Under the pieces are notes generated by a model. It was not told the DNA's origin. It saw only the letters and a program-made list of their open reading frames with translations, and made no database searches. A program made the translations under genes and the position numbers. From positions 56,479,702-56,543,701 of the forward strand of contig OZ020307.1 of assembly GCA_963971305.1 (NCBI GenBank): a stretch of 64,000 bases of DNA, written 5' to 3'. This document shows, one piece after another, positions 1 through 64,000 of this stretch (positions are counted from its first letter, which is position 1; every line of letters begins with the position of its first letter). The DNA comes from Arcuatula senhousia (taxonomy: Eukaryota > Mollusca > Bivalvia > Mytilida > Mytilidae).

Positions 1-640
1 GCTTTCAACTTTAAAATCATCCTCACTGCTGCAAATACGTTTAAGTCTCAGAAATTGAGACCTAGGAATGGCATTTTTGCAGCTCTGGGAATGACAAGAT
101 TGATAGTCCAGGTAGCAGTGTGCATCAGTTGGTTTATAGAATACAGACGTTACTATTTTGCCATTTTGGATGCTACATTCCAAGTCATGGAAGGTGTACT
201 GGATGGCAAGGTGATAGGAAGAGAAAAAGCTGATGAACGGGTTTAAATCATCTTCACTATCAGGGGATACACCGAAAAATCATCTATGTATCGTTTGTAT
301 AGGTCAGGGACAGGACCAACGTATTCAGAAAACATTTTCTCTTCCAAATACCCAACAAACAGACAGGCGAAACTAAGACCCATCTTAGTGCCAATGGCAA
401 CAACGCCAGACTGAGAATAAAACTCCCCATTAACTGAAAAGTGTTGAGATTGAGAACAAGTTCTGATAATCTCAAGATGACATCCGTTTTTACAAAGGGA
501 TTGGGTCTTCTGTCCAATAAATGTTTTAAAGCGATCATGGCATCATTGTTCGGAATACTCGTGAAGTTTTTTCGTGTTATTAAAAGTCGAACAACACAAT
601 GCTGGCACGTAGACGTTTCCGTACATAACCTTTTTATTAA
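1..640 (-). pseudogene. Penelope-like element reverse transcriptase fragment
   Basis: Read on the minus strand, about 440 down to 250 encodes FNGEFYSQ-type residues, then VAIGTKMGLSFACLF, then LYKRYIDDFS. This is a reverse transcriptase palm with catalytic YIDD. From about 200 down to 1 another stretch reads FYKPTDAHCYLDYQSCHS and IPRSQFLRLKRICS, the conserved segment that follows the palm in Penelope-like elements (KTDxHxYL, IPxSQxLRLRRIC). About 538-440 encodes the segment before the palm, but in a different frame, so there is a small indel near 436. Further frame damage lies near 240. It is therefore an inactive relic, cut off at its C-terminal side by the window edge, with no endonuclease domain in view. 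A shorter related fragment sits at 8,255-8,330. The assignment to Penelope-like rather than another RT class rests on motif recall. Confidence 0.75.
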
Positions 641-1525
641 ACTTTAAACCCCATTCCCTTTGTTTTACTCTGTTTAACTTATAAGCTATAACATTCATCG
701 ACCGCTATACTTTTTAAAGTAACAGGTTTTATATTATTCGTTAAGCTGTTATCTTAAATATTTTACGTTATTTTGCGACAAACACTTTTGTTTTTAGATT
801 TTATGGTATCATGTTTTCATTTTTATACTTGAAATCCGATACCAAATGTATTGATTCGTAGTTTTAATAGGAAGAAAAAGAAAATTTTATCACATTGTTT
901 TTTTTTATTGAGGATTAAGTCGTCTTTCTATCGCGGAAGATAATCGAAGAACTTGGAAGACATCTTAGACTTAACTGGTGTTTAAGGCTGAGTCTTTAAA
1001 CACTGCCGTTTGGTATATATGTTATATTCATAGGCATTAGAAACGTTACATATTCCAAAAGACTGCATAGTAACAATGTTAAAACACGATATGTTAAAAA
1101 TCTTGTATGGTTTTATATCATATATTGATCTTAAACTTGAAACCCGATACCCGAAAGTATTGATTTATAGTAAAAAGAAGGGAAAAAATATATCACACGT
1201 TTTTTTTTTCCTGACTGAGGAGGCAATCATCTCGGTATTACAAAATATAAAATTCTTAAGAAGAAACCAGAATTAAAAGTTTACTTACAACTCATTTTAT
1301 AGATGAGCAATTGAAAATTACCATTTCATATTGTTTTCAAGGACAGAAAAAAAAGTTATACGTTTGAATATGCCAGGGAATTTGTAAGAAAATAAAAAGA
1401 TACCAAATGAATTATCTGTAGTTATTTTATAATAACCTCGGTTCCTAGCTTCAAACCAAGATTAAAATGTGAAAATCTAAATAGAAAATAGGGTTTTTTT
1501 GTCCTCCTTTACCGGGTTTGACACG
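641..1525. other. Non-coding AT-rich stretch
   Basis: No gene, RNA or recognisable repeat seen. It contains short near-duplicates (the phrase 'cttgaaa(t/c)ccgatacc' at about 827 and 1,136, each followed by a poly-purine tract), suggesting an old, diverged duplication of roughly 300 bp. Confidence 0.4.
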
Positions 1526-1529
1526 ATGA

Positions 1530-1700
1530 ATTATCAACGCGATGGATGTGTTGCACCAAGCAGACACTGCTTACCTCCGGAGCACATCGGTTCGCTCTCG
1601 TTGTTTCTTCGTGCTGTTCTCGTTTGTGTTGAATTATTGTGTCTTTGTACTTTTAAATATTCGAATGCCCCATTGGTACCTCTGGTTTTAAACGTGAAGC
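1530..1700 (+). repeat. SINE-like interspersed repeat, diverged copy
   Basis: Reads GCAGACACTGCTTACCTCCGG at its start and CCCCATTGGTACCTCTG near its end. These match the two ends of the 204-bp repeat defined by the clean insertion at 12,232-12,435 (opposite strand), with a diverged middle. Confidence 0.6.
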
Positions 1701-2021
1701 AAACTAGAATAAATGTCTGGGACGGGCTATAAAGATATCTTAAGCGTATAGTTAAAGGTAGAGGATAGTGAAACTAGTTTATTTTTGTTATAAATTTATT
1801 TGGATTTCCTCTTCCGGTGGTAAACAGTGTGTCTGAAAAACGAAAACAGCCTATTATCGAAAACATAAATATATATCCAAACACTTATTTTGTTCAGCAT
1901 TTTCAAATTAATCAAAACAAGAAGAAATGAGTGGAGTTTGTCTACTAGTTGTACAAATGTAACAACTGATTATTAACAAATTTCAATCGAGTCACCCAGA
2001 ATCGTTTTCAAAAATGCTAAT

Positions 2022-2900
2022 TAAACAAGAGGCTCCCAAGAGCATGAATTTCTCACCTCGTCATTAGGGCCATAAGGGTCTCTTCTCTCTGGTGTCTTTT
2101 GACAATTCTAATCTCCTAGAGACTTTTATAGAGCCAAAAGTTAAGCTGACTGTTCAAACAGGTAACAGTTTTTCTCTATCTACAATTGTTTTTATTATAT
2201 ATAACAAAACCAGGAAAAAATGCATGTTTTTGCCGTTAAATGGGGCCATAACCCCTATAAGGGGTCATCTGACAAATTTGAACCAATGGAGATTTAAGGT
2301 GAAGGTTTAAGCAAACAATGTCTTTTCTCTATATGCAATAGTTTTCATTCTTAAGGGCAAAAACAGGACAAACTGCTATCTGTGGCCTTTAAAAGACAAT
2401 AACCCCTATGAGGGGTCATCTGACAACTTTGACCCATTTGAGACTTTTGTGGAGCTTAATGAGCTGAAGGTTTAAGCAATCAATAGCTTTTCTCTATCTC
2501 CAATAGTTTTCATTCTATTGGGCAAAAACAGGGAAAAAAACGCTATTTGTGGCCTCGCTATTTGTGGCCTTTAAATGGTCTTAACCCCTATAAGCGGTCA
2601 TTTGACCACTTCTACTTCTTGAGACTTGTGTAGAGCTTTCGATTCTAAACAGATTAAGATGCATCAGATTTTTTCTATCAGTTACAGCTGCTGATTTATA
2701 ATATAAAATATATTTTAAATGATTTTACCCTATGTTTTAATTTTAGTAACAGCGGCCATGTTTTATGTTGAATTATTTCAAAATGAGGATCGTTTGTTGC
2801 CACATGTCAAATATCATTCCTGTAAAGTGTCAGTTAAATTGGTTCCGTTATTTCAGAGGGGAAAATTTTTGAAATTGTTAACGGACGATGACGACGGACG
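2022..2900 (-). repeat. Bivalve-type multi-unit repeat, minus orientation
   Basis: Starts with ACAAGAGGCTCCCAAGAGC and holds about four imperfect units of 130-180 bp, each with 'acccctat(a/g)aggggtcatctgac' and 'ctctat(a/c)t(g/c)caat'. It is the reverse complement of the family at 3,735-5,176. The two copies form a large inverted pair whose outer ends are the AACAAGAGGCTCCC and GGGAGCCTCTTGTT motifs. The 75-codon open frame at 2,719-2,946 lies in this repeat and is not called as a gene. Confidence 0.7.
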
Positions 2901-3122
2901 CATAGTGGTGGCATATGGCTTTTTGCCTGTTGAGCTAAAAAGGTAATAATGTAAGGACCATGGGTGTCTTCTTCTGGTCCTTGTTGTTCCATGTTTAATT
3001 ACAAAATTCATGAACTATGCGTAGATTTATATCAGTAGATATCTGTTTTAAAGGTTGTCTCGTTTTATTTGAAATTTTATAAAAGTGGTCTCGTTCATCA
3101 TTAAAAAGTTAGCGGTCTATTT

Positions 3123-3613
3123 ATACGGTTAAAAAAAAGTTACGCATAGGTAGAAAATTCCCCATACGTTTAATACAAACCTACGCTATTTCAAATTAAT
3201 ATTGCCGAGCTGTTCTGTGGTAAATTTTCATGAAATTAAATCCAGTAAAAAAATAAAAATAAGTAAAGATTTTTCGATTAATTTGGACAAAAATCCTAAT
3301 TTAAATGTTTTTTAAGACATCGCGAGTAGAACACGACTAATGTTTTTCGCGGAACATTTAGCATTGATTGAAACGGGAGGTTGGTGCGTAAAATGCATAC
3401 TTGAGTTCAACTTGCAATATCTCAATTATTAGTGAGGTTACGATTTTGCTCAAAACACACAATAATACTTCATTCATTTTTCTTTTTATTGGTTTTATTT
3501 CATGTAAATCGGATAAAAGATTGCTCAGTTATAGTGTTTTGAAAAAGTGTGGGTTTGCATTAAACATATAGGGAATTTTCTACCTAGTATGTGTAACTTT
3601 TTTTGAAGAGTAT
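3123..3613. mobile_element. MITE of the GTTACGCA-TIR family
   Basis: The left end reads AAAAAAGTTACGCATAGGTAG and the right end is its inverted complement (CTACCTAGTATGTGTAACTTTTTTT), about 490 bp apart, with AT-rich non-coding interior. The same ends and interior landmarks ('ttgccgagctgttctg', 'ttttcatgaaat') recur at 12,075-12,736, 25,085-25,571 and 56,385-56,875. The 25 kb copy shows TA duplication, so a Tc1/mariner-type transposase probably moved the family. Confidence 0.75.
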
Positions 3614-3734
3614 ATTATATTTTTTATATGATTTTCGTACAATTGTGTGGAATAAAAATGGGACAAAAGAATAACAACTCTCAATATCTAATGATAAACG
3701 CATATATTTTATAAGTACATGAACTAGTAATATT

Positions 3735-5176
3735 ATTTTGAGCTCACCTGGACCGAAGGTCATTGTAAGCTATTACCATCACTTGGCGTTCGTCATCATC
3801 GTCTGTCGTCGTCGTCTGTCGTCAGTTAAATTTTTTTCAAAAATCTTTTCCTCTGAAACTACTGAAAGAATTTATTGAAACTTTGTATGAATGATCCTTA
3901 GGGTGTCCTGCACCAAACTTGTGTTTCTATTTTTGATCCTTCAAAAAACATGACCACCGTTACTAAAAATAGACCAGGGGGTCAGACTACTGTTTTTGGC
4001 TTGTAAAAAAAAGTATAAGAGATAGATGAAATCTAATGCCACCGTACTGCTTCAACAACAACAGTTCAACAAAAGTATCCATTTGGTCAAAGTTGTCAGA
4101 TGATCCCTTATTAAAATGTGTTACAGCCCCTTTAAGGTGAAAAATAGGGTTTTTTCATGTTTTGGCTTATAGAATGAAAACTAATGCAGATAGAGAAAAA
4201 ATGTTGCTTGCCTAAATGTTCAACTCAGTTAGCTCTACAAAAGTCTCCATAGGGTTGAAGTTGTCAGATGACCCCTTAAAGGCGAAAGATAGTGTTTTTT
4301 GGCTTATAAAATGAAAAATATTGCAGATAGAGACAAGCTGTTGCTTGGTTAAATGTTCAGGTTATTTAGCTCGACAAAAGTCACCTTAGGGTTGAAGTTG
4401 TCAGATGACCCCTTATAGGAGTTACAGCACCTGAAAGGCGAAAAATATTGTTTTTGGATTATAGAATGAAAACTATTGCATATAGAGAAAATATGTTGCT
4501 TGCATAAATGTTCAGCTCATTTAGCTCTACAAAAGTCGTCTAGGGTCGAAGTTGTCAGATGACCCCTTAAAGGCGAAAGATAGTGTTTTGGCTTATAGAA
4601 TGAAAACTAATGCAGATAGAGAAAAGCTGTTGCTTGGTTAAGTTCAGCTTATGAAGCTCGACAAAAAGTCTCCTTAGGGTTGAAGTTGTCAGATGACCAC
4701 TTATAAGGGTTACATCCCTTTAAAGACAAACAATAGTGTTTTTGGTCTATAGAATGAAAACTATTGCAGATATGAAAAAGCTGTTGCTTGCTTAAATGTT
4801 CAAAAATTTACCTCTACAAAAGCATTCATAGAGTTGAAGTTGTCAGATGACCCCTTATAGGGATTACAGCCCCTAAATTAACATGTTTTCATGTTTTGGG
4901 CTTATATAATGAAAACTATATTACATACAGAAAAGTGGTTGCTTGCTTAAATGATCAGTTCATTAAGCTCTTAACAAAAGTTTCTATAGAGTCAAAGTGT
5001 TCAGACGGCCCTTAAAATAACATTTTGGCCTACAGAATAAAAACTATTGCTGAAAAAGAAAAGCTGAAAAGCTGTTGCTTGCTTAAATGTTCAGCTTACT
5101 TAGCTCTACAAAGTTCTCCATAAGGTTGACATCAAGACCAGGTGAGCTATTCAGGCTCCTGGGAGCCTCTTGTTTA
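3735..5176 (+). repeat. Bivalve-type multi-unit repeat, plus orientation
   Basis: Opens with GAGCTCACCTGGACCGAAGG followed by a GTC/GTCGTC simple-sequence patch. It contains about seven imperfect units of 135-180 bp marked by 'gttgtcagatgacc' (near 4,087, 4,258, 4,395, 4,550, 4,686, 4,840) and closes with CAGGCTCCTGGGAGCCTCTTG. A further copy with the same closing motif is at 39,020-40,157. No open frame of note. Confidence 0.7.
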
Positions 5177-5914
5177 AAAACTAACTTCAATATCAATATA
5201 CATAAATATTGTATCGGTAAAACGGTTGTGTCACTTCTAATTTTATTTTTATAAATAAACGTCTTAATTTCATATTTGACTATTAAACAACTTGTTCACA
5301 CCTGCAGGCATAAATATTAATTATGTAAATATAATCATGTAAAAATTTTGTTATTAAAAGAGGATGTATCATTTATAGATTACATGTATAACTGTGGTGG
5401 TTACAGGGGCGGATTAAAACAATTTTCATAGGAGAACAGCCTATTGGGTACTGAAAATAAAAGGGGCGGGTTCAAGTTACCGATATCCTAAATAGCAACA
5501 TGATACTATAATATCAAAAAAAATTTGGCCGTACTAAACTATATCAAACAACAATTACATGAAATAACAAACATGGATCTGTCATTGATTACAGTAAATT
5601 TTAGAGTATTAAACGCTATTCGACAGGTAACGAATTAAATTTTCTGTAATTTTTACAGCATAAAACATCCAAAACAAGGGTAAACTGAGAGTGATATTTC
5701 TAATTTTTATGGCGTACATTATACGTCTCTCTGATTATAAACATTGTAACGAATCTAGAAGTCTTTTATAAACCATGATGCATTCTTAATTCTAAAATAC
5801 GAATTGCTGTTACTTAAAAATTGCGGAGTATTCTCGACGTTCATACTGTTGCCTTTCTAAGACAATTAAAATCCTACTAAAATGCCATCAAAATTTACAA
5901 AAATACCTGAGTTC

Positions 5915-6170
5915 ATTTTCGTTTCGACTTGAGTTGGCGTTGTTGATTGATATTCAGTTATTTTTGTGTTTCCATGTTTTACATGTTGTCTGTTTTTGTC
6001 CCGTTTTTTGTTGGTGTTTACTGGTTTTGTCTCTGTACTTTTGGACTTTTGACATTTGGATACCCCATTGGTACCTCTGCTTCTTTTGTCCCGTTCTTGT
6101 TGGTGTTTACTGGTTTTGTCTCTGCCGTTTCGGACTTTTGACATTCGGATGCCCCATTGGTACCCCTTCT
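5915..6170 (+). repeat. SINE-like interspersed repeat with internal duplication
   Basis: A plus-strand copy of the 204-bp repeat: 'gttgattgatattcagtta', 'tgttttacatgttgtctg', 'cccgttcttgttggtgt', 'ccccattggtacc'. The 3' third ('cccgtt...ggtacc') is present twice in tandem. The block B counterpart is at 51,550-51,770, so this insertion predates the segmental duplication. Confidence 0.7.
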
Positions 6171-6860
6171 CCTTATTACTTAATCATTTGGGTCCTTGTG
6201 CTAGGTTCTTTAGTCCCTAACATTTGACAAAAAATGATTGATGATTTCGATGTGTACCAGTCTAAACACGAATTTTTATTACATTTATTACTTAATTAAA
6301 TCATCATAATATTACGGAAGATAAATTCTAATAAATAAAGAAATCGAAAAAAAACTATGTAAATTTCACTCAATTTTCATGGTAAGTCTTGTTAAATTAC
6401 AAAACAAATCATATATAATTTGTTTCTCGAAAGTGGTAGGTTCACATGAAAATGGTTCAGGTAAGTTTGTCTTATAATGTTTAGATAAATTGAATCAACC
6501 TTAAACTACTGTATAGGATTAACTTCTAGTTAATTGTTTACCAAAACCAAATTCACGTAAATACTCTGTCATTATTGTGTACCACTATCGATTTTTCGGA
6601 TGGCCTTTGGGAGCATTTTATTATTTTGTGCGGATTTACGCATTTCGTTTGCGTTGTGAACAATTATATTTGCGCTATTATTACTTGGGCTTCCATTCTA
6701 TATATTGTTCGAAAACATCTTATGAAAATAAGACTTGTTACACCATGTAGTTTTCAGTGTACTTGATTTCTTTATTGACTACATACATTTTGTATTTGTC
6801 AACATTTAATTTTGAAGACCACTGGAAAAAGGGGAGTTTTGTAGAGCTGGAAAATTTAGA
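6171..6860. other. Shared A/B non-coding stretch
   Basis: AT-rich sequence nearly collinear with 51,770-52,450. No gene or RNA recognised. Confidence 0.4.
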
Positions 6861-7150
6861 CTATGTGGTGCACTGTTGACGGTTCACAAAGGGATCCTGT
6901 ACGCGCATAAAGCGTGGCACTCTCCACACACGTTGGCCCACCTTGGTTTGAGGTCAGGTTTTCCGCATTACAACCTGACGACCCCCGGCATTCATTATGA
7001 CATGGCTGTCATTCAACTAACTGAGGCACACATTCCAGTCGCTATAAGGGCTAAGCAGCCTGACCCGATGTCTGAGCGCTCTTTAGTTGACTTTTATCGA
7101 CAATCTTAGCGCTGCCCCGGGCCTATTCGCCTCCATTGGCCCGCTTGGGA
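6861..7150 (+). other. GC-richer conserved fragment of unknown nature
   Basis: It reads 'gcgtggcactctccacacacg', 'cattatgacatggctgtcat' and 'agcagcctgacccgatgtct'. The block B copy is at 52,450-52,765. A 77-codon open frame exists (6,876-7,109), but it is not preserved at the same length in block B. A loosely similar GC-richer patch lies at 19,390-19,620 inside an intron. It may be an old transposon or retroelement piece. No function assigned. Confidence 0.35.
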
Positions 7151-7759
7151 GCGTTAGAAAGCAAAAATAGCTCGTAATTTTAAACGAATGTAATTACACA
7201 AACAAATATCATTTGGGGTTTGTTTTTGGATTTCTAAACTGAGTCCAATAAGCTTTCGTACTATATTATAATTGTGGTTGTTTTTTTGGACCGATAGCTT
7301 TAAAAGGTATATTTAATGAAAAAATTATAATAACAAAGTTACTTCTCGCGTCTAGTTTAAGCTGCTATTCATTTGATTAGTATGCAATATGTGAAAAACA
7401 ATTTTTATTTCCAATTTAAACCTAAAACTAGATATCGACATGATCAATGATATTGATATTTTGTAAATAAAGGAGACAAAAAGATGCTTCATCACATTAC
7501 TTTTAATAGTTTGAGGATTACTAATATATCACATAAAGTCTGAAAAAATGTAAACTTTTCTAATTCAAATGAGTCTTCTTAAATTACCTAACATCATATA
7601 TACTGTATACTTTAGTAAGGTGAATTCTCACAAAAAAAATAGTTGAGGTAGGTTATCTTGTTATACCTTTCGTCTTGCCTTTATTCATCACACGCAATTT
7701 TCAAGGGCCAATTACAAAGGCTTTATTTACAGGGTTTTAATTTATTTGGGCAATTATAC

Positions 7760-7945
7760 TCTTTCTTTAGCGTTATTACGCGCTATTGGCATTGCTTACT
7801 AGCGCATTATAACGCGTTTACATTCGTATAATAACATGTACTATTTCGTATAATTACATGTACTATTGCATTATAACAGGTTTCTTTACGTGTAGTAACG
7901 CATTACGATCGCATTATAACGCGTTTCTTTTCATGTAATAACGTT
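7760..7945. repeat. Degenerate minisatellite
   Basis: About six imperfect units of roughly 30 bp of the form 'gcattataacgcgttt...cgtgtaataac'. The block B counterpart is at 53,270-53,440 with a different internal arrangement. Confidence 0.6.
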
Positions 7946-7954
7946 TTACTTTCG

Positions 7955-8100
7955 TGTATTTACAAGAAATCTAAATCATGTTTACTTATTCCTTTCAATA
8001 AAAACGTGAACTTTTACGAATTATTTTTTTTTTTCAAACGTTTTTATTGAAAGATATATACATAAGTTAACATGAGTTAGATTTCTCGTAAATACAGCTG
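7955..8100. mobile_element. Foldback (hairpin) element
   Basis: Left arm 'gtatttacaagaaatctaaa' ... 'cctttcaataaaaacgt' and right arm 'acgtttttattgaaag' ... 'gagttagatttctcgtaaat' are near-complete inverted copies around a loop of about 30 bases. The block B copy at 53,440-53,580 keeps the same structure. No coding capacity. Confidence 0.65.
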
Positions 8101-8139
8101 TGCAAAGATCTCGTTAAATTTTCCGAACGGCTTAAGTCA

Positions 8140-8650
8140 AGTGAGCTTTTCGTGGAATGTAAAAAAAACAAATACGTAATATAAAAAACTTAAAATAGGT
8201 ATATAACAAGATACTGGGTGAGATCGAACACTTAATAATATCAAATACTGAAAGAACTCGAGAAGTTTTTACGTGTTATGAACAGTCGAACAACACAAAT
8301 GATCGGACGTAGACGTTTCCGTACATATATATATATTTACATAAGCTTATTTGTTTATTTTAGATAGGCTTATTTTTACCTGCGTCGCCGAAGGCAAAAG
8401 CAGGTCTAGGAGTAGGGTCACTCCGTCCGTATGTCTGTCCGTCTGTCCTTCCGTCCGTCTGTCCGTCCGTCGCGTTAAGGGGTTCCTGTCTTGTGTAATC
8501 TGAATCTCAAAAACCAAACACTTGATCTTTCTCACATTTTACACAGTGATTACATATATATTGAGAATGTGCACCCTCCCTTTTGGGATCATTTTATCAT
8601 TCCGTTTAGAAATTATTAAATATAGAAATGTGTTCTGTTGTTGAAATGCA
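8140..8650. repeat. Block-A-specific segment with RT scrap and TCCG microsatellite
   Basis: Absent from block B (compare 53,610-53,660). 8,255-8,330 matches the 557-632 segment upstream of the Penelope-like RT ('gtcgaacaacacaa', 'gtagacgtttccgtacata'). 8,380-8,480 reads 'tgcgtcgccgaaggcaaaag' followed by a (TCCG)n-like run, a composite common in repeat families. The minus-strand open frame over the run is low-complexity and not a gene. Confidence 0.6.
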
Positions 8651-9658
8651 ATTTAATAATTATTCTAATGTAATATTCTGCTTATAGAAATAATGAAGAG
8701 ATATATATATATTTACTTAAGCTTATTTTTTTATTTTGAATACGGCTTATTTTTGAATACAGAAACGTGTTCTGTGGTTGAAATGCAATTTAATGATAGT
8801 TAAAACCATTCATATTATGGTCAGGATGCAAAAAAATCTAGGGATTGTATTTTGCTAACGGATAAGGCTCGCTGTGATTTTAACCAAAACATATGTGGAG
8901 TGTTTTCATTCTTATTTCAGAGTACTAGCAAAGTAAAGCACGATCTGATATGGATTTTATGAAGAGTAGTCGTTATGGAAAGGTCAAAATGTAAGTCGTT
9001 GCATAGATTTCACGTAATTGTTACGTTGGTTACTTGGAATTGATAGGAGACATTTGAGTCAGATTTCTGCACTAACCATTACAAACGAACTTCTGAGCAA
9101 ACGAAATAAATTTCCATTTTTGGGAAGAGCTCTGTGTAGTCATATAGCTATCTGATTTTTGTGGTTTTTTATCGTCTAGACAGGGTAAGTCGGTCAGGCA
9201 TTATTCCTACCAGATGATCTATTATAGAATATTCATCATGTATAATTATTGTTTCAATGTATTAAATGTTATACAGGTTGTCTAAACTATGAGGTACATC
9301 TTTGTAACCTTATATGATACATACGATATAAATGTGCTCTACATTTCATATATCGATACTCCATGGCCAGTTGATGTACACTTAAGCATTGTTGACCTTT
9401 TACCTTTAATTTAATCAATAAGGCATATAAAGAATCTTTTCAGATAATGAAAATCTCAGACTATTGTTTACTTCCAATATTAAACATTTTTTTCTAGATT
9501 TGTTATCCAAATTTCTAATTTACAAACACAAACTTTAAGTAAGCGAAACTAATGTTAATGTTAAAATTATAACATACTGTTGCATTTAACTGTCTGTTTT
9601 AATTGAAAGTGTTTCATAAGCCTGTGGAGGCTGGCTGTCTATATGATAATATTTTATA
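8651..9658. other. Shared A/B non-coding stretch
   Basis: Collinear with 53,660-54,490 except for about 150 bp near 9,185-9,345 that is missing from block B. AT-rich, no gene or RNA recognised. Confidence 0.4.
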
Positions 9659-10829
9659 CTAGGCAAAAAAAGAAACGTTACAGTTATATTTTATTTGATA
9701 AAATTTCTATAAGAAAAGAAAAGTTGTAACTTCAATTGAATAAACGTATCCTTGGTCATACTGAAGAGACTAAAATCCAGTTAATCTGATTTTAATTCGA
9801 ATTTAACATCTCTTTAAGGTTTTACCTAGATATTGTAGAAAATCAAGTTTGCAAAGCATTATCGTTCCTGACTAACCATGCATTTTGAATATCTGACAGC
9901 ATTTCGATGAAAATAAAGTTGAATTCAGAATTTTGGGACCTTATACCATCTGTCAAACTACAGGGATGGGATATTTTGCAACGGTTTCCAGTGTTCCAGT
10001 GGGATTTGGTTAGTTCTAAAAACCAAATTCAGTCAAATAAAAAATGACAAAATATTGAAAGTTACCAAATTTCTGTTAGATTTTGATATTTCCGTTAAAA
10101 AAAAGGTGCTTCTTACTTATCTATGGCAATTTCAGGCATGATACAATTCATTAACGTCATTACGCGAAAGAAACGTAATTCAAAGAACGTCTTTTTTAAA
10201 ACAATGACGTCAGCTTGGCGTGACTGCTTACGTTCAGTGTTTATGAAAATTAGATTAGAATTTTATCCATTTACACGAGTTAAGGTTAAGCACCGTTAAC
10301 GAAGCGATTACGAAGAAAAATAAAGCGGCAACGCCTGTTCTAAACTCGCGTTGGTTATGGCATTCTGCTACTTCCGGTCTCACCGATTATTGTTCTGCTA
10401 CCTCTGACACGAGTCTCTGGTCTATGGATAGTTGTTCTAAAGTTTTTGAAATGTTTAATCACCTGTATTTTTGTCATTCCTGTACCCAACACGAAAGAAG
10501 AGATTTGCTTCAACTTTTGACGTTAACGTAACGTGTCTGACTTACCATTTCTCAACATTTAAGTGCGACCATTTGATCATTTGATATTTGTTACATTTAA
10601 CGACCATAGTCACTGGCTTAATTGAATTTTCGACACGTAAATTTTGAAAAGTTACAATTTTGGTAAAAATTGAAAAATGACGTAACGTCATTTTCAAATA
10701 TGCCTTGAATACGCAAATTCGAAAGAAAACCCCGTTTATTGCCTAATCTTTATATTAAAAATTCTAAACAAAATATGTTTCGAATAAATCTTAAAAGAAA
10801 ACCAATGTAACGTTTCTTTTTTTGCCTAG
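9659..10829. mobile_element. TIR DNA transposon, non-autonomous, copy 1
   Basis: Begins CTAGGCAAAAAAAGAAACGT and ends with the inverted complement ACGTTTCTTTTTTTGCCTAG, 1,171 bp, flanked by TA on both sides. This fits a Tc1/mariner-superfamily target choice. No transposase frame is visible. It is absent from block B, so it inserted after the segmental duplication or was lost there. The interior matches 24,323-25,971 throughout, except for a nested MITE in the latter. It contains the phrase 'atgacgtaacgtcatt', a perfect 16-bp palindrome. Confidence 0.85.
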
Positions 10830-12070
10830 TATATATAGGCCATTGTAAGAATTTATAAAATCATAGGAATAATTTTTTTCGAGAAATCATCAAATTTATC
10901 AAAATCATGAGTATATTCAGAGTGTGTATAAAAATGTTCGTTTACTCTCCTGTCCGGAGTGAAATTGATATGTGTGTAGATTAAAGAATATCAATATCAC
11001 AAATCATTCTGCTTCAGTGATTTATTTTTTATAATCATTACATTTCCACTGAGTTTTTGTTTTTCCACATTATCTGTTTCTACAAAAATCTCACATTCTA
11101 AATAGCTAGAAATTACATTCATAGTATGAAATTAAAGGGAACATTTTTTTTTCATTAACAAAAAAAAAAAGAATAATTATAAATTTCGAAATGATTATTT
11201 TTTTTATTCGCACATCTCTAAAGTTTTAAATTAAAAGAATTCAAATAAATTTTAATTTATATTGACCTATTGCATATGAGCCGATTTCTATAGCCGTGTG
11301 TAGTTTTATTGGCATTTAGCGAAAATTCCCGCTTAAACTTAAGAGCCATCCGCTTCCCTTTTACTATAGGATAAAGAGCAAAATTAAAAGCGCCTTATCT
11401 TTCCTTTGTTTAATTTTAATACATAGTTAGTCCTTATCCCTATATTTTTGTGTCTTGTTGATATACTCCATATCCCTATATTTTTGCATCGTTTGTTAAT
11501 TTTGCTTTCAAAAATCATTTTTCTTTTCATGAACGCTTTGAATATTCGTCTCCTAATTGTGACAGAGACCAGTTTAATTCCTTGGAGTACATTTCGTTAC
11601 AAACATTCTTCTCTTTGTGTTTTCTGATTTCGACGTTTAGACAAAAATGTCCGTTTTGTATCCTTAACACTATGGTGCGCTCTTTCAAATGAGTTATAAT
11701 ACAAAATTAACTAAAAGAGGAAACAAACACGCCCAAAAAATCTCCATGAGACATAAAATGTCTCACGATGCGAGATGTGGAAAAGTTGTACTAGAAAAAG
11801 TCTGAATCAGTGAAAGTCTTCCTGTTCTAGCGTCGTGTCGCCATTTACTCCAGGTAATATAATATTGATGTAAATGATTCAAAACCAAGCATATCCGCCT
11901 GTAGGATTCACCGGCAAAATGACTTGAGTAAAGTATGCGAATTGTAAATCTTTATTTGGTTGTTCTTTCCATTCGTTCGCTTTTTCGATTCTCTACAAAT
12001 ATATACAAATAGACAAGATATTTATTTGCATATATAACAAGGTTTACAATCAATAAGTGCATCACAACAA
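10830..12070. other. Shared A/B non-coding stretch upstream of the fucosyltransferase
   Basis: Collinear with 55,170-56,380. The upstream exon(s) of the fucosyltransferase should lie in or before this stretch, but I could not identify one. The donor-like CAG|GTAA at about 11,855 (block B about 56,158) is in the wrong phase for the coding exon, and in block A the frame before it has a TGA. Confidence 0.4.
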
Positions 12071-12074
12071 ATTT

Positions 12075-12736
12075 CACATCATAAAATAAAAAAGTTACGC
12101 ATAGATAGAAAATTTCCCGTACGTTTAATGCAAATTCAAATAATTTCAAAACAGTATTGCCGAGCTGTTCTGCAGCCGATTTTCATGAAATAAAATCCAT
12201 TAAAAAGAAATTAAAATAAAAATTATTTGATAGAAGCAGAGGTACCAATGGGGTATCCGAATATCAAAAGTCCGAAAGGGCAGAGACAAAACCAGTAAAC
12301 ACCAACAAGAACGGGACAAAAACAGACAACATGTAAAACATGGAAACACAAAATAACTGAATATCAATCAACAACGCGAACTCCAGTCGAAACAAGAGTG
12401 AACTCAGGTGCTCCGGAAGAGTAAGCAGTTCCTGCTTGATCATTGAAGACCAAAATCCTAACGTCAATGGTTTTTAAGAAATAGTGAGTAGAACACGACC
12501 AATGTTTTTCATGGAATATTTTGCATTGATTTAAACGGGAAATTGATGTGTAAAATGAGTTCTACCTGCAATATCTTAAAAAGCAGCGAAGTTAAGATTT
12601 TTATTTTATTTTTATTGGTTTTTATTTCATGAAAATCGGCCAATGGGCGGCTTGATTTTATTGTTTTGAAATGATGTGGGTTTGTATTAAACATTTAGGA
12701 AAATTTCTACCTATGCGCAACTTTTTTGAAGAGTAT
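12075..12736. mobile_element. GTTACGCA-TIR MITE interrupted by a SINE-like insertion
   Basis: Ends AAAAAAGTTACGCATAGATAG and CTACCTATGCGCAACTTTTTT. The interior is that of the 490-bp MITE family plus a 204-bp insertion at 12,232. The block B homologue at 56,385-56,875 is uninterrupted, so the MITE predates the segmental duplication and the inner insertion postdates it. Confidence 0.8.
12232..12435 (-). mobile_element. SINE-like repeat, clean insertion with TTGAT duplication
   Basis: Flanked by TTGAT at 12,227-12,231 and 12,436-12,440. The block B sequence at about 56,500 reads straight through (attatTTGATcatgaa), giving an empty site that defines the element as 204 bp. In its own sense (minus strand) it starts GCAGGAACTGCTTACTCTTC and ends GGTACCTCTGCTTCT. 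No convincing pol III A/B boxes and no poly-A tail were seen, so 'SINE-like' describes size and dispersal, not proven mechanism. Confidence 0.85.
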
Positions 12737-13300
12737 AGATAAAAAATATTTAAAAAACTACGTTTAACATTTGCCGTAATTGTATTAAATGTTAAAATCT
12801 ATCATTATACTAAAAAAATAAATAACTTTATAAGGAGTGAACAAGATGATTACCAAATACGCGTCTCTAGCTTTTTTCGGTGTGAATCCTATATTGTTCA
12901 AAACGTTGTGAAGAATCCAATACAAGTAAACGTAACCTAATGGCAGAGTAATAAGGTCGAAGGACGGCAAACAACGTGAAATATAGTAGCCCCGTTATCA
13001 GAAATATATCATAAATTAAAGAAACATAAAGTATTGTGCATATAAGAAAAAAATACAATTTATCACAATGTTTCAAATTAAATGACTATTCTAAGAAAGA
13101 AACCATTAAATCAACAATGTTTATAAAAAAAAACTACAATGTTTACTTTGAGAAGTCAATGTTCTTAGCACCTCCTATAAACAGACCAATTATGAAGACC
13201 AGTACAAAAATATTATCATTAAAAAAGATTATTTTGTGCGGTATTATAGATTTTACACCGTCTTTACTTTTAGTTTAACGAAGCTCTAATTTCTATTCAG

Positions 13301-14454
13301 ATCTGGTGCTACCGTTGTTGGTCTGTACACTCACAGTGCTGTTCTTTGTATCCATAACTGACCGCAGCAAATCTTTTGATCTAACTATTATCAGTGGACG
13401 TTTACGGTCTATATATAGTAATGTCAAATACCAACGAAACGTTAGCCTGTTAATACCAAAACCTAGGCCAGCAACAACGTTAGGATCTTCTATTATCAGG
13501 CCAAAGTCATCTTTTCCAGGAACGTTAAAACCCACGACCATCGTGCCAATGTCATCAACAATAAACATGAAAACAAAAACCACATCGAAAACTATATCTA
13601 CAACAACGCAATACATTAAAAATAATACTAGAAACTACTATTTATGTCCAGGCTTTCTGGGAGGCTTGGGTAATCAACTTTTCGTATATGCCACCCATTT
13701 TGGTGCCGCTATGGCAAAAAATATGACGTTAATGATAAATTCGAAAGCAGAGGTTAGTCATATTTTTTATTTAAAAACCCATGTTTCTATTCGAGATGAT
13801 ACGGGTATATGTAGAGGCGCTCTTGTAAGAGGGGATAGTTTGGACTGTGGTTTTGATGCAAACCTTTTCAAGTTCAATAGCACGTGTAATATACGTTTAG
13901 CAACTTACTTACAAAGTTGGAAATATTTCTATAATTATAGTGACCAGTTGCGAAGAGACTTCACGTTTAAAGAACACATTCAAAAAGCAGCAAATACAAC
14001 CCTAAATGGCATACTTGCTGGACTACACATATCACGAAATTTTACTACATTGATTGGTGTCCATATTCGTAGGGGTAACATGGTAAATCATTCATTCGGT
14101 TACGATGTCGCTACTCCGGGATACCTGAATCAAGCAGTGCAATACTTTAAAAACAAGTATAACAATACACTTTTCATAGTCTCTACTCAAGATATACCAT
14201 GGACACAAACTCACATGCCAAAAAATATAAGTGTACAATATATTGATAGTTCAAAAAGGGAGGTAATCGTTGCAACGCTTGCGTCATGTGATCACACAAT
14301 ATCAACAGTCGGGTCTTTTGGTTGGTGGATTGGTTGGCTTACCGGAGGGGAAGTGACGTATTATAAATGGCCGGCTAAAGAAGGATCGGAACTAAGAACC
14401 AAATATAGTAAAGATTATTCAGATTTTTTCTATCCGGGATGGCAAGGGTTTTAG
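13301..14454 (+). CDS. GT11 alpha-1,2-fucosyltransferase-like, main coding exon (copy A)
   Basis: Predicted Golgi type II enzyme that would transfer fucose from GDP-fucose in alpha-1,2 linkage to galactose-type acceptors. The exon follows an acceptor (TTCTATTCAG|AT) and runs to TAG. The frame is open upstream to the acceptor, no usable ATG exists before residue 82, and splice phase demands one base from an upstream exon, so the start codon lies on an exon I could not find. Counting from the GTG at 13,306: hydrophobic anchor about 1-18, Ser/Thr/Pro-rich stem to about 110, then the GT11 landmarks GGLGNQLF (119-126), HIRRGN (253-258; family usual HxRRGD) and CDHTISTVGSFGWW (328-341). About ten N-glycosylation sequons. 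Oddity: the family-typical LFQYA is LFVYA here, while copy B keeps Q. Donor specificity and linkage are inferred from family. Confidence 0.88.
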
Positions 14455-15424
14455 CATTCCTTGCTATGGGAGTTTTACCAAGTCTTTCTACATGCATCAA
14501 GATCGTGCCTTAGTTTGTTTCAGGTTGACTGAGACAATTTAACTATTTTCGAATACGAGTTTGGTATCTGGATTATCAAAACAATGAGATCTATCAACAT
14601 AAATCAAACATGTAAATAGTAAACCGGTTGCACGAATTTCTTCATAAGAGTGTGTGTATATGTGTGTGTGTGTGTGTCTGTTGATGTTTTATGCCCTTTA
14701 CCGACGCAACTGGGTCATGTAGGGCAGTCAGTTTTCATGGAACCGGATTACCCGGAGGAAACTATCGATCTTGGGCAGGTAACTGACAACCTAATCACAT
14801 ACAGCTGGGAAAGTCCATATTTTTGTAATTACAAACGGGACTCGAACACCATCTGAGAGGTTATTGGCTAGTTATCAACAGTGGCGGATCCAGAAGTGGG
14901 CACAGGGGACAAGAGCCCCCCCCCACTTGACCTCTTCAAAAATAAAATTAGGCCTATAAGTACATGATTTTTATCCACCATTGTCTTATCCAAACATAAA
15001 ACAATCAACACAGATTGTTTACATCCTGTCCTTCTGTTTATCAACTAATGTATGGCTTAATTGTTACCAGATGTGTTTTTTAACAGGTATATGTAATCTG
15101 TTTTTGTGTTTGATACCTGATGATTTGCATATTTTAACTTTTAACACGTACATGTATATCTGAGGTTCATGTTTACAGATGTATTCTTCATAAAGAATAA
15201 AATGAAAATTAATAAATTATTTGTTAGATGAGTGCAGCGGTGGCACAATAATATTTTCAAACTACCGAGTAGGCATAGAGGATGCACCTGTGCTCTTAAT
15301 TTCATAAACCTCTCGTTTCAGAAACATTTTTGTCAATCATAGATGCCCACATTGGTACGTCACGTATTGTAAAGTGAATGCAATAAGAACTTGTCGTGAC
15401 AAACCCAAATAATCCATGAGTACT
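14455..15424. other. Downstream flank of fucosyltransferase A
   Basis: Collinear with 58,603 onward in block B. It holds a (TG)n microsatellite at 14,650-14,690 and a 'cagtggcggatccag' motif at 14,880 followed by a C-run, which resembles a DNA-transposon terminus seen in many invertebrates. The empty site of the block B element (59,231-61,369) falls at about 15,036. No gene seen. Confidence 0.5.
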
Positions 15425-15517
15425 AAAACTTTATCGCAAAAAAGAAGAAAACCACCATAAATAATTCGATTATTTGAAAATCATATGCAGTTGCTCTGAT
15501 ATAATTAACACTCACGG
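15425..15517 (+). repeat. Direct repeat, left copy, flanking an inserted exon
   Basis: 93 bp from 'aaaactttatcgc' to 'acactcacgg', repeated at 15,877-15,971. Block B has this sequence once (about 62,000-62,095), so the duplication accompanied insertion of the 358-bp segment between the copies. Confidence 0.85.
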
Positions 15518-15875
15518 TTCAGCCATTTTCAGCCACTGTAGAAATAATTCATATTGTTTTATTTTCTGCTGCCATGTAAAATATACATAACTTATGAAAA
15601 AAAGCAAAAGTGATATTATGTAATTTGTATATGTTTAAAAGAATATAAGTCTTAATATTTTTTTACCTTTGCAGCCATTTTTAGCCACTGTAGGCATAAT
15701 TCATAATGGAACAAACGTTTCCATGCTCGACAGATATTTGTAGGGTCGGTGAACAGTTCTGCGAAACGGATTCCATGAGATGTCGATATTGTTATGAGTT
15801 TAAAGAAAATTGTTATGATGCAGCACATTTTATCTATAACTGTTCACAGTTTTTTTTGGGTAAGATTTAAATATT
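15518..15875 (+). pseudogene. Extra copy of cysteine-rich receptor exon 1 (orphan exon)
   Basis: Collinear without indels with 17,813-18,170 (both 358 bp), including acceptor (CCTTTGCAG), ATG at 15,706, the 154-nt coding part (15,706-15,859) and the GTAAG donor. One change stands out: the last cysteine codon of the CRD (TGT at 18,148-18,150) is TTT here, giving Phe at residue 50. Block B lacks this copy. Either an orphan exon or an alternative first coding exon spliced to 18,673; the lost cysteine would break the conserved CxxxC end of the domain. Confidence 0.8.
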
Positions 15876-15876
15876 C

Positions 15877-15971
15877 AAAACTTTATCGCAAAAAGAAGAA
15901 AAAAACAACCATAAATAATTCGATTATTTGAAAATTATATGCAGTTGCTCTGATATAATTAACACTCACGG
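15877..15971 (+). repeat. Direct repeat, right copy
   Basis: 95-bp partner of 15,425-15,517, differing by a 2-bp length change in a poly-A and a few substitutions. The following bases ('acgatggtttggtgt') continue as in block B. Confidence 0.85.
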
Positions 15972-17700
15972 ACGATGGTTTGGTGTAAAAAAACCTATGG
16001 CACAGATAATATATATACTAAAAACTACCGAATTCGGAACAAAGGTTGAATTTATATAACGTATAAATACTAAAAGAAAGTTACTAAATATAGATTTGTT
16101 AATGTGAAAATTTCCATTTACAATTTTTTGCACATAAGGATTTACTAAAGGTAATATATATTATATAGATAAGGGTATATTTCACTGATCTGTTAAAAAT
16201 AATATGCATTTGCACCCGTGTTTACGAAGAGGTAAGATTAACGTTCTTTTGTTCTCTACATGCCTACATGTACCTATTCTCAGAAATATGATGAGAATCT
16301 TATAAAATTTAAATATTGTAATACGTATAACAAAGTAGCAGCGGACATACTTTAAAATATGTCTCAAAATCAGTTTTGGGAATGAGATGTACATATTATG
16401 CATTCACTGCCGTTAAATCACTGCACATTGTCTGCTCATTTGTTTAAATCATCACAAAAGTTTGAAGAAAACTGCTTTTAATAGATATGGACACACGTAC
16501 AATTTAAATATGAAATGAATTCTAAATCCGAATTATAAGAAAAAACTTAATAAGTTTCTAAATCTTTTCGTAACTCGGACTCTAATTATAACTCGAACTC
16601 TAATTTGGACTCGAATTGTACAACTCGATCCTTGTTATAAAAATCAACACTTCAAGTTAGCTAAAATTTTAATTCGTGCATTACCCACTTCACTTATTGT
16701 ATTGTCCTATGCATTTTCCTTCTTTGGTTGAATAATATAATAAGTTCTACGGTCGTCCAGTTCAGCTGTATTAGGCACTGTCTTTGCCCTTTGCCACTGG
16801 CCAACACAACAGCTATAGGTTTAATAGCTAGGCCAATACAGAAATCATCACGAAATAAAATGGATATTAAAAAACGTAAACAGTGCAGTTTACCTGTTGT
16901 TATACAACGTAACTATTTATTTTTGTAAAGGTATTTAAAGATATGGGAAAATAAAGTTACAAAAATAAAATTTGTCAATTCATCGACGTTGTACAAAGGA
17001 AAAAATATTAAGAAGTGTCCACTATCACCAAAACGGGAAGTTTTGTATAATTAACAATTTTTGTTATATTTTGTAACATTTTGCGTACATCAATCTTATA
17101 ATATGTACTTTTGAAAAGCATTACCATTCAAGTTTCACAATATCATGTATGTATAAGCTTCATGCAAGTAAAATGACATCTGGATACGTTTCTTCGACCA
17201 CGTTTGCCTCTCGGTGAATGATTTCAGTCATGGACGTCAAAAACGTTTATAATTCTCTTTGTTTAATTGTATCCTTTCAACTTGCTTCAAAAGGGGGGTT
17301 TACTGTTCCGTGATTTGATACAATGTATTCCAGGAACACGTTGTTAAAATAACTAACAAGCCTTACTAGTAATTCACACATGAACTTGTTTGATTTGGTT
17401 AGATAAGCATAAAAGAAACATAAAATGATGATAAAATGAGGAAGCAATGCCAATCCCGGATGATTTTTTACTGTTACCGATAAAGGAAGATTGGCTAGGA
17501 CAGAGCGATTCAGTCACTTGCATGGGGTCATGCGGGTCTTGAATTCTCTTATTGAAACATGCATGCAAAAGGGGTCTAAACGTGCGAGAAGCGTGACGTT
17601 TGTGTTCAAAACACGGTTTTACAGACTGACGAACTCAGCATTTATTGTATCAGGACTACTTATTAAACCACACGGAGCCCACACAAAGTTGTTTGACACA
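15972..17700. other. Upstream region of the cysteine-rich receptor gene
   Basis: Collinear with 62,095-63,725 in block B. 16,556-16,630 is a degenerate (ACTCG)-type tract. The segment 17,490-17,700 is unusually well kept between the blocks and GC-richer than its surroundings, so it could hold a promoter or 5' UTR exon. No coding exon recognised. Confidence 0.4.
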
Positions 17701-17707
17701 TATTTTT

Positions 17708-18000
17708 TTCTGCTGCCATGAAAAATATACATAACTTATGAAAAAAAGCAAAAGTAATATTACGTAATTTGTATCTGTTTAAAAGAATATAATTCTTAAT
17801 ATTTTTTAACTTTTCAGCCATTTTCAGCCACTGTAGAAATAATTCATATTGTTTTATTTTCTGCTGCCATGTAAAATATACATAACTTATGAAAAAAAGC
17901 AAAAGTGATATTATGTAATTTGTATATGTTTAAAAGAATATAAGTCTTAATATTTTTTTACCTTTGCAGCCATTTTTAGCCACTGTAGGCATAATTCATA
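17708..18000 (+). repeat. Tandem duplication of the exon 1 acceptor region
   Basis: About 155 bp beginning 'ttctgctgccatg(a/t)aaaatat' occurs twice in tandem (17,708 and 17,863), each ending in a splice-acceptor-like 'ttcag/gcagCCATTTT(C/T)AGCC'. Block B has one unit (63,730-63,877). The second unit leads into the ATG at 18,001. Confidence 0.75.
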
Positions 18001-20403
18001 ATGGAACAAACGTTTCCATGCTCGACAGATATTTGTAGGGTCGGTGAACAGTTCTGCGAAACGGATTCCATGAGATGTCGATATTGTTATGAGTTTAAAG
18101 AAAATTGTTATGATGCAGCACATTTTATCTATAACTGTTCACAGTTTTGTTTGGGTAAGATTTAAATATTGAAACAACTGTTACTGTGTATTAAATCATT
18201 GAACTATATTTTGAATTGAGCAAAATAAAAAAAGGAACAGTAGATTGAGTAACACGTCATGAAATTGACTTTTATGGTCAAAGCAGAATTACCCCTCTCC
18301 CACTTATGAAGAAAAAAAGAAATGATTAAAATCTGCCGACCGGTTTAAAATCAATATGCACATCTGCAATGTTTGTTGTGTATAGCGATTATCTAGATTA
18401 ATCAATCCTACATGTCCAAGACAGACTAACCAAGGCATAAAAACACCAAAATAAATGATTATGGTCTGTACTTGGTATGGGCATTTTAAAAAAAATGTTT
18501 GGTTGAACCCGTTGCGATACACAGTCTGTTACCAGTAGTAGTAGACCTTAGTTAAAAGAAAACCTCCCAACATTTTTTTCATCACAATAACCATTGTTTG
18601 TATCATTGGAACTTGATCTGTTCATACACTTTCATTTTAATTGGTTTAAATGATTTTTTCTTATCTTTTCAGAGCTTGTAAAGAAAAATGTGACAGAGGT
18701 TATTGTGAACAAATGCAAAGAAAAAGGTAATGGTTTTAACATTAAATCTATAAAGTGAAGAAAAAAAACAACCAAAGTTATATGATAAAAAGTTGTTAAT
18801 TATCTAAGGCTACAAATGGCCATGCATTAAAATATGGATGTTTAAGACAGATGTTGTTAAATGAAGAAAACTAAACAGAAACTATGCAACAAAAATAATG
18901 AATGAATGCTATTTTTGATTTATTTGGCCTGCGAACTATTGTGATTCAAGTGCTTGAAATAATTGAAAATTTGAATGTGCTAAAGCAAGCAGGAACTGCT
19001 TACTCTTCCGGGGCACCTACGTTTACTCTCCTTGCGGCCTGAGTTCGCATTACCGTTCAGTTGATTTTGTGTTTTTTGTATTTTTTTCTTTCTTCGGTTC
19101 GTTCTTGTCTCCTGGTATTGTCGTTGCCCATTCAGACATTTTACACACGAATGCCCCATTGGTGCATCTTTGCTTGCTTCATGCATACATGTATACAAAT
19201 TAAAAAAAATAAGCAAGTCGTCGTATACGCTGTAGCAACACTTTTTAGGTTTAAACATTAAAATGATAAAATTTGGATTGGAAACAAAGGAACAGTAAAG
19301 ACCATTAAAAGGGGAGATGTAATAAGGAGCGGAAAAGTGAAGCCTATTAAGTTCACTAAGTGGCGATTCCTAAAGCTTTTTTACGTGTAACACGCATGCC
19401 ACTTCACACACGTTGACCAATATTGTCGGCAATCAGGCGTTCTGCTTCATAATCCTGACTACCACCGTGGCCGGGAACCACTGTTTTAAGCGCCCAGGAA
19501 TCGCAACTTGGTCGTTCTATCGGCTGGGCACTTACCCGGCGTCAGAATATTAAGACCTTTTGGTGCCTTTTACGGCAATCTAGGTTCTGCAGTGGTCATT
19601 TTTGTCACCGGGCACCGAATATGACCATCACGGAATAAAGTTGTATTGACACTTGGAACTCTGTATTATAAAAGAACAGTGTACAATTAAATAGTGTAAT
19701 GTTACACAAAATATTATTTGTTTATCCTTTTACATTTTGTACTTTTAGATGCAGCTTTTTATTTGAATGAAAATCACCACTTTCTCATAGAAGGGTTCAT
19801 GACTTTGATCATCATAGTTTTTATATCCTACTGTGTCTGTCCATGGCCAAGATTTCTATTGAATAACTTTTTCCAGAAAATCTTCGGAAATAAAGCCACC
19901 ATTGGTTTGAATGCCTCTGTGAAATATTCTGCTAATGGCGATGTTGATCTCCCTGTAAAAGAACCTTTAGTTAATGGACCGGAAGTTAAAGTCGGTAAGA
20001 TATGAATAAAGAAAGTCAAGTAGTGTACTAAAATTCTATATTCCTTGTTTAAAAAATAATTTCCAATATGAATTGTTTAGTTGGATTATTTCTTAACATT
20101 GTTAAAGTACACAGAACATCATTAATTTTAACTTTACTTTACACTGTAATACCTTTATACTCCTTTAGCATTAGAAAAAATAAACATGTACATGTAGCCT
20201 ATGTTTTACTATTAGTAATTATGTGATGCTATATTGTAGAAGTGGATTCTCAAGAGGCAGAAGATGACCGTTTGAATAATCTTCACAAGAACCAATATAA
20301 TAATTGTGGGTTTATGCAGCATAATCAGATGTCAACCGCCACAGATGACCAGGGCATGGTAGTTCCAAGTGGGTACGGCCATAGAGGCTCAGAACCAACG
20401 TGA
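18001..20403 (+). CDS. Cysteine-rich single-pass receptor, BCMA/TACI-like (TNFR superfamily candidate), four coding exons
   Basis: Coding exons 18,001-18,154, 18,673-18,726, 19,749-19,994 and 20,240-20,403 (TGA) join with GT/AG borders and matching phases into about 205 residues. Exon 1 has no signal peptide and an in-frame TAA just before the ATG. It carries one cysteine-rich module: C7, C12, C19, C26, C29, C36, C46 and C50, ending CRYC(x6)C(x9)CSQFC, like the CxxC...CxRYC end of BCMA/TACI domains. Exon 2 is a 17-residue stalk. Exon 3 gives the transmembrane segment (about 86-100, LIIIVFISYCVC) and a basic juxtamembrane region. Exon 4 is an acidic/polar tail containing DSQE, which does not fit the strict TRAF consensus. 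Size and signal-less type III topology match BCMA and BAFF-R. Exons and topology are read from sequence; receptor identity is inference. Intron 2 hosts repeats. Confidence 0.72.
18410..18530 (-). repeat. Interspersed repeat (TTGGTACAGG family)
   Basis: Intronic copy of a repeat also seen at 34,200-34,330, 35,545-35,675, 40,280-40,460 and 41,350-41,460: 'tggtctgtacttggtatggg', 'tttggttgaacccgttgcgata'. Diverged, no coding content. Confidence 0.6.
18985..19180 (+). repeat. SINE-like interspersed repeat, intronic copy
   Basis: Starts AGCAGGAACTGCTTACTCTTC and ends 'atgccccattggtgcatct'. It is a diverged plus-strand copy of the 204-bp family within intron 2 of the receptor gene. Confidence 0.7.
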
Positions 20404-20528
20404 AAAGAGCAACCAAGTTCAAAAAGTCTTTAATTTGTTCTCATTATTTAGTATTGTTCGGAAGAAGTGATCAAAGATGCAACGTCTTTCAGTTATTCTC
20501 TGTGTTTTTTTAAAGTTTTGATCTGAAG

Positions 20529-20534
20529 AATAAA
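20529..20534 (+). promoter_or_regulatory. Polyadenylation signal AATAAA
   Basis: Canonical hexamer about 126 bp after the receptor stop codon, just before an interspersed repeat. Plausible 3' end for the gene at 18,001-20,403. Confidence 0.55.
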
Positions 20535-20544
20535 ATGTATCATG

Positions 20545-20695
20545 TAGGTTGATTGATGTTCAGTATTTTGTGTTTCCGTATTTTACATGTTGTCTGTTTT
20601 TGTCCCGTTCTTGTTGGTGTATACTGGTTTTGTCTCTGCCCTTTCGGACTTTTGATATTCGGATACCCCATTGGTACCCCTGCTTCTATCAAGTT
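20545..20695 (+). repeat. SINE-like interspersed repeat, 5'-truncated
   Basis: Plus-strand copy lacking the GCAGGAACTGC head: 'gattgatgttcagta', 'tacatgttgtctg', 'ccctttcggacttttgatat', 'ccccattggtacccctgctt'. The two open frames across it are shadows of the repeat. Confidence 0.7.
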
Positions 20696-21422
20696 CTACA
20701 TATTATGTTACTATATCTTGTTTGTTATAATTTTTAAATTTTGCATGCATCATAAAAATGTATCTGTTGAGTTACTAGATTTAATAAGAGATATTTTATT
20801 TAAGTCGTATATGTGTTTTTAGCAAAAAAAACCTATTATATCTGAAAAGTAATGACATAAAAAGTCAAATTGCACAGGAAAATAATAAGAAGAATTATTT
20901 TAGTTGTTTAATCGTTTATTGAGCAAGATATAACATGCAACGCCCCTCACTTATGTGTATTGTTCAAATTTTTGTGTAGTGCCATAATATGATACACAAA
21001 TATTAGTCTCAATATCAAAAACATATATTCAATACTTTCTTCCTACATATAATTTTGTCCAGATTTGACAGATCTTGGTCCATTAATAACTCAATGTGGA
21101 CTCAACACCACATTAGTTTTGTGAGCTCATTAAAAACCTCCAATAAAAAATTAAAAAATAAAAGTTACTAAAAATATTTGTTGTCTAAAACAACCAGTCA
21201 TTTTAAGAAAAAATCACACGCAGCAATGTTTTAGTCACACTTATTAACTGCAAGTTCGATTCGTGTTATTATGACTTCATGATTCGTACATCAATCAATG
21301 CTCTTCATCTCGACTAACACTAAAACATTATTATGAGGCGTAATTGCCATCAGTGAAGGATTAACAAGGGTCTGCGATGGTCGACTTACAAATGTACCTC
21401 TTAAATCAAGGCTTAATGTGTA
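20696..21422. other. Intergenic AT-rich stretch
   Basis: No gene, RNA or clear repeat recognised. Confidence 0.4.
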
Positions 21423-21819
21423 TTAAGGATGTTCGCTACTATTATTGAAAATAAATAGGTTTCAAATTTGATGCCTTAAATGAAAAGATGACAGTAAAAG
21501 GTATAAGATAATGAAAAAAAATGATAGGTTCGTGACCTCGTTTTCAAGGTAATTGATGTTAATGTTTTGGCGGGAAAAGGGTTTCTCTGACTTTATCATA
21601 GGTTTAGCATTATCACTTTTTGGCTTTTAAAACCCATGACAGAATAAATAGGATTTGATGAGACTTTGTATATAACCTTGTAATGACATATTTAAAACAT
21701 TGATAACAAGAAAATAGGGGGTTCGTGGGCAAAAAAATTAACCTTATTTTGATGGTAAAATCCAGAGGATTCTGAAAAAATGACAGAAATACCAAAATAA
21801 GAATAGCGAGCATCCTTAA
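21423..21819. mobile_element. TTAA-flanked MITE
   Basis: Begins TTAAGGATGTTCGCTA and ends with the inverted complement TAGCGAGCATCCTTAA, 397 bp, AT-rich non-coding interior. TTAA at both outer edges suggests a piggyBac-type target duplication. The minus-strand open frame inside is a chance frame. Confidence 0.75.
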
Positions 21820-23270
21820 GAATGGTAAGAAATAAACGATTTAAGATTAGTGAGGACACTGGGATAATAAAAAAATTAAGCCGGATTAAAAATGTCTATT
21901 TTTTTGGATATATTAATATAAGGTATATATTTTTTCATGTTAAAAAATATTATACCCCCTTTAATTTCCAGATTATATAGGAAAGAAAGGCCACATAATG
22001 AACATTAAATCTTGTCTCAGAAAAATTCTATGAATTAAGATTCTATGTATATATGATCAAAGTTTATGTTATACAATATATTTCCAAATAAAACAATAAA
22101 AACAGGGGGTCAACAGCTTATATGTCTGTCTACATTACAAACTGTTGTAATGTTTGTGACGATTTTCAAGTCAATTATCTCCCTTGTTTTATTCAAACAA
22201 TTTTAATTATTCAGGAATGGTTGATGTATTTAGAAAAATAGTTTTATAAAGTTTTATTAAATGAAATTATTTAAAGAAAGGTTTATATAATTAATGACAT
22301 TTGCACTCATTTTTTTTTCATTTTTTACTGTTTTTTTATCACTTGACATGTGTCCTCACTTACCCTAATGTTAAGTTGCTTAAAAAAATTATTCCAGCAA
22401 AAATGTGGCTATATAAGGTAATAATTATATTTACCGTTCATATAATTAAATTGAGGTAATTCTATTGGTTATTTGGTCGATGGAATCGTCTTTAATAACT
22501 CGATAAAATGTCACTAGTGTCACATGAGCTTACAAATAGTTATTAAGGGCCAAATCAGGACAGTTTGAACTTTTTTGAAGAAATTTTTTGTAAATGTACA
22601 GGTCAAACGGCATATCATCACGACAAATAAAGTATAGTAGGACCTAGATATGGACAATTTGCATTGACATATTCATCTAGATGAAGATAGCAGGGCTTTT
22701 TCGATACATATTTTGAACAAGGACAAATCATCCCGATTGAACCTCCGATACCACTTTTGGCTAAATTATAATTAAATGTTTCACGAGATTTGATGCAACG
22801 TACAAAGGTTTTATTGATATTAACATAAAAACGACTGTGCATAAAAACGGGAAAAAAGCAAAAAAAAAAAAAAAAATAGAAATAACAGTGAAAATATTAT
22901 CATTAATCAATAAGATATTACATCTTGGTCTTACTATGGTTTAATTTTTGAATTCTTTATCATGCAGTCTTTGCTATACACATACTGAAATCGATCTAGA
23001 ATTATTCCATTTTGAGGTAAACGTATACCTTAACCTACGTAAATGCACGAAATGAAAAAAAAACATAAACTGACTATTAATCAAAATAAAACCAAAAACA
23101 AATAAAAAGGAGTATTAATAAAATAATAAGAATTAAATGTTTGTATTTTGGTGTTTCATATGCGTGTATAAAGGTTGCTGAAGTCTCACATTTTTAACAT
23201 GAATCGTGAGCGGAATCCATTGAAAAAAAACCTCTACGATAAACGTTTTTACAAAGCAAAGAAACATCAA
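21820..23270. other. Intergenic AT-rich stretch
   Basis: Contains a poly-A run at 22,858-22,877 and several A/T homopolymers. No gene or RNA recognised; short open frames here lack any recognisable motif. Confidence 0.4.
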
Positions 23271-23279
23271 AATACAAAC

Positions 23280-23430
23280 ATTCATTGTTTTTTTTCTAAA
23301 AAGACAATACCAGTAAACATGAAGAAAAAGGCAACCAAAATAGCCGAATAACGAGCAACAACAACAAGAACTCAATTCTTAACGAAGCTTAGCACTAAGG
23401 CTCTGGAAGATTAAACAGCTCGTGCTTTCT
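23280..23430 (-). repeat. SINE-like interspersed repeat, strongly diverged
   Basis: On the minus strand it reads 'gctgtttaatcttccagagcc' then '...gttgttgttgctcgttattcgg...tgtttactggtattgtc', the order of landmarks in the 204-bp family but with many changes. Confidence 0.45.
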
Positions 23431-23995
23431 ATAGCACACCGTCGTGGTGCTTCAAGTCAAGGTAGCGAGGCAGGTCCAGTAAAGAAGGACGAAACAAAAT
23501 CTTTCAAAAACTAACATCTGCATTCACCTGCGAGTCAGAAATCCGATATTTGTCTATGAGCCCCATGATGTCTTCCATAGATTTTTCAAGGGATACAACT
23601 AACGAGGAGAAGCATTACCTTGTGTTAACGATTTGTGTTTAAACCTAGGAAATTGATATTAGTCCCTCAAACTCTTAAACTCTTAAAAACTGTTGATATG
23701 TGGAAGTTTTTCTGTTAATCCCACCTTATATGATAATGCCATGTTGTGATTCATCAACAAACGGTGAATTTTTTCCGCATTTTCAATATATATGGAGTTA
23801 ATTGCAACTGTCGTTGTTTTTTGTTCCCGCCAATTTATTGTCTTGGACTTTTTTCCGCCATTTCTAGTGCCGTTGTAAATTGCGTTAAGTCCCTATATTA
23901 GAAAATATTCTATAACTATTAATAATATTGTGATGTCTACTACATCAATTATCATTATTTTAGGCATTCATTTAGAAACATTTATTATGTTTTTG
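23431..23995. other. Intergenic stretch
   Basis: 23,425-23,620 is GC-richer ('gtcgtggtgcttcaagtcaa', 'gagccccatgatgtcttcca') but no reading frame or known motif was recognised. Confidence 0.35.
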
Positions 23996-23999
23996 GTTG

Positions 24000-24160
24000 G
24001 GAGTAAGGATATTCGATGGAATTAAAGAACTATACGATACTCGTGAGTGGTATTTGCCAAAATACTACTTTCGAGGCTGATAACCAGCCTCTCAAGCAGT
24101 ATTTTTGAACAAATACCACTGACAAGTATCGTATAGCTCTTTAGTAGTTTCCTACTCTAG
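24000..24160. repeat. Imperfect inverted repeat (foldback)
   Basis: Arms 'aactatacgatactcgtgag' / 'gacaagtatcgtatagctct', 'tggtatttg' / 'caaataccact' and 'tcgaggctg' / 'cagcctctc' pair around a short 'ataac' loop, giving a stem of about 55 positions with bulges. Outer sequence 'gggagtaaggat' / 'tttcctactc' extends the symmetry. Probably a small foldback element. Confidence 0.65.
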
Positions 24161-24322
24161 TTCAAAATTTATTACGATTTAAAAAAAAAACTGTTGATTT
24201 ATGTAAGTTGTATTGTGTATTTTCTACATATAACTCTAATTGAAAATCTTTCTCTGTTCTTTCCTATTATAGTTGTTAAAGATTTAAGGAGCACCAAGGG
24301 CTGCACAAAGTGTGGATATATA

Positions 24323-25971
24323 CTAGGCAAAAAAAGAAACGTTACACTTATATTTTATTTGATAATTTTTTTATAACAAACGAAAAGTTGCAACTTCCAT
24401 TGAATAAACGTATCTTTGGTCATACTGAAGAGACGAAAATCCAGTCTACCTTGTTTTCAATCGAATTTTACATCTCCTTACAGTTTTACCTAGATATTGT
24501 AGAAAATCAAGTTTACAAAGCATTATTGTTCCTGAATAACAATTCATTTTGCATATCTGACAGCATTTCGATGAATTTGAAGTTGAATTCAGTATTCAGG
24601 GATACTTAACAACCCGTAGAATTACAGGGATGGTAAATTTTGCAACTGCTTCCGGTGGGTTTGGGTTATTTTTGAAAACGTTGTTTCAGTTAGATTAAAA
24701 ATGACAAAATGTTGATTATTAAAAAAATTCTGTTAAAATTTGAATCTTTGGTTTAAAAAGGGCGCGTCTTACTTAAATTTGTCAATTTAAGTCATGGTAC
24801 AACTCATTTACGCCAAAACGCCAAAGAAACGTAAATAAGAGGACGTCTTTTTGAACAATGACGTCAGCTTCGCGTGACCCCTATGAACAGTGTTTATAAA
24901 TATTCGATTGAAATTTTATCCATTAACACGAATTCGTGTTTTTGAACCATTCACAAAGCGATTACGAAGAAAAATAAAGCGGTAACGCCTGATATAAAAT
25001 CGCGTTGGTTATGGTATTCTGCCACTTCCGGTCTCACTATTTTTTGTACTGCTACCTCTGACACGAGTCTCTGAACTATAGATATACTCTCTCAAAAAAG
25101 TTACGCAACAGTGGAAATTTTCCCTATATGTTTTAAGTTAACCTTCCTTATTATAAACTGATATTGCCAAGCCGTTTTTCAATCATTTTTTATCAAATAA
25201 AAACCAAGAAAAAGAGAAACAAATGAAGTTTATTTTTTATGATTTGGGCAAAATCCTAGCTGTTACGGTTTTTGATAGAACGCGATTAGAACATAACCAA
25301 TGTTTTCCCACGGATAATGTTGGTTGATTTAAACGGGTTGTTGATGCATAAAATTAACAGTTGATTTCTACTTGTGATATCTTAAAATCCGGTGAAGTGA
25401 CGATTTTTCTTAAATCATAAAAATATATTTCAATCATTTCTCGTTCTCTTGGTTTTTATTTGATAAAAATCGGTTAAGAAATGGCTTTGCAATGCAAAAA
25501 AAATATTAGGTAGGTTTATTTAAAATATATAGGGAAATTTTGTATTGTTGCGTAACTTTTTTGAGTGAGTATAGTTGTTCTTAAGTCTTTTGAATGATTT
25601 ATCACCTGTATTTGGTCATTCCTGTATCCAACACGAAAGTACAGAATTCCTTCTTATTTTAACGTTAACGTAAAGGACCTGGCGTACAATTTTTCAACCT
25701 TTATGTTCGACCTTTTGTTAGCCGTGATATTTGCTACATTTAACGACCACAATCACTAGCCTAATTGAATTTTTGTCACGTAAAATTTTAAAAGTTGCAA
25801 TTTTGGTCAAAATTTAAAAATGACGTAACGTCATTTTCAAATCCGCCTTCAATACGCAAATTTGACAGAAAAACCCGTTTATTTCCTGATCTTTACATTA
25901 AAAATGAAAACAAAATATGTTTCGAAAAAAATTTAAAAGAAAACCAATGTAACGTTTCTTTTTTTGCCTAG
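24323..25971. mobile_element. TIR DNA transposon, copy 2, with nested MITE
   Basis: Same CTAGGCAAAAAAAGAAACGT ends and interior as 9,659-10,829, flanked by TA. It is longer only because a 487-bp MITE sits inside. No transposase frame. The 99-codon frame at its left end is a chance frame over the TIR. Confidence 0.85.
25085..25571. mobile_element. Nested GTTACGCA-TIR MITE with TA target duplication
   Basis: Ends TACTCTCTCAAAAAAGTTAC and the inverted complement GTAACTTTTTTGAGTGAGTA (TIRs about 50 bp), flanked by TA. The matching site in the other transposon copy (about 10,428, 'ggatagttg') is empty. This gives the exact boundaries of the family. Confidence 0.9.
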
Positions 25972-26767
25972 TATATAAACGTACATTATACACTATAACA
26001 ATGTTGTTTAAATTATGTATACTATGAATTGCAATTGGCGTTATAAGATTTTTAACTCCAACTTGCATGTACAAGCAGACTTATCCTGGAGCTATTACTC
26101 CGAGAAAAGTCTATTCCTGGATATGAGAAATGATGAATGGACCGTTTTTGGCGTTAATTCAAAAATTTTACTGAAACGTGTTTTTTTGTTTCACATTCCA
26201 AGGACCAAACTGGCCTGAGACTAAATTCTCTGGAAAGCTCATTTTTTTCATAATTAATATTTCGCGAATATCAGATTGTGTTGGAGTTTTATTGACTTAT
26301 ATAAACATGTTTATATTTTTAGATTTTAACATTCCATTTTTCATATCGAACTTATTATCAGCCCCAGGTCATGATATATGCCAGAGAGCCGTAGGTAATG
26401 ATGATGGGCTGATTAAGGTCTGATATGACAAATGGCATGTTATGATTTTTTTATCATATCAAATATACAGTGATTATTTTAGTAAAATTTAAATAGAACA
26501 TTTGGTTATTTTATTTTTATTTTATCAGTGTTACCAAACAAAACAGATGTAATTAACTCACCCAAAATAGCAATACTTTGTGAAAAATGCATCTGTGTCG
26601 TCAGTTGTTGTTTTTAGAATGTTCAAATTAAATCGACTACGGGAATGCATGGTAAACAATTTCAAATTCTGTGATTGATAATAAAACGGAAGTAGTTGAT
26701 AGTAATAAATTTGTTCATCGCACGGTAAAGGTGTTTTAAAAAAAAATTCTAAGTATAGTCCATTTGA
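25972..26767. other. Intergenic stretch before the satellite
   Basis: No gene or RNA recognised. Its last part runs into the first monomer without a sharp motif. Confidence 0.4.
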
Positions 26768-26815
26768 GCTCTTCATATTCATACAGTGTTTGGCATTTTC
26801 AATATTTTTGGTAGA

Positions 26816-26859
26816 GCGCCTCTGATGAGTCTTGAATAGACGAAACGCGCGTCAGGCGT
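26816..26859 (+). ncRNA. Type I hammerhead ribozyme, monomer 1
   Basis: Stem I pairs GCGCCT (26,816-26,821) with AGGCGT (26,854-26,859). Core CTGATGA (26,822-26,828). Stem II is GTC/GAC (26,829-26,831 with 26,839-26,841) closed by a 7-nt TTGAATA loop. Core GAAA (26,842-26,845). Stem III is only A-U and C-G around a GCGC loop. The cleavage triplet GTC ends at 26,853, so the RNA should be cut between 26,853 and 26,854. All invariant core positions are present. Hammerheads with such a short stem III are known from Penelope-like elements and animal satellites and may act as dimers. Confidence 0.93.
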
Positions 26860-27173
26860 AGCAAAATTTATTGTCTGGAACTTTGTTGTCATTTGTATTT
26901 CGAACACACGTGAAGGTTAGCACTGCTGGTGGAGTTTAAATTCCCCGAGGTTAGCCCGCTCCGGCACCAACACTTTTGAGTTGGAGAATACATCAAAGCT
27001 TTAAATTATCCGTCTAAATTTCAAAATTGTTTAAACCCTAAGGTTCTTCCTACCCCAGACATAGGTTGAATATCTTAGTAATAATTTGGTTCCCCAATTT
27101 GGTATTTTTGGTTATACTGTTCTATGCTCTTCATATTCATACAGTGTTTAGCATTTTCAATATTTTTGGTAGA

Positions 27174-27217
27174 GCGCCTCTGATGAGTCTTGAATAGACG
27201 AAACGCGCGTCAGGCGT
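27174..27217 (+). ncRNA. Hammerhead ribozyme, monomer 2
   Basis: Identical to the monomer 1 motif; predicted cut after 27,211. Confidence 0.92.
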
Positions 27218-27531
27218 AGCAAAATTTATTGTCTGGAACTTTGTTGTCATTTGTATTTCGAACACACGTGAAGGTTAGCACTGCTGGTGGAGTTTAAATT
27301 CCCCGAGGTTAGCCCGCTCCGGCACCAACACTTTTGAGTTGGAGAATACATCAAAGCTTTAAATTATCCGTCTAAATTTCAAAATTGTTTAAACCCTAAG
27401 GTTCTTCCTACCCCAGACATAGGTTGAATATCCTAGTAATAATTTGGTTCCCCAATTTGGTATTTTTGGTTATACTGTTCTATGCTCTTCATATTCATAC
27501 AGTGTTTGGCATTTTCAATATTTTTGGTAGA

Positions 27532-27575
27532 GCGCCTCTGATGAGTCTTGAATAGACGAAACGCGCGTCAGGCGT
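27532..27575 (+). ncRNA. Hammerhead ribozyme, monomer 3
   Basis: Intact core; predicted cut after 27,569. Confidence 0.92.
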
Positions 27576-27889
27576 AGCAAAATTTATTGTCTGGAACTTT
27601 GTTGTCATTTGTATTTCGAACACACGTGAAGGTTAGCACTGCTGGTGGAGTTTAAATTCCCCGAGGTTAGCCCGCTCCGGCACCAACACTTTTGAGTTGG
27701 AGAATACATCAAAGCTTTAAATTTTCCGTCTAAATTTCAAAATTGTTTAAACCCTAAGGTTCTTCCTACCCCAGACATAAGTTGAATATCTTAGTAATAA
27801 TTTGGTTCCCCAATTTGGTATTTTTGGTTATACTGTTCTATGCTCTTCATATTCATACAGTGTTTGGCATTTTCAATATTTTTGGTAGA

Positions 27890-27933
27890 GCGCCTCTGAT
27901 GAGTCTTGAATAGACGAAACGCGCGTCAGGCGT
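27890..27933 (+). ncRNA. Hammerhead ribozyme, monomer 4
   Basis: Intact core; predicted cut after 27,927. First monomer of the first 2,151-bp hexamer. Confidence 0.92.
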
Positions 27934-28248
27934 AGCAAAATTTATTGTCTGGAACTTTGTTGTCATTTGTATTTGGAACACACGTGAAGGTTAGCACTGC
28001 TGGTGGAGTTTAAATTCCCCGAGGTTAGCCCGCTCCGGCACCAACACTTTTGAGTTGGAGAATACATCAAAGCTTTAAATTTTCCGTCTAAATTTCAAAA
28101 TTGTTTAAACCCTAAGGTTCTTCCTACCCCAGACATAGGTTGAATATCTTAGTAATAATTTGGTTCCCCAATTTGGTATTTTTGGTTATACTGTTCTATG
28201 CTCTTCATATTCATACAGTGTTTAGCATTTTCAATATTTTTTGGTAGA

Positions 28249-28292
28249 GCGCCTCTGATGAGTCTTGAATAGACGAAACGTGCGTCAGGCGT
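28249..28292 (+). ncRNA. Hammerhead ribozyme, monomer 5 (stem III loop variant)
   Basis: Loop after GAAAC is GTGC instead of GCGC. Core and paired positions are unchanged, so activity may be kept. Predicted cut after 28,286. Confidence 0.88.
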
Positions 28293-28606
28293 AGCAAAAT
28301 TTATTGTCTGGAACTTTGTTGTCATTTGTATTTCGAACACACGTGAAGGTTAGCACTGCTGGTGGAGTTTAAATTCCCCGAGGTTAGCCCGCTCCGGCAC
28401 CAACACTTTTGAGTTGGAGAATACATCAAAGCTTTAAATTATCCGTCTAAATTTCAAAATTGTTTAAACCCTAAGGTTCTTCCTACCCCAGACATAGGTT
28501 GAATATCCTAGTAATAATTTGGTTCCCCAATTTGGTATTTTTGGTTATACTGTTCTATGCTCTTCATATTCATACAGTGTTTGGCATTTTCAATATTTTT
28601 GGTAGA

Positions 28607-28650
28607 GCGCCTCTGATGAGTCTTGAATAGACGAAACGCGCGTCAGGCGT
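28607..28650 (+). ncRNA. Hammerhead ribozyme, monomer 6
   Basis: Intact core; predicted cut after 28,644. Confidence 0.92.
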
Positions 28651-28964
28651 AGCAAAATTTATTGTCTGGAACTTTGTTGTCATTTGTATTTCGAACACAC
28701 GTGAAGGTTAGCACTGCTGGTGGAGTTTAAATTCCCCGAGGTTAGCCCGCTCCGGCACCAACACTTTTGAGTTGGAGAATACATCAAAGCTTTAAATTTT
28801 CCGTCTAAATTTCAAAATTGTTTAAACCCTAAGGTTCTTCCTACCCCAGACATAAGTTGAATATCCTAGTAATAATTTGGTTCCCCAATTTGGTATTTTT
28901 GGTTATACTGTTCTATGCTCTTCATATTCATACAGTGTTTGGCATTTTCAATATTTTTGGTAGA

Positions 28965-29008
28965 GCGCCTCTGATGAGTCTTGAATAGACGAAACGCGCG
29001 TCAGGCGT
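28965..29008 (+). ncRNA. Hammerhead ribozyme, monomer 7
   Basis: Intact core; predicted cut after 29,002. This monomer carries the extra AT (atatattc) near its far end. Confidence 0.92.
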
Positions 29009-29324
29009 AGCAAAATTTATTGTCTGGAACTTTGTTGTCATTTGTATTTGGAACACACGTGAAGGTTAGCACTGCTGGTGGAGTTTAAATTCCCCGAGGT
29101 TAGCCCGCTCCGGCACCAACACTTTTGAGTTGGAGAATACATCAAAGCTTTGAATTTTCCGTCTAAATTTCAAAATTGTTTAAACCCTAAGGTTCTTCCT
29201 ACCCCAGACATAGGTTGAATATCTTAGTAATAATTTGGTTCCCCAATTTGGTATTTTTGGTTATACTGTTCTATGCTCTTCATATATTCATACAGTGTTT
29301 GGCATTTTCAATATTTTTGGTAGA

Positions 29325-29368
29325 GCGCCTCTGATGAGTCTTGAATAGACGAAACGCGCGTCAGGCGT
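29325..29368 (+). ncRNA. Hammerhead ribozyme, monomer 8
   Basis: Intact core; predicted cut after 29,362. Monomer body has 'caacagttttg' in place of 'caacacttttg'. Confidence 0.92.
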
Positions 29369-29682
29369 AGCAAAATTTATTGTCTGGAACTTTGTTGTCA
29401 TTTGTATTTCGAACACACGTGAAGGTTAGCACTGCTGGTGGAGTTTAAATTCCCCGAGGTTAGCCCGCTCCGGCACCAACAGTTTTGAGTTGGAGAATAC
29501 ATCAAAGCTTTAAATTATCCGTCTAAATTTCAAAATTGTTTAAACCCTAAGGTTCTTCCTACCCCAGACATAGGTTGAATATCCTAGTAATAATTTGGTT
29601 CCCCAATTTGGTATTTTTGGTTATACTGTTCTATGCTCTTCATATTCATACAGTGTTTGGCATTTTCAATATTTTTGGTAGA

Positions 29683-29726
29683 GCGCCTCTGATGAGTCTT
29701 GAATAGACGAAACGCGCGTCAGGCGT
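29683..29726 (+). ncRNA. Hammerhead ribozyme, monomer 9
   Basis: Intact core; predicted cut after 29,720. Confidence 0.92.
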
Positions 29727-30040
29727 AGCAAAATTTATTGTCTGGAACTTTGTTGTCATTTGTATTTCGAACACACGTGAAGGTTAGCACTGCTGGTGGA
29801 GTTTAAATTCCCCGAGGTTAGCCCGCTCCGGCACCAACACTTTTGAGTTGGAGAATACATCAAAGCTTTAAATTTTCCGTCTAAATTTCAAAATTGTTTA
29901 AACCCTAAGGTTCTTCCTACCCCAGACATAAGTTGAATATCCTAGTAATAATTTGGTTCCCCAATTTGGTATTTTTGGTTATACTGTTCTATGCTCTTCA
30001 TATTCATACAGTGTTTGGCATTTTCAATATTTTTGGTAGA

Positions 30041-30084
30041 GCGCCTCTGATGAGTCTTGAATAGACGAAACGCGCGTCAGGCGT
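30041..30084 (+). ncRNA. Hammerhead ribozyme, monomer 10
   Basis: Intact core; predicted cut after 30,078. Monomer nearly identical to monomer 7. Confidence 0.92.
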
Positions 30085-30400
30085 AGCAAAATTTATTGTC
30101 TGGAACTTTGTTGTCATTTGTATTTGGAACACACGTGAAGGTTAGCACTGCTGGTGGAGTTTAAATTCCCCGAGGTTAGCCCGCTCCGGCACCAACACTT
30201 TTGAGTTGGAGAATACATCAAAGCTTTGAATTTTCCGTCTAAATTTCAAAATTGTTTAAACCCTAAGGTTCTTCCTACCCCAGACATAGGTTGAATATCT
30301 TAGTAATAATTTGGTTCCCCAATTTGGTATTTTTGGTTATACTGTTCTATGCTCTTCATATATTCATACAGTGTTTGGCATTTTCAATATTTTTGGTAGA

Positions 30401-30444
30401 GCGCCTCTGATGAGTCTTGAATAGACGAAACGCGCGTCAGGCGT
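30401..30444 (+). ncRNA. Hammerhead ribozyme, monomer 11
   Basis: Intact core; predicted cut after 30,438. Type A monomer followed directly by a type C monomer, so a B unit is missing here. Confidence 0.92.
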
Positions 30445-30758
30445 AGCAAAATTTATTGTCTGGAACTTTGTTGTCATTTGTATTTCGAACACACGTGAAG
30501 GTTAGCACTGCTGGTGGAGTTTAAATTCCCCGAGGTTAGCCCGCTCCGGCACCAACAGTTTTGAGTTGGAGAATACATCAAAGCTTTAAATTATCCGTCT
30601 AAATTTCAAAATTGTTTAAACCCTAAGGTTCTTCCTACCCCAGACATAGGTTGAATATCCTAGTAATAATTTGGTTCCCCAATTTGGTATTTTTGGTTAT
30701 ACTGTTCTATGCTCTTCATATTCATACAGTGTTTGGCATTTTCAATATTTTTGGTAGA

Positions 30759-30802
30759 GCGCCTCTGATGAGTCTTGAATAGACGAAACGCGCGTCAGGC
30801 GT
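30759..30802 (+). ncRNA. Hammerhead ribozyme, monomer 12
   Basis: Intact core; predicted cut after 30,796. First monomer of the second hexamer. Confidence 0.92.
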
Positions 30803-31117
30803 AGCAAAATTTATTGTCTGGAACTTTGTTGTCATTTGTATTTGGAACACACGTGAAGGTTAGCACTGCTGGTGGAGTTTAAATTCCCCGAGGTTAGCCC
30901 GCTCCGGCACCAACACTTTTGAGTTGGAGAATACATCAAAGCTTTAAATTTTCCGTCTAAATTTCAAAATTGTTTAAACCCTAAGGTTCTTCCTACCCCA
31001 GACATAGGTTGAATATCTTAGTAATAATTTGGTTCCCCAATTTGGTATTTTTGGTTATACTGTTCTATGCTCTTCATATTCATACAGTGTTTAGCATTTT
31101 CAATATTTTTTGGTAGA

Positions 31118-31161
31118 GCGCCTCTGATGAGTCTTGAATAGACGAAACGCGCGTCAGGCGT
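31118..31161 (+). ncRNA. Hammerhead ribozyme, monomer 13
   Basis: Intact core with the consensus GCGC loop, unlike its hexamer counterpart monomer 5; predicted cut after 31,155. Confidence 0.92.
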
Positions 31162-31475
31162 AGCAAAATTTATTGTCTGGAACTTTGTTGTCATTTGTAT
31201 TTCGAACACACGTGAAGGTTAGCACTGCTGGTGGAGTTTAAATTCCCCGAGGTTAGCCCGCTCCGGCACCAACACTTTTGAGTTGGAGAATACATCAAAG
31301 CTTTAAATTATCCGTCTAAATTTCAAAATTGTTTAAACCCTAAGGTTCTTCCTACCCCAGACATAGGTTGAATATCCTAGTAATAATTTGGTTCCCCAAT
31401 TTGGTATTTTTGGTTATACTGTTCTATGCTCTTCATATTCATACAGTGTTTGGCATTTTCAATATTTTTTGTAGA

Positions 31476-31519
31476 GCGCCTCTGATGAGTCTTGAATAGA
31501 CGAAACGCGCGTCAGGCGT
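31476..31519 (+). ncRNA. Hammerhead ribozyme, monomer 14
   Basis: Intact core; predicted cut after 31,513. One G-to-T change lies just upstream of stem I. Confidence 0.92.
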
Positions 31520-31833
31520 AGCAAAATTTATTGTCTGGAACTTTGTTGTCATTTGTATTTCGAACACACGTGAAGGTTAGCACTGCTGGTGGAGTTTAAA
31601 TTCCCCGAGGTTAGCCCGCTCCGGCACCAACACTTTTGAGTTGGAGAATACATCAAAGCTTTAAATTTTCCGTCTAAATTTCAAAATTGTTTAAACCCTA
31701 AGGTTCTTCCTACCCCAGACATAAGTTGAATATCTTAGTAATAATTTGGTTCCCCAATTTGGTATTTTTGGTTATACTGTTCTATGCTCTTCATATTCAT
31801 ACAGTGTTTGGCATTTTCAATATTTTTGGTAGA

Positions 31834-31877
31834 GCGCCTCTGATGAGTCTTGAATAGACGAAACGCGCGTCAGGCGT
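31834..31877 (+). ncRNA. Hammerhead ribozyme, monomer 15
   Basis: Intact core; predicted cut after 31,871. Confidence 0.92.
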
Positions 31878-32193
31878 AGCAAAATTTATTGTCTGGAACT
31901 TTGTTGTCATTTGTATTTGGAACACACGTGAAGGTTAGCACTGCTGGTGGAGTTTAAATTCCCCGAGGTTAGCCCGCTCCGGCACCAACACTTTTGAGTT
32001 GGAGAATACATCAAAGCTTTAAATTTTCCGTCTAAATTTCAAAATTGTTTAAACCCTAAGGTTCTTCCTACCCCAGACATAGGTTGAATATCTTAGTAAT
32101 AATTTGGTTCCCCAATTTGGTATTTTTGGTTATACTGTTCTATGCTCTTCATATATTCATACAGTGTTTGGCATTTTCAATATTTTTGGTAGA

Positions 32194-32237
32194 GCGCCTC
32201 TGATGAGTCTTGAATAGACGAAACGCGCGTCAGGCGT
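32194..32237 (+). ncRNA. Hammerhead ribozyme, monomer 16
   Basis: Intact core; predicted cut after 32,231. Confidence 0.92.
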
Positions 32238-32551
32238 AGCAAAATTTATTGTCTGGAACTTTGTTGTCATTTGTATTTCGAACACACGTGAAGGTTAGCA
32301 CTGCTGGTGGAGTTTAAATTCCCCGAGGTTAGCCCGCTCCGGCACCAACAGTTTTGAGTTGGAGAATACATCAAAGCTTTAAATTATCCGTCTAAATTTC
32401 AAAATTGTTTAAACCCTAAGGTTCTTCCTACCCCAGACATAGGTTGAATATCCTAGTAATAATTTGGTTCCCCAATTTGGTATTTTTGGTTATACTGTTC
32501 TATGCTCTTCATATTCATACAGTGTTTGGCATTTTCAATATTTTTGGTAGA

Positions 32552-32595
32552 GCGCCTCTGATGAGTCTTGAATAGTCGAAACGCGCGTCAGGCGT
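32552..32595 (+). ncRNA. Hammerhead ribozyme, monomer 17 (stem II mutated)
   Basis: The 3' strand of stem II is GTC instead of GAC (gaatagtcgaaac), leaving a T-T mismatch in a stem of only three pairs. The core is intact, but this unit should cleave poorly or not at all. Confidence 0.8.
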
Positions 32596-32909
32596 AGCAA
32601 AATTTATTGTCTGGAACTTTGTTGTCATTTGTATTTCGAACACACGTGAAGGTTAGCACTGCTGGTGGAGTTTAAATTCCCCGAGGTTAGCCCGCTCCGG
32701 CACCAACACTTTTGAGTTGGAGAATACATCAAAGCTTTAAATTTTCCGTCTAAATTTCAAAATTGTTTAAACCCTAAGGTTCTTCCTACCCCAGACATAA
32801 GTTGAATATCTTAGTAATAATTTGGTTCCCCAATTTGGTATTTTTGGTTATACTGTTCTATGCTCTTCATATTCATACAGTGTTTGGCATTTTCAATATT
32901 TTTGGTAGA

Positions 32910-32953
32910 GCGCCTCTGATGAGTCTTGAATAGACGAAACGCGCGTCAGGCGT
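32910..32953 (+). ncRNA. Hammerhead ribozyme, monomer 18 (last, partial monomer)
   Basis: Intact core; predicted cut after 32,947. Only 47 bases of monomer sequence follow before the array ends at 32,994. Confidence 0.92.
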
Positions 32954-32994
32954 AGCAAAATTTATTGTCTGGAACTTTGTTGTCATTTGTATTT

Positions 32995-33279
32995 CTATAA
33001 ATCAACAAAAAATCTTTTAATTTTTTTTGTCTCTTAAATAAAATTTATTCGTTTAACACAAATAAACTTTTTTTAGTGTGCGAACTCTGATAACAAAAAC
33101 CAAGATGTTATCTTCTAAAACAAAAAAAGTTTTCCATATGGTTTAATGCTAAATATTTCACCAATTTTAATAATACCTAAAATGGTGTGATTATCTGACG
33201 GAACATCCAGGTGTTGGGCCCACCTGAACATAATTGAAAGGACTAACAATAGGAGATCAGATTACCAATTAGCTCCACA
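32995..33279. other. Spacer after the satellite
   Basis: AT-rich, no gene, RNA or repeat recognised. Confidence 0.4.
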
Positions 33280-35967
33280 AAGGATTTTTAAAGGTATAGG
33301 GAGCAAATGCTGTTCCTGGTCACTAGGTTGTACTCCCATGGATTCCTATGAATTTTTGGTCCATTTTTATTATTAATTTCTATGGAAAACATTTTTATTA
33401 ATCATGCAAAAATTTTGAAATTTTTTGCCTGAGTTTGTATGCCATTGAAAAGTCATGACATACTAAAATAGTTAAAGTATTTTGCAAGACTTAAATTTAC
33501 AAGCCATTTTTCGTTGATTTATATAACTCAAACGGACTATAATAAACTTATTTATCATATTGTTAGCATTATTATGTTTAAGTATATGATAAATATATAT
33601 ACAGAGAAGTCTCAGATCTTCCCAAAAAGTTCGAACTTCAATTCATTTTCGATCCCTCAGTAGGAGTCGCTCCCATACTGGAACATCTATGACAACAACG
33701 ACTGCACTATGTTCTGTGCCCTTGATCACTCGACAAGCTAGGCTATATAGAAAATATTGCTTTTGCTAACCGACTGATACCTCTTCGTAGGCGAGTTACA
33801 TAGTATATGATATACTTATATAAATTTACATGATAAGTTTACGTAGTTTCAGTGTAAAAGTAGGAAGTTTGTTTACAAAATATATTAAAATATTTACATA
33901 AAACAGTGATTGTCTTTCTTATTTCGATTTCGTTATTCAAAATTTATATGAATATATATAGGGAACCATACTCAAAACAATTTGCCTTTCCGACAATCAT
34001 TTTCATTTTCGCTTTTAATCCGAGGCAAACAACAAAACAGCGAGTAGCGATTTCTGGTCACATTGAAGAGGTGTAGGTACATGTAATCATCAAGTTCGAG
34101 TTAGAGTTAAAGTTCGATTTACGATTCGAGTTAGATAAAGGTAATAACAAAACTACCGAACTTGAATGATCAATCTCAAAGTCCAGAGAAAATGACAAAA
34201 ACGAGTCAGTCATACCGGAGAATTGGTGGATCGCAATGGTCCTGACTTGGTACAGGCATTTCAAACGAAATGGTGGGTTGAACCAAGTTTTATGGCGCCA
34301 AACCTCCCTCTTCCATTGCGATCAGAGTTAAAGTCTGAGTAAGAATTCGAGTAACTTTTCGAGTTCGAGTAATAATTAAAGCTAACTCGAAACAGTGATT
34401 GTCATGGCAATAATCGAGTAACTACTCGAGTTTGATTGAAAGTTCGAGTTGCAGGTCGAGTCACAGCTTAAGTTACACAAAAAGAGTTAGATATTTAGTT
34501 TTAAAATAGATGGTTTTCAGGCATTATTTTAACTCTCTTAAGATTGTCTTACATTATACTAGTAAATAAAAAAAAACGATAATCAGATGTGAAATAAGGT
34601 TACGCGACACATCTGACATAAAGAAGGATTTTTAAAGGTATAGGGAGCAAATGCTGTTCCTGGTCACTAGGTTGTACTCCCATGGATTCCTATGAATTTT
34701 TGGTCCATTTTTATTATTAATTTCTATGGAAAACATTTTTATTAATCATGCAAAAATTTTGAAATTTTTTGCCTGAGTTTGTATGCCATTGAAAAGTCAT
34801 GACATACTAAAATAGTTAAAGTATTTTGCAAGACTTAAATTTACAAGCCATTTTTCGTTGATTTATATAACTCAAACGGACTATAATAAACTTATTTATC
34901 ATATTGTTAGCATTATTATGTTTAAGTATATGATAAATATATATACAGAGAAGTCTCAGATCTTCCCAAAAAGTTCGAACTTCAATTCATTTTCGATCCC
35001 TCAGTAGGAGTCGCTCCCATACTGGAACATCTATGACAACAACGACTGCACTATGTTCTGTGCCCTTGATCACTCGACAAGCTAGGCTATATAGAAAATA
35101 TTGCTTTTGCTAACCGACTGATACCTCTTCGTAGGCGAGTTACATAGTATATGATATACTTATATAAATTTACATGATAAGTTTACGTAGTTTCAGTGTA
35201 AAAGTAGGAAGTTTGTTTACAAAATATATTAAAATATTTACATAAAACAGTGATTGTCTTTCTTATTTCGATTTCGTTATTCAAAATTTATATGAATATA
35301 TATAGGGAACCATACTCAAAACAATTTGCCTTTCCGACAATCATTTTCATTTTCGCTTTTAATCCGAGGCAAACAACAAAACAGCGAGTAGCGATTTCTG
35401 GTCACATTGAAGAGGTGTAGGTACATGTAATCATCAAGTTCGAGTTAGAGTTAAAGTTCGATTTACGATTCGAGTTAGATAAAGGTAATAACAAAACTAC
35501 CGAACTTGAATGATCAATCTCAAAGTCCAGAGAAAATGACAAAAACGAGTCAGTCATACCGGAGAATTGGTGGATCGCAATGGTCCTGACTTGGTACAGG
35601 CATTTCAAACGAAATGGTGGGTTGAACCAAGTTTTATGGCGCCAAACCTCCCTCTTCCATTGCGATCAGAGTTAAAGTCTGAGTAAGAATTCGAGTAACT
35701 TTTCGAGTTCGAGTAATAATTAAAGCTAACTCGAAACAGTGATTGTCATGGCAATAATCGAGTAACTACTCGAGTTTGATTGAAAGTTCGAGTTGCAGGT
35801 CGAGTCACAGCTTAAGTTACACAAAAAGAGTTAGATATTTAGTTTTAAAATAGATGGTTTTCAGGCATTATTTTAACTCTCTTAAGATTGTCTTACATTA
35901 TACTAGTAAATAAAAAAAAACGATAATCAGATGTGAAATAAGGTTACGCGACACATCTGACATAAAG
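33280..35967 (+). repeat. Tandem duplication, 2 x 1,344 bp
   Basis: 33,280-34,623 and 34,624-35,967 appear identical wherever compared, including the minus-strand 68-codon frame present in both. Each unit contains a degenerate (CGAGTT)n tract and a copy of the TTGGTACAGG repeat ('gacttggtacaggcatttca', 'ccaaacctccctcttccatt'). The left border follows 'agctccaca' and the right border leads into 'ttaaaaaaattacattgg'. No gene recognised. Confidence 0.9.
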
Positions 35968-35969
35968 AA

Positions 35970-36940
35970 ATTAAAAAAATTACATTGGAAAAAGGCCAGC
36001 ACTCCCTAACATTCTAGAGGTCGCTGCTCGCAGTCTTGCATTTGCCCAAACCTAAAATATTAAAATACTAAATAGGTATGATTAAAAATTAATAAATGTT
36101 AATATTTATATAATGTCACAAGGAGAATGTACATGAGTACCAAAGGTACAATCTAATGAAGTAATTTCGAGATTATAAGAAATAAAAATCTGTTCATGGG
36201 TTCATCAGTATGTTGTCTTATGGCTTATTCTATGTTTGCTATGAGATACCAGAAAACTTCGAACCAATCAAACAAATAGGCGCATCTATATTTCATAAAG
36301 ATTGTGTAAAAGTTTCCACTGAGGTATTTTGAAGAGTTGCAGATAAGCGATAGAACTAGTATCTAAGGAGGTTTGTGGTCGGACAGACATCCCTATCACC
36401 TAATCTTTAAGCAGGGTATGATAAAATTTGGTAAACATATGCCTCGGCACTGAAACAACACAGCGGCATGACATGACATATCTGACAGTTTTTAATTTAA
36501 ACATATATATGTCAGCAGCAATAAGCAAAATAAGGTATAAAGCCTATTTCCTAGGCAATAAGCTAATGCCTAGTAATTTACTAATTGCCTAATTTTTTAG
36601 CCATTAGGCTTATTTCCTGAAATATAATGGCCAAATTTCATCTTTGTCCTAGGCAATATCAAAATGAATAAATATCTGAAATATAATTAAGAAATTACAT
36701 TTTTATGCATGTTTTTTAGTTATTTTATTATTATTTAGACCCTGTTATTATAATTGCAATTGATGACCAAACATGCATAATGCATAAATATGTAAAGATA
36801 TTTTTTGTAACAATAAAATCCAAAAGGTATTTAAAGCTATATCATGTAAATGTAATAGTTACAAAAAATTTTTTAATCGATTCTCACTGAATTATTCTCG
36901 AGTAAATGCCTAATCTCCATCTCATATATCCACTAGGACA
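35970..36940. repeat. AT-rich stretch with CCTAGGCAATA repeats
   Basis: 36,530-36,660 is built from direct and inverted 'cctaggcaata', 'aatgcctag' and 'attaggctta' motifs, suggesting a small foldback repeat. The rest is AT-rich without a recognisable feature. Confidence 0.4.
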
Positions 36941-37049
36941 TGAGATAAAGGCCCGCACGGATTCTGGGAATTATATTTAAATCTTCAATAGGCACCGAAG
37001 GACGACTTTCCACAAAGCGATGACATCGACTTTCCTATTGTTTACTTAT

Positions 37050-37400
37050 TGAAGCTAATGACATAATGTATAAATATATATTTTTTTTACAAAATTTCAA
37101 CAGGTATTAAAAGATAAATATGGTTTATAAAAACAAACTTGATAAATTTACATGATAAGCTTATGTTGTTTCAGTAAAAGTAGGAAGTATACAAAAAGGT
37201 AAATTTTGTATGGCATTTTTTGTGTACAATTGATTTAAAATATTAACCTGAATCAGTGATTGTATTTCTCATTTCCTTTTCAATATTCAAAATTTATATG
37301 AATATAATTAACACATACGGATACATACTTAAATAAACCATTTCTCTTTTTAATAGATATTCATTTTCCTTTCGCTTTTCATTCTCCCATTCGAATCTGA
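37050..37400 (+). repeat. Diverged third relative of the 1,344-bp unit
   Basis: 'aaatttacatgataagctta', 'gtttcagtaaaagtaggaag' and 'cagtgattgtatttctcatt' line up with 33,827-33,960 of the tandem unit at roughly 75-80% similarity by eye. It lies directly before eroded satellite monomers, so the ancestral layout may have alternated unit and satellite. Confidence 0.6.
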
Positions 37401-37439
37401 TTAATAGAAAAATGACCCAATTTTTTTTTCGACATTCAT

Positions 37440-37936
37440 TCGAAATTATGTTTAAATTTCACAATTAATCAAACCCAAAGGTACTTTCTACTCCAGACAT
37501 AGATTGAAGATCTAAGTTATAATTCATTACCCATTTCGGTATATTTGGTCTTATTTTTCTATGCTCTTAATAATTATTTAGTGTTCGTTTTTTTTTCTAA
37601 TATTTTAAGTAGAAAGACCTTATTGAGTCTTGAATAGACTAAATGCGCGTCAGGCGTAGCCAAATTTAATGCCTAGATCTTTGTTGTTATCTTAATTTCT
37701 TATGCTTGTGAAGGAAAGCGCTGCTGGAAGAGTTTTAGTTCCCAGAGGATAAACAGCTCCGGAACCCAAACCGTTGTGTTGGAGAACACACCAAAGCTTT
37801 GATTCAGTTAAGTTTCAAAATTGTTCTTCCTTTCCCAGACATAGGTTGATAATTTCGTCATAAATGGGTTCCCCGTTTCAATATTTCTAGTTTTATTGTT
37901 CATTGCTTTTTACAATTATTGAGTGTTTGACTTCTT
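37440..37936 (+). repeat. Eroded satellite monomers with dead hammerhead
   Basis: 'ctccagacatagattgaaga', 'tttcggtatatttggtctta' and 'gagtcttgaatagact' follow the order of the 358-bp monomer. In the ribozyme the CTGATGAG core reads TTATTGAG and GAAAC reads TAAAT (about 37,618-37,650), so it should be inactive. Confidence 0.8.
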
Positions 37937-38321
37937 TAAGGTTAATGGGGACAGGTGTCTTGTGACCAAGCACATCTAAATATGCAAAGAAAATGCTAGC
38001 ATATCAATAAATACATAACAAAAATTAAATGAGTTAATCAAACAAATGTTCAACATATGATAATATTTTTCTTAACAGAGATGTGACTATTAACTTAATA
38101 AATCATTGTTTTGAAAATATCACGGGAGGTAATCAAAATACAATGAATTCTACAGGCAGATTGAAAACGAAGTTGGTGACCCCCCTATTTTCTCACTCAT
38201 ATATCAAAGTTTGCTCATTAATATTAATTCTGATCTAATAAAATCAAATTTGTAATGTAAGATTTTTTCTTGAGCAGTGATTTTATGCATTTTATATGTC
38301 CTTTCCTTTAATAGTCATTGT

Positions 38322-38369
38322 AATACAAATGACAACAAAGTTCCAGACAATAAATTTTGCTACGCCTGA
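38322..38369 (-). repeat. Isolated inverted satellite fragment
   Basis: About 48 bp identical, on the minus strand, to the monomer part that follows the ribozyme cleavage site: from TCAGGCGTAGC to GTCATTTGTATT. Its far end coincides within a base or two with the point where the main array stops (32,994). Confidence 0.85.
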
Positions 38370-38413
38370 AATTTAGTCAAACTTTGAACCCTTAAATTGG
38401 AAAAATAAGCTTG

Positions 38414-38595
38414 GTCATACCCGTAGCTAGAATTTTTCAACAGGGGGTTCTAAATTGTGAAGAGGGGGTTCGATTTCCCAAATTTCTCTTACTTTTATAG
38501 TGCTTAACCGATTTTTCACCTGATTTTTCCCTATTTTTTTGTCCGAAGGGTGGGGGTTCGTCCGAACCCGTCGACCCCCCCCTGGCTACGAGTAT
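38414..38595. mobile_element. Small MITE with GTAGC(T/C)AG inverted ends
   Basis: Left end CATACCCGTAGCTAG and right end CTGGCTACGAGTATG are inverted complements with two mismatches. G-rich and C-rich runs lie just inside ('cagggggttc', 'cgacccccccc'). Confidence 0.7.
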
Positions 38596-38719
38596 GTTGG
38601 TGACCTATCTTTATTTTAGTTTTATATGAAAGATATCAACCTTATTTGATATTTAAGCCAATAAAATTAGATTTTTATTGAGCAGATATTTTCAGAGTCA
38701 GGTGTCCTTATTAACCTTT

Positions 38720-39015
38720 AATGTTTTTGATAGAGTGCCTTTGATGAGTCTTGAATTGATGAAGTGCGCGCATGATGGTAATGTCCGGAACTTTGCTTTT
38801 ATTAAATTTCTAACACCAATGAATGTTACCCCTATCGTGCACTAACACTTTTGTGGTTGATAACACCTAAAACTATAAATCTGGTTAAGGTTGATGATCT
38901 AATCTATAATTTGTTTTCCCCATTTCGGTATTTTTGTTTTTGTTGTTTTAGGCTCAGGCGTTGCAAAATTAAATGTCTAGAACTATGTTGTTATATCAAT
39001 TTCTTACACCCTTAA
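38720..39015 (+). repeat. Eroded satellite monomers, continued
   Basis: 'gatagagtgcctttgatgag' then 'tcttgaattgatgaagtgcg' (about 38,733-38,770) is a hammerhead with CTGATGAG reading TTGATGAG and GAAAC destroyed. A second trace is 'caggcgttgcaaaatt' at 38,956. Not expected to cleave. Confidence 0.75.
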
Positions 39016-39019
39016 ATTT

Positions 39020-40157
39020 TCCTTTTAAGGGCCATGTTAGCTATTTTCCTCACTTGGCGTACGTTGTCTGTCCGTAAACGTTTTCAAACGTTAACTGCTC
39101 TGACAACAAAAATTCAATTGCAACTTAACTTAGAACAAGTGTCAATGAAGTTCTTTAGGTACATATAACTGATGTGGGAATTTTTGATTCGTTGTAAAAC
39201 ATGAACGCCGTGGCTTGAAATTAAACATAGGGGTAAATTGCAGTTTTTGTAAATAACTATTAATTAATATCATATATATCATTTTTTTTGCAAAAATTAA
39301 AGCAATCAGCAGCCTAAGATCTACCTGCCCTGAAATTTGAGAGAAGATCCAACAACACATATAGAGTATTGCTCTTATTGTAGAGATTTTGCAAATTCTG
39401 TATTTATTAAGCTCAATATCTTAAAAACTATAACTCCCATTGAAACCACACTTGGTATGGTGGTTGATTACTATTAAGTGTACATAACTGATATTGGGAT
39501 ATTTATGGCTTGAAAAAGAAAAAAAAATGGTAAATTGCAGTGTTTTGCTAATAACCTCTTAAAAATGTGAAAGATTTTTACTACATGATAGAACATAAAA
39601 GTGATCACCATTTTAAGATCCACCTTCCCTGAAATTTGGAAGAAGATCCCAAAATGGTTTAACGACCAATAAAAAAATCCCCATATCAGGTGACCTGAAT
39701 AAATATCTTGATGTGGTTACCAATATGCTATTTAAATTTCATCAAGATATTTATTCAGGTCACCTGATATGGGGATTTTTTTATTGGTCGTTAAACATGG
39801 TCAACACGGCTAAAGATATTAAACAGGTAGATAAATTGCAGTTTGTTTTTTGCTGATAACTTAAAAACGATGACATTCTTTAAATATTTGATTGACAACT
39901 ACGTATTCAGCGGCCTCTAGATATACGTACCCTTTAATTTTGAAGACTCGTCTTGGAGTTGTCATCCTTTTCTTTGGTTTTTCTTAAATGTGCAGTTATG
40001 AGGCTAAATTGCTTGAGATTTAGAAAAGGTTGAAAAATCTTAATATTCAAGTAAATGCATATTGTTATGCACATTAAGATCTATAAAATTGGAAACAGAG
40101 TCAAAGAATTTGTAGGTCAGTCAGATGGGCGATTCAGGCTTCTCGGAGCCTCTTGTT
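39020..40157 (+). repeat. Bivalve-type multi-unit repeat, further copy
   Basis: Opens 'tagctattttcctcacttgg' / 'cgtctgtccgtaaacg', has internal units ('gatccaccttccctgaaatt', 'agatctacctgccctgaaat') and closes 'cgattcaggcttctcggagc' + 'ctcttgtt', the family closing motif of 3,735-5,176. A perfect hairpin sits inside. The minus-strand 72-codon frame is not called as a gene. Confidence 0.65.
39657..39796. repeat. Perfect 57-bp inverted repeat (hairpin)
   Basis: 39,657-39,713 and 39,740-39,796 are exact reverse complements over 57 bases with a 26-base spacer. Outer bases GTTTAACGACC / GGTCGTTAAAC, inner TATCTTGATG / CATCAAGATA. Perfect pairing implies recent origin (template switch or foldback insertion) or maintained pairing. 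Confidence 0.95.
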
Positions 40158-40279
40158 GAATTTCCGAATTTAATCTTGTAAGGAAAATGATTTTCCTATT
40201 CGGTAGTTATTTTCATTTCAAATCCTAGTATTCCCTATTATGTCTTCACTATCGTGTTGCGGTATGTGTTACTTCTGTT

Positions 40280-40465
40280 CCATAAGATTGCAATGGAAGA
40301 GGGAGGTTTGGCGCGTCATAAAACCTGGTTTAACCCACCATTTCATTTGAAATACCTGTACCAAGCCTGGACCATAGCGATCTATAACTTTTCCGGTGTG
40401 TCTAACATGTTTTGTCTTTTATATTGGACATTGAGATTGATACTCCAAGTTCGGTAATTTTGTTA
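40280..40465 (-). repeat. Interspersed repeat (TTGGTACAGG family)
   Basis: 'gcaatggaagagggaggttt', 'acctgtaccaagcctggacc' and 'ccaagttcggtaattttgtt' match, inverted, the copy within the 1,344-bp units at 34,140-34,330. Another piece is at 41,350-41,460. The open frames here are repeat shadows. Confidence 0.65.
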
Positions 40466-41593
40466 TTACCTTGATATAACATATATTTCATTTTTTTCTT
40501 TTCTACATTTATTTTCTTATAAAATGAAAAAGAAAAAAAGGAAAATGAATTCCAAAACGGAAAATGGATCATTGTTCTTTTGAAATTCGAATAGGAAAAT
40601 AAAACCATCAGGAAAATGAAGGTTGAAAAGGAAGATGGAAAATTTTCCATAATTAGATTTGAATTAAAAAAAATAAAAACGGAAAGGAAAATTAATAACA
40701 AAAAGGAAGGTGTGTCCTTTCACTATTAAGATTCAAAATGGAAAAGTGAAAGAAATAAAAATGTTGAAAAGGAGAACTTATTTTAAGGTTATTTTACTAT
40801 TCCAATTTGAACAGGAAAATCAAAAACCGGAAGACACAATTAATAAAGAAAAAAATGTTTTATTGTTTTATTTATGATTTATATAAATATATATATTATA
40901 TCGGCTTGGACATAATTCGTACATTTTCTTTAATTTTTCAGCCTTTTGACCTAACAAGCCTATAGTCCTATTTCGTAATGGATTTTATATTTTCTTCCTG
41001 GAAGGATTTCTGTACAGACGGTAAAGGGACATACGAAAATGTTTCAGCATATTTGATTTATAACTGCTCACAGTTTTGTTTGGGTAAGCTTTGTAAAATC
41101 TTTGGCAACTGCTATCTAATACAATATGGTAGAACTTAATTAGATTCTGTGGGAGAAAAAAATAAATGGCACCCGCCTTGGAACTGAGTTTTATAGTCAA
41201 AGCAAAATTACCGCCCCCTGCCATTCCTTAATTTTTTTTAATACTGTCGACTGATCCTGAATTTCGAAATAATTAAAATGTAAAACCAATTTGTTTATTG
41301 TAAAATTTAGCTCTTCAGGACTGGAATGATAAGGCAAAAACATACTATTGTAATTAAAGATCGCAAATGTTCCTGACTTGGTACAAATATTTCAAAAGAA
41401 ATATTGGGTTAAACCAGGTTTGATGGTATCAAACCTATATCTTCCATTGCGATATACGGTTTTCAAATGTTGAATTCCTAAAATAAAACCTTACAACATT
41501 GTTCTGATGGTTTATTATTGTCCTAACATCATGTACATTCCATTTAAAATGTCAATACTTTTTTATTGAAGACCGCTAGGCGAGAGGGGTATC

Positions 41594-41604
41594 GGTTCGA
41601 ATCC
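41594..41604 (+). other. Pol III B-box-like motif
   Basis: GGTTCGAATCC, exact match to the B-box consensus. The flanks do not fold into a full tRNA (T-stem has mismatches, no acceptor stem found), so at most a trace of a tRNA-derived SINE inside an intron of the pseudogene. Confidence 0.4.
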
Positions 41605-42364
41605 AGCTCACACCCTGTTGGATTTTCCAATTTTATTTGCAGTCACTGTGTTTGCAGTACAAAGACTTGTAGTCATACTGTTAAAACATAACGCACGTTC
41701 CAGTTTGCAGCTGTACCCTACCATATCCATGTTTATCAAGCTGCGTACCATTCTATTATCTCTTTTTTCATTCAACATAATTGGGTATGTTCATTCGTTT
41801 ATTCGTGCTGTTTTAATTGTAACAGATGTAAAAGAAGTGTTTTTTCTAATAGGTATTGTAAAGAAAAATGTAATAGATACTATGAAGAACGAATGTAGAG
41901 AAGGTAATGTTTATTTTTATACCTGTATATAAATTAACGTTTCACTTATCTATTTATATTGTGAAAGAAACATATTACTAAAATTGTATTAGGTATAATG
42001 AATCAAAGGGACATCTACGTGTAAATATGCTTGCAAAATGTGAATATTTGTTGCTAATAATCCCTTAATTTAAGACAATAATCATACATGATATACTTTG
42101 TACAATAGTGAATGTATGAAAATGAAACAGGGTTCTGTTATAGTCCGTTTGTCAGCTGTTTTACCGATTAAAATAATGCATTAAAAATCACGAGTTTCCG
42201 TTTTGCAGAAAAAAGAACATAGAAAATTATCAAAGAAGAATACATACCTTGTCGAAATTTTCCAACTTGTATAACTTAAAAAACCGTTTCCATACACTTA
42301 AAAGCATATTTTTACTGATTTCAATTATGGAGTACGAGTCAACTGAACTTGGCTTTTGTGATGA

Positions 42365-43130
42365 TGATGGCGGGCGGCTAGGCGGGCGTGCGGGCGGGCG
42401 GGCGTCAACAATTGGTTTCCAGACCATAACTCAAAAAGTTGTAAACCGATTTTAATGAAACTTTAAGATATTGCTACATGTCATAAGAGGAGGAACCTTA
42501 TTGATTTTGGGGTAAATCCGTTCAAGGTCAAGGTCACAGCAACAGAAAATCCTTAGAAAATTTCTTGAATAAGTGGTTTCCGGACCATAACTCAAAAAGT
42601 TTTCAACCGATGTTATTGAAAGGTTAGGATATTGGTACATACTATAAGAGGAGGAACCCTATTGATTTTAGGGTAAATCCGTTCAAGGTCAAGGTCACAG
42701 TGACAGAAAAGGGTTAGAAAATTTCTTGAATTAGTGGTTTCCAGACCATAACTCAAAAAGTTTTCAACTGATTTTAATGAAACTTAAGGATAATATTACA
42801 TACCATAAGAAGAGGAATCCTATTGATTTTGGGGTAAATCCGTTCAAGGTCAAGGTCACAGCGACAGAAAAACATTTGAAATTTACTTAAAAAAGCAGTT
42901 TCTGGTCAATTACTCAAAAAGTTGTCAACAGATTTTAATGAGACTTTGTAATGTTGTTACCAATTATAAGAGGAGAAATCCTAATGATTTTTGGTTAATT
43001 TTGTTCAAGGATCAAGGGCAGAACGGCAGAAAAACATGGTTTCAGGACAATAACTCGAAAAGTTCTCAATCAATTTTATTAAATTTTTGGCATAATGTTG
43101 CAAACTACATTGTATATGAACGGTTGAATT
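42365..43130 (+). repeat. About 160-bp tandem repeats preceded by a GGCG run
   Basis: After a (GGCG)n tract at 42,370-42,405, five imperfect units marked by 'ccataactcaaaaagtt' (about 42,423, 42,585, 42,744, 42,906, 43,046) each contain 'ttcaaggtcaaggtcacag'. They decay toward the right. A common repeat type in bivalves, lying in intron 2 of the receptor pseudogene. Open frames here are repeat shadows. Confidence 0.75.
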
Positions 43131-43792
43131 CACAAAAATTTTCATGCGTGATTGGAAGGAGTTTTTAAAATGAAGACAAAGAAAGTTTTGGTTAATAAAA
43201 TACGGCAACTCGGCTTTTGCACCCATGTGCATATTGATTTTTTAATTGCTATTTTTGAATCACATGAAACTCAGAGATGCTATGCACTCAACATTAACTA
43301 TTTCTGGTGCATTTGTTTTCCGAAAAAATTGAACTTCTGATTTTCAACTAATTGTTTCTCTTGGTTTACAGCTGTCAAACGAAGTGATAAAAATTAATAA
43401 AAATCTCAAACAATTAAAACAAAACTACATGAATGTCTCTTTTTGCACCTTGGGTTTTCAATGATGAGATGTTACTCCTTGAAACATACAGAATAACGAC
43501 AATAAAAGTTTTATTGACATTTGATACTCTGTATCCTTAAATAACAGCTTACAAATTAATGAAGTAATATTAAAATATTTTATTTTTATTCATCTAACTT
43601 TTTGTACATTTTAGATGCTACTTGAAATGAAAATCGCCGTTTTCTCATAAAAAGAGTTCACGGCGTTGGCTGTGATAGCATTCATATGCTATTGTTTCCG
43701 TCCACGGTCAAGATTTCGACAGAAGACTCTAATGCAGAAAATCTTTGGAAATAAAGCCACGATTGGTCGCAAAGAATCGAAAATGAAAATTG

Positions 43793-45076
43793 GTAAGAAC
43801 TGTTCAGTGTATTTTACGCTTTACATTTTTATGTAAAATCATCTTATTGAAAATGATATGACCAGGCCCCTTTTTGAACCGATTTTTGTAAAATGAAAAC
43901 TTACAGATGCAGTAATATTTCATCACGTACTTTTGATTTATCATAAGTTGAACAAAATATTTTTTGTGCATCATCACTCTAAGCAACAGGTGTATCGATT
44001 CCAATAATTTTGACTAAAACTGCTAAATATCTCTTATTACAAACGTACCTTACTGCATTATCTCTATCAAGTATAAGTGAATTGAGTAAAGTATTTTCAT
44101 GATCGAAAGGGCTGAAGCCTGTAAGAAAAATCAAATATGAAAATTCCTTAACGGGTGAGTAAAAATTATTGGACCCTATGTGCATATATACAGTAAAAAA
44201 TTGCACTCGATTCGTGTGTTCCTAAAAGTGACCAGTTCCTTCAGAGTTCAACAGAATATAGTTTGTAAAAATGTCTTCATGTGTTCTACCTGTTTATAAA
44301 AATGCACCAAGAGGCTTTATCAAGTTCCCAAATAAGCAAACTAAAATTTATATTTTTTCTGCATAGTCTTGTTTTTATTTCACTTAAATCTCTTAAGGGA
44401 TGGACCATTTAACTTGAAAGGGGCCTTGGTATTTTGTTTTTGCCATAAATATTTATTTTTTTTATGCGACCCAACAGAAGTTTTACTTGTTGAAGGCGTC
44501 GTGACAGCATATTTTTTTTCATTATAAGCACTATTTTGTAATGCAGAAATCCTTCTTTAGATTTTTTTTCTTATCCTCTGCTGTCAAAACATTTTTTTTT
44601 ATCAAAAACCATTTTCATCTTATTTTTAAGGAAAAAACCAAGCCCCCCCCCCTTACAAGTAAAATGAACCCTAAGCATTGACCTGGTTATATTTTTATAT
44701 TTCAATTGAATATGAGAAAACTTATATCTGTAATGTCATTCGGTTTATCTGTCTTAACTCTAACTCAACCCAGTGGACAAAAATGGTATGTATAAAATAA
44801 AAACAATATAAACAATATACAATGACAATTATTTATCGTATCTTTTTCAACAAAACTATCTAAAGATAAATCTTTTACTTAGGCGTAGTATAACAACAGA
44901 AATAAGTTGGATAATAAATATTATTTGTAAGAAGCATAGAATTACCAATGGGGCATACATTATAAATTAAGGATGTCCAAAAAGTCAAGATAAAAACAGA
45001 TTACATACAAGAAAACAAAACAATCTCATAGCCTTGACAAAGTCATCCTTATACAATTAGTAACGATTTATTTTAG
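43793..45076. other. Intron 3 of the receptor pseudogene
   Basis: No gene recognised. 44,928-45,010 is a decayed piece of the SINE-like family ('agaagcatagaattaccaat' + 'ggggcat'). Short minus-strand frames show no motif. Confidence 0.5.
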
Positions 45077-45252
45077 AAGTGAATTTAAATGGGCCAGTTC
45101 ATGATGTCCATCTAGAAATTCTTCAGAAGGAAGAGGATGCCCTACAATCCAATCAGGGGAATAATTCTGGGTCCACACAAAATAATCAGATGCAACCTGC
45201 TTCAGATGATCAAGGGGAAGTAGTACCAAGTGGATGCGGGTACAGAGGCTAA

Positions 45253-46735
45253 ATAGAAGAGAGCGATGGAATCCACCAAGTCTTTTTTCTTTCATAATTA
45301 AAATCTTGTTTTGAAAATCGATGAAATATGCAGTCATTCATGTTTTTTTTTCTTAATTATTTTCATCTTAAAAGCCTTTCATGATTTAGATTTTCATTAT
45401 CACAATTTTTTGTATGTTTTCCTCGTTGTTGTAGTTTTAATTTTGAGAATTTTATCTTTTTTCTCATCATTAAATATCTTATAATTTTCTCATCATTAAA
45501 TATCTTATAATTTTCTCACCATTAAAGTTTTACTTATTATCGCATTATTATATTTTATTTTATGAAAGGATATGATTTAAATGAACATGGGACCACAACA
45601 CATACATATGTAAACTCCTCAATTTGAGTAGCTGCGAAGTTAAAAACAAAACTCGCAAACTTAATGGCTCGTGTTCTTTCTCGGGCATTTAATGTTTAGA
45701 TTTTTTGCGATAGTTTAAAAATTGCGAAAGTAAGAACACCCGAAAATAAATTATCGTAAATAGTATATTTACAGTGTATACCTTCATATAAATAATCACA
45801 AAAATTTAATTCTGCGAAAAAAGACCTTCCATTTTGTTTAAAACTTGGCTCTAGCAAAAAAAAACAAAACTCAACTCATACGGTATATTGAACTTCGAAT
45901 TTTGCTCGAATTTTGAATCTCCAATCTCAAATTTCGCATTTCGAATCTCGAATCTCGAATTTCGAATTTCGAAATTCGGTTGAGCCTTCTGGGCTTTCGT
46001 ACATCAAAGACAAGCTCCTTCAATAAATATTTTGTAAGGATATATATATGGAGTTAAAGAAAATGAGACCACCACACATATGTAAACTCAAACTGCAATT
46101 ATTTTTTAAAACCTGTATGGCCATTTCAGAATTATACTCCTTATCGGCAGCACTTGAACCCAAAGAAAGGAAATCCATTATTAAAAAAAGTACTGAAAAT
46201 GCATAAAGCAAACTGGAATACGAGCATCAGTAATATCTATAATAAGGGAAAACTTCGATGGAGTGAGTAAAATCTTGGTGTTTAGTAGTTTTGATATGAA
46301 ACCCTTCATACTGTTTTTTTCTCACTATCGAAGTTTTTGTCTGATTTGAAAATAATGAGATGTAGAATAAGTGCACGCACGCGACACAGCTGTAATTTAA
46401 AGCAGTAAAATAGAAATACCACAATGAAAAATCGCCAGCAGCCTTTAAAGAGGCAAGTGAGCGCCCTTCGCCGTTCTGCAAGCGGACCATTGTTTAAATA
46501 AAGTGCATATAATTTAAATCTAGCTATAGTCAAAGATAGACCCCTTCCCTAAACAAGGAACGGAAAACATCAAAAAGACAATTACAAACAAACGCTTTGT
46601 CATAGATTCCTTGCTTGGGACAATTTATGATTGCAAATGAGAATTTCTGACGATGTTTACCCAAAATAAAAAAAAATGTTGTCTTTTGCTGCACCACGTG
46701 ATCACATATTCTGAATCTACACATTTGTAAGTGAG
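45253..46735. other. Intergenic stretch before the gypsy remnant
   Basis: Contains a (TCGAAT)n-like microsatellite at 45,890-45,980. No LTR pair or primer-binding site for the neighbouring retroelement was recognised. Confidence 0.4.
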
Positions 46736-46831
46736 GTGTTCCTCATTACACCGCCACAATCACTTACATTTTTATTATATGACCTCTATAAATGTGCCAA
46801 CAGTATGTGTGATCATTCTCATTACTGCGTG

Positions 46832-47470
46832 ATGTCTTATTTAGATGAAACATTGAGCAACATATCCGAGTCTAACTTTTCACCCGATTATTCTATACTT
46901 TCTGACCAGTTTTTAGAAGATAACCAATTCACTGCCACAACATTAGAACATTCAACTCTTACAAGTGTCCATTCAAGTGTCCATTCAAATGTAAATTCTG
47001 ACTCCGAGGATGACCATTCTTTAGAACCCCCAGACTTAACCCCACAGTTTGGCCCCACATTCGATCAACCTCAACTAGAAAATTATAGATCATATACTTC
47101 TAGAGTTCCTAAACACACTGTCCCAGTTATGGAGAAACTAGTTGTATGCCGAAAATTTGGTGGGTATCTACACAAGAATGAATCTGTTTCTCTTCATGGG
47201 TTTGAATCATATGCTACACTTCACAATATTCTAGATTCCAAACGCAAAAAAGCAGCGTTCCACCTGCACCTAACGGGCCCCACTGTCACTTGGTTTAACT
47301 CGTTATCATCAGGACAGAAAAAGTCATGGAAACATTTTGTTACAATATTCAAAGTAAAATATGTAAATTTAGATTGGAATAACCCGACTGTTTTGATGGA
47401 AAATGAAGTTTTTAATTTAAAGTTGTCACATAGTCAATCCCTCGAAGACCTTTTATTGTCAGTTAGTTGA
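46832..47470 (+). pseudogene. gag: Ty3/gypsy-type gag (N-terminal part)
   Basis: The open frame extends back to 46,736, but the first ATG (MSYLDETLSN) is at 46,832. A Ser/Asp-rich leader is followed by a retrotransposon gag core (AAFHLHLTGPTVTWFNSL ... SWKHFVTIFKVKY), the usual capsid-like helix pattern with WF and W...F...F. It ends early at TGA 47,468; the continuing gag is in other frames, so the element is dead. No nearby LTR was found. Confidence 0.7.
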
Positions 47471-48130
47471 AAAAGCCTAATTGTTGTCTAAACCAGATTA
47501 CGAAGTCATGTGCAAATTTATCAAAGGACTTCCAAAAGCTAGCATTTTTTGTAAGGGCTGGTTCTCATATGACAAGTTCTAGTGCACTCTCTGCTGCAAA
47601 AATGGGTGAGGCATGTGGGTATCGCGTTTATGACGATATAACTGTTTCCGCTGTTGCAAAACCTTATGAACACAGATCAGTGGGGACCGACTAATCAGAG
47701 CTGTCGGAATTACAAAGTAAAGTCAATCATTTAACTGATTTGGTTGAAAAATTGACAGCTTCTCAGAGTACATCATCCCGTCGTCCGCAAACAAGTCGAT
47801 TTAATGACAATAGTCGAAACACGAGAAAGAACTTTTCAAAGCAAGACAGACGAGAACAAAATTCAAACGTGCCATAAAACGCACCGTTTACATGTTATAA
47901 ATGCCAGGGTAAGAATCACATCCAACGAAATTGTATGTGAACGGCCAGCGACAAGAAAATTCGAGCAATCAGTGTCAGCTTTGTTCTCAGAACGGACATG
48001 AAGCTCTCCAGTGCGTTAAGTTGGGAAACATTCCGAACCCGAGGGACGTAGAGCACGCCCCCTCGGGCGGACAGAATTAAGTGCCAGAAAACGTAGTCCA
48101 TCTCCGAGTCGGCATAGAAATAACAAATTA
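47471..48130 (+). pseudogene. Gag remainder with two CCHC zinc knuckles, frame-broken
   Basis: TGT TAT AAA TGC ... at 47,893 encodes C-x2-C-x4-H-x4-C, ended by a TGA two codons later. A second knuckle, C-x2-C-x4-H-x4-C from 47,973, is in a different frame. The nucleic-acid-binding end of gag is thus recognisable but split by a stop and a shift. Confidence 0.7.
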
Positions 48131-48199
48131 CGCACAAATTCTATTTCAAATCATTTTTTTTCGTCTGATAAAACCTCTGACACTGAGCCTGAAAATAAT

Positions 48200-48667
48200 T
48201 TGAAACAAAAATTTCTATATCTTCCTGTCAAAATTGACAATATTAGAATTGCTGCTCTAATAGATTGCGGAAGCTCAATCAATGTAATTTCTCCACAACT
48301 GTACGACTCGATTTTGTCACAAAAAAAACATTCTATTCAGCAACTTCACAATAAAATAACTTTGGCAAACAAACAATCGGTTGACATCTTGGGGACCACA
48401 CGAGTAAAAATAAATGTTCCTAATGGGAACCATTGGATTGACGTATATGTCCTAAGGCAAACTTTGCACCCTCTAATCCTAATTACTGCTTATCTATTGG
48501 CACAAAACATTGTATTTCATTTTAAAGATATGAAAGTAGGCTATGAAACACTTAAGGTAAAAAGTGACAAGAGAATTTCAGTTCCACCAAATACAGAAAT
48601 AGTTGCATGGGGAATATTAAGTGGTAAAATACTGTATGGAACACAAGGACTTTGTACTGATAGTTAA
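48200..48667 (+). pseudogene. Retroelement aspartic protease region
   Basis: About residues 17-33 read IAALIDCGSSINVIS, the retropepsin active-site box with DCG where DSG or DTG is usual, followed by the flap-side segment (ITLANKQSVDILGTTRVK). Preceded by gag and followed by RT as in Ty3/gypsy pol. It terminates at TAG 48,665, well before the RT frame opens, so pol is broken here. Confidence 0.75.
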
Positions 48668-49025
48668 TTTTTAAATAAGATAGGACTTTTAACTGCAAAA
48701 AGTTTAATTACAGTAAGTGATAGACAATGTGTTCCTGACAGACTTTTGAATGTTACAAACGAACAAGTTGTTATTCCAAAAGGAAATTACTTGCAGATTT
48801 TGAGATTTTAGATGGTGAATTTGATATTTCTGTCTTCAACGACGAAAATCTACATGGGGGATCCGGACAAAAAGTTGTGACAAATGTGTGCATAATATTC
48901 AATTATCAAGTAATTGTGCATCTGGGGGACAAGACACAAAAGTTTTGTCGTACTTTTAATTTCCTGACAATTTTAGCGCTAATAAAAAAAGTGAGCTTGA
49001 AAACTGTTTTCAATCCCACAAGAAT

Positions 49026-50732
49026 GTGTCTGTTACTGATGAAAACCCAGATTTGGAGTATACTGAGATTGTCCAGCATAAAATATGCTTAAAACCAGAT
49101 TTCCGCCCGAAATACCAAAAGCCGTACCGGTTACCGCCCGATAAAAAAGAGGCTCTACGAGATCATTTAGATGAATTCTTGCGACAAAAAAACATCGCCC
49201 CAGTACATGAATCTGAAAGTGTACCGATAACAAGTTCAATAGTACTAGTTACAAAACGAAATAAGCCTAAGAAAGCTTCGGCTACTCCAAAAGAAAACAA
49301 CCTTTCACAGTACAGATTATGTTGCAACTTCCGATATCTCAATAGCCAAGTCCAAGACTTCTCTTATTCCATACAAGACTTGCAAGACTTAACAGAATCA
49401 TTCTCGAACAAAACTATATTCATCTCGAACTATATGACGTCCATTGATATGTCGTCCGGATTTTTCCAGCTGTTAATTCACCCCGACAGTCAAAGACTAA
49501 CTGCATTCAATACTTGCTTTGGAACTTTTAAATTTCTCCGACTACCAATGGGCCTGGGCTCTTCACAGGCATCATTTCAGCTACTAATGGATAAAATATT
49601 GCACGGTCTTACGTTCAAAATATGGCTTTGCTATCTCGATGACGTGCTTATCGCATCTGAAACCTTCAGTCAACATATTGATGATATCAATAGTGTGTTT
49701 AACCGCTTAAGAGAAGCAGGACTTAAACTTAGTCCGAAGAAATGTTCATTTGCGAAGGACGAGTGTATTTTTCTCGGCCATAAAATATCGAGAAATGGAA
49801 TCGAGTCGCCCCAAGACCGAGTCACTGGTATTAAAAATTTAGCACCTCCGAAATCAGTGCGAGAACTGCAACGTGTCATCGGCCTATTCAATTGGTTGAA
49901 GAAATACATTGATAATTTCAGTTCAACAATAGAGCCGCTTACACGTCTGCTAAGAAAAATTGTGCGGTTTAGATTGACTTCAGAACAAGAATCTGCTTTT
50001 CAGAAATTAAAATTAGTGCTCATATCCGACCCGATACTTGCATTTCCACAATATGAAGTACCATTTTATCTAGACGTAGACACTTCCGCAAGGGGTATCG
50101 GATTTGTATTATTTCAATATCAGAAAGACGACAGTGGTATGGAATCACGTAGAGTTATTCGTTATGGATCGAAATCGCTGAGTCGATGGCAAAGGTCATA
50201 TGGACCCACAAAATTAGAACTTTTTGGGATGGTGACAGCAATTTTGGACTGATCATTCTATTTGCGAGGACGTCGTTTTAAAGTACAGTGCAACCACCAA
50301 GCTCTGAAACCCTTGTTTGCAAAGCAGCTCAAAGGCGCAATCTATGAAAGATGGATAGCAATATTGCAACAATATAACTTTGATATCCGTTACAGATCTG
50401 CCAGGGAAATGCAATTACCTGATGCTTTATCACGAATGCCGAAAACTGCTGATGCAGAAGAATTTTTAAGACCAGATATCAAGGACCCTTACTTCCCGTA
50501 TAAAACGGAAAATGTCGGCGAAATCGTAGTTGAGGGTGGAAAGAAATTTCTATTAACATTGCATACCGATTCATGTGACGAACAATTAAACAATGTATGC
50601 ATTAACAAACCTAGTTTGATAAAACCATTCACTATCGTAAAACCAGACTTGAATCCCGATATTGTATATGATGCGGACACGGAAGTGGACAATGTTGACC
50701 TTCTATACGTCGAAAACGAAAAGTGCACGTGA
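49026..50732 (+). pseudogene. pol: Ty3/gypsy reverse transcriptase and RNase H, one internal stop
   Basis: The RT fingers/palm show YRLCCNFRYLN, SIDMSSGFFQL, FLRLPMGLGSSQASF and the catalytic CYLDDVLIAS, then FLGHKISRNGI, the Ty3 connection and RNase H (FYLDVDTSARGIGFVL). A TGA at 50,250-50,252 interrupts RNase H; the same frame continues at 50,253 and includes NHQAL and PDALSRMP, the expected RNase H end. The frame closes at 50,732. No integrase (HHCC or DDE) or 3' LTR follows; sequence of block B begins within about 110 bp. Order gag-PR-RT-RH fits Metaviridae-type retroelements. Confidence 0.88.
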
Positions 50733-51549
50733 AAACAACTTCCAAAGCTGAACAAACTATTCCAAACATGCGTTCCGATGTAAGTGAAAATGACAGTTCT
50801 GAAATTCTGCAAATTACATACCAAAATCTAATGATATCACGTCTTAATTTCATATTTTACTTAAACGACTTGTTCAAACCTGAAGGAAAAACGACTATGT
50901 ATAAATTATCAAGATATAATCATGTAAAAAATGTTATTAAAAGAGGATGTATCATATATAGATTACATGCATAACTGTGGTGGTTACAGGGGCGGATTAA
51001 AACAATTCTCATAGGGGAACAGCCTATTGGGTGCTGAAAATGAAAGGGGCGGGTTCAAGTTACCGATTCCCCAAATAGCAACATAATACTATAATATCAA
51101 AAATAATTTGGATGTACTTAACTATATCAAACAACAATTACATGAAATAACAAACATGGATCTGTCATTGATTACAGTAAATGTTAGAGTATCTGGTTTC
51201 ATGTGTAAAATGTTTAAAGAAATATATTACACTTAATACCCTCAGCCACAACATTTAACGCTATTCGACAGGAAACGAATTAAATTTTCTGTAAATTTTA
51301 CAGCATAAAACATCCAAAACAAGGGTAGACTGAGAGTGATATTTCTATTTTTTTTGGCGTATATTATACGTCTCCCTTATAATACACATTGCAACGAATC
51401 TAGAGGTCTTTTATAAACGGTAATGCATTCTTAATTCTAAAGTACGAATACCTGTTACTTAATAATTGCTGAGTATTCTCGACGTTCGTACTGTTGGCTT
51501 TCTAAGACAATTAAAATCTTACTAAAATGTCAACAAAATTTATGAAAAA

Positions 51550-51770
51550 AACCTGAGTTCATTCTCATTTCGACTTGAGTTGCCGTTGTTGATTGATATT
51601 CAGTTATTTTTGTGTTTCCATGTTTTACATGTTGTCTGTTTTTGTCCCGTTCTTGTTGGTTTTTATTTCTCTGCCCTTTCGGACTTTTGACATTCGGATA
51701 CCTCATTGGTACCTCTGCTTCTTTGACATTCGGATACCCCATTGGTACCTCTGCTTCTTATTACTTAATC
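51550..51770 (+). repeat. SINE-like interspersed repeat
   Basis: Block B counterpart of 5,915-6,170, with its own short terminal duplication of 'ttcggatacc(c/t)cattggtacc'. Confidence 0.7.
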
Positions 51771-52449
51771 ATTCGGGTCCTTGTGTTGGGTTCTTTAGTC
51801 CCTAACATTTGACAAAAAATGATTGATGATTTCGATGTGTACCAGTCTAAACACGAATTTTTATTACATTTATTACTTAATTAAATCATCATAATATTAC
51901 GGAAGATAAATTCTAGTAAAGAAATCGAAAAAAAAAACTATGTAAGTTTCACTCAATTTTCATGGTAAGTCTTGTTAAATTACAAAACAAATCATATATA
52001 ATTTGTTTCTCGACAGTGGTAGGTTCACATGAAAATGGTTCAGGTAAGTTTGTCTTATAATGTTTAGGTAAATTGAATCTTAAAATTAGAAATATAAAGC
52101 CTTACCTTCAACTACTGTACAGCATTGATTTCTAGTTTATGTTTTACAAAAAACAAATTCATGTAAATACTCTGTCATTATTGTGTACCACTCTCAATTT
52201 TTCGAATGGCCCTTGGGAGCATTTTATTATTTTGTGCGGATTAACGCATATCGTTTGCGTTGTGAACAATTATATTTGCGCTATTATTACTGGGGCTTCA
52301 ATTCTATATATTGTTCTAAAACATCTTATGAAAATAAGACTTGTTACACCATGTAGTTTGCAGTATGCTTGATTTCTTTATTGACTACAAAGATTTTGTA
52401 CTTGTCAACATTTAATTTTGAAGACCACTGGAAAAAGGGGAGTTGTGTA

Positions 52450-52765
52450 GGGCTGGAAAATGTAGCCTATGTGGTGCACTGTTGACGGTTCACAAAGGGA
52501 TCTGGTACGCGCATAAAGCGTGGCACTCTCCACACACGTCGGCCCACCTTGGTTTGTGGTCAGGTTTTCTGCATTATTGCCTGACGACCCCGGCATTCAT
52601 TATGACATGACTGTCATTCAACCAACTAAGGCACACATTCCAGTCGCTATAAGGGCTAAGCAGCCTGACCCGATGTCTGGGCGCTCTTATGTTGACTTTC
52701 ATCGACAATCTAAGCGCTGCCGCGGGCATATTCGCCTCAATGGCCCTTCCTGGGAGCGTTAGAAA
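52450..52765 (+). other. GC-richer conserved fragment, block B copy
   Basis: Counterpart of 6,861-7,150; reading frames differ between the two copies, which argues against a conserved protein. Confidence 0.35.
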
Positions 52766-53269
52766 TCAAAAGTAGCTCGAAATTTTGCTAGAAGAGCGAA
52801 TGTAATTACACAAACAAATATCATTTGGGGTTTGTTTTGGATTTCTAAACTGAGTCCAATAAGCTTTCGTACTTTATTATAATTGTGGTTGTTATTTTGG
52901 AACCGATAGCTTTAAAAGATATATCTAATGAAAAAAATAATAATAACAAAGTTACTTCTCGCGTCTAGTCAAAGGCCACAAATGTATCTTAAATCGTTAA
53001 GCTGCTATTCATTTGATTAGTATGCAATATGTGAAAAACAAGTTTTTTTGGCATTTTGTTTCCATTTTAAACCTAGAACTAGATATCGATAATATTGATT
53101 TTTGGTAAATAGAGGAGACAAAATTCACATAAAAAATAGTAAAGGTAAGTTATCTTGTTATACCTTTAGTCTTGCCTACATTCATCACACGCATTTTTTC
53201 AAGAGCCAATTAATTCCAAAGGCTTTATTTACAAGGTTTAAATCTATTTGGGCAATAACTCTTTCTTTA

Positions 53270-53580
53270 GCGTTATTACGCGCCATTGGCATTGCTTACT
53301 ATCGCATTATAACGCGCTCACTTTCCTATAATAACGCATTACATGTACTATTGCATTATAACAGGTTTCTTTACGTGTAGTAATGCATTACGATCGCATT
53401 ATAACGCATTTCTTTTCGTGTAATAACGTCTTACTTTCGTGTATTAATGAGAAATCTAAATCATGTTTACTTATTTCTTTCAATAAAAACGTGAATTTTT
53501 ACGAAATATTTTTTTCTTATACGTTTTTATTGAAAGATATATAAGTGAACATGAGTTAGATTTCTCGTAAATAAAGCTGT
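53270..53580. repeat. Minisatellite and foldback element, block B copies
   Basis: Counterparts of 7,760-7,945 and 7,955-8,100. The hairpin arms ('agaaatctaaatcatgttta' / 'gaacatgagttagatttct') are retained. Confidence 0.6.
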
Positions 53581-54497
53581 ACAAAGATTTCGTTAAATTT
53601 TCCGAACGGCTAACGTCTTATTGAACACCAGCGATAAGTGGAAAAGCGTTGATTAACATTACATCATGTAATATTCTGCTTATAGAAATAATGAAGAGAT
53701 ATATATATTTACTTAAGCTTGTTTTTTTTATTTTAAATACGGCTTATTTTTGAATACAGAAACGTGTTCTGTGGTTGAAATGCAATTTAATGATAGTTAA
53801 ATCCATTCATAAAATGGTCAAGTTGCAAAAAAATCTAGGGGTTGTATTTTGCTAACGGATAAGGCTCGCTGTGATTTTAGCCTAAACATCTGTGGAGTGC
53901 TTTCATTCTTATTTCAGAGTACTAGCAAAGTAAAGGCATGATCTGATATGGATTCTTTGAAGAGTAGTCGTTATGGAAAGATCAAAATGTAAGTCATTGC
54001 ATCGATTTCACGTAATTGTTACGTTGGTTACTTGGAATTGATAGGAGACATTTAAATCAGATTTCTGAACTAACCATTACAAACGAACTCTTGAACAAAC
54101 GAAATTAATTTCCATTTTTGGGAAGAGCCCTGTGTAGCCATATAGCTATCTGATTTTCGCGTTTTTTTTTTTATCGTGTAGACATTTCATTTATCGATAC
54201 TCCATGGCTAGTTGATGAACACTTAAGCATTGTTGACCTTTTACCTTTAATTTAATCAATACGGCATATATAGGAACTTTTCAGATAATTAAAATCTTAG
54301 ACTATTGTTTACTTCCAATATTTAACATTTTTCTAGATTTGTTATCCAAATTTCTAATTTACGAACACAAACTTTAAGTAAGCTAAACTAATGTAAATGG
54401 TAAAATTAGTACATTCTGTTGCATTTAACTGTCTGTTTCAATTGAAAGTGCTTCATAAGCCTTTGGAGGCTTGCTGTCTATAAAATAATATTTTGTA

Positions 54498-54698
54498 AGA
54501 AGCAGAGGTACCAATGGGGTATCCAAATGTAAAAAGTCCGAAAGGGCAGAGGCAAAACCAGTAAACACCAACAAGAACGGGACAAAAACAGACATGTAAA
54601 ACATGGAAACACAAAATAACTAAACATCAATCTGCAACGCGAACTCCAGTCAAAACAAGAGTGAGCTCAGGTGCTCCGGAAGAGTAAGCAGTTCCTGC
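54498..54698 (-). repeat. SINE-like interspersed repeat, block-B-specific
   Basis: Full-length minus-strand copy (agaagcagaggtacc ... agcagttcctgc), absent from the matching place in block A. No clear target duplication found. Confidence 0.75.
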
Positions 54699-55165
54699 TT
54701 GCTAAAACAGAGCCTTCGTGTTGCAAACTATGTTATGCATTTTATATTTTGTACATATAAAACATGTTGCAATATAATAAATAAATCATATATATTCAAG
54801 TGGGCGTAGCCAAATTACGGATTTCTTAACAAACGTTTAAGTGGACGGAGCTAGCGAACAATATTGATATGTTTCAAATTGGTGAAAAACAGATCGTTCT
54901 TTATTTTAGTGCTTAGATTTAGCTCTGCCTTTTAACTCTTTAGCGCTTTGATGTTTTTAGTAATAACACAGTAATGAATAACTTCTCACATTCATGACAT
55001 TAATTCAAAAATTATACATGGAGTTATTTCTGTTATTATTATAACGACATATCAAAATTCACGGGACACATACAAGGTACCGTAAAATGTCTTTCATTCA
55101 ATCAGATTTTAAACTAAACAGAAATGGTTGCACAGAGCATGGCGTTTTTAGCATAAATCCAAGCC
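54699..55165. other. Block-B-specific sequence of unknown origin
   Basis: Lies where block A has the TIR transposon (9,659-10,829). No gene or repeat recognised. Confidence 0.4.
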
Positions 55166-56380
55166 AAATAGGCCACTGTTAAAATTTATAAAATCGTAGG
55201 AAAATTTTTTTTCGAGAAATCATCAAATTTATCAAAATCATGAGTATATTCAGAGTGTGTATAAAAATGTTCGTTTACTTTCCTGTCCGGAATGAAATTG
55301 ATATGTGTGTAGATAAAAGAATATCAATATCATAAATCATTCTGCTTCAGTGATTTTTTTTATCATCATGACATTTCCACTGAGTTTTGTTTTTCCACAT
55401 TATCTATTTTTACAAAAATCGCACATTCTAAATAGAGAGAAATTATATTCATAGTATGAAATTAAAGGAAACATTCTTTTTTCATTAACAGAAAAAAAAA
55501 AGAATAATAATAAGTTTCGAAATGATTATTTTTTTATTCGCACTATACTTTTTGAAATCTTTAAAGTTTTAGGTTAAAGAATTCGAATAAATTTTAATTT
55601 ATCTCGACCTATTGCATATGAGCTGATTTATATAGCCGTGTGTATTTTTATTGGCATTTAGCGAATTAAAATTCCCTCTTTAACTTAAGAGCCACCCGCC
55701 TCACCTTTACTATAGGATAAAGAGCAAAACTAAAAGCGCCGTTCCTTTCCTTTGTTTACTTTTGATACATATTTAGTGATTATCCCTGTATTTTTGTGTC
55801 CTGTTGATATACTCCATATCCCTATATTTTCTTTACATGAACGCTTTGCAAATTCGTCTCCTAATTGTGATGGAGACCAGTTTAATGCCTTCATTTCGTT
55901 ACAAGCATTCTTCTCTTTGTGTTTTCTAATTTGGACGTTTAGACTGCAATGTCCGTTTCGTATCTTCAACATTAAGGTACGCTCTTTCAAATGAGTCATA
56001 ATACAAAATTCAATAAAAGAGGAAACACACACGCACAAAAAATCTGCATGAGACATAATAATGTCTCGTTATGCGAGATGTGGAAAAGTTGTACTAGAAA
56101 AAGTCAGAATCAGTGAAAGTCTTCCTGTCCTGGCGTCGTGTTGCCATTTACTCCAGGTAACACAATATTGATGTAAATGATTCAAAACCAAGTGTATCCG
56201 CCTGTAAGATTCACCGGCAAAATGACTTGAGTCAAGTATGCGAATTTTAAATCTTTCTTTGGTTGTTCTTTCCATTCGTTCGCAAATTCGATTAACTACA
56301 AATATATACAAATACACAAGATAATTATTTGCATATATAACATGTATAACAAGGTTTACAATCAATAAGTGCATCACAAC
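55166..56380. other. Shared A/B non-coding stretch upstream of copy B fucosyltransferase
   Basis: Collinear with 10,830-12,070. The minus-strand frames of 108 and 126 codons here have no recognisable motif and are broken in block A, so they are not called as genes. Confidence 0.4.
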
Positions 56381-56384
56381 AAAA

Positions 56385-56875
56385 AAAAAGTTACGCATAG
56401 ATAGAAAATTTCCCGTACGTTTAATGCAAATCCAAACAATGTTCTGCAACCGATTTTCATGAAATAAAATCCAATAAAAAGAAATTAAAATAAAAATTAT
56501 TTGATCATGAAGATCTAAACCCTAACTTCAATGTTTTTTTAAGAAATTGTGAGTAGAACACGACCAATGTCTTTCACGGAACATTTTGCATTGATTTTAA
56601 CGGGAAATTGATGCGTAAAATGTACACTTGAGTTCTACCTGCAATATCTTAAAAAGCAGCAAAGTTAAGATTTTTATTTTCATTTTAATTGATTTTTAAT
56701 TGAATCGGCCAATGGGCGGCTTGGTTTTATTGTTTTGAAATGGTGTGGGTTTGTATTAATCATTTAGGAAAATCGGCCAATGGGCGGCTTGGTTTTATTG
56801 TTTTGAAATGGTGTGGGTTTGTATTAATCATTTAGGAAAATTTCTACCTATGCGTAACTTTTTTAAAGAGTATAA
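56385..56875. mobile_element. GTTACGCA-TIR MITE, block B copy
   Basis: Uninterrupted counterpart of 12,075-12,736, but with a 68-bp internal tandem duplication ('aatcggccaatgggcggctt' at 56,703 and 56,771). Confidence 0.8.
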
Positions 56876-57448
56876 ATAAACAAATATTTAGAAAGTACGT
56901 TTAACATTTTCGGTAATTGTATTACATGTTTAAATCTACCATTATTCTAAAAAAAATAAATAACTTAATAAGAAATGAACAAAGATAATTATCAAATGCG
57001 CGTCTCTAACTTTGTTCCGTGTGAATCCTATATTGTTCAAAACGTTGTGAAGAATCCAACACAAGTAAACGTAACCTAATGGCAGAGTAATAATGTTTAA
57101 GGACGGCAAACAAAGTAAAATATAGTAGCACCGTTTTCAGAAATATATCATAAATTAAAGAAACATAAAGTATTGTGCATTGAAGAAAAAAAAATGCAAT
57201 TTATCACAATGTTTCAAATAAAATGACAATTTAAAGAAACAAACCGTTAAATCAACAATGTTTATAAAAAAACTACAATGTATACTTTGAGAATTCAATG
57301 TTCTTAACACCTCCTATAAACAGAACAATTATGAAGACCAGTACAAAAATATTATCATTATAAAAGATTATTTTGTGTGGTATTATAGATTTTACACCGT
57401 CATGACCGTCTTTACTTTTAGTTTATAGAAGCTCTTATTTCATTTCAG

Positions 57449-58602
57449 ATCTCGTGCTACCGTTTTTTGTCTGTACACTCACAGTGCTGTTCTTTGTATC
57501 CATAACTGACCGCAGCAAATCTTTTGATCTAACTATTATCAGTGGACGTTTACGGTCTATATATAGTAATGTCAAATACCAACGAAACCTTAGCCTGTTA
57601 ATAACAAAACCTAGGCCAGCAACAACGTTAGGATCTTCTTTTATCATGCCAAAGTCATCTATTGCAGGAACGTTAAAACCCACGACCATCGAGCCAAAGT
57701 CATCAACACCAAGCATGAAAACAAAAACCACATCGAAAACTATATCTACAACAACGCAATACATTAAAAATAATACTAGAAATTACTATTTATGTCCACG
57801 CTTTCTGGGAGGCTTGGGTAATCAACTTTTCCAATATGCCGCCCATTTTGGTGCCGCTATGGCAAAAAATATGACGTTAATGATAAATTCGAAAGCAGAG
57901 GTTAGTCAGATTTTTTATCTAAAAACACATGTTTCTATTCGAGATGATACGGGTAAATGTAGAGGCGCTCTTGTGAGACGGGATAGTTTAGACTGTGGCT
58001 TTGACGCAAACCTTTTTAAGTTCAATAACACGTGTAATATACGTTTAGCAACTTATTTACAAAGTTGGAAATATTTCTACAATTATAGTGACCAGTTGCG
58101 AAGTGACTTCACTTTTAAAGGACACATTCAAAAAGAAGCAAATACAATCCTTAATGACATACTTGCTGGACTACACATATCACGAAATTTAGCTACATTG
58201 ATCGGTGTCCATATTCGTAGGGGCAACATGGTAAATCATTCATTCGGTCGCGATGTAGCAACTCCGGGATACCTGAATCAAGCAGTGCAGTACTTTAAAA
58301 ACAAGTATAACAATACACTTTTCATAGTATCTACTCAAGATATGCCATGGACAAAGACTCACATGCCAAAAAATATAAGTGTACAATATATTGATAGTTC
58401 AAAAAGGGAGGTAATCGTTGCAACGCTTGCGTCATGTGATCACACAATATCAACTGTCGGGTCTTTTGGTTGGTGGATTGGTTGGCTTACCGGAGGGGAA
58501 GTGACGTATTATAAATGGCCGGCTAAAGAAGGATCGGCATTTAGAACCAAATATAGTAAAGATTATTCAGATCATTTCTATCCGGGATGGCAAGGGTTTT
58601 AG
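57449..58602 (+). CDS. GT11 alpha-1,2-fucosyltransferase-like, main coding exon (copy B)
   Basis: Paralogue of 13,301-14,454 with identical architecture: acceptor CATTTCAG|AT, anchor, Ser/Thr-rich stem, GGLGNQLFQYA (family-typical Q kept), HIRRGN and CDHTISTVGSFGWW, ending at TAG 58,600-58,602. The start codon must be on an upstream exon, as in copy A. By my count about 12 of the roughly 32 amino-acid differences from copy A are in the stem; the catalytic part has mostly scattered changes and no frame damage. This is the copy more likely to keep standard GT11 activity. The minus-strand 109-codon frame over its start is a shadow. Confidence 0.88.
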
Positions 58603-59003
58603 CATTCATTGCTATGGGAGTTTTACCAAGTCTTTCTACATGCATCAAGATCGTGCCTTAATTTGTATCAGGTTACCTGAGACAATTAAACTTAAATTTT
58701 ATTAATTTTCTCAGATGTTAATCAAAGTGTGCCATATTTGCAATCAGTATTTGTCGAATACGAGCTTGGTATCTGGATTATCAAAACAATGAGATCTATC
58801 AAGAACATAGATCTAACATGTAAATAGTAAACTGGTAGCACGGATTTCTTCATTAGAGTGTGTGTATGTGTGTGTGTGTTGATGTTTGATGCCCTTTATC
58901 GACGCAAGTGGGCCATGTAGGGCGGTCTGGATTACCCGGAGGAAACTACTGATCTTTGGCAGGTAACTGACAACCTAATCACACACAGTTTGGACAGTCC
59001 ACT

Positions 59004-60810
59004 TTTTTCGTAATTACAAACGGGACTCGAACAGCAGCTGAGAGGTGATCGGCTAGTGATCAACAGTAGTGGATCCAGAATGGGGGCACAGGGGGCAAGA
59101 GCCCCCCCACTTTACCTCTTCAAAAACTGAAATAGGCCTATAATAGCATGATCATTATCCACCATTGTCTTATCCAAACATAAAACAATCAACACTGATT
59201 GTTTACATCCTGTCCTTCTGTTTATCAACTGGACCCGGTTGTTCAACTTCTGGTTAAAATAACCAATTGGTTACATGTAACCATGGGTTAAAATTTTTAA
59301 CAAGAGGTTAGAAAACCATAGGTTAAAAATGCGTTGTTCATCTTCATTTAACCTTTTGGTTTTATAACCATTTGGTTAAAATATAACCAACCTTTAACTG
59401 TAGGTTAATTATTCCAAAATTCAAATATATCCCATATTTTTTGTTTTATAGTCGATTTGGTAAAACGAATAAAACACGTCCTCCATTCATAAGGGACCAT
59501 TAGTGGAACCTTATGTTTATTATTTATGCTAGAACTCATCCTACTTGTTTCGAGGGTCGGTAGGACCTTTTGCGGGACAGCGGGAAAGCCCATTTTTTTC
59601 AACGGGAATTCGGGAAAACCCTTAACGGGAACGGGAATTAGCCATTTTCATTTTTCGGGATGCGGGCATCACACATTTATTTTCGCGGGAATCCGAGATT
59701 TCTTGTTTTATTTGCCGGGACTTCGGGATCATACCCCCTCCTACCCCCCCCTCCCTGTTTCCTAAGTAAAAGAGAGAAATGCAAGCCTAAAAGCATGATA
59801 AGAATCTGAGAACATATTTGTAATACTAAAAACTATTCCATAAAACAATACTAGAATCATGAGAATACTAGATAGGTTTTAATATTACATTATTACTGGC
59901 AACTTAATTTTTTCGTAATTACAAACGGGACTCGAACAGCAGCTGAGAGGTGATCGGCTAGTGATCAACAGTAGTGGATCCAGAATGGGGGCACAGGGGG
60001 CAAGAGCCCCCCCACTTTACCTCTTCAAAAACTGAAATAGGCCTATAATAGCATGATCATTATCCACCATTGTCTTATCCAAACATAAAACAATCAACAC
60101 TGATTGTTTACATCCTGTCCTTCTGTTTATCAACTGGACCCGGTTGTTCAACTTCTGGTTAAAATAACCAATTGGTTACATGTAACCATGGGTTAAAATT
60201 TTTAACAAGAGGTTAGAAAACCATAGGTTAAAAATGCGTTGTTCATCTTCATTTAACCTTTTGGTTTTATAACCATTTGGTTAAAATATAACCAACCTTT
60301 AACTGTAGGTTAATTATTCCAAAATTCAAATATATCCCATATTTTTTGTTTTATAGTCGATTTGGTAAAACGAATAAAACACGTCCTCCATTCATAAGGG
60401 ACCATTAGTGGAACCTTATGTTTATTATTTATGCTAGAACTCATCCTACTTGTTTCGAGGGTCGGTAGGACCTTTTGCGGGACAGCGGGAAAGCCCATTT
60501 TTTTCAACGGGAATTCGGGAAAACCCTTAACGGGAACGGGAATTAGCCATTTTCATTTTTCGGGATGCGGGCATCACACATTTATTTTCGCGGGAATCCG
60601 AGATTTCTTGTTTTATTTGCCCGGACTTCGTGATCATACCCCCTCCTACCCCCCCTCCCTGTTTCCTAAGTAAAAGAGAGAAATGCAAGCCTAAAAGCAT
60701 GATAAGAATCTGAGAACATATTTGTAACACTAAAAACTATTCCATAAAACAATACTAGAATCATGAGAATACTAGATAGGTTTTAATATTACATTATTAC
60801 TGGCAACTTA
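59004..60810 (+). repeat. Tandem duplication, 2 x 905 bp
   Basis: 59,004-59,908 and 59,909-60,810 are nearly identical, with a few substitutions and an indel in a C-run. The unit spans ancestral flank ('acaaacgggactcgaaca') plus the left part of the TIR element at 59,231, so it arose after that insertion. Identical short frames in both units are shadows. Confidence 0.9.
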
Positions 60811-61369
60811 AAAAAAACACATTAAAGGAACGCACCTGCAGACAAAACAAGGAAGTATTTTCTAAAAATAAAATGACGTCAAATTTAAATGACGTCACAA
60901 TACAGTCACAATACATTACAAAAATAGACAATCCTATCGGACGTGAAAGACAACACCTTTAAAATTTTCTACTTTCATTTTCGAACGAAAGACTAGCTAG
61001 GCTTTTCTGTTAACCTCTGCTGGCCTATTCACAACTTGTGTCCCGCAAGGGATTGAAAGTATTTTTTTTTAATTTGTTGACAGTTGCATTGCTGTACTTT
61101 TTTTTTATAAACTTTTATTTACACTTTTATGTTTTAGAGCATGTGTTTGCTGTATAGGATCGTATAGTTGTGCTTATAACGAATGGTTAAATATTTAACC
61201 CTACCCCATGACCAGGGTTAAATATTGCTAGTTTAACCTATGCTTTAACCATGAGTTTAAATTAACAAAAAGTTGAACAACCCACCATAACAATCGGTTT
61301 AAATTTAACCCGTGGTTACATTATTTAACCATGAGTCAAATTTTAACCATAAGTTGAACAACCGAGTCC
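59231..61369. mobile_element. TIR element with GGTTAA/TTAACC-rich ends
   Basis: Left end GGACCCGGTTGTTCAACTTC and right end (inverted) GGACTCGGTTGTTCAACTTA, both followed by many 'ggttaaa/ttaacc' motifs. The empty site in block A is at about 15,036 ('tatcaactaatgtatgg'). The interior has GC-richer 'cgggaa' motifs (59,570-59,760) and no transposase frame. Target duplication is at most one or two bases by eye, so the superfamily is unresolved; the GGNCC-type terminus would suit a PIF/Harbinger-like group. Confidence 0.75.
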
Positions 61370-61659
61370 TGATGTATTGCTTGATTGTTACCAGATGTGT
61401 TTTTAACATATGTAATATGTTTTTGTGTTTGATAGCTGTTGATTTTCATATTCTAACTTTTAACATGTACATGTATCCTAGTAAAAAGGTACATATTTAC
61501 AGGTGTATTCTTCATAAAGAATAAAATTAATGCAATTGAATGAATTATTGGTTAGACGAGTGCAGCGGGGGCATCATAATATTTTCAAACTACCGAGTAA
61601 GCATACAGGATGCACCTGTGCTCTTAACTTCATAAACCTCTCGTTTCAGAAACATTTTT

Positions 61660-61872
61660 CTGCTAGTCCTTCGGAAGGGACGAAAAAAAGGTTGTCCCGT
61701 GTATGGGAGAGCAATACCCCATGCACGTTAAAACCCCCTTTGTAGAGTTCGATAAGAGTAGGCTCAATGGGGGCCGCTACAAAGGCCACACTCGCAATCT
61801 GCTAGCTGGAGAGGGATTAATATAAGCATTAAGCTTGTTTCCCAATCCAGGGTAAATAAATATGTTTAAACT
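61660..61872 (+). mobile_element. SINE with 12-bp target-site duplication
   Basis: Flanked by AGAAACATTTTT at 61,648-61,659 and 61,873-61,884; block A (about 15,320) has the single copy, an empty site. The body starts 'ctgctagtccttcggaaggg' and contains 'gtcccgtgtatgggagagc' and 'gcacgttaaaaccccc', which I recognise as a core shared by SINE-type repeats of many marine invertebrates. No tRNA-like head is present, so it is probably 5'-truncated. Confidence 0.85.
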
Positions 61873-61884
61873 AGAAACATTTTT

Positions 61885-63877
61885 GTCAATCATAGATGCC
61901 CACATTGGTACGTCACGTATTGAAGAGTGAATGCCATAAGATCTTGTCGCGGCAAACCCAAAATGGTCCATGAAAAAATAGTGCCGCTAGAGTACTAAAA
62001 CTTTATCGCAAAAAAGAAGAAAAAAAAACAACCATGAATAATTCGATTATTTGAAAATTATATGCAATTGCTCTGATATAATTAACACTACAGGACGATG
62101 GTTTGGTGTTAAAAAGCCTATGGCACAGACAAGATAAACTACTAAATTCGGAACAAAGGTTGAATTTATATAAGGTATAAATACTATAAGAAAGTTACTA
62201 AATATAGATTTGTTCATGTGAAAATTTCCATTTACATTTTTTGCAAATAAGGATTTTACTTTACGTAATATATGTTATATAGATAAATGGTATATTTCAC
62301 TGATCCTTTGGAAATAATATGCATTTTCACCAGTGTTTACCATGTTTACAAAGAGGTAAGATTAACATTATTTTGTTCTCTAAATGCCTAGCTATTCTCA
62401 TAAATATGCATGATGAGAACTATATAAAATCTAAACATTGTAATAGATAAAACAAAGTACCAGCGGACAGACTTTAAACTATGTCTCAAAATTAAATTTG
62501 GGAATAAGATGTACTGAGATGTCGCGCACAATGTCTGTTTCTTTGTTTTAAGCGTCACAAAAGTTTAAAGAAGACTGCTTTTTCAAAGATATGAACACAC
62601 GTACAATTATGAAGGTATTCTGAATCCGAATTGTAATGTTTTTAAGAACAAAGTTAACTTAATAAGTTTCTAAATCTTTTCGTAACTCGAACTTTAACTC
62701 GATCTCTAATTCGGACTCGAGTTGTACAACTCTATCATTGTTATAAAAATCAACACTTCAAGTTAGCTAAAATTTTAATTCGTGCATTACCCACTTCACT
62801 TATTATATTGTCCCATGCATTCCCTTCTTTGGTTGATTAATATGATAAGTTCTGTGGTTGTCTAGTTCAGCTATATTAGGCATCGTCTTTGCCCATGGTC
62901 ACTTGCCAATACAGCAGCTACAGGTTTAATAGCTAGGCCAATACAGAAAACGTCACGAAATAAAATGGATATTAAAAAACGTAAACAGTGCAGTTTACCT
63001 GTTGCTATATAAAGTAACTATTTATTTTTGTAAAGGTATTTAAAAATATGGGAAAATAAAGTTACAAAAATAAAATTTGTCAATTCTTATTTCCGTTTTC
63101 ATCCACGTTGTGAAAGGAAAAAAATATTAAAGTGTCCACTGTCACCAAAAAGGTAAGTTTTGTATATTTAACAATTGTTGTGATATTTTTGTAAAATTTT
63201 GCGTACATCAATCTTATAATATGTACTTTTGCAAAGCATTACCATTTAAGGTTCACTATATCATGTATGTATAAGTTTCATGCAAGTAAAATGACCTGTT
63301 TTCCTGACAACTGGATATGTTTCTTCGACCACGTTCGCTTCACGGTGAATGATTTCAATCATGGACGTCAAAAACGTTTTTAATTCTCCTTGTTTTATTA
63401 TATCCTCAAACCTGCTTCAAAAAAGGAGTTTACTGTTCCGTGATTTGATATCATGTATTTTAGGCACACGTTGTTAAAATAACTAACAAGAATTACTATT
63501 AGCTCACACATTTACTTGTTTGATTTTGTAAGATAGCAATTCAGTCCCCTGCATGGGGTCTTGCTGGTCTTGAATTCTCTTGTTGAGACATGCATACAGT
63601 AGGGGTCTAAACGTGCGAGAAGCGTGACATTTGTATTTGAAACATGGTTTTACAGACAGACGAACAGCATTTATTATATCAGGGCTACCAATTCAACCAC
63701 AAGGAGCCCACACCAAGTTGGTTTGACACATATTTTTTTCTGCTGCCATGAAAAATATACATAACTTATGAAAAAAGCAAAAGTGATATTACGTAATTTG
63801 TATCTGTTTAAAAGAATAAAATTCTTAATATTTTTGAACTTTTCAGGCATTTTCAGCCACTGTAGGCATCATTTATA
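61885..63877. other. Upstream region of the block B receptor gene
   Basis: Collinear with 15,330-18,000 of block A without the orphan exon or the 155-bp duplication. The degenerate ACTCG tract recurs at 62,690-62,740. No coding exon recognised. Confidence 0.45.
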
Positions 63878-64000
63878 ATGGAACAAACGTTTCCATGCTC
63901 GACGGATATCTGTAGGGTCGGTGAACAGTTCTGCGAAACGGATTCCATGAGATGTCGATATTGTTATGAGTTTAAAGAAAATTGTTATGATGCAGCACAT
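63878..64000 (+). CDS. BCMA/TACI-like receptor exon 1, block B copy (cut by window end)
   Basis: An acceptor (GAACTTTTCAG at about 63,846) and the ATG at 63,878 precede 41 codons matching residues 1-41 of the block A gene, with only silent changes seen and all cysteines present (C7 to C36). The exon and the rest of the gene lie beyond the window, so intactness is unknown. Confidence 0.75.
   Translation, partial: MEQTFPCSTDICRVGEQFCETDSMRCRYCYEFKENCYDAAH

Follow-up and report, generated by a model that had tools for sequence, protein, structure and literature searches.

The tandem array at positions 26768–32995 (+ strand) of the window analysed here, a 64-kb stretch of the Arcuatula senhousia genome, most likely belongs to an animal non-LTR retrozyme resident in a mytilid mussel genome. 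Its organisation is new relative to the published class in having a three-unit higher-order pattern, and a decayed, older member of the family (37443 to approximately 39015) and a solo fragment, fragment C, are also new here. Tandem-repeat analysis gives a period of 358 bp, 17.4 copies and 98% matches, and resolves the array into 17 full units of 358–360 bp followed by a partial unit of 134 bases. An array of approximately 358-bp units, proposed in the first-pass annotation with an end at 32994, is thereby confirmed, with its end at 32995. Phase numbering is set by the left end of the array, phase 1 being GCTCTTC at 26768. The G+C content is below 50% (0.387 in 28001–30000 and 0.393 in 30001–32000), and the array contains no open reading frame of at least 110 amino acids.

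Eighteen type I hammerhead ribozymes, all on the + strand, lie within the array. The first-pass annotation had placed 18 hammerheads there and expected a covariance model to recover them; Rfam Hammerhead_1 (RF00163) gave matches at the predicted places, and at E values up to 0.5 all 18 matches are in the array on the + strand, with none elsewhere in the 64-kb window. Sixteen exceed the gathering score of 34, at 36.5 bits each, and their motifs are letter-identical: that of unit 1 (26816–26859, +, 44 bases) and 15 others, also of 44 bases on the + strand, starting at 27174, 27532, 27890, 28607, 28965, 29325, 29683, 30041, 30401, 30759, 31118, 31476, 31834, 32194 and 32910. The hammerhead of unit 5 (28249–28292, +) scores 33.8 bits, slightly under the gathering score, and carries a C-to-T change in its stem III loop (GCGC), by which the ACGCGCGT palindrome is broken. 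That of unit 17 (32552–32595, +) scores 27.6 bits and has a stem II mismatch (GAC to GTC), with which it is expected to cut poorly. The earlier count of 16 exact units, one loop change and one stem II mismatch agrees with the letters. CTGATGA...GAAAC is present in all 18 units. Stem I has six pairs, including one G.U, stem II three pairs and a 7-base loop, and stem III two pairs (A-U and C-G) and the GCGC loop. Cleavage is predicted after GTC. The loose core pattern CTGANGAN{6,24}GAAAC occurs 18 times in the window, always in the array, versus 0.52 expected from shuffles. By nearest-neighbour folding, a competing fold is favoured over the hammerhead by 5.5 kcal/mol, and the constrained fold lacks stem III; the gap for the Rfam consensus hammerhead in the same comparison is 4.0.

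Metazoan non-LTR retrozymes are described as tandem repeats of 150–450 bp, from dimers to multimers, with a G+C content below 50%, without a protein gene, LTR, primer-binding site or polypurine tract, and with target-site duplications, if any, of more than 4 bp; they are expressed as linear and circular RNA, and their copies are dispersed in the genome (PMC7229834). The retrozyme-like reading in the first-pass annotation fits this published description in unit length, G+C content, tandem form and type I topology. In Mytilus galloprovincialis, approximately 5000 type I hammerheads, mostly in 350–390 bp repeats, have been reported, and cleavage in vitro and circular RNA in tissue were observed for a retrozyme of this species (Cervera and de la Pena, 2020; PMC7229834), for which the circRNA accessions MN642551–MN642576 are named. 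By that description the M. galloprovincialis retrozymes resemble the present array in their type I hammerhead, repeats of approximately 350–390 bp, low G+C content and mussel host, whereas the parts of that source used here describe neither insertion ends nor an extended array with three-unit periodicity. The locus and its organisation had been put forward as perhaps undescribed; this holds for the array pattern and the insertion ends and not for the class, because mussel retrozymes are known. Neither the three-unit pattern nor the older relatives at 37443–39015 formed part of that annotation of the array.

In newts and salamanders, according to PMC7229834, hammerhead satellites also have tandem units of approximately 330–350 bp and type I hammerheads, with a weak stem III and a palindromic loop permitting dimeric action, as here. 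Their hosts are amphibians, and the mussel circle is no stabler than shuffles: the predicted fold of the 358-nt circle, in which 59% of the bases are paired, gives −71.3 versus −73.1 ± 5.1 for 200 shuffles (z +0.34). Retrozyme circles have been described as "highly self-paired" (PMC7229834), a descriptive trait that has exceptions and is not strictly required, and this z value does not show it. Plant LTR retrozymes are likewise hammerhead-bounded repeats without protein, but according to the published accounts (PMC7229834, PMC7761336) they have type III hammerheads, LTRs, a primer-binding site and polypurine tract, 4-bp duplications and a spacing of 600–1000 bp. Scans of viral and genome contigs with CTGATGAGTC...GACGAAACGCGCGTC and with GACGAAACGCGCGTCNGGCGTA gave no matches. 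Looser core patterns found 9 and at least 120 viral-contig loci; when 129 viral-contig loci were compared with the unit, the first 40 matches listed fell in phases 53–92 only, which is the hammerhead itself, and among the matches listed there were no relatives of the non-hammerhead part of the unit outside the window.

Unit-to-unit identity is 0.9907 at lag-3 and 0.9926 at lag-8, versus 0.9856 over all pairs; among 20000 random orders of the units, 223 and 132, respectively, reach these values. This three-unit higher-order pattern suggests growth in three-unit blocks. It would also suit a retrozyme-derived unit that is now amplified solely by unequal exchange and is untranscribed, its ribozymes being passengers that are alike because the array is young. 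The array has no target-site duplication, the best shared flank word being 4 bases, which is compatible with such a plain satellite, as is the lack of depletion of variants in the ribozyme: two of the 17 variable columns lie inside the hammerhead, against an expectation of 2.09, so that constraint on the ribozyme is not evident in the array. Nevertheless, 16 of the 18 ribozymes are intact, movement of the family beyond the array is shown by a short fragment of identical sequence and an older insertion within approximately 6 kb, and the mussel relatives are reported to be transcribed (PMC7229834); we regard the plain-satellite explanation as quite improbable. The retrozyme reading is preferred, and by analogy with the published relatives the array is very probably transcribed, its RNA cutting itself and forming circles.

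Besides the array, two further insertions of the family are situated within the same 64 kb. The left part of the older element (37443–37939, +) runs from phase 236 to 358, through one full unit and into the start of a third, with a broken hammerhead core, and the right part (38717–39015, +) runs from phase 31 to phase 4, jumps to phase 85/87 and ends at approximately phase 141–146. The family assignment of the left part draws on alignments of 472 positions (74%) and 386 positions (72%). Between the two parts lies an interrupting element (37940–38716, no strand assigned) that is flanked by TTTAA at each end and carries inverted arms of 26 bases with 77% complementarity. Because its inverted repeats (37935–37960 and 38696–38721) show that copy A (37443–37948) continues as copy B, copy A was rejected as an insertion ending at phase 44, which would have been a counter-example to a common 3' end. 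A weak match at 23777–23866 (E 0.038 and 0.46) was also rejected, since the family profile fails to recover it at E 1; it, too, ended near phase 130 and would have supported a common 3' end. CpG decay was dropped as an age clock, CpG observed/expected being 0.91 in the window.

Fragment C (38322–38369, − strand) is identical at 48 of 48 bases to phases 85–132 and has TAGTCA on both flanks. Its start, at phase 85, is at most 2 bases from the predicted cut, and its end is 2 bases short of the 3' end of the array; the chance of the two ends lying no more than 2 bases from these places is approximately (5/358)^2 = 2e-4, on the assumption of uniform breakpoints and with the places named post hoc. 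From this one exact fragment, RNA with a ribozyme-made 5' end appears to have been used in at least one insertion. The fragment might instead be break-repair filler, or the end of a longer insertion truncated where reverse transcriptase reached the base of the hammerhead stem, with coincidence or a structural stop accounting for where it starts. It is a single case, the cut does sit at the base of a stable stem, and the 6-base flank repeat is weak, being equalled in 4.2% of random intervals. On the other hand, both ends are at most 2 bases from independently defined places, and the junction in the older element, from phase 4 to phase 85/87, is at the predicted cut site as well, where one edge would fall by chance in an estimated 1 in 5 cases because this element has seven deletions of at least 5 bases. 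Filler or truncation seems rather unlikely, and an insertion from ribozyme-cut RNA is the reading we tentatively retain.

The 3' ends of all three insertions are close together, at phase 134 (array), 132 (fragment C) and approximately 141–146 (older element), 46–60 bases downstream of the cut site. The array tail, by derived positions, comprises the 48 bases 3' of the last predicted cut (32948–32995, +; phases 87–134). Just 3' of the insertion-end zone is an AC-rich stretch, GAACACACG (phases 135–143; 32638–32646, +, in unit 17), which we propose, by analogy with a Penelope-like element (PMC11167929), as a start region for reverse transcription. The hairpin at this stretch (phases 126–152) is barely stable, at −0.2 kcal/mol. 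The A+T content of the three 3' flanks (40 bases each) is 85, 75 and 65%, compared with 67% for the window, so the third is not A+T-rich. The older element has no target-site duplication of at least 4 bases.

In these three insertions, the ends 46–60 bases past the cut may correspond to the internal reverse-transcription start described for the Penelope-like element PAc of the anole, which shares tandem copies and a hammerhead with the array and may also be comparable in its 3' ends at a fixed place past the cut, its AC-rich start region and its A+T-rich targets (PMC11167929). Penelope-like elements differ in encoding a reverse transcriptase, usually with a GIY-YIG endonuclease, neither of which is present in the 358-bp unit; in addition, the distance from cut to reverse-transcription start in that study is 85–92 nt by our arithmetic, versus 46–60 here, and hammerhead cutting was not required there. 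No Penelope-like gene was detected among the 10 reading frames in the window scanned with Pfam. Penelope-like elements have been named, rather than shown, to be a strong candidate mobiliser of retrozymes (PMC7229834). Because the insertions end in one narrow zone beside the AC-rich stretch, we tentatively favour a Penelope-like reverse transcriptase acting in trans as the most likely single candidate, at somewhat less than an even chance. A LINE-type or different reverse transcriptase, with the common 3' ends reflecting a transcript end or fold, is rather unlikely. The insertions number only three, their ends range over phases 132–146, the distance from cut to end is unlike that of the single Penelope-like element studied, and LINEs are left possible in the published accounts (PMC7229834, PMC11722881); against this, the junctions examined lack a poly-A or simple-repeat end, and the AC-rich stretch at the ends resembles a Penelope-like start.

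In the proposed scheme, array RNA would cut itself and form circles, retrozyme RNA would be copied back into the genome by the Penelope-like enzyme in trans, at least one insertion would come from RNA with a ribozyme-made 5' end, and the array would then have expanded by blocks of three units, for which unequal DNA exchange is the simplest route. Growth in three-unit blocks after insertion is supported by the periodic pattern, and the chain as a whole has a little under an even chance of being correct. A broader proposal, more doubtful than either the scheme or the enzyme assignment, is that mussel retrozymes carry a Penelope-type reverse-transcription start signal just 3' of the hammerhead and are mobilised by Penelope-like enzymes, with the ribozyme-cut 5' end copied in, such that "tail" insertions of approximately 46 bases would be fossils of cleavage in vivo.

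The two end points bear on the identity of the enzyme that mobilises animal retrozymes and on the role of hammerhead cutting, and they reduce to a simple count: in any mussel genome, do the fragments of retrozymes begin at the cut and extend for 46–60 bases? If so, they would provide genomic evidence of cleavage in the animal and a pointer to the enzyme; if the pattern fails, the array is one more of the described class. The mytilid attribution draws on protein matches elsewhere in the window: a fucosyltransferase has its best named matches in M. edulis (46%), M. trossulus (47%) and M. galloprovincialis (49%, with 86% of the query aligned), with one M. coruscus fragment at 72% over 35%, among the best 120 of 136 matches. 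The best named match of a Ty3/gypsy reverse transcriptase in the window is from M. coruscus (66% over 94%).

A head-to-tail retrozyme array occupies 26768-32995 on the plus strand (period 358, 17.4 copies, 98% matches) and comprises 17 units, each 358-360 bp long, followed by a final piece of 134 bases. Positions within the unit are counted from the array's left end, which is taken as phase 1 (GCTCTTC); the right end is phase 134, and the predicted hammerhead cut follows phase 86, between GCGCGTC and AGGCGT. The first-pass annotation, which claimed 18 hammerheads in a 358-bp repeat, was borne out by the covariance model: Rfam Hammerhead_1 matches 18 units in the window, 16 of them at 36.5 bits (E 1.6e-05 each; gathering 34) and the remaining two at 33.8 and 27.6 bits, both under gathering. 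A loose hammerhead core pattern occurs 18 times in the window, always within the array (expected, 0.52). The retrozyme-like reading is likewise supported, the class itself being already known. Set beside published repeats by description, the array is a new member of the mussel retrozyme class; for M. galloprovincialis, one study (PMC7229834) counts ~5000 hammerheads of type I, mostly within repeats ~350-390 bp long. Cleavage by a cloned repeat proceeds at ~0.1 per min, RtcB circularizes ~30% of monomer from construct Mg353, and retrozyme circles are present in all tissues tested, at the highest level in gonad and mantle (PMC7229834).

Stem I of the ribozyme is GCGCCU/AGGCGU, including one G.U, stem II is GUC/GAC with the loop UUGAAUA, and stem III consists of A-U and C-G pairs enclosing GCGC. 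Because ACGCGCGU is a palindrome, an eight-pair stem III could be common to two ribozymes. Such dimeric sharing of stem III is described for amphibian hammerheads (PMC7229834); the duplex has a computed energy of -14.7 kcal/mol in the common type and of -10.2 in unit 5, which has a C>T change in the stem III loop. For the isolated hammerhead a competing fold is 5.5 kcal/mol more stable, and folding under the hammerhead constraint leaves stem III unpaired. The Rfam consensus hammerhead has a gap of 4.0, so little can be concluded about activity from the isolated-fold comparison. Compared with shuffles, the 358-nt circle shows no extra stability (-71.3 vs -73.1 +/- 5.1).

Unit variants recur with a period of three. 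With types X, Y, and Z assigned by eye, units 3-11 read XYZXYZXYZ and units 12-17 read YZXYZX, one X being absent before unit 12, and units 1 and 2 are both Z-like. Units at lag 3 share a mean identity of 0.9907 and those at lag 8 one of 0.9926 (all pairs, 0.9856); random unit orders reached the observed identity in 223/20000 and 132/20000 cases, respectively (six lags tested, counts uncorrected). Lag 5 is weaker (3621/20000), and lags 1, 2, and 4 fall under the mean. The pattern points to growth by blocks of three units copied together, in the simplest case as DNA, and away from independent monomer insertions as its origin, while trimeric RNA may have been the source of the blocks. The hammerhead holds 2 of the 17 variable columns, with 2.09 expected, and the array itself thus gives no evidence of ribozyme constraint.

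With the array masked and an E threshold of 1, a family profile returned five matches, which represent two further insertions. The profile included parts of the older insertion, so that matches to those parts arise by construction; its tail, its left end, and the second insertion, a 48-base solo piece termed fragment C, were left out. The old element (37443 to about 39015; 74% identical over its main stretch) begins at phase 236, spans one full unit, and enters a further one. Its hammerhead cores are altered in both places where they persist, the second with a 10-base deletion spanning the cut site. In the last unit, phase 4 is followed directly by phase 85/87, at the cut site, and the sequence stops near phase 141-146; the junction at the cut site is weak alone because the old element carries seven deletions at least 5 bases long. 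The old element is split by 777 bases, 37940-38716, that form an element of their own, with inverted arms of 26 bases (77% complementary) and TTTAA at either side; this interrupting element itself contains fragment C. The latter (38322-38369, minus strand) is identical to phases 85-132 at 48/48 bases and has TAGTCA on each side; flanks sharing a word at least 6 bases long occur at 4.2% of random intervals. By the same test, the array flanks share only 4 bases and those of the old element no word of 4 or more. Both ends of fragment C lie within 2 bases of named places (chance ~2e-4 for uniform breakpoints, the places having been named after looking), which suggests that RNA with a ribozyme-cut 5' end was copied into DNA.

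The distance from cut to insertion end is similar in all three insertions of the window: 48 bases in the array, 46 in fragment C, and about 55-60 in the old element. Phases 135-143 read GAACACACG. According to Frangieh et al. (2024; PMC11167929), a Penelope-like enzyme begins reverse transcription within its RNA, mostly at an AC-rich stem-loop; another start ("tail") is found 30-40 nt away. These starts lie downstream of the hammerhead cut, and targets are A+T-rich. The retrozyme insertion ends clearly resemble this start region, although by our own arithmetic the Penelope-like distance from cut to main start is 85-92 nt and differs from those found here. The hairpin at the AC-rich stretch (phases 126-152) is barely stable, at -0.2 kcal/mol. 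A+T content of the three flanks is 85, 75, and 65%, against 67% for the window, two of the three being above it. For the Penelope-like element, no reads were seen to end at the hammerhead cut and cleavage was not required in vitro (PMC11167929), whereas fragment C suggests the contrary for retrozymes, namely use of the cut 5' end. From these three insertions, we hypothesize that ribozyme cutting and a Penelope-type start have left their mark in the breakpoints. A literature search, covering listings and passages of PMC7761336 and PMC11722881, returned no paper mapping retrozyme insertion ends to the cut or to such a start, a weak absence at this scope; what is added here is the further nearby insertions and this hypothesis.

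Among 129 listed viral-contig loci, chosen by hammerhead core pattern, at least one complete hammerhead by a simple stem test is present in 85 and two or more in 25; at least four locus pairs are near-copies. Several complete hammerheads lie on one strand in L116 (8), L117 (5), L027 (4), L052 (4), and 21 other loci. The mechanically listed ORFs of L117 meet at 8 junctions, 5 of which carry its hammerheads, with stem I constant (GGTTAA/TTAACC) and stems II and III varying on both sides, as if a polycistronic RNA would be cut into its separate genes. None of L117, L027, L101, and L103 has a hammerhead that Rfam reports at gathering. Triple hammerhead arrangements are already described (PMC3088659).

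The array sits between the copies of a large, collinear segmental duplication (5259-18174 and 50839-64000; blocks about 84-93% identical), each of which has a fucosyltransferase (GT11) frame. Both frames, 13306-14454 and 57454-58602, match Glyco_transf_11; for the former, the highest-ranking named relatives among the matches listed are Mytilus proteins at 46-49% identity. About 285 bases past the array, 33280-34625 is repeated exactly and in tandem at 34624-35969 (100% over 1346 bases), either a recent event or an assembly artefact. Other direct duplications are found at 59003-60811 (tandem, 905 bases, 99.6%) and 15518-15879/17813-18174 (362 bases, 99.4%). At 46736-50732, several frames of a Ty3/gypsy-like element match gag, protease-like, reverse transcriptase, and RNase H families; the protease hit and one of those to RNase H fall under the Pfam cut-off. 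The best named relative of this element is from Mytilus coruscus (66% over 94%), and together with the fucosyltransferase relatives this makes a mytilid the most likely host. The long near-perfect inverted repeat at 39671-39783, probably a small inverted-repeat element, scores far under gathering in Rfam (MIR6019, 47.7 of 100 bits; mir-95, 38.3 of 67.5). A second short tandem array lies at 42413-43037 (period 161, 3.9 copies, 83% matches).
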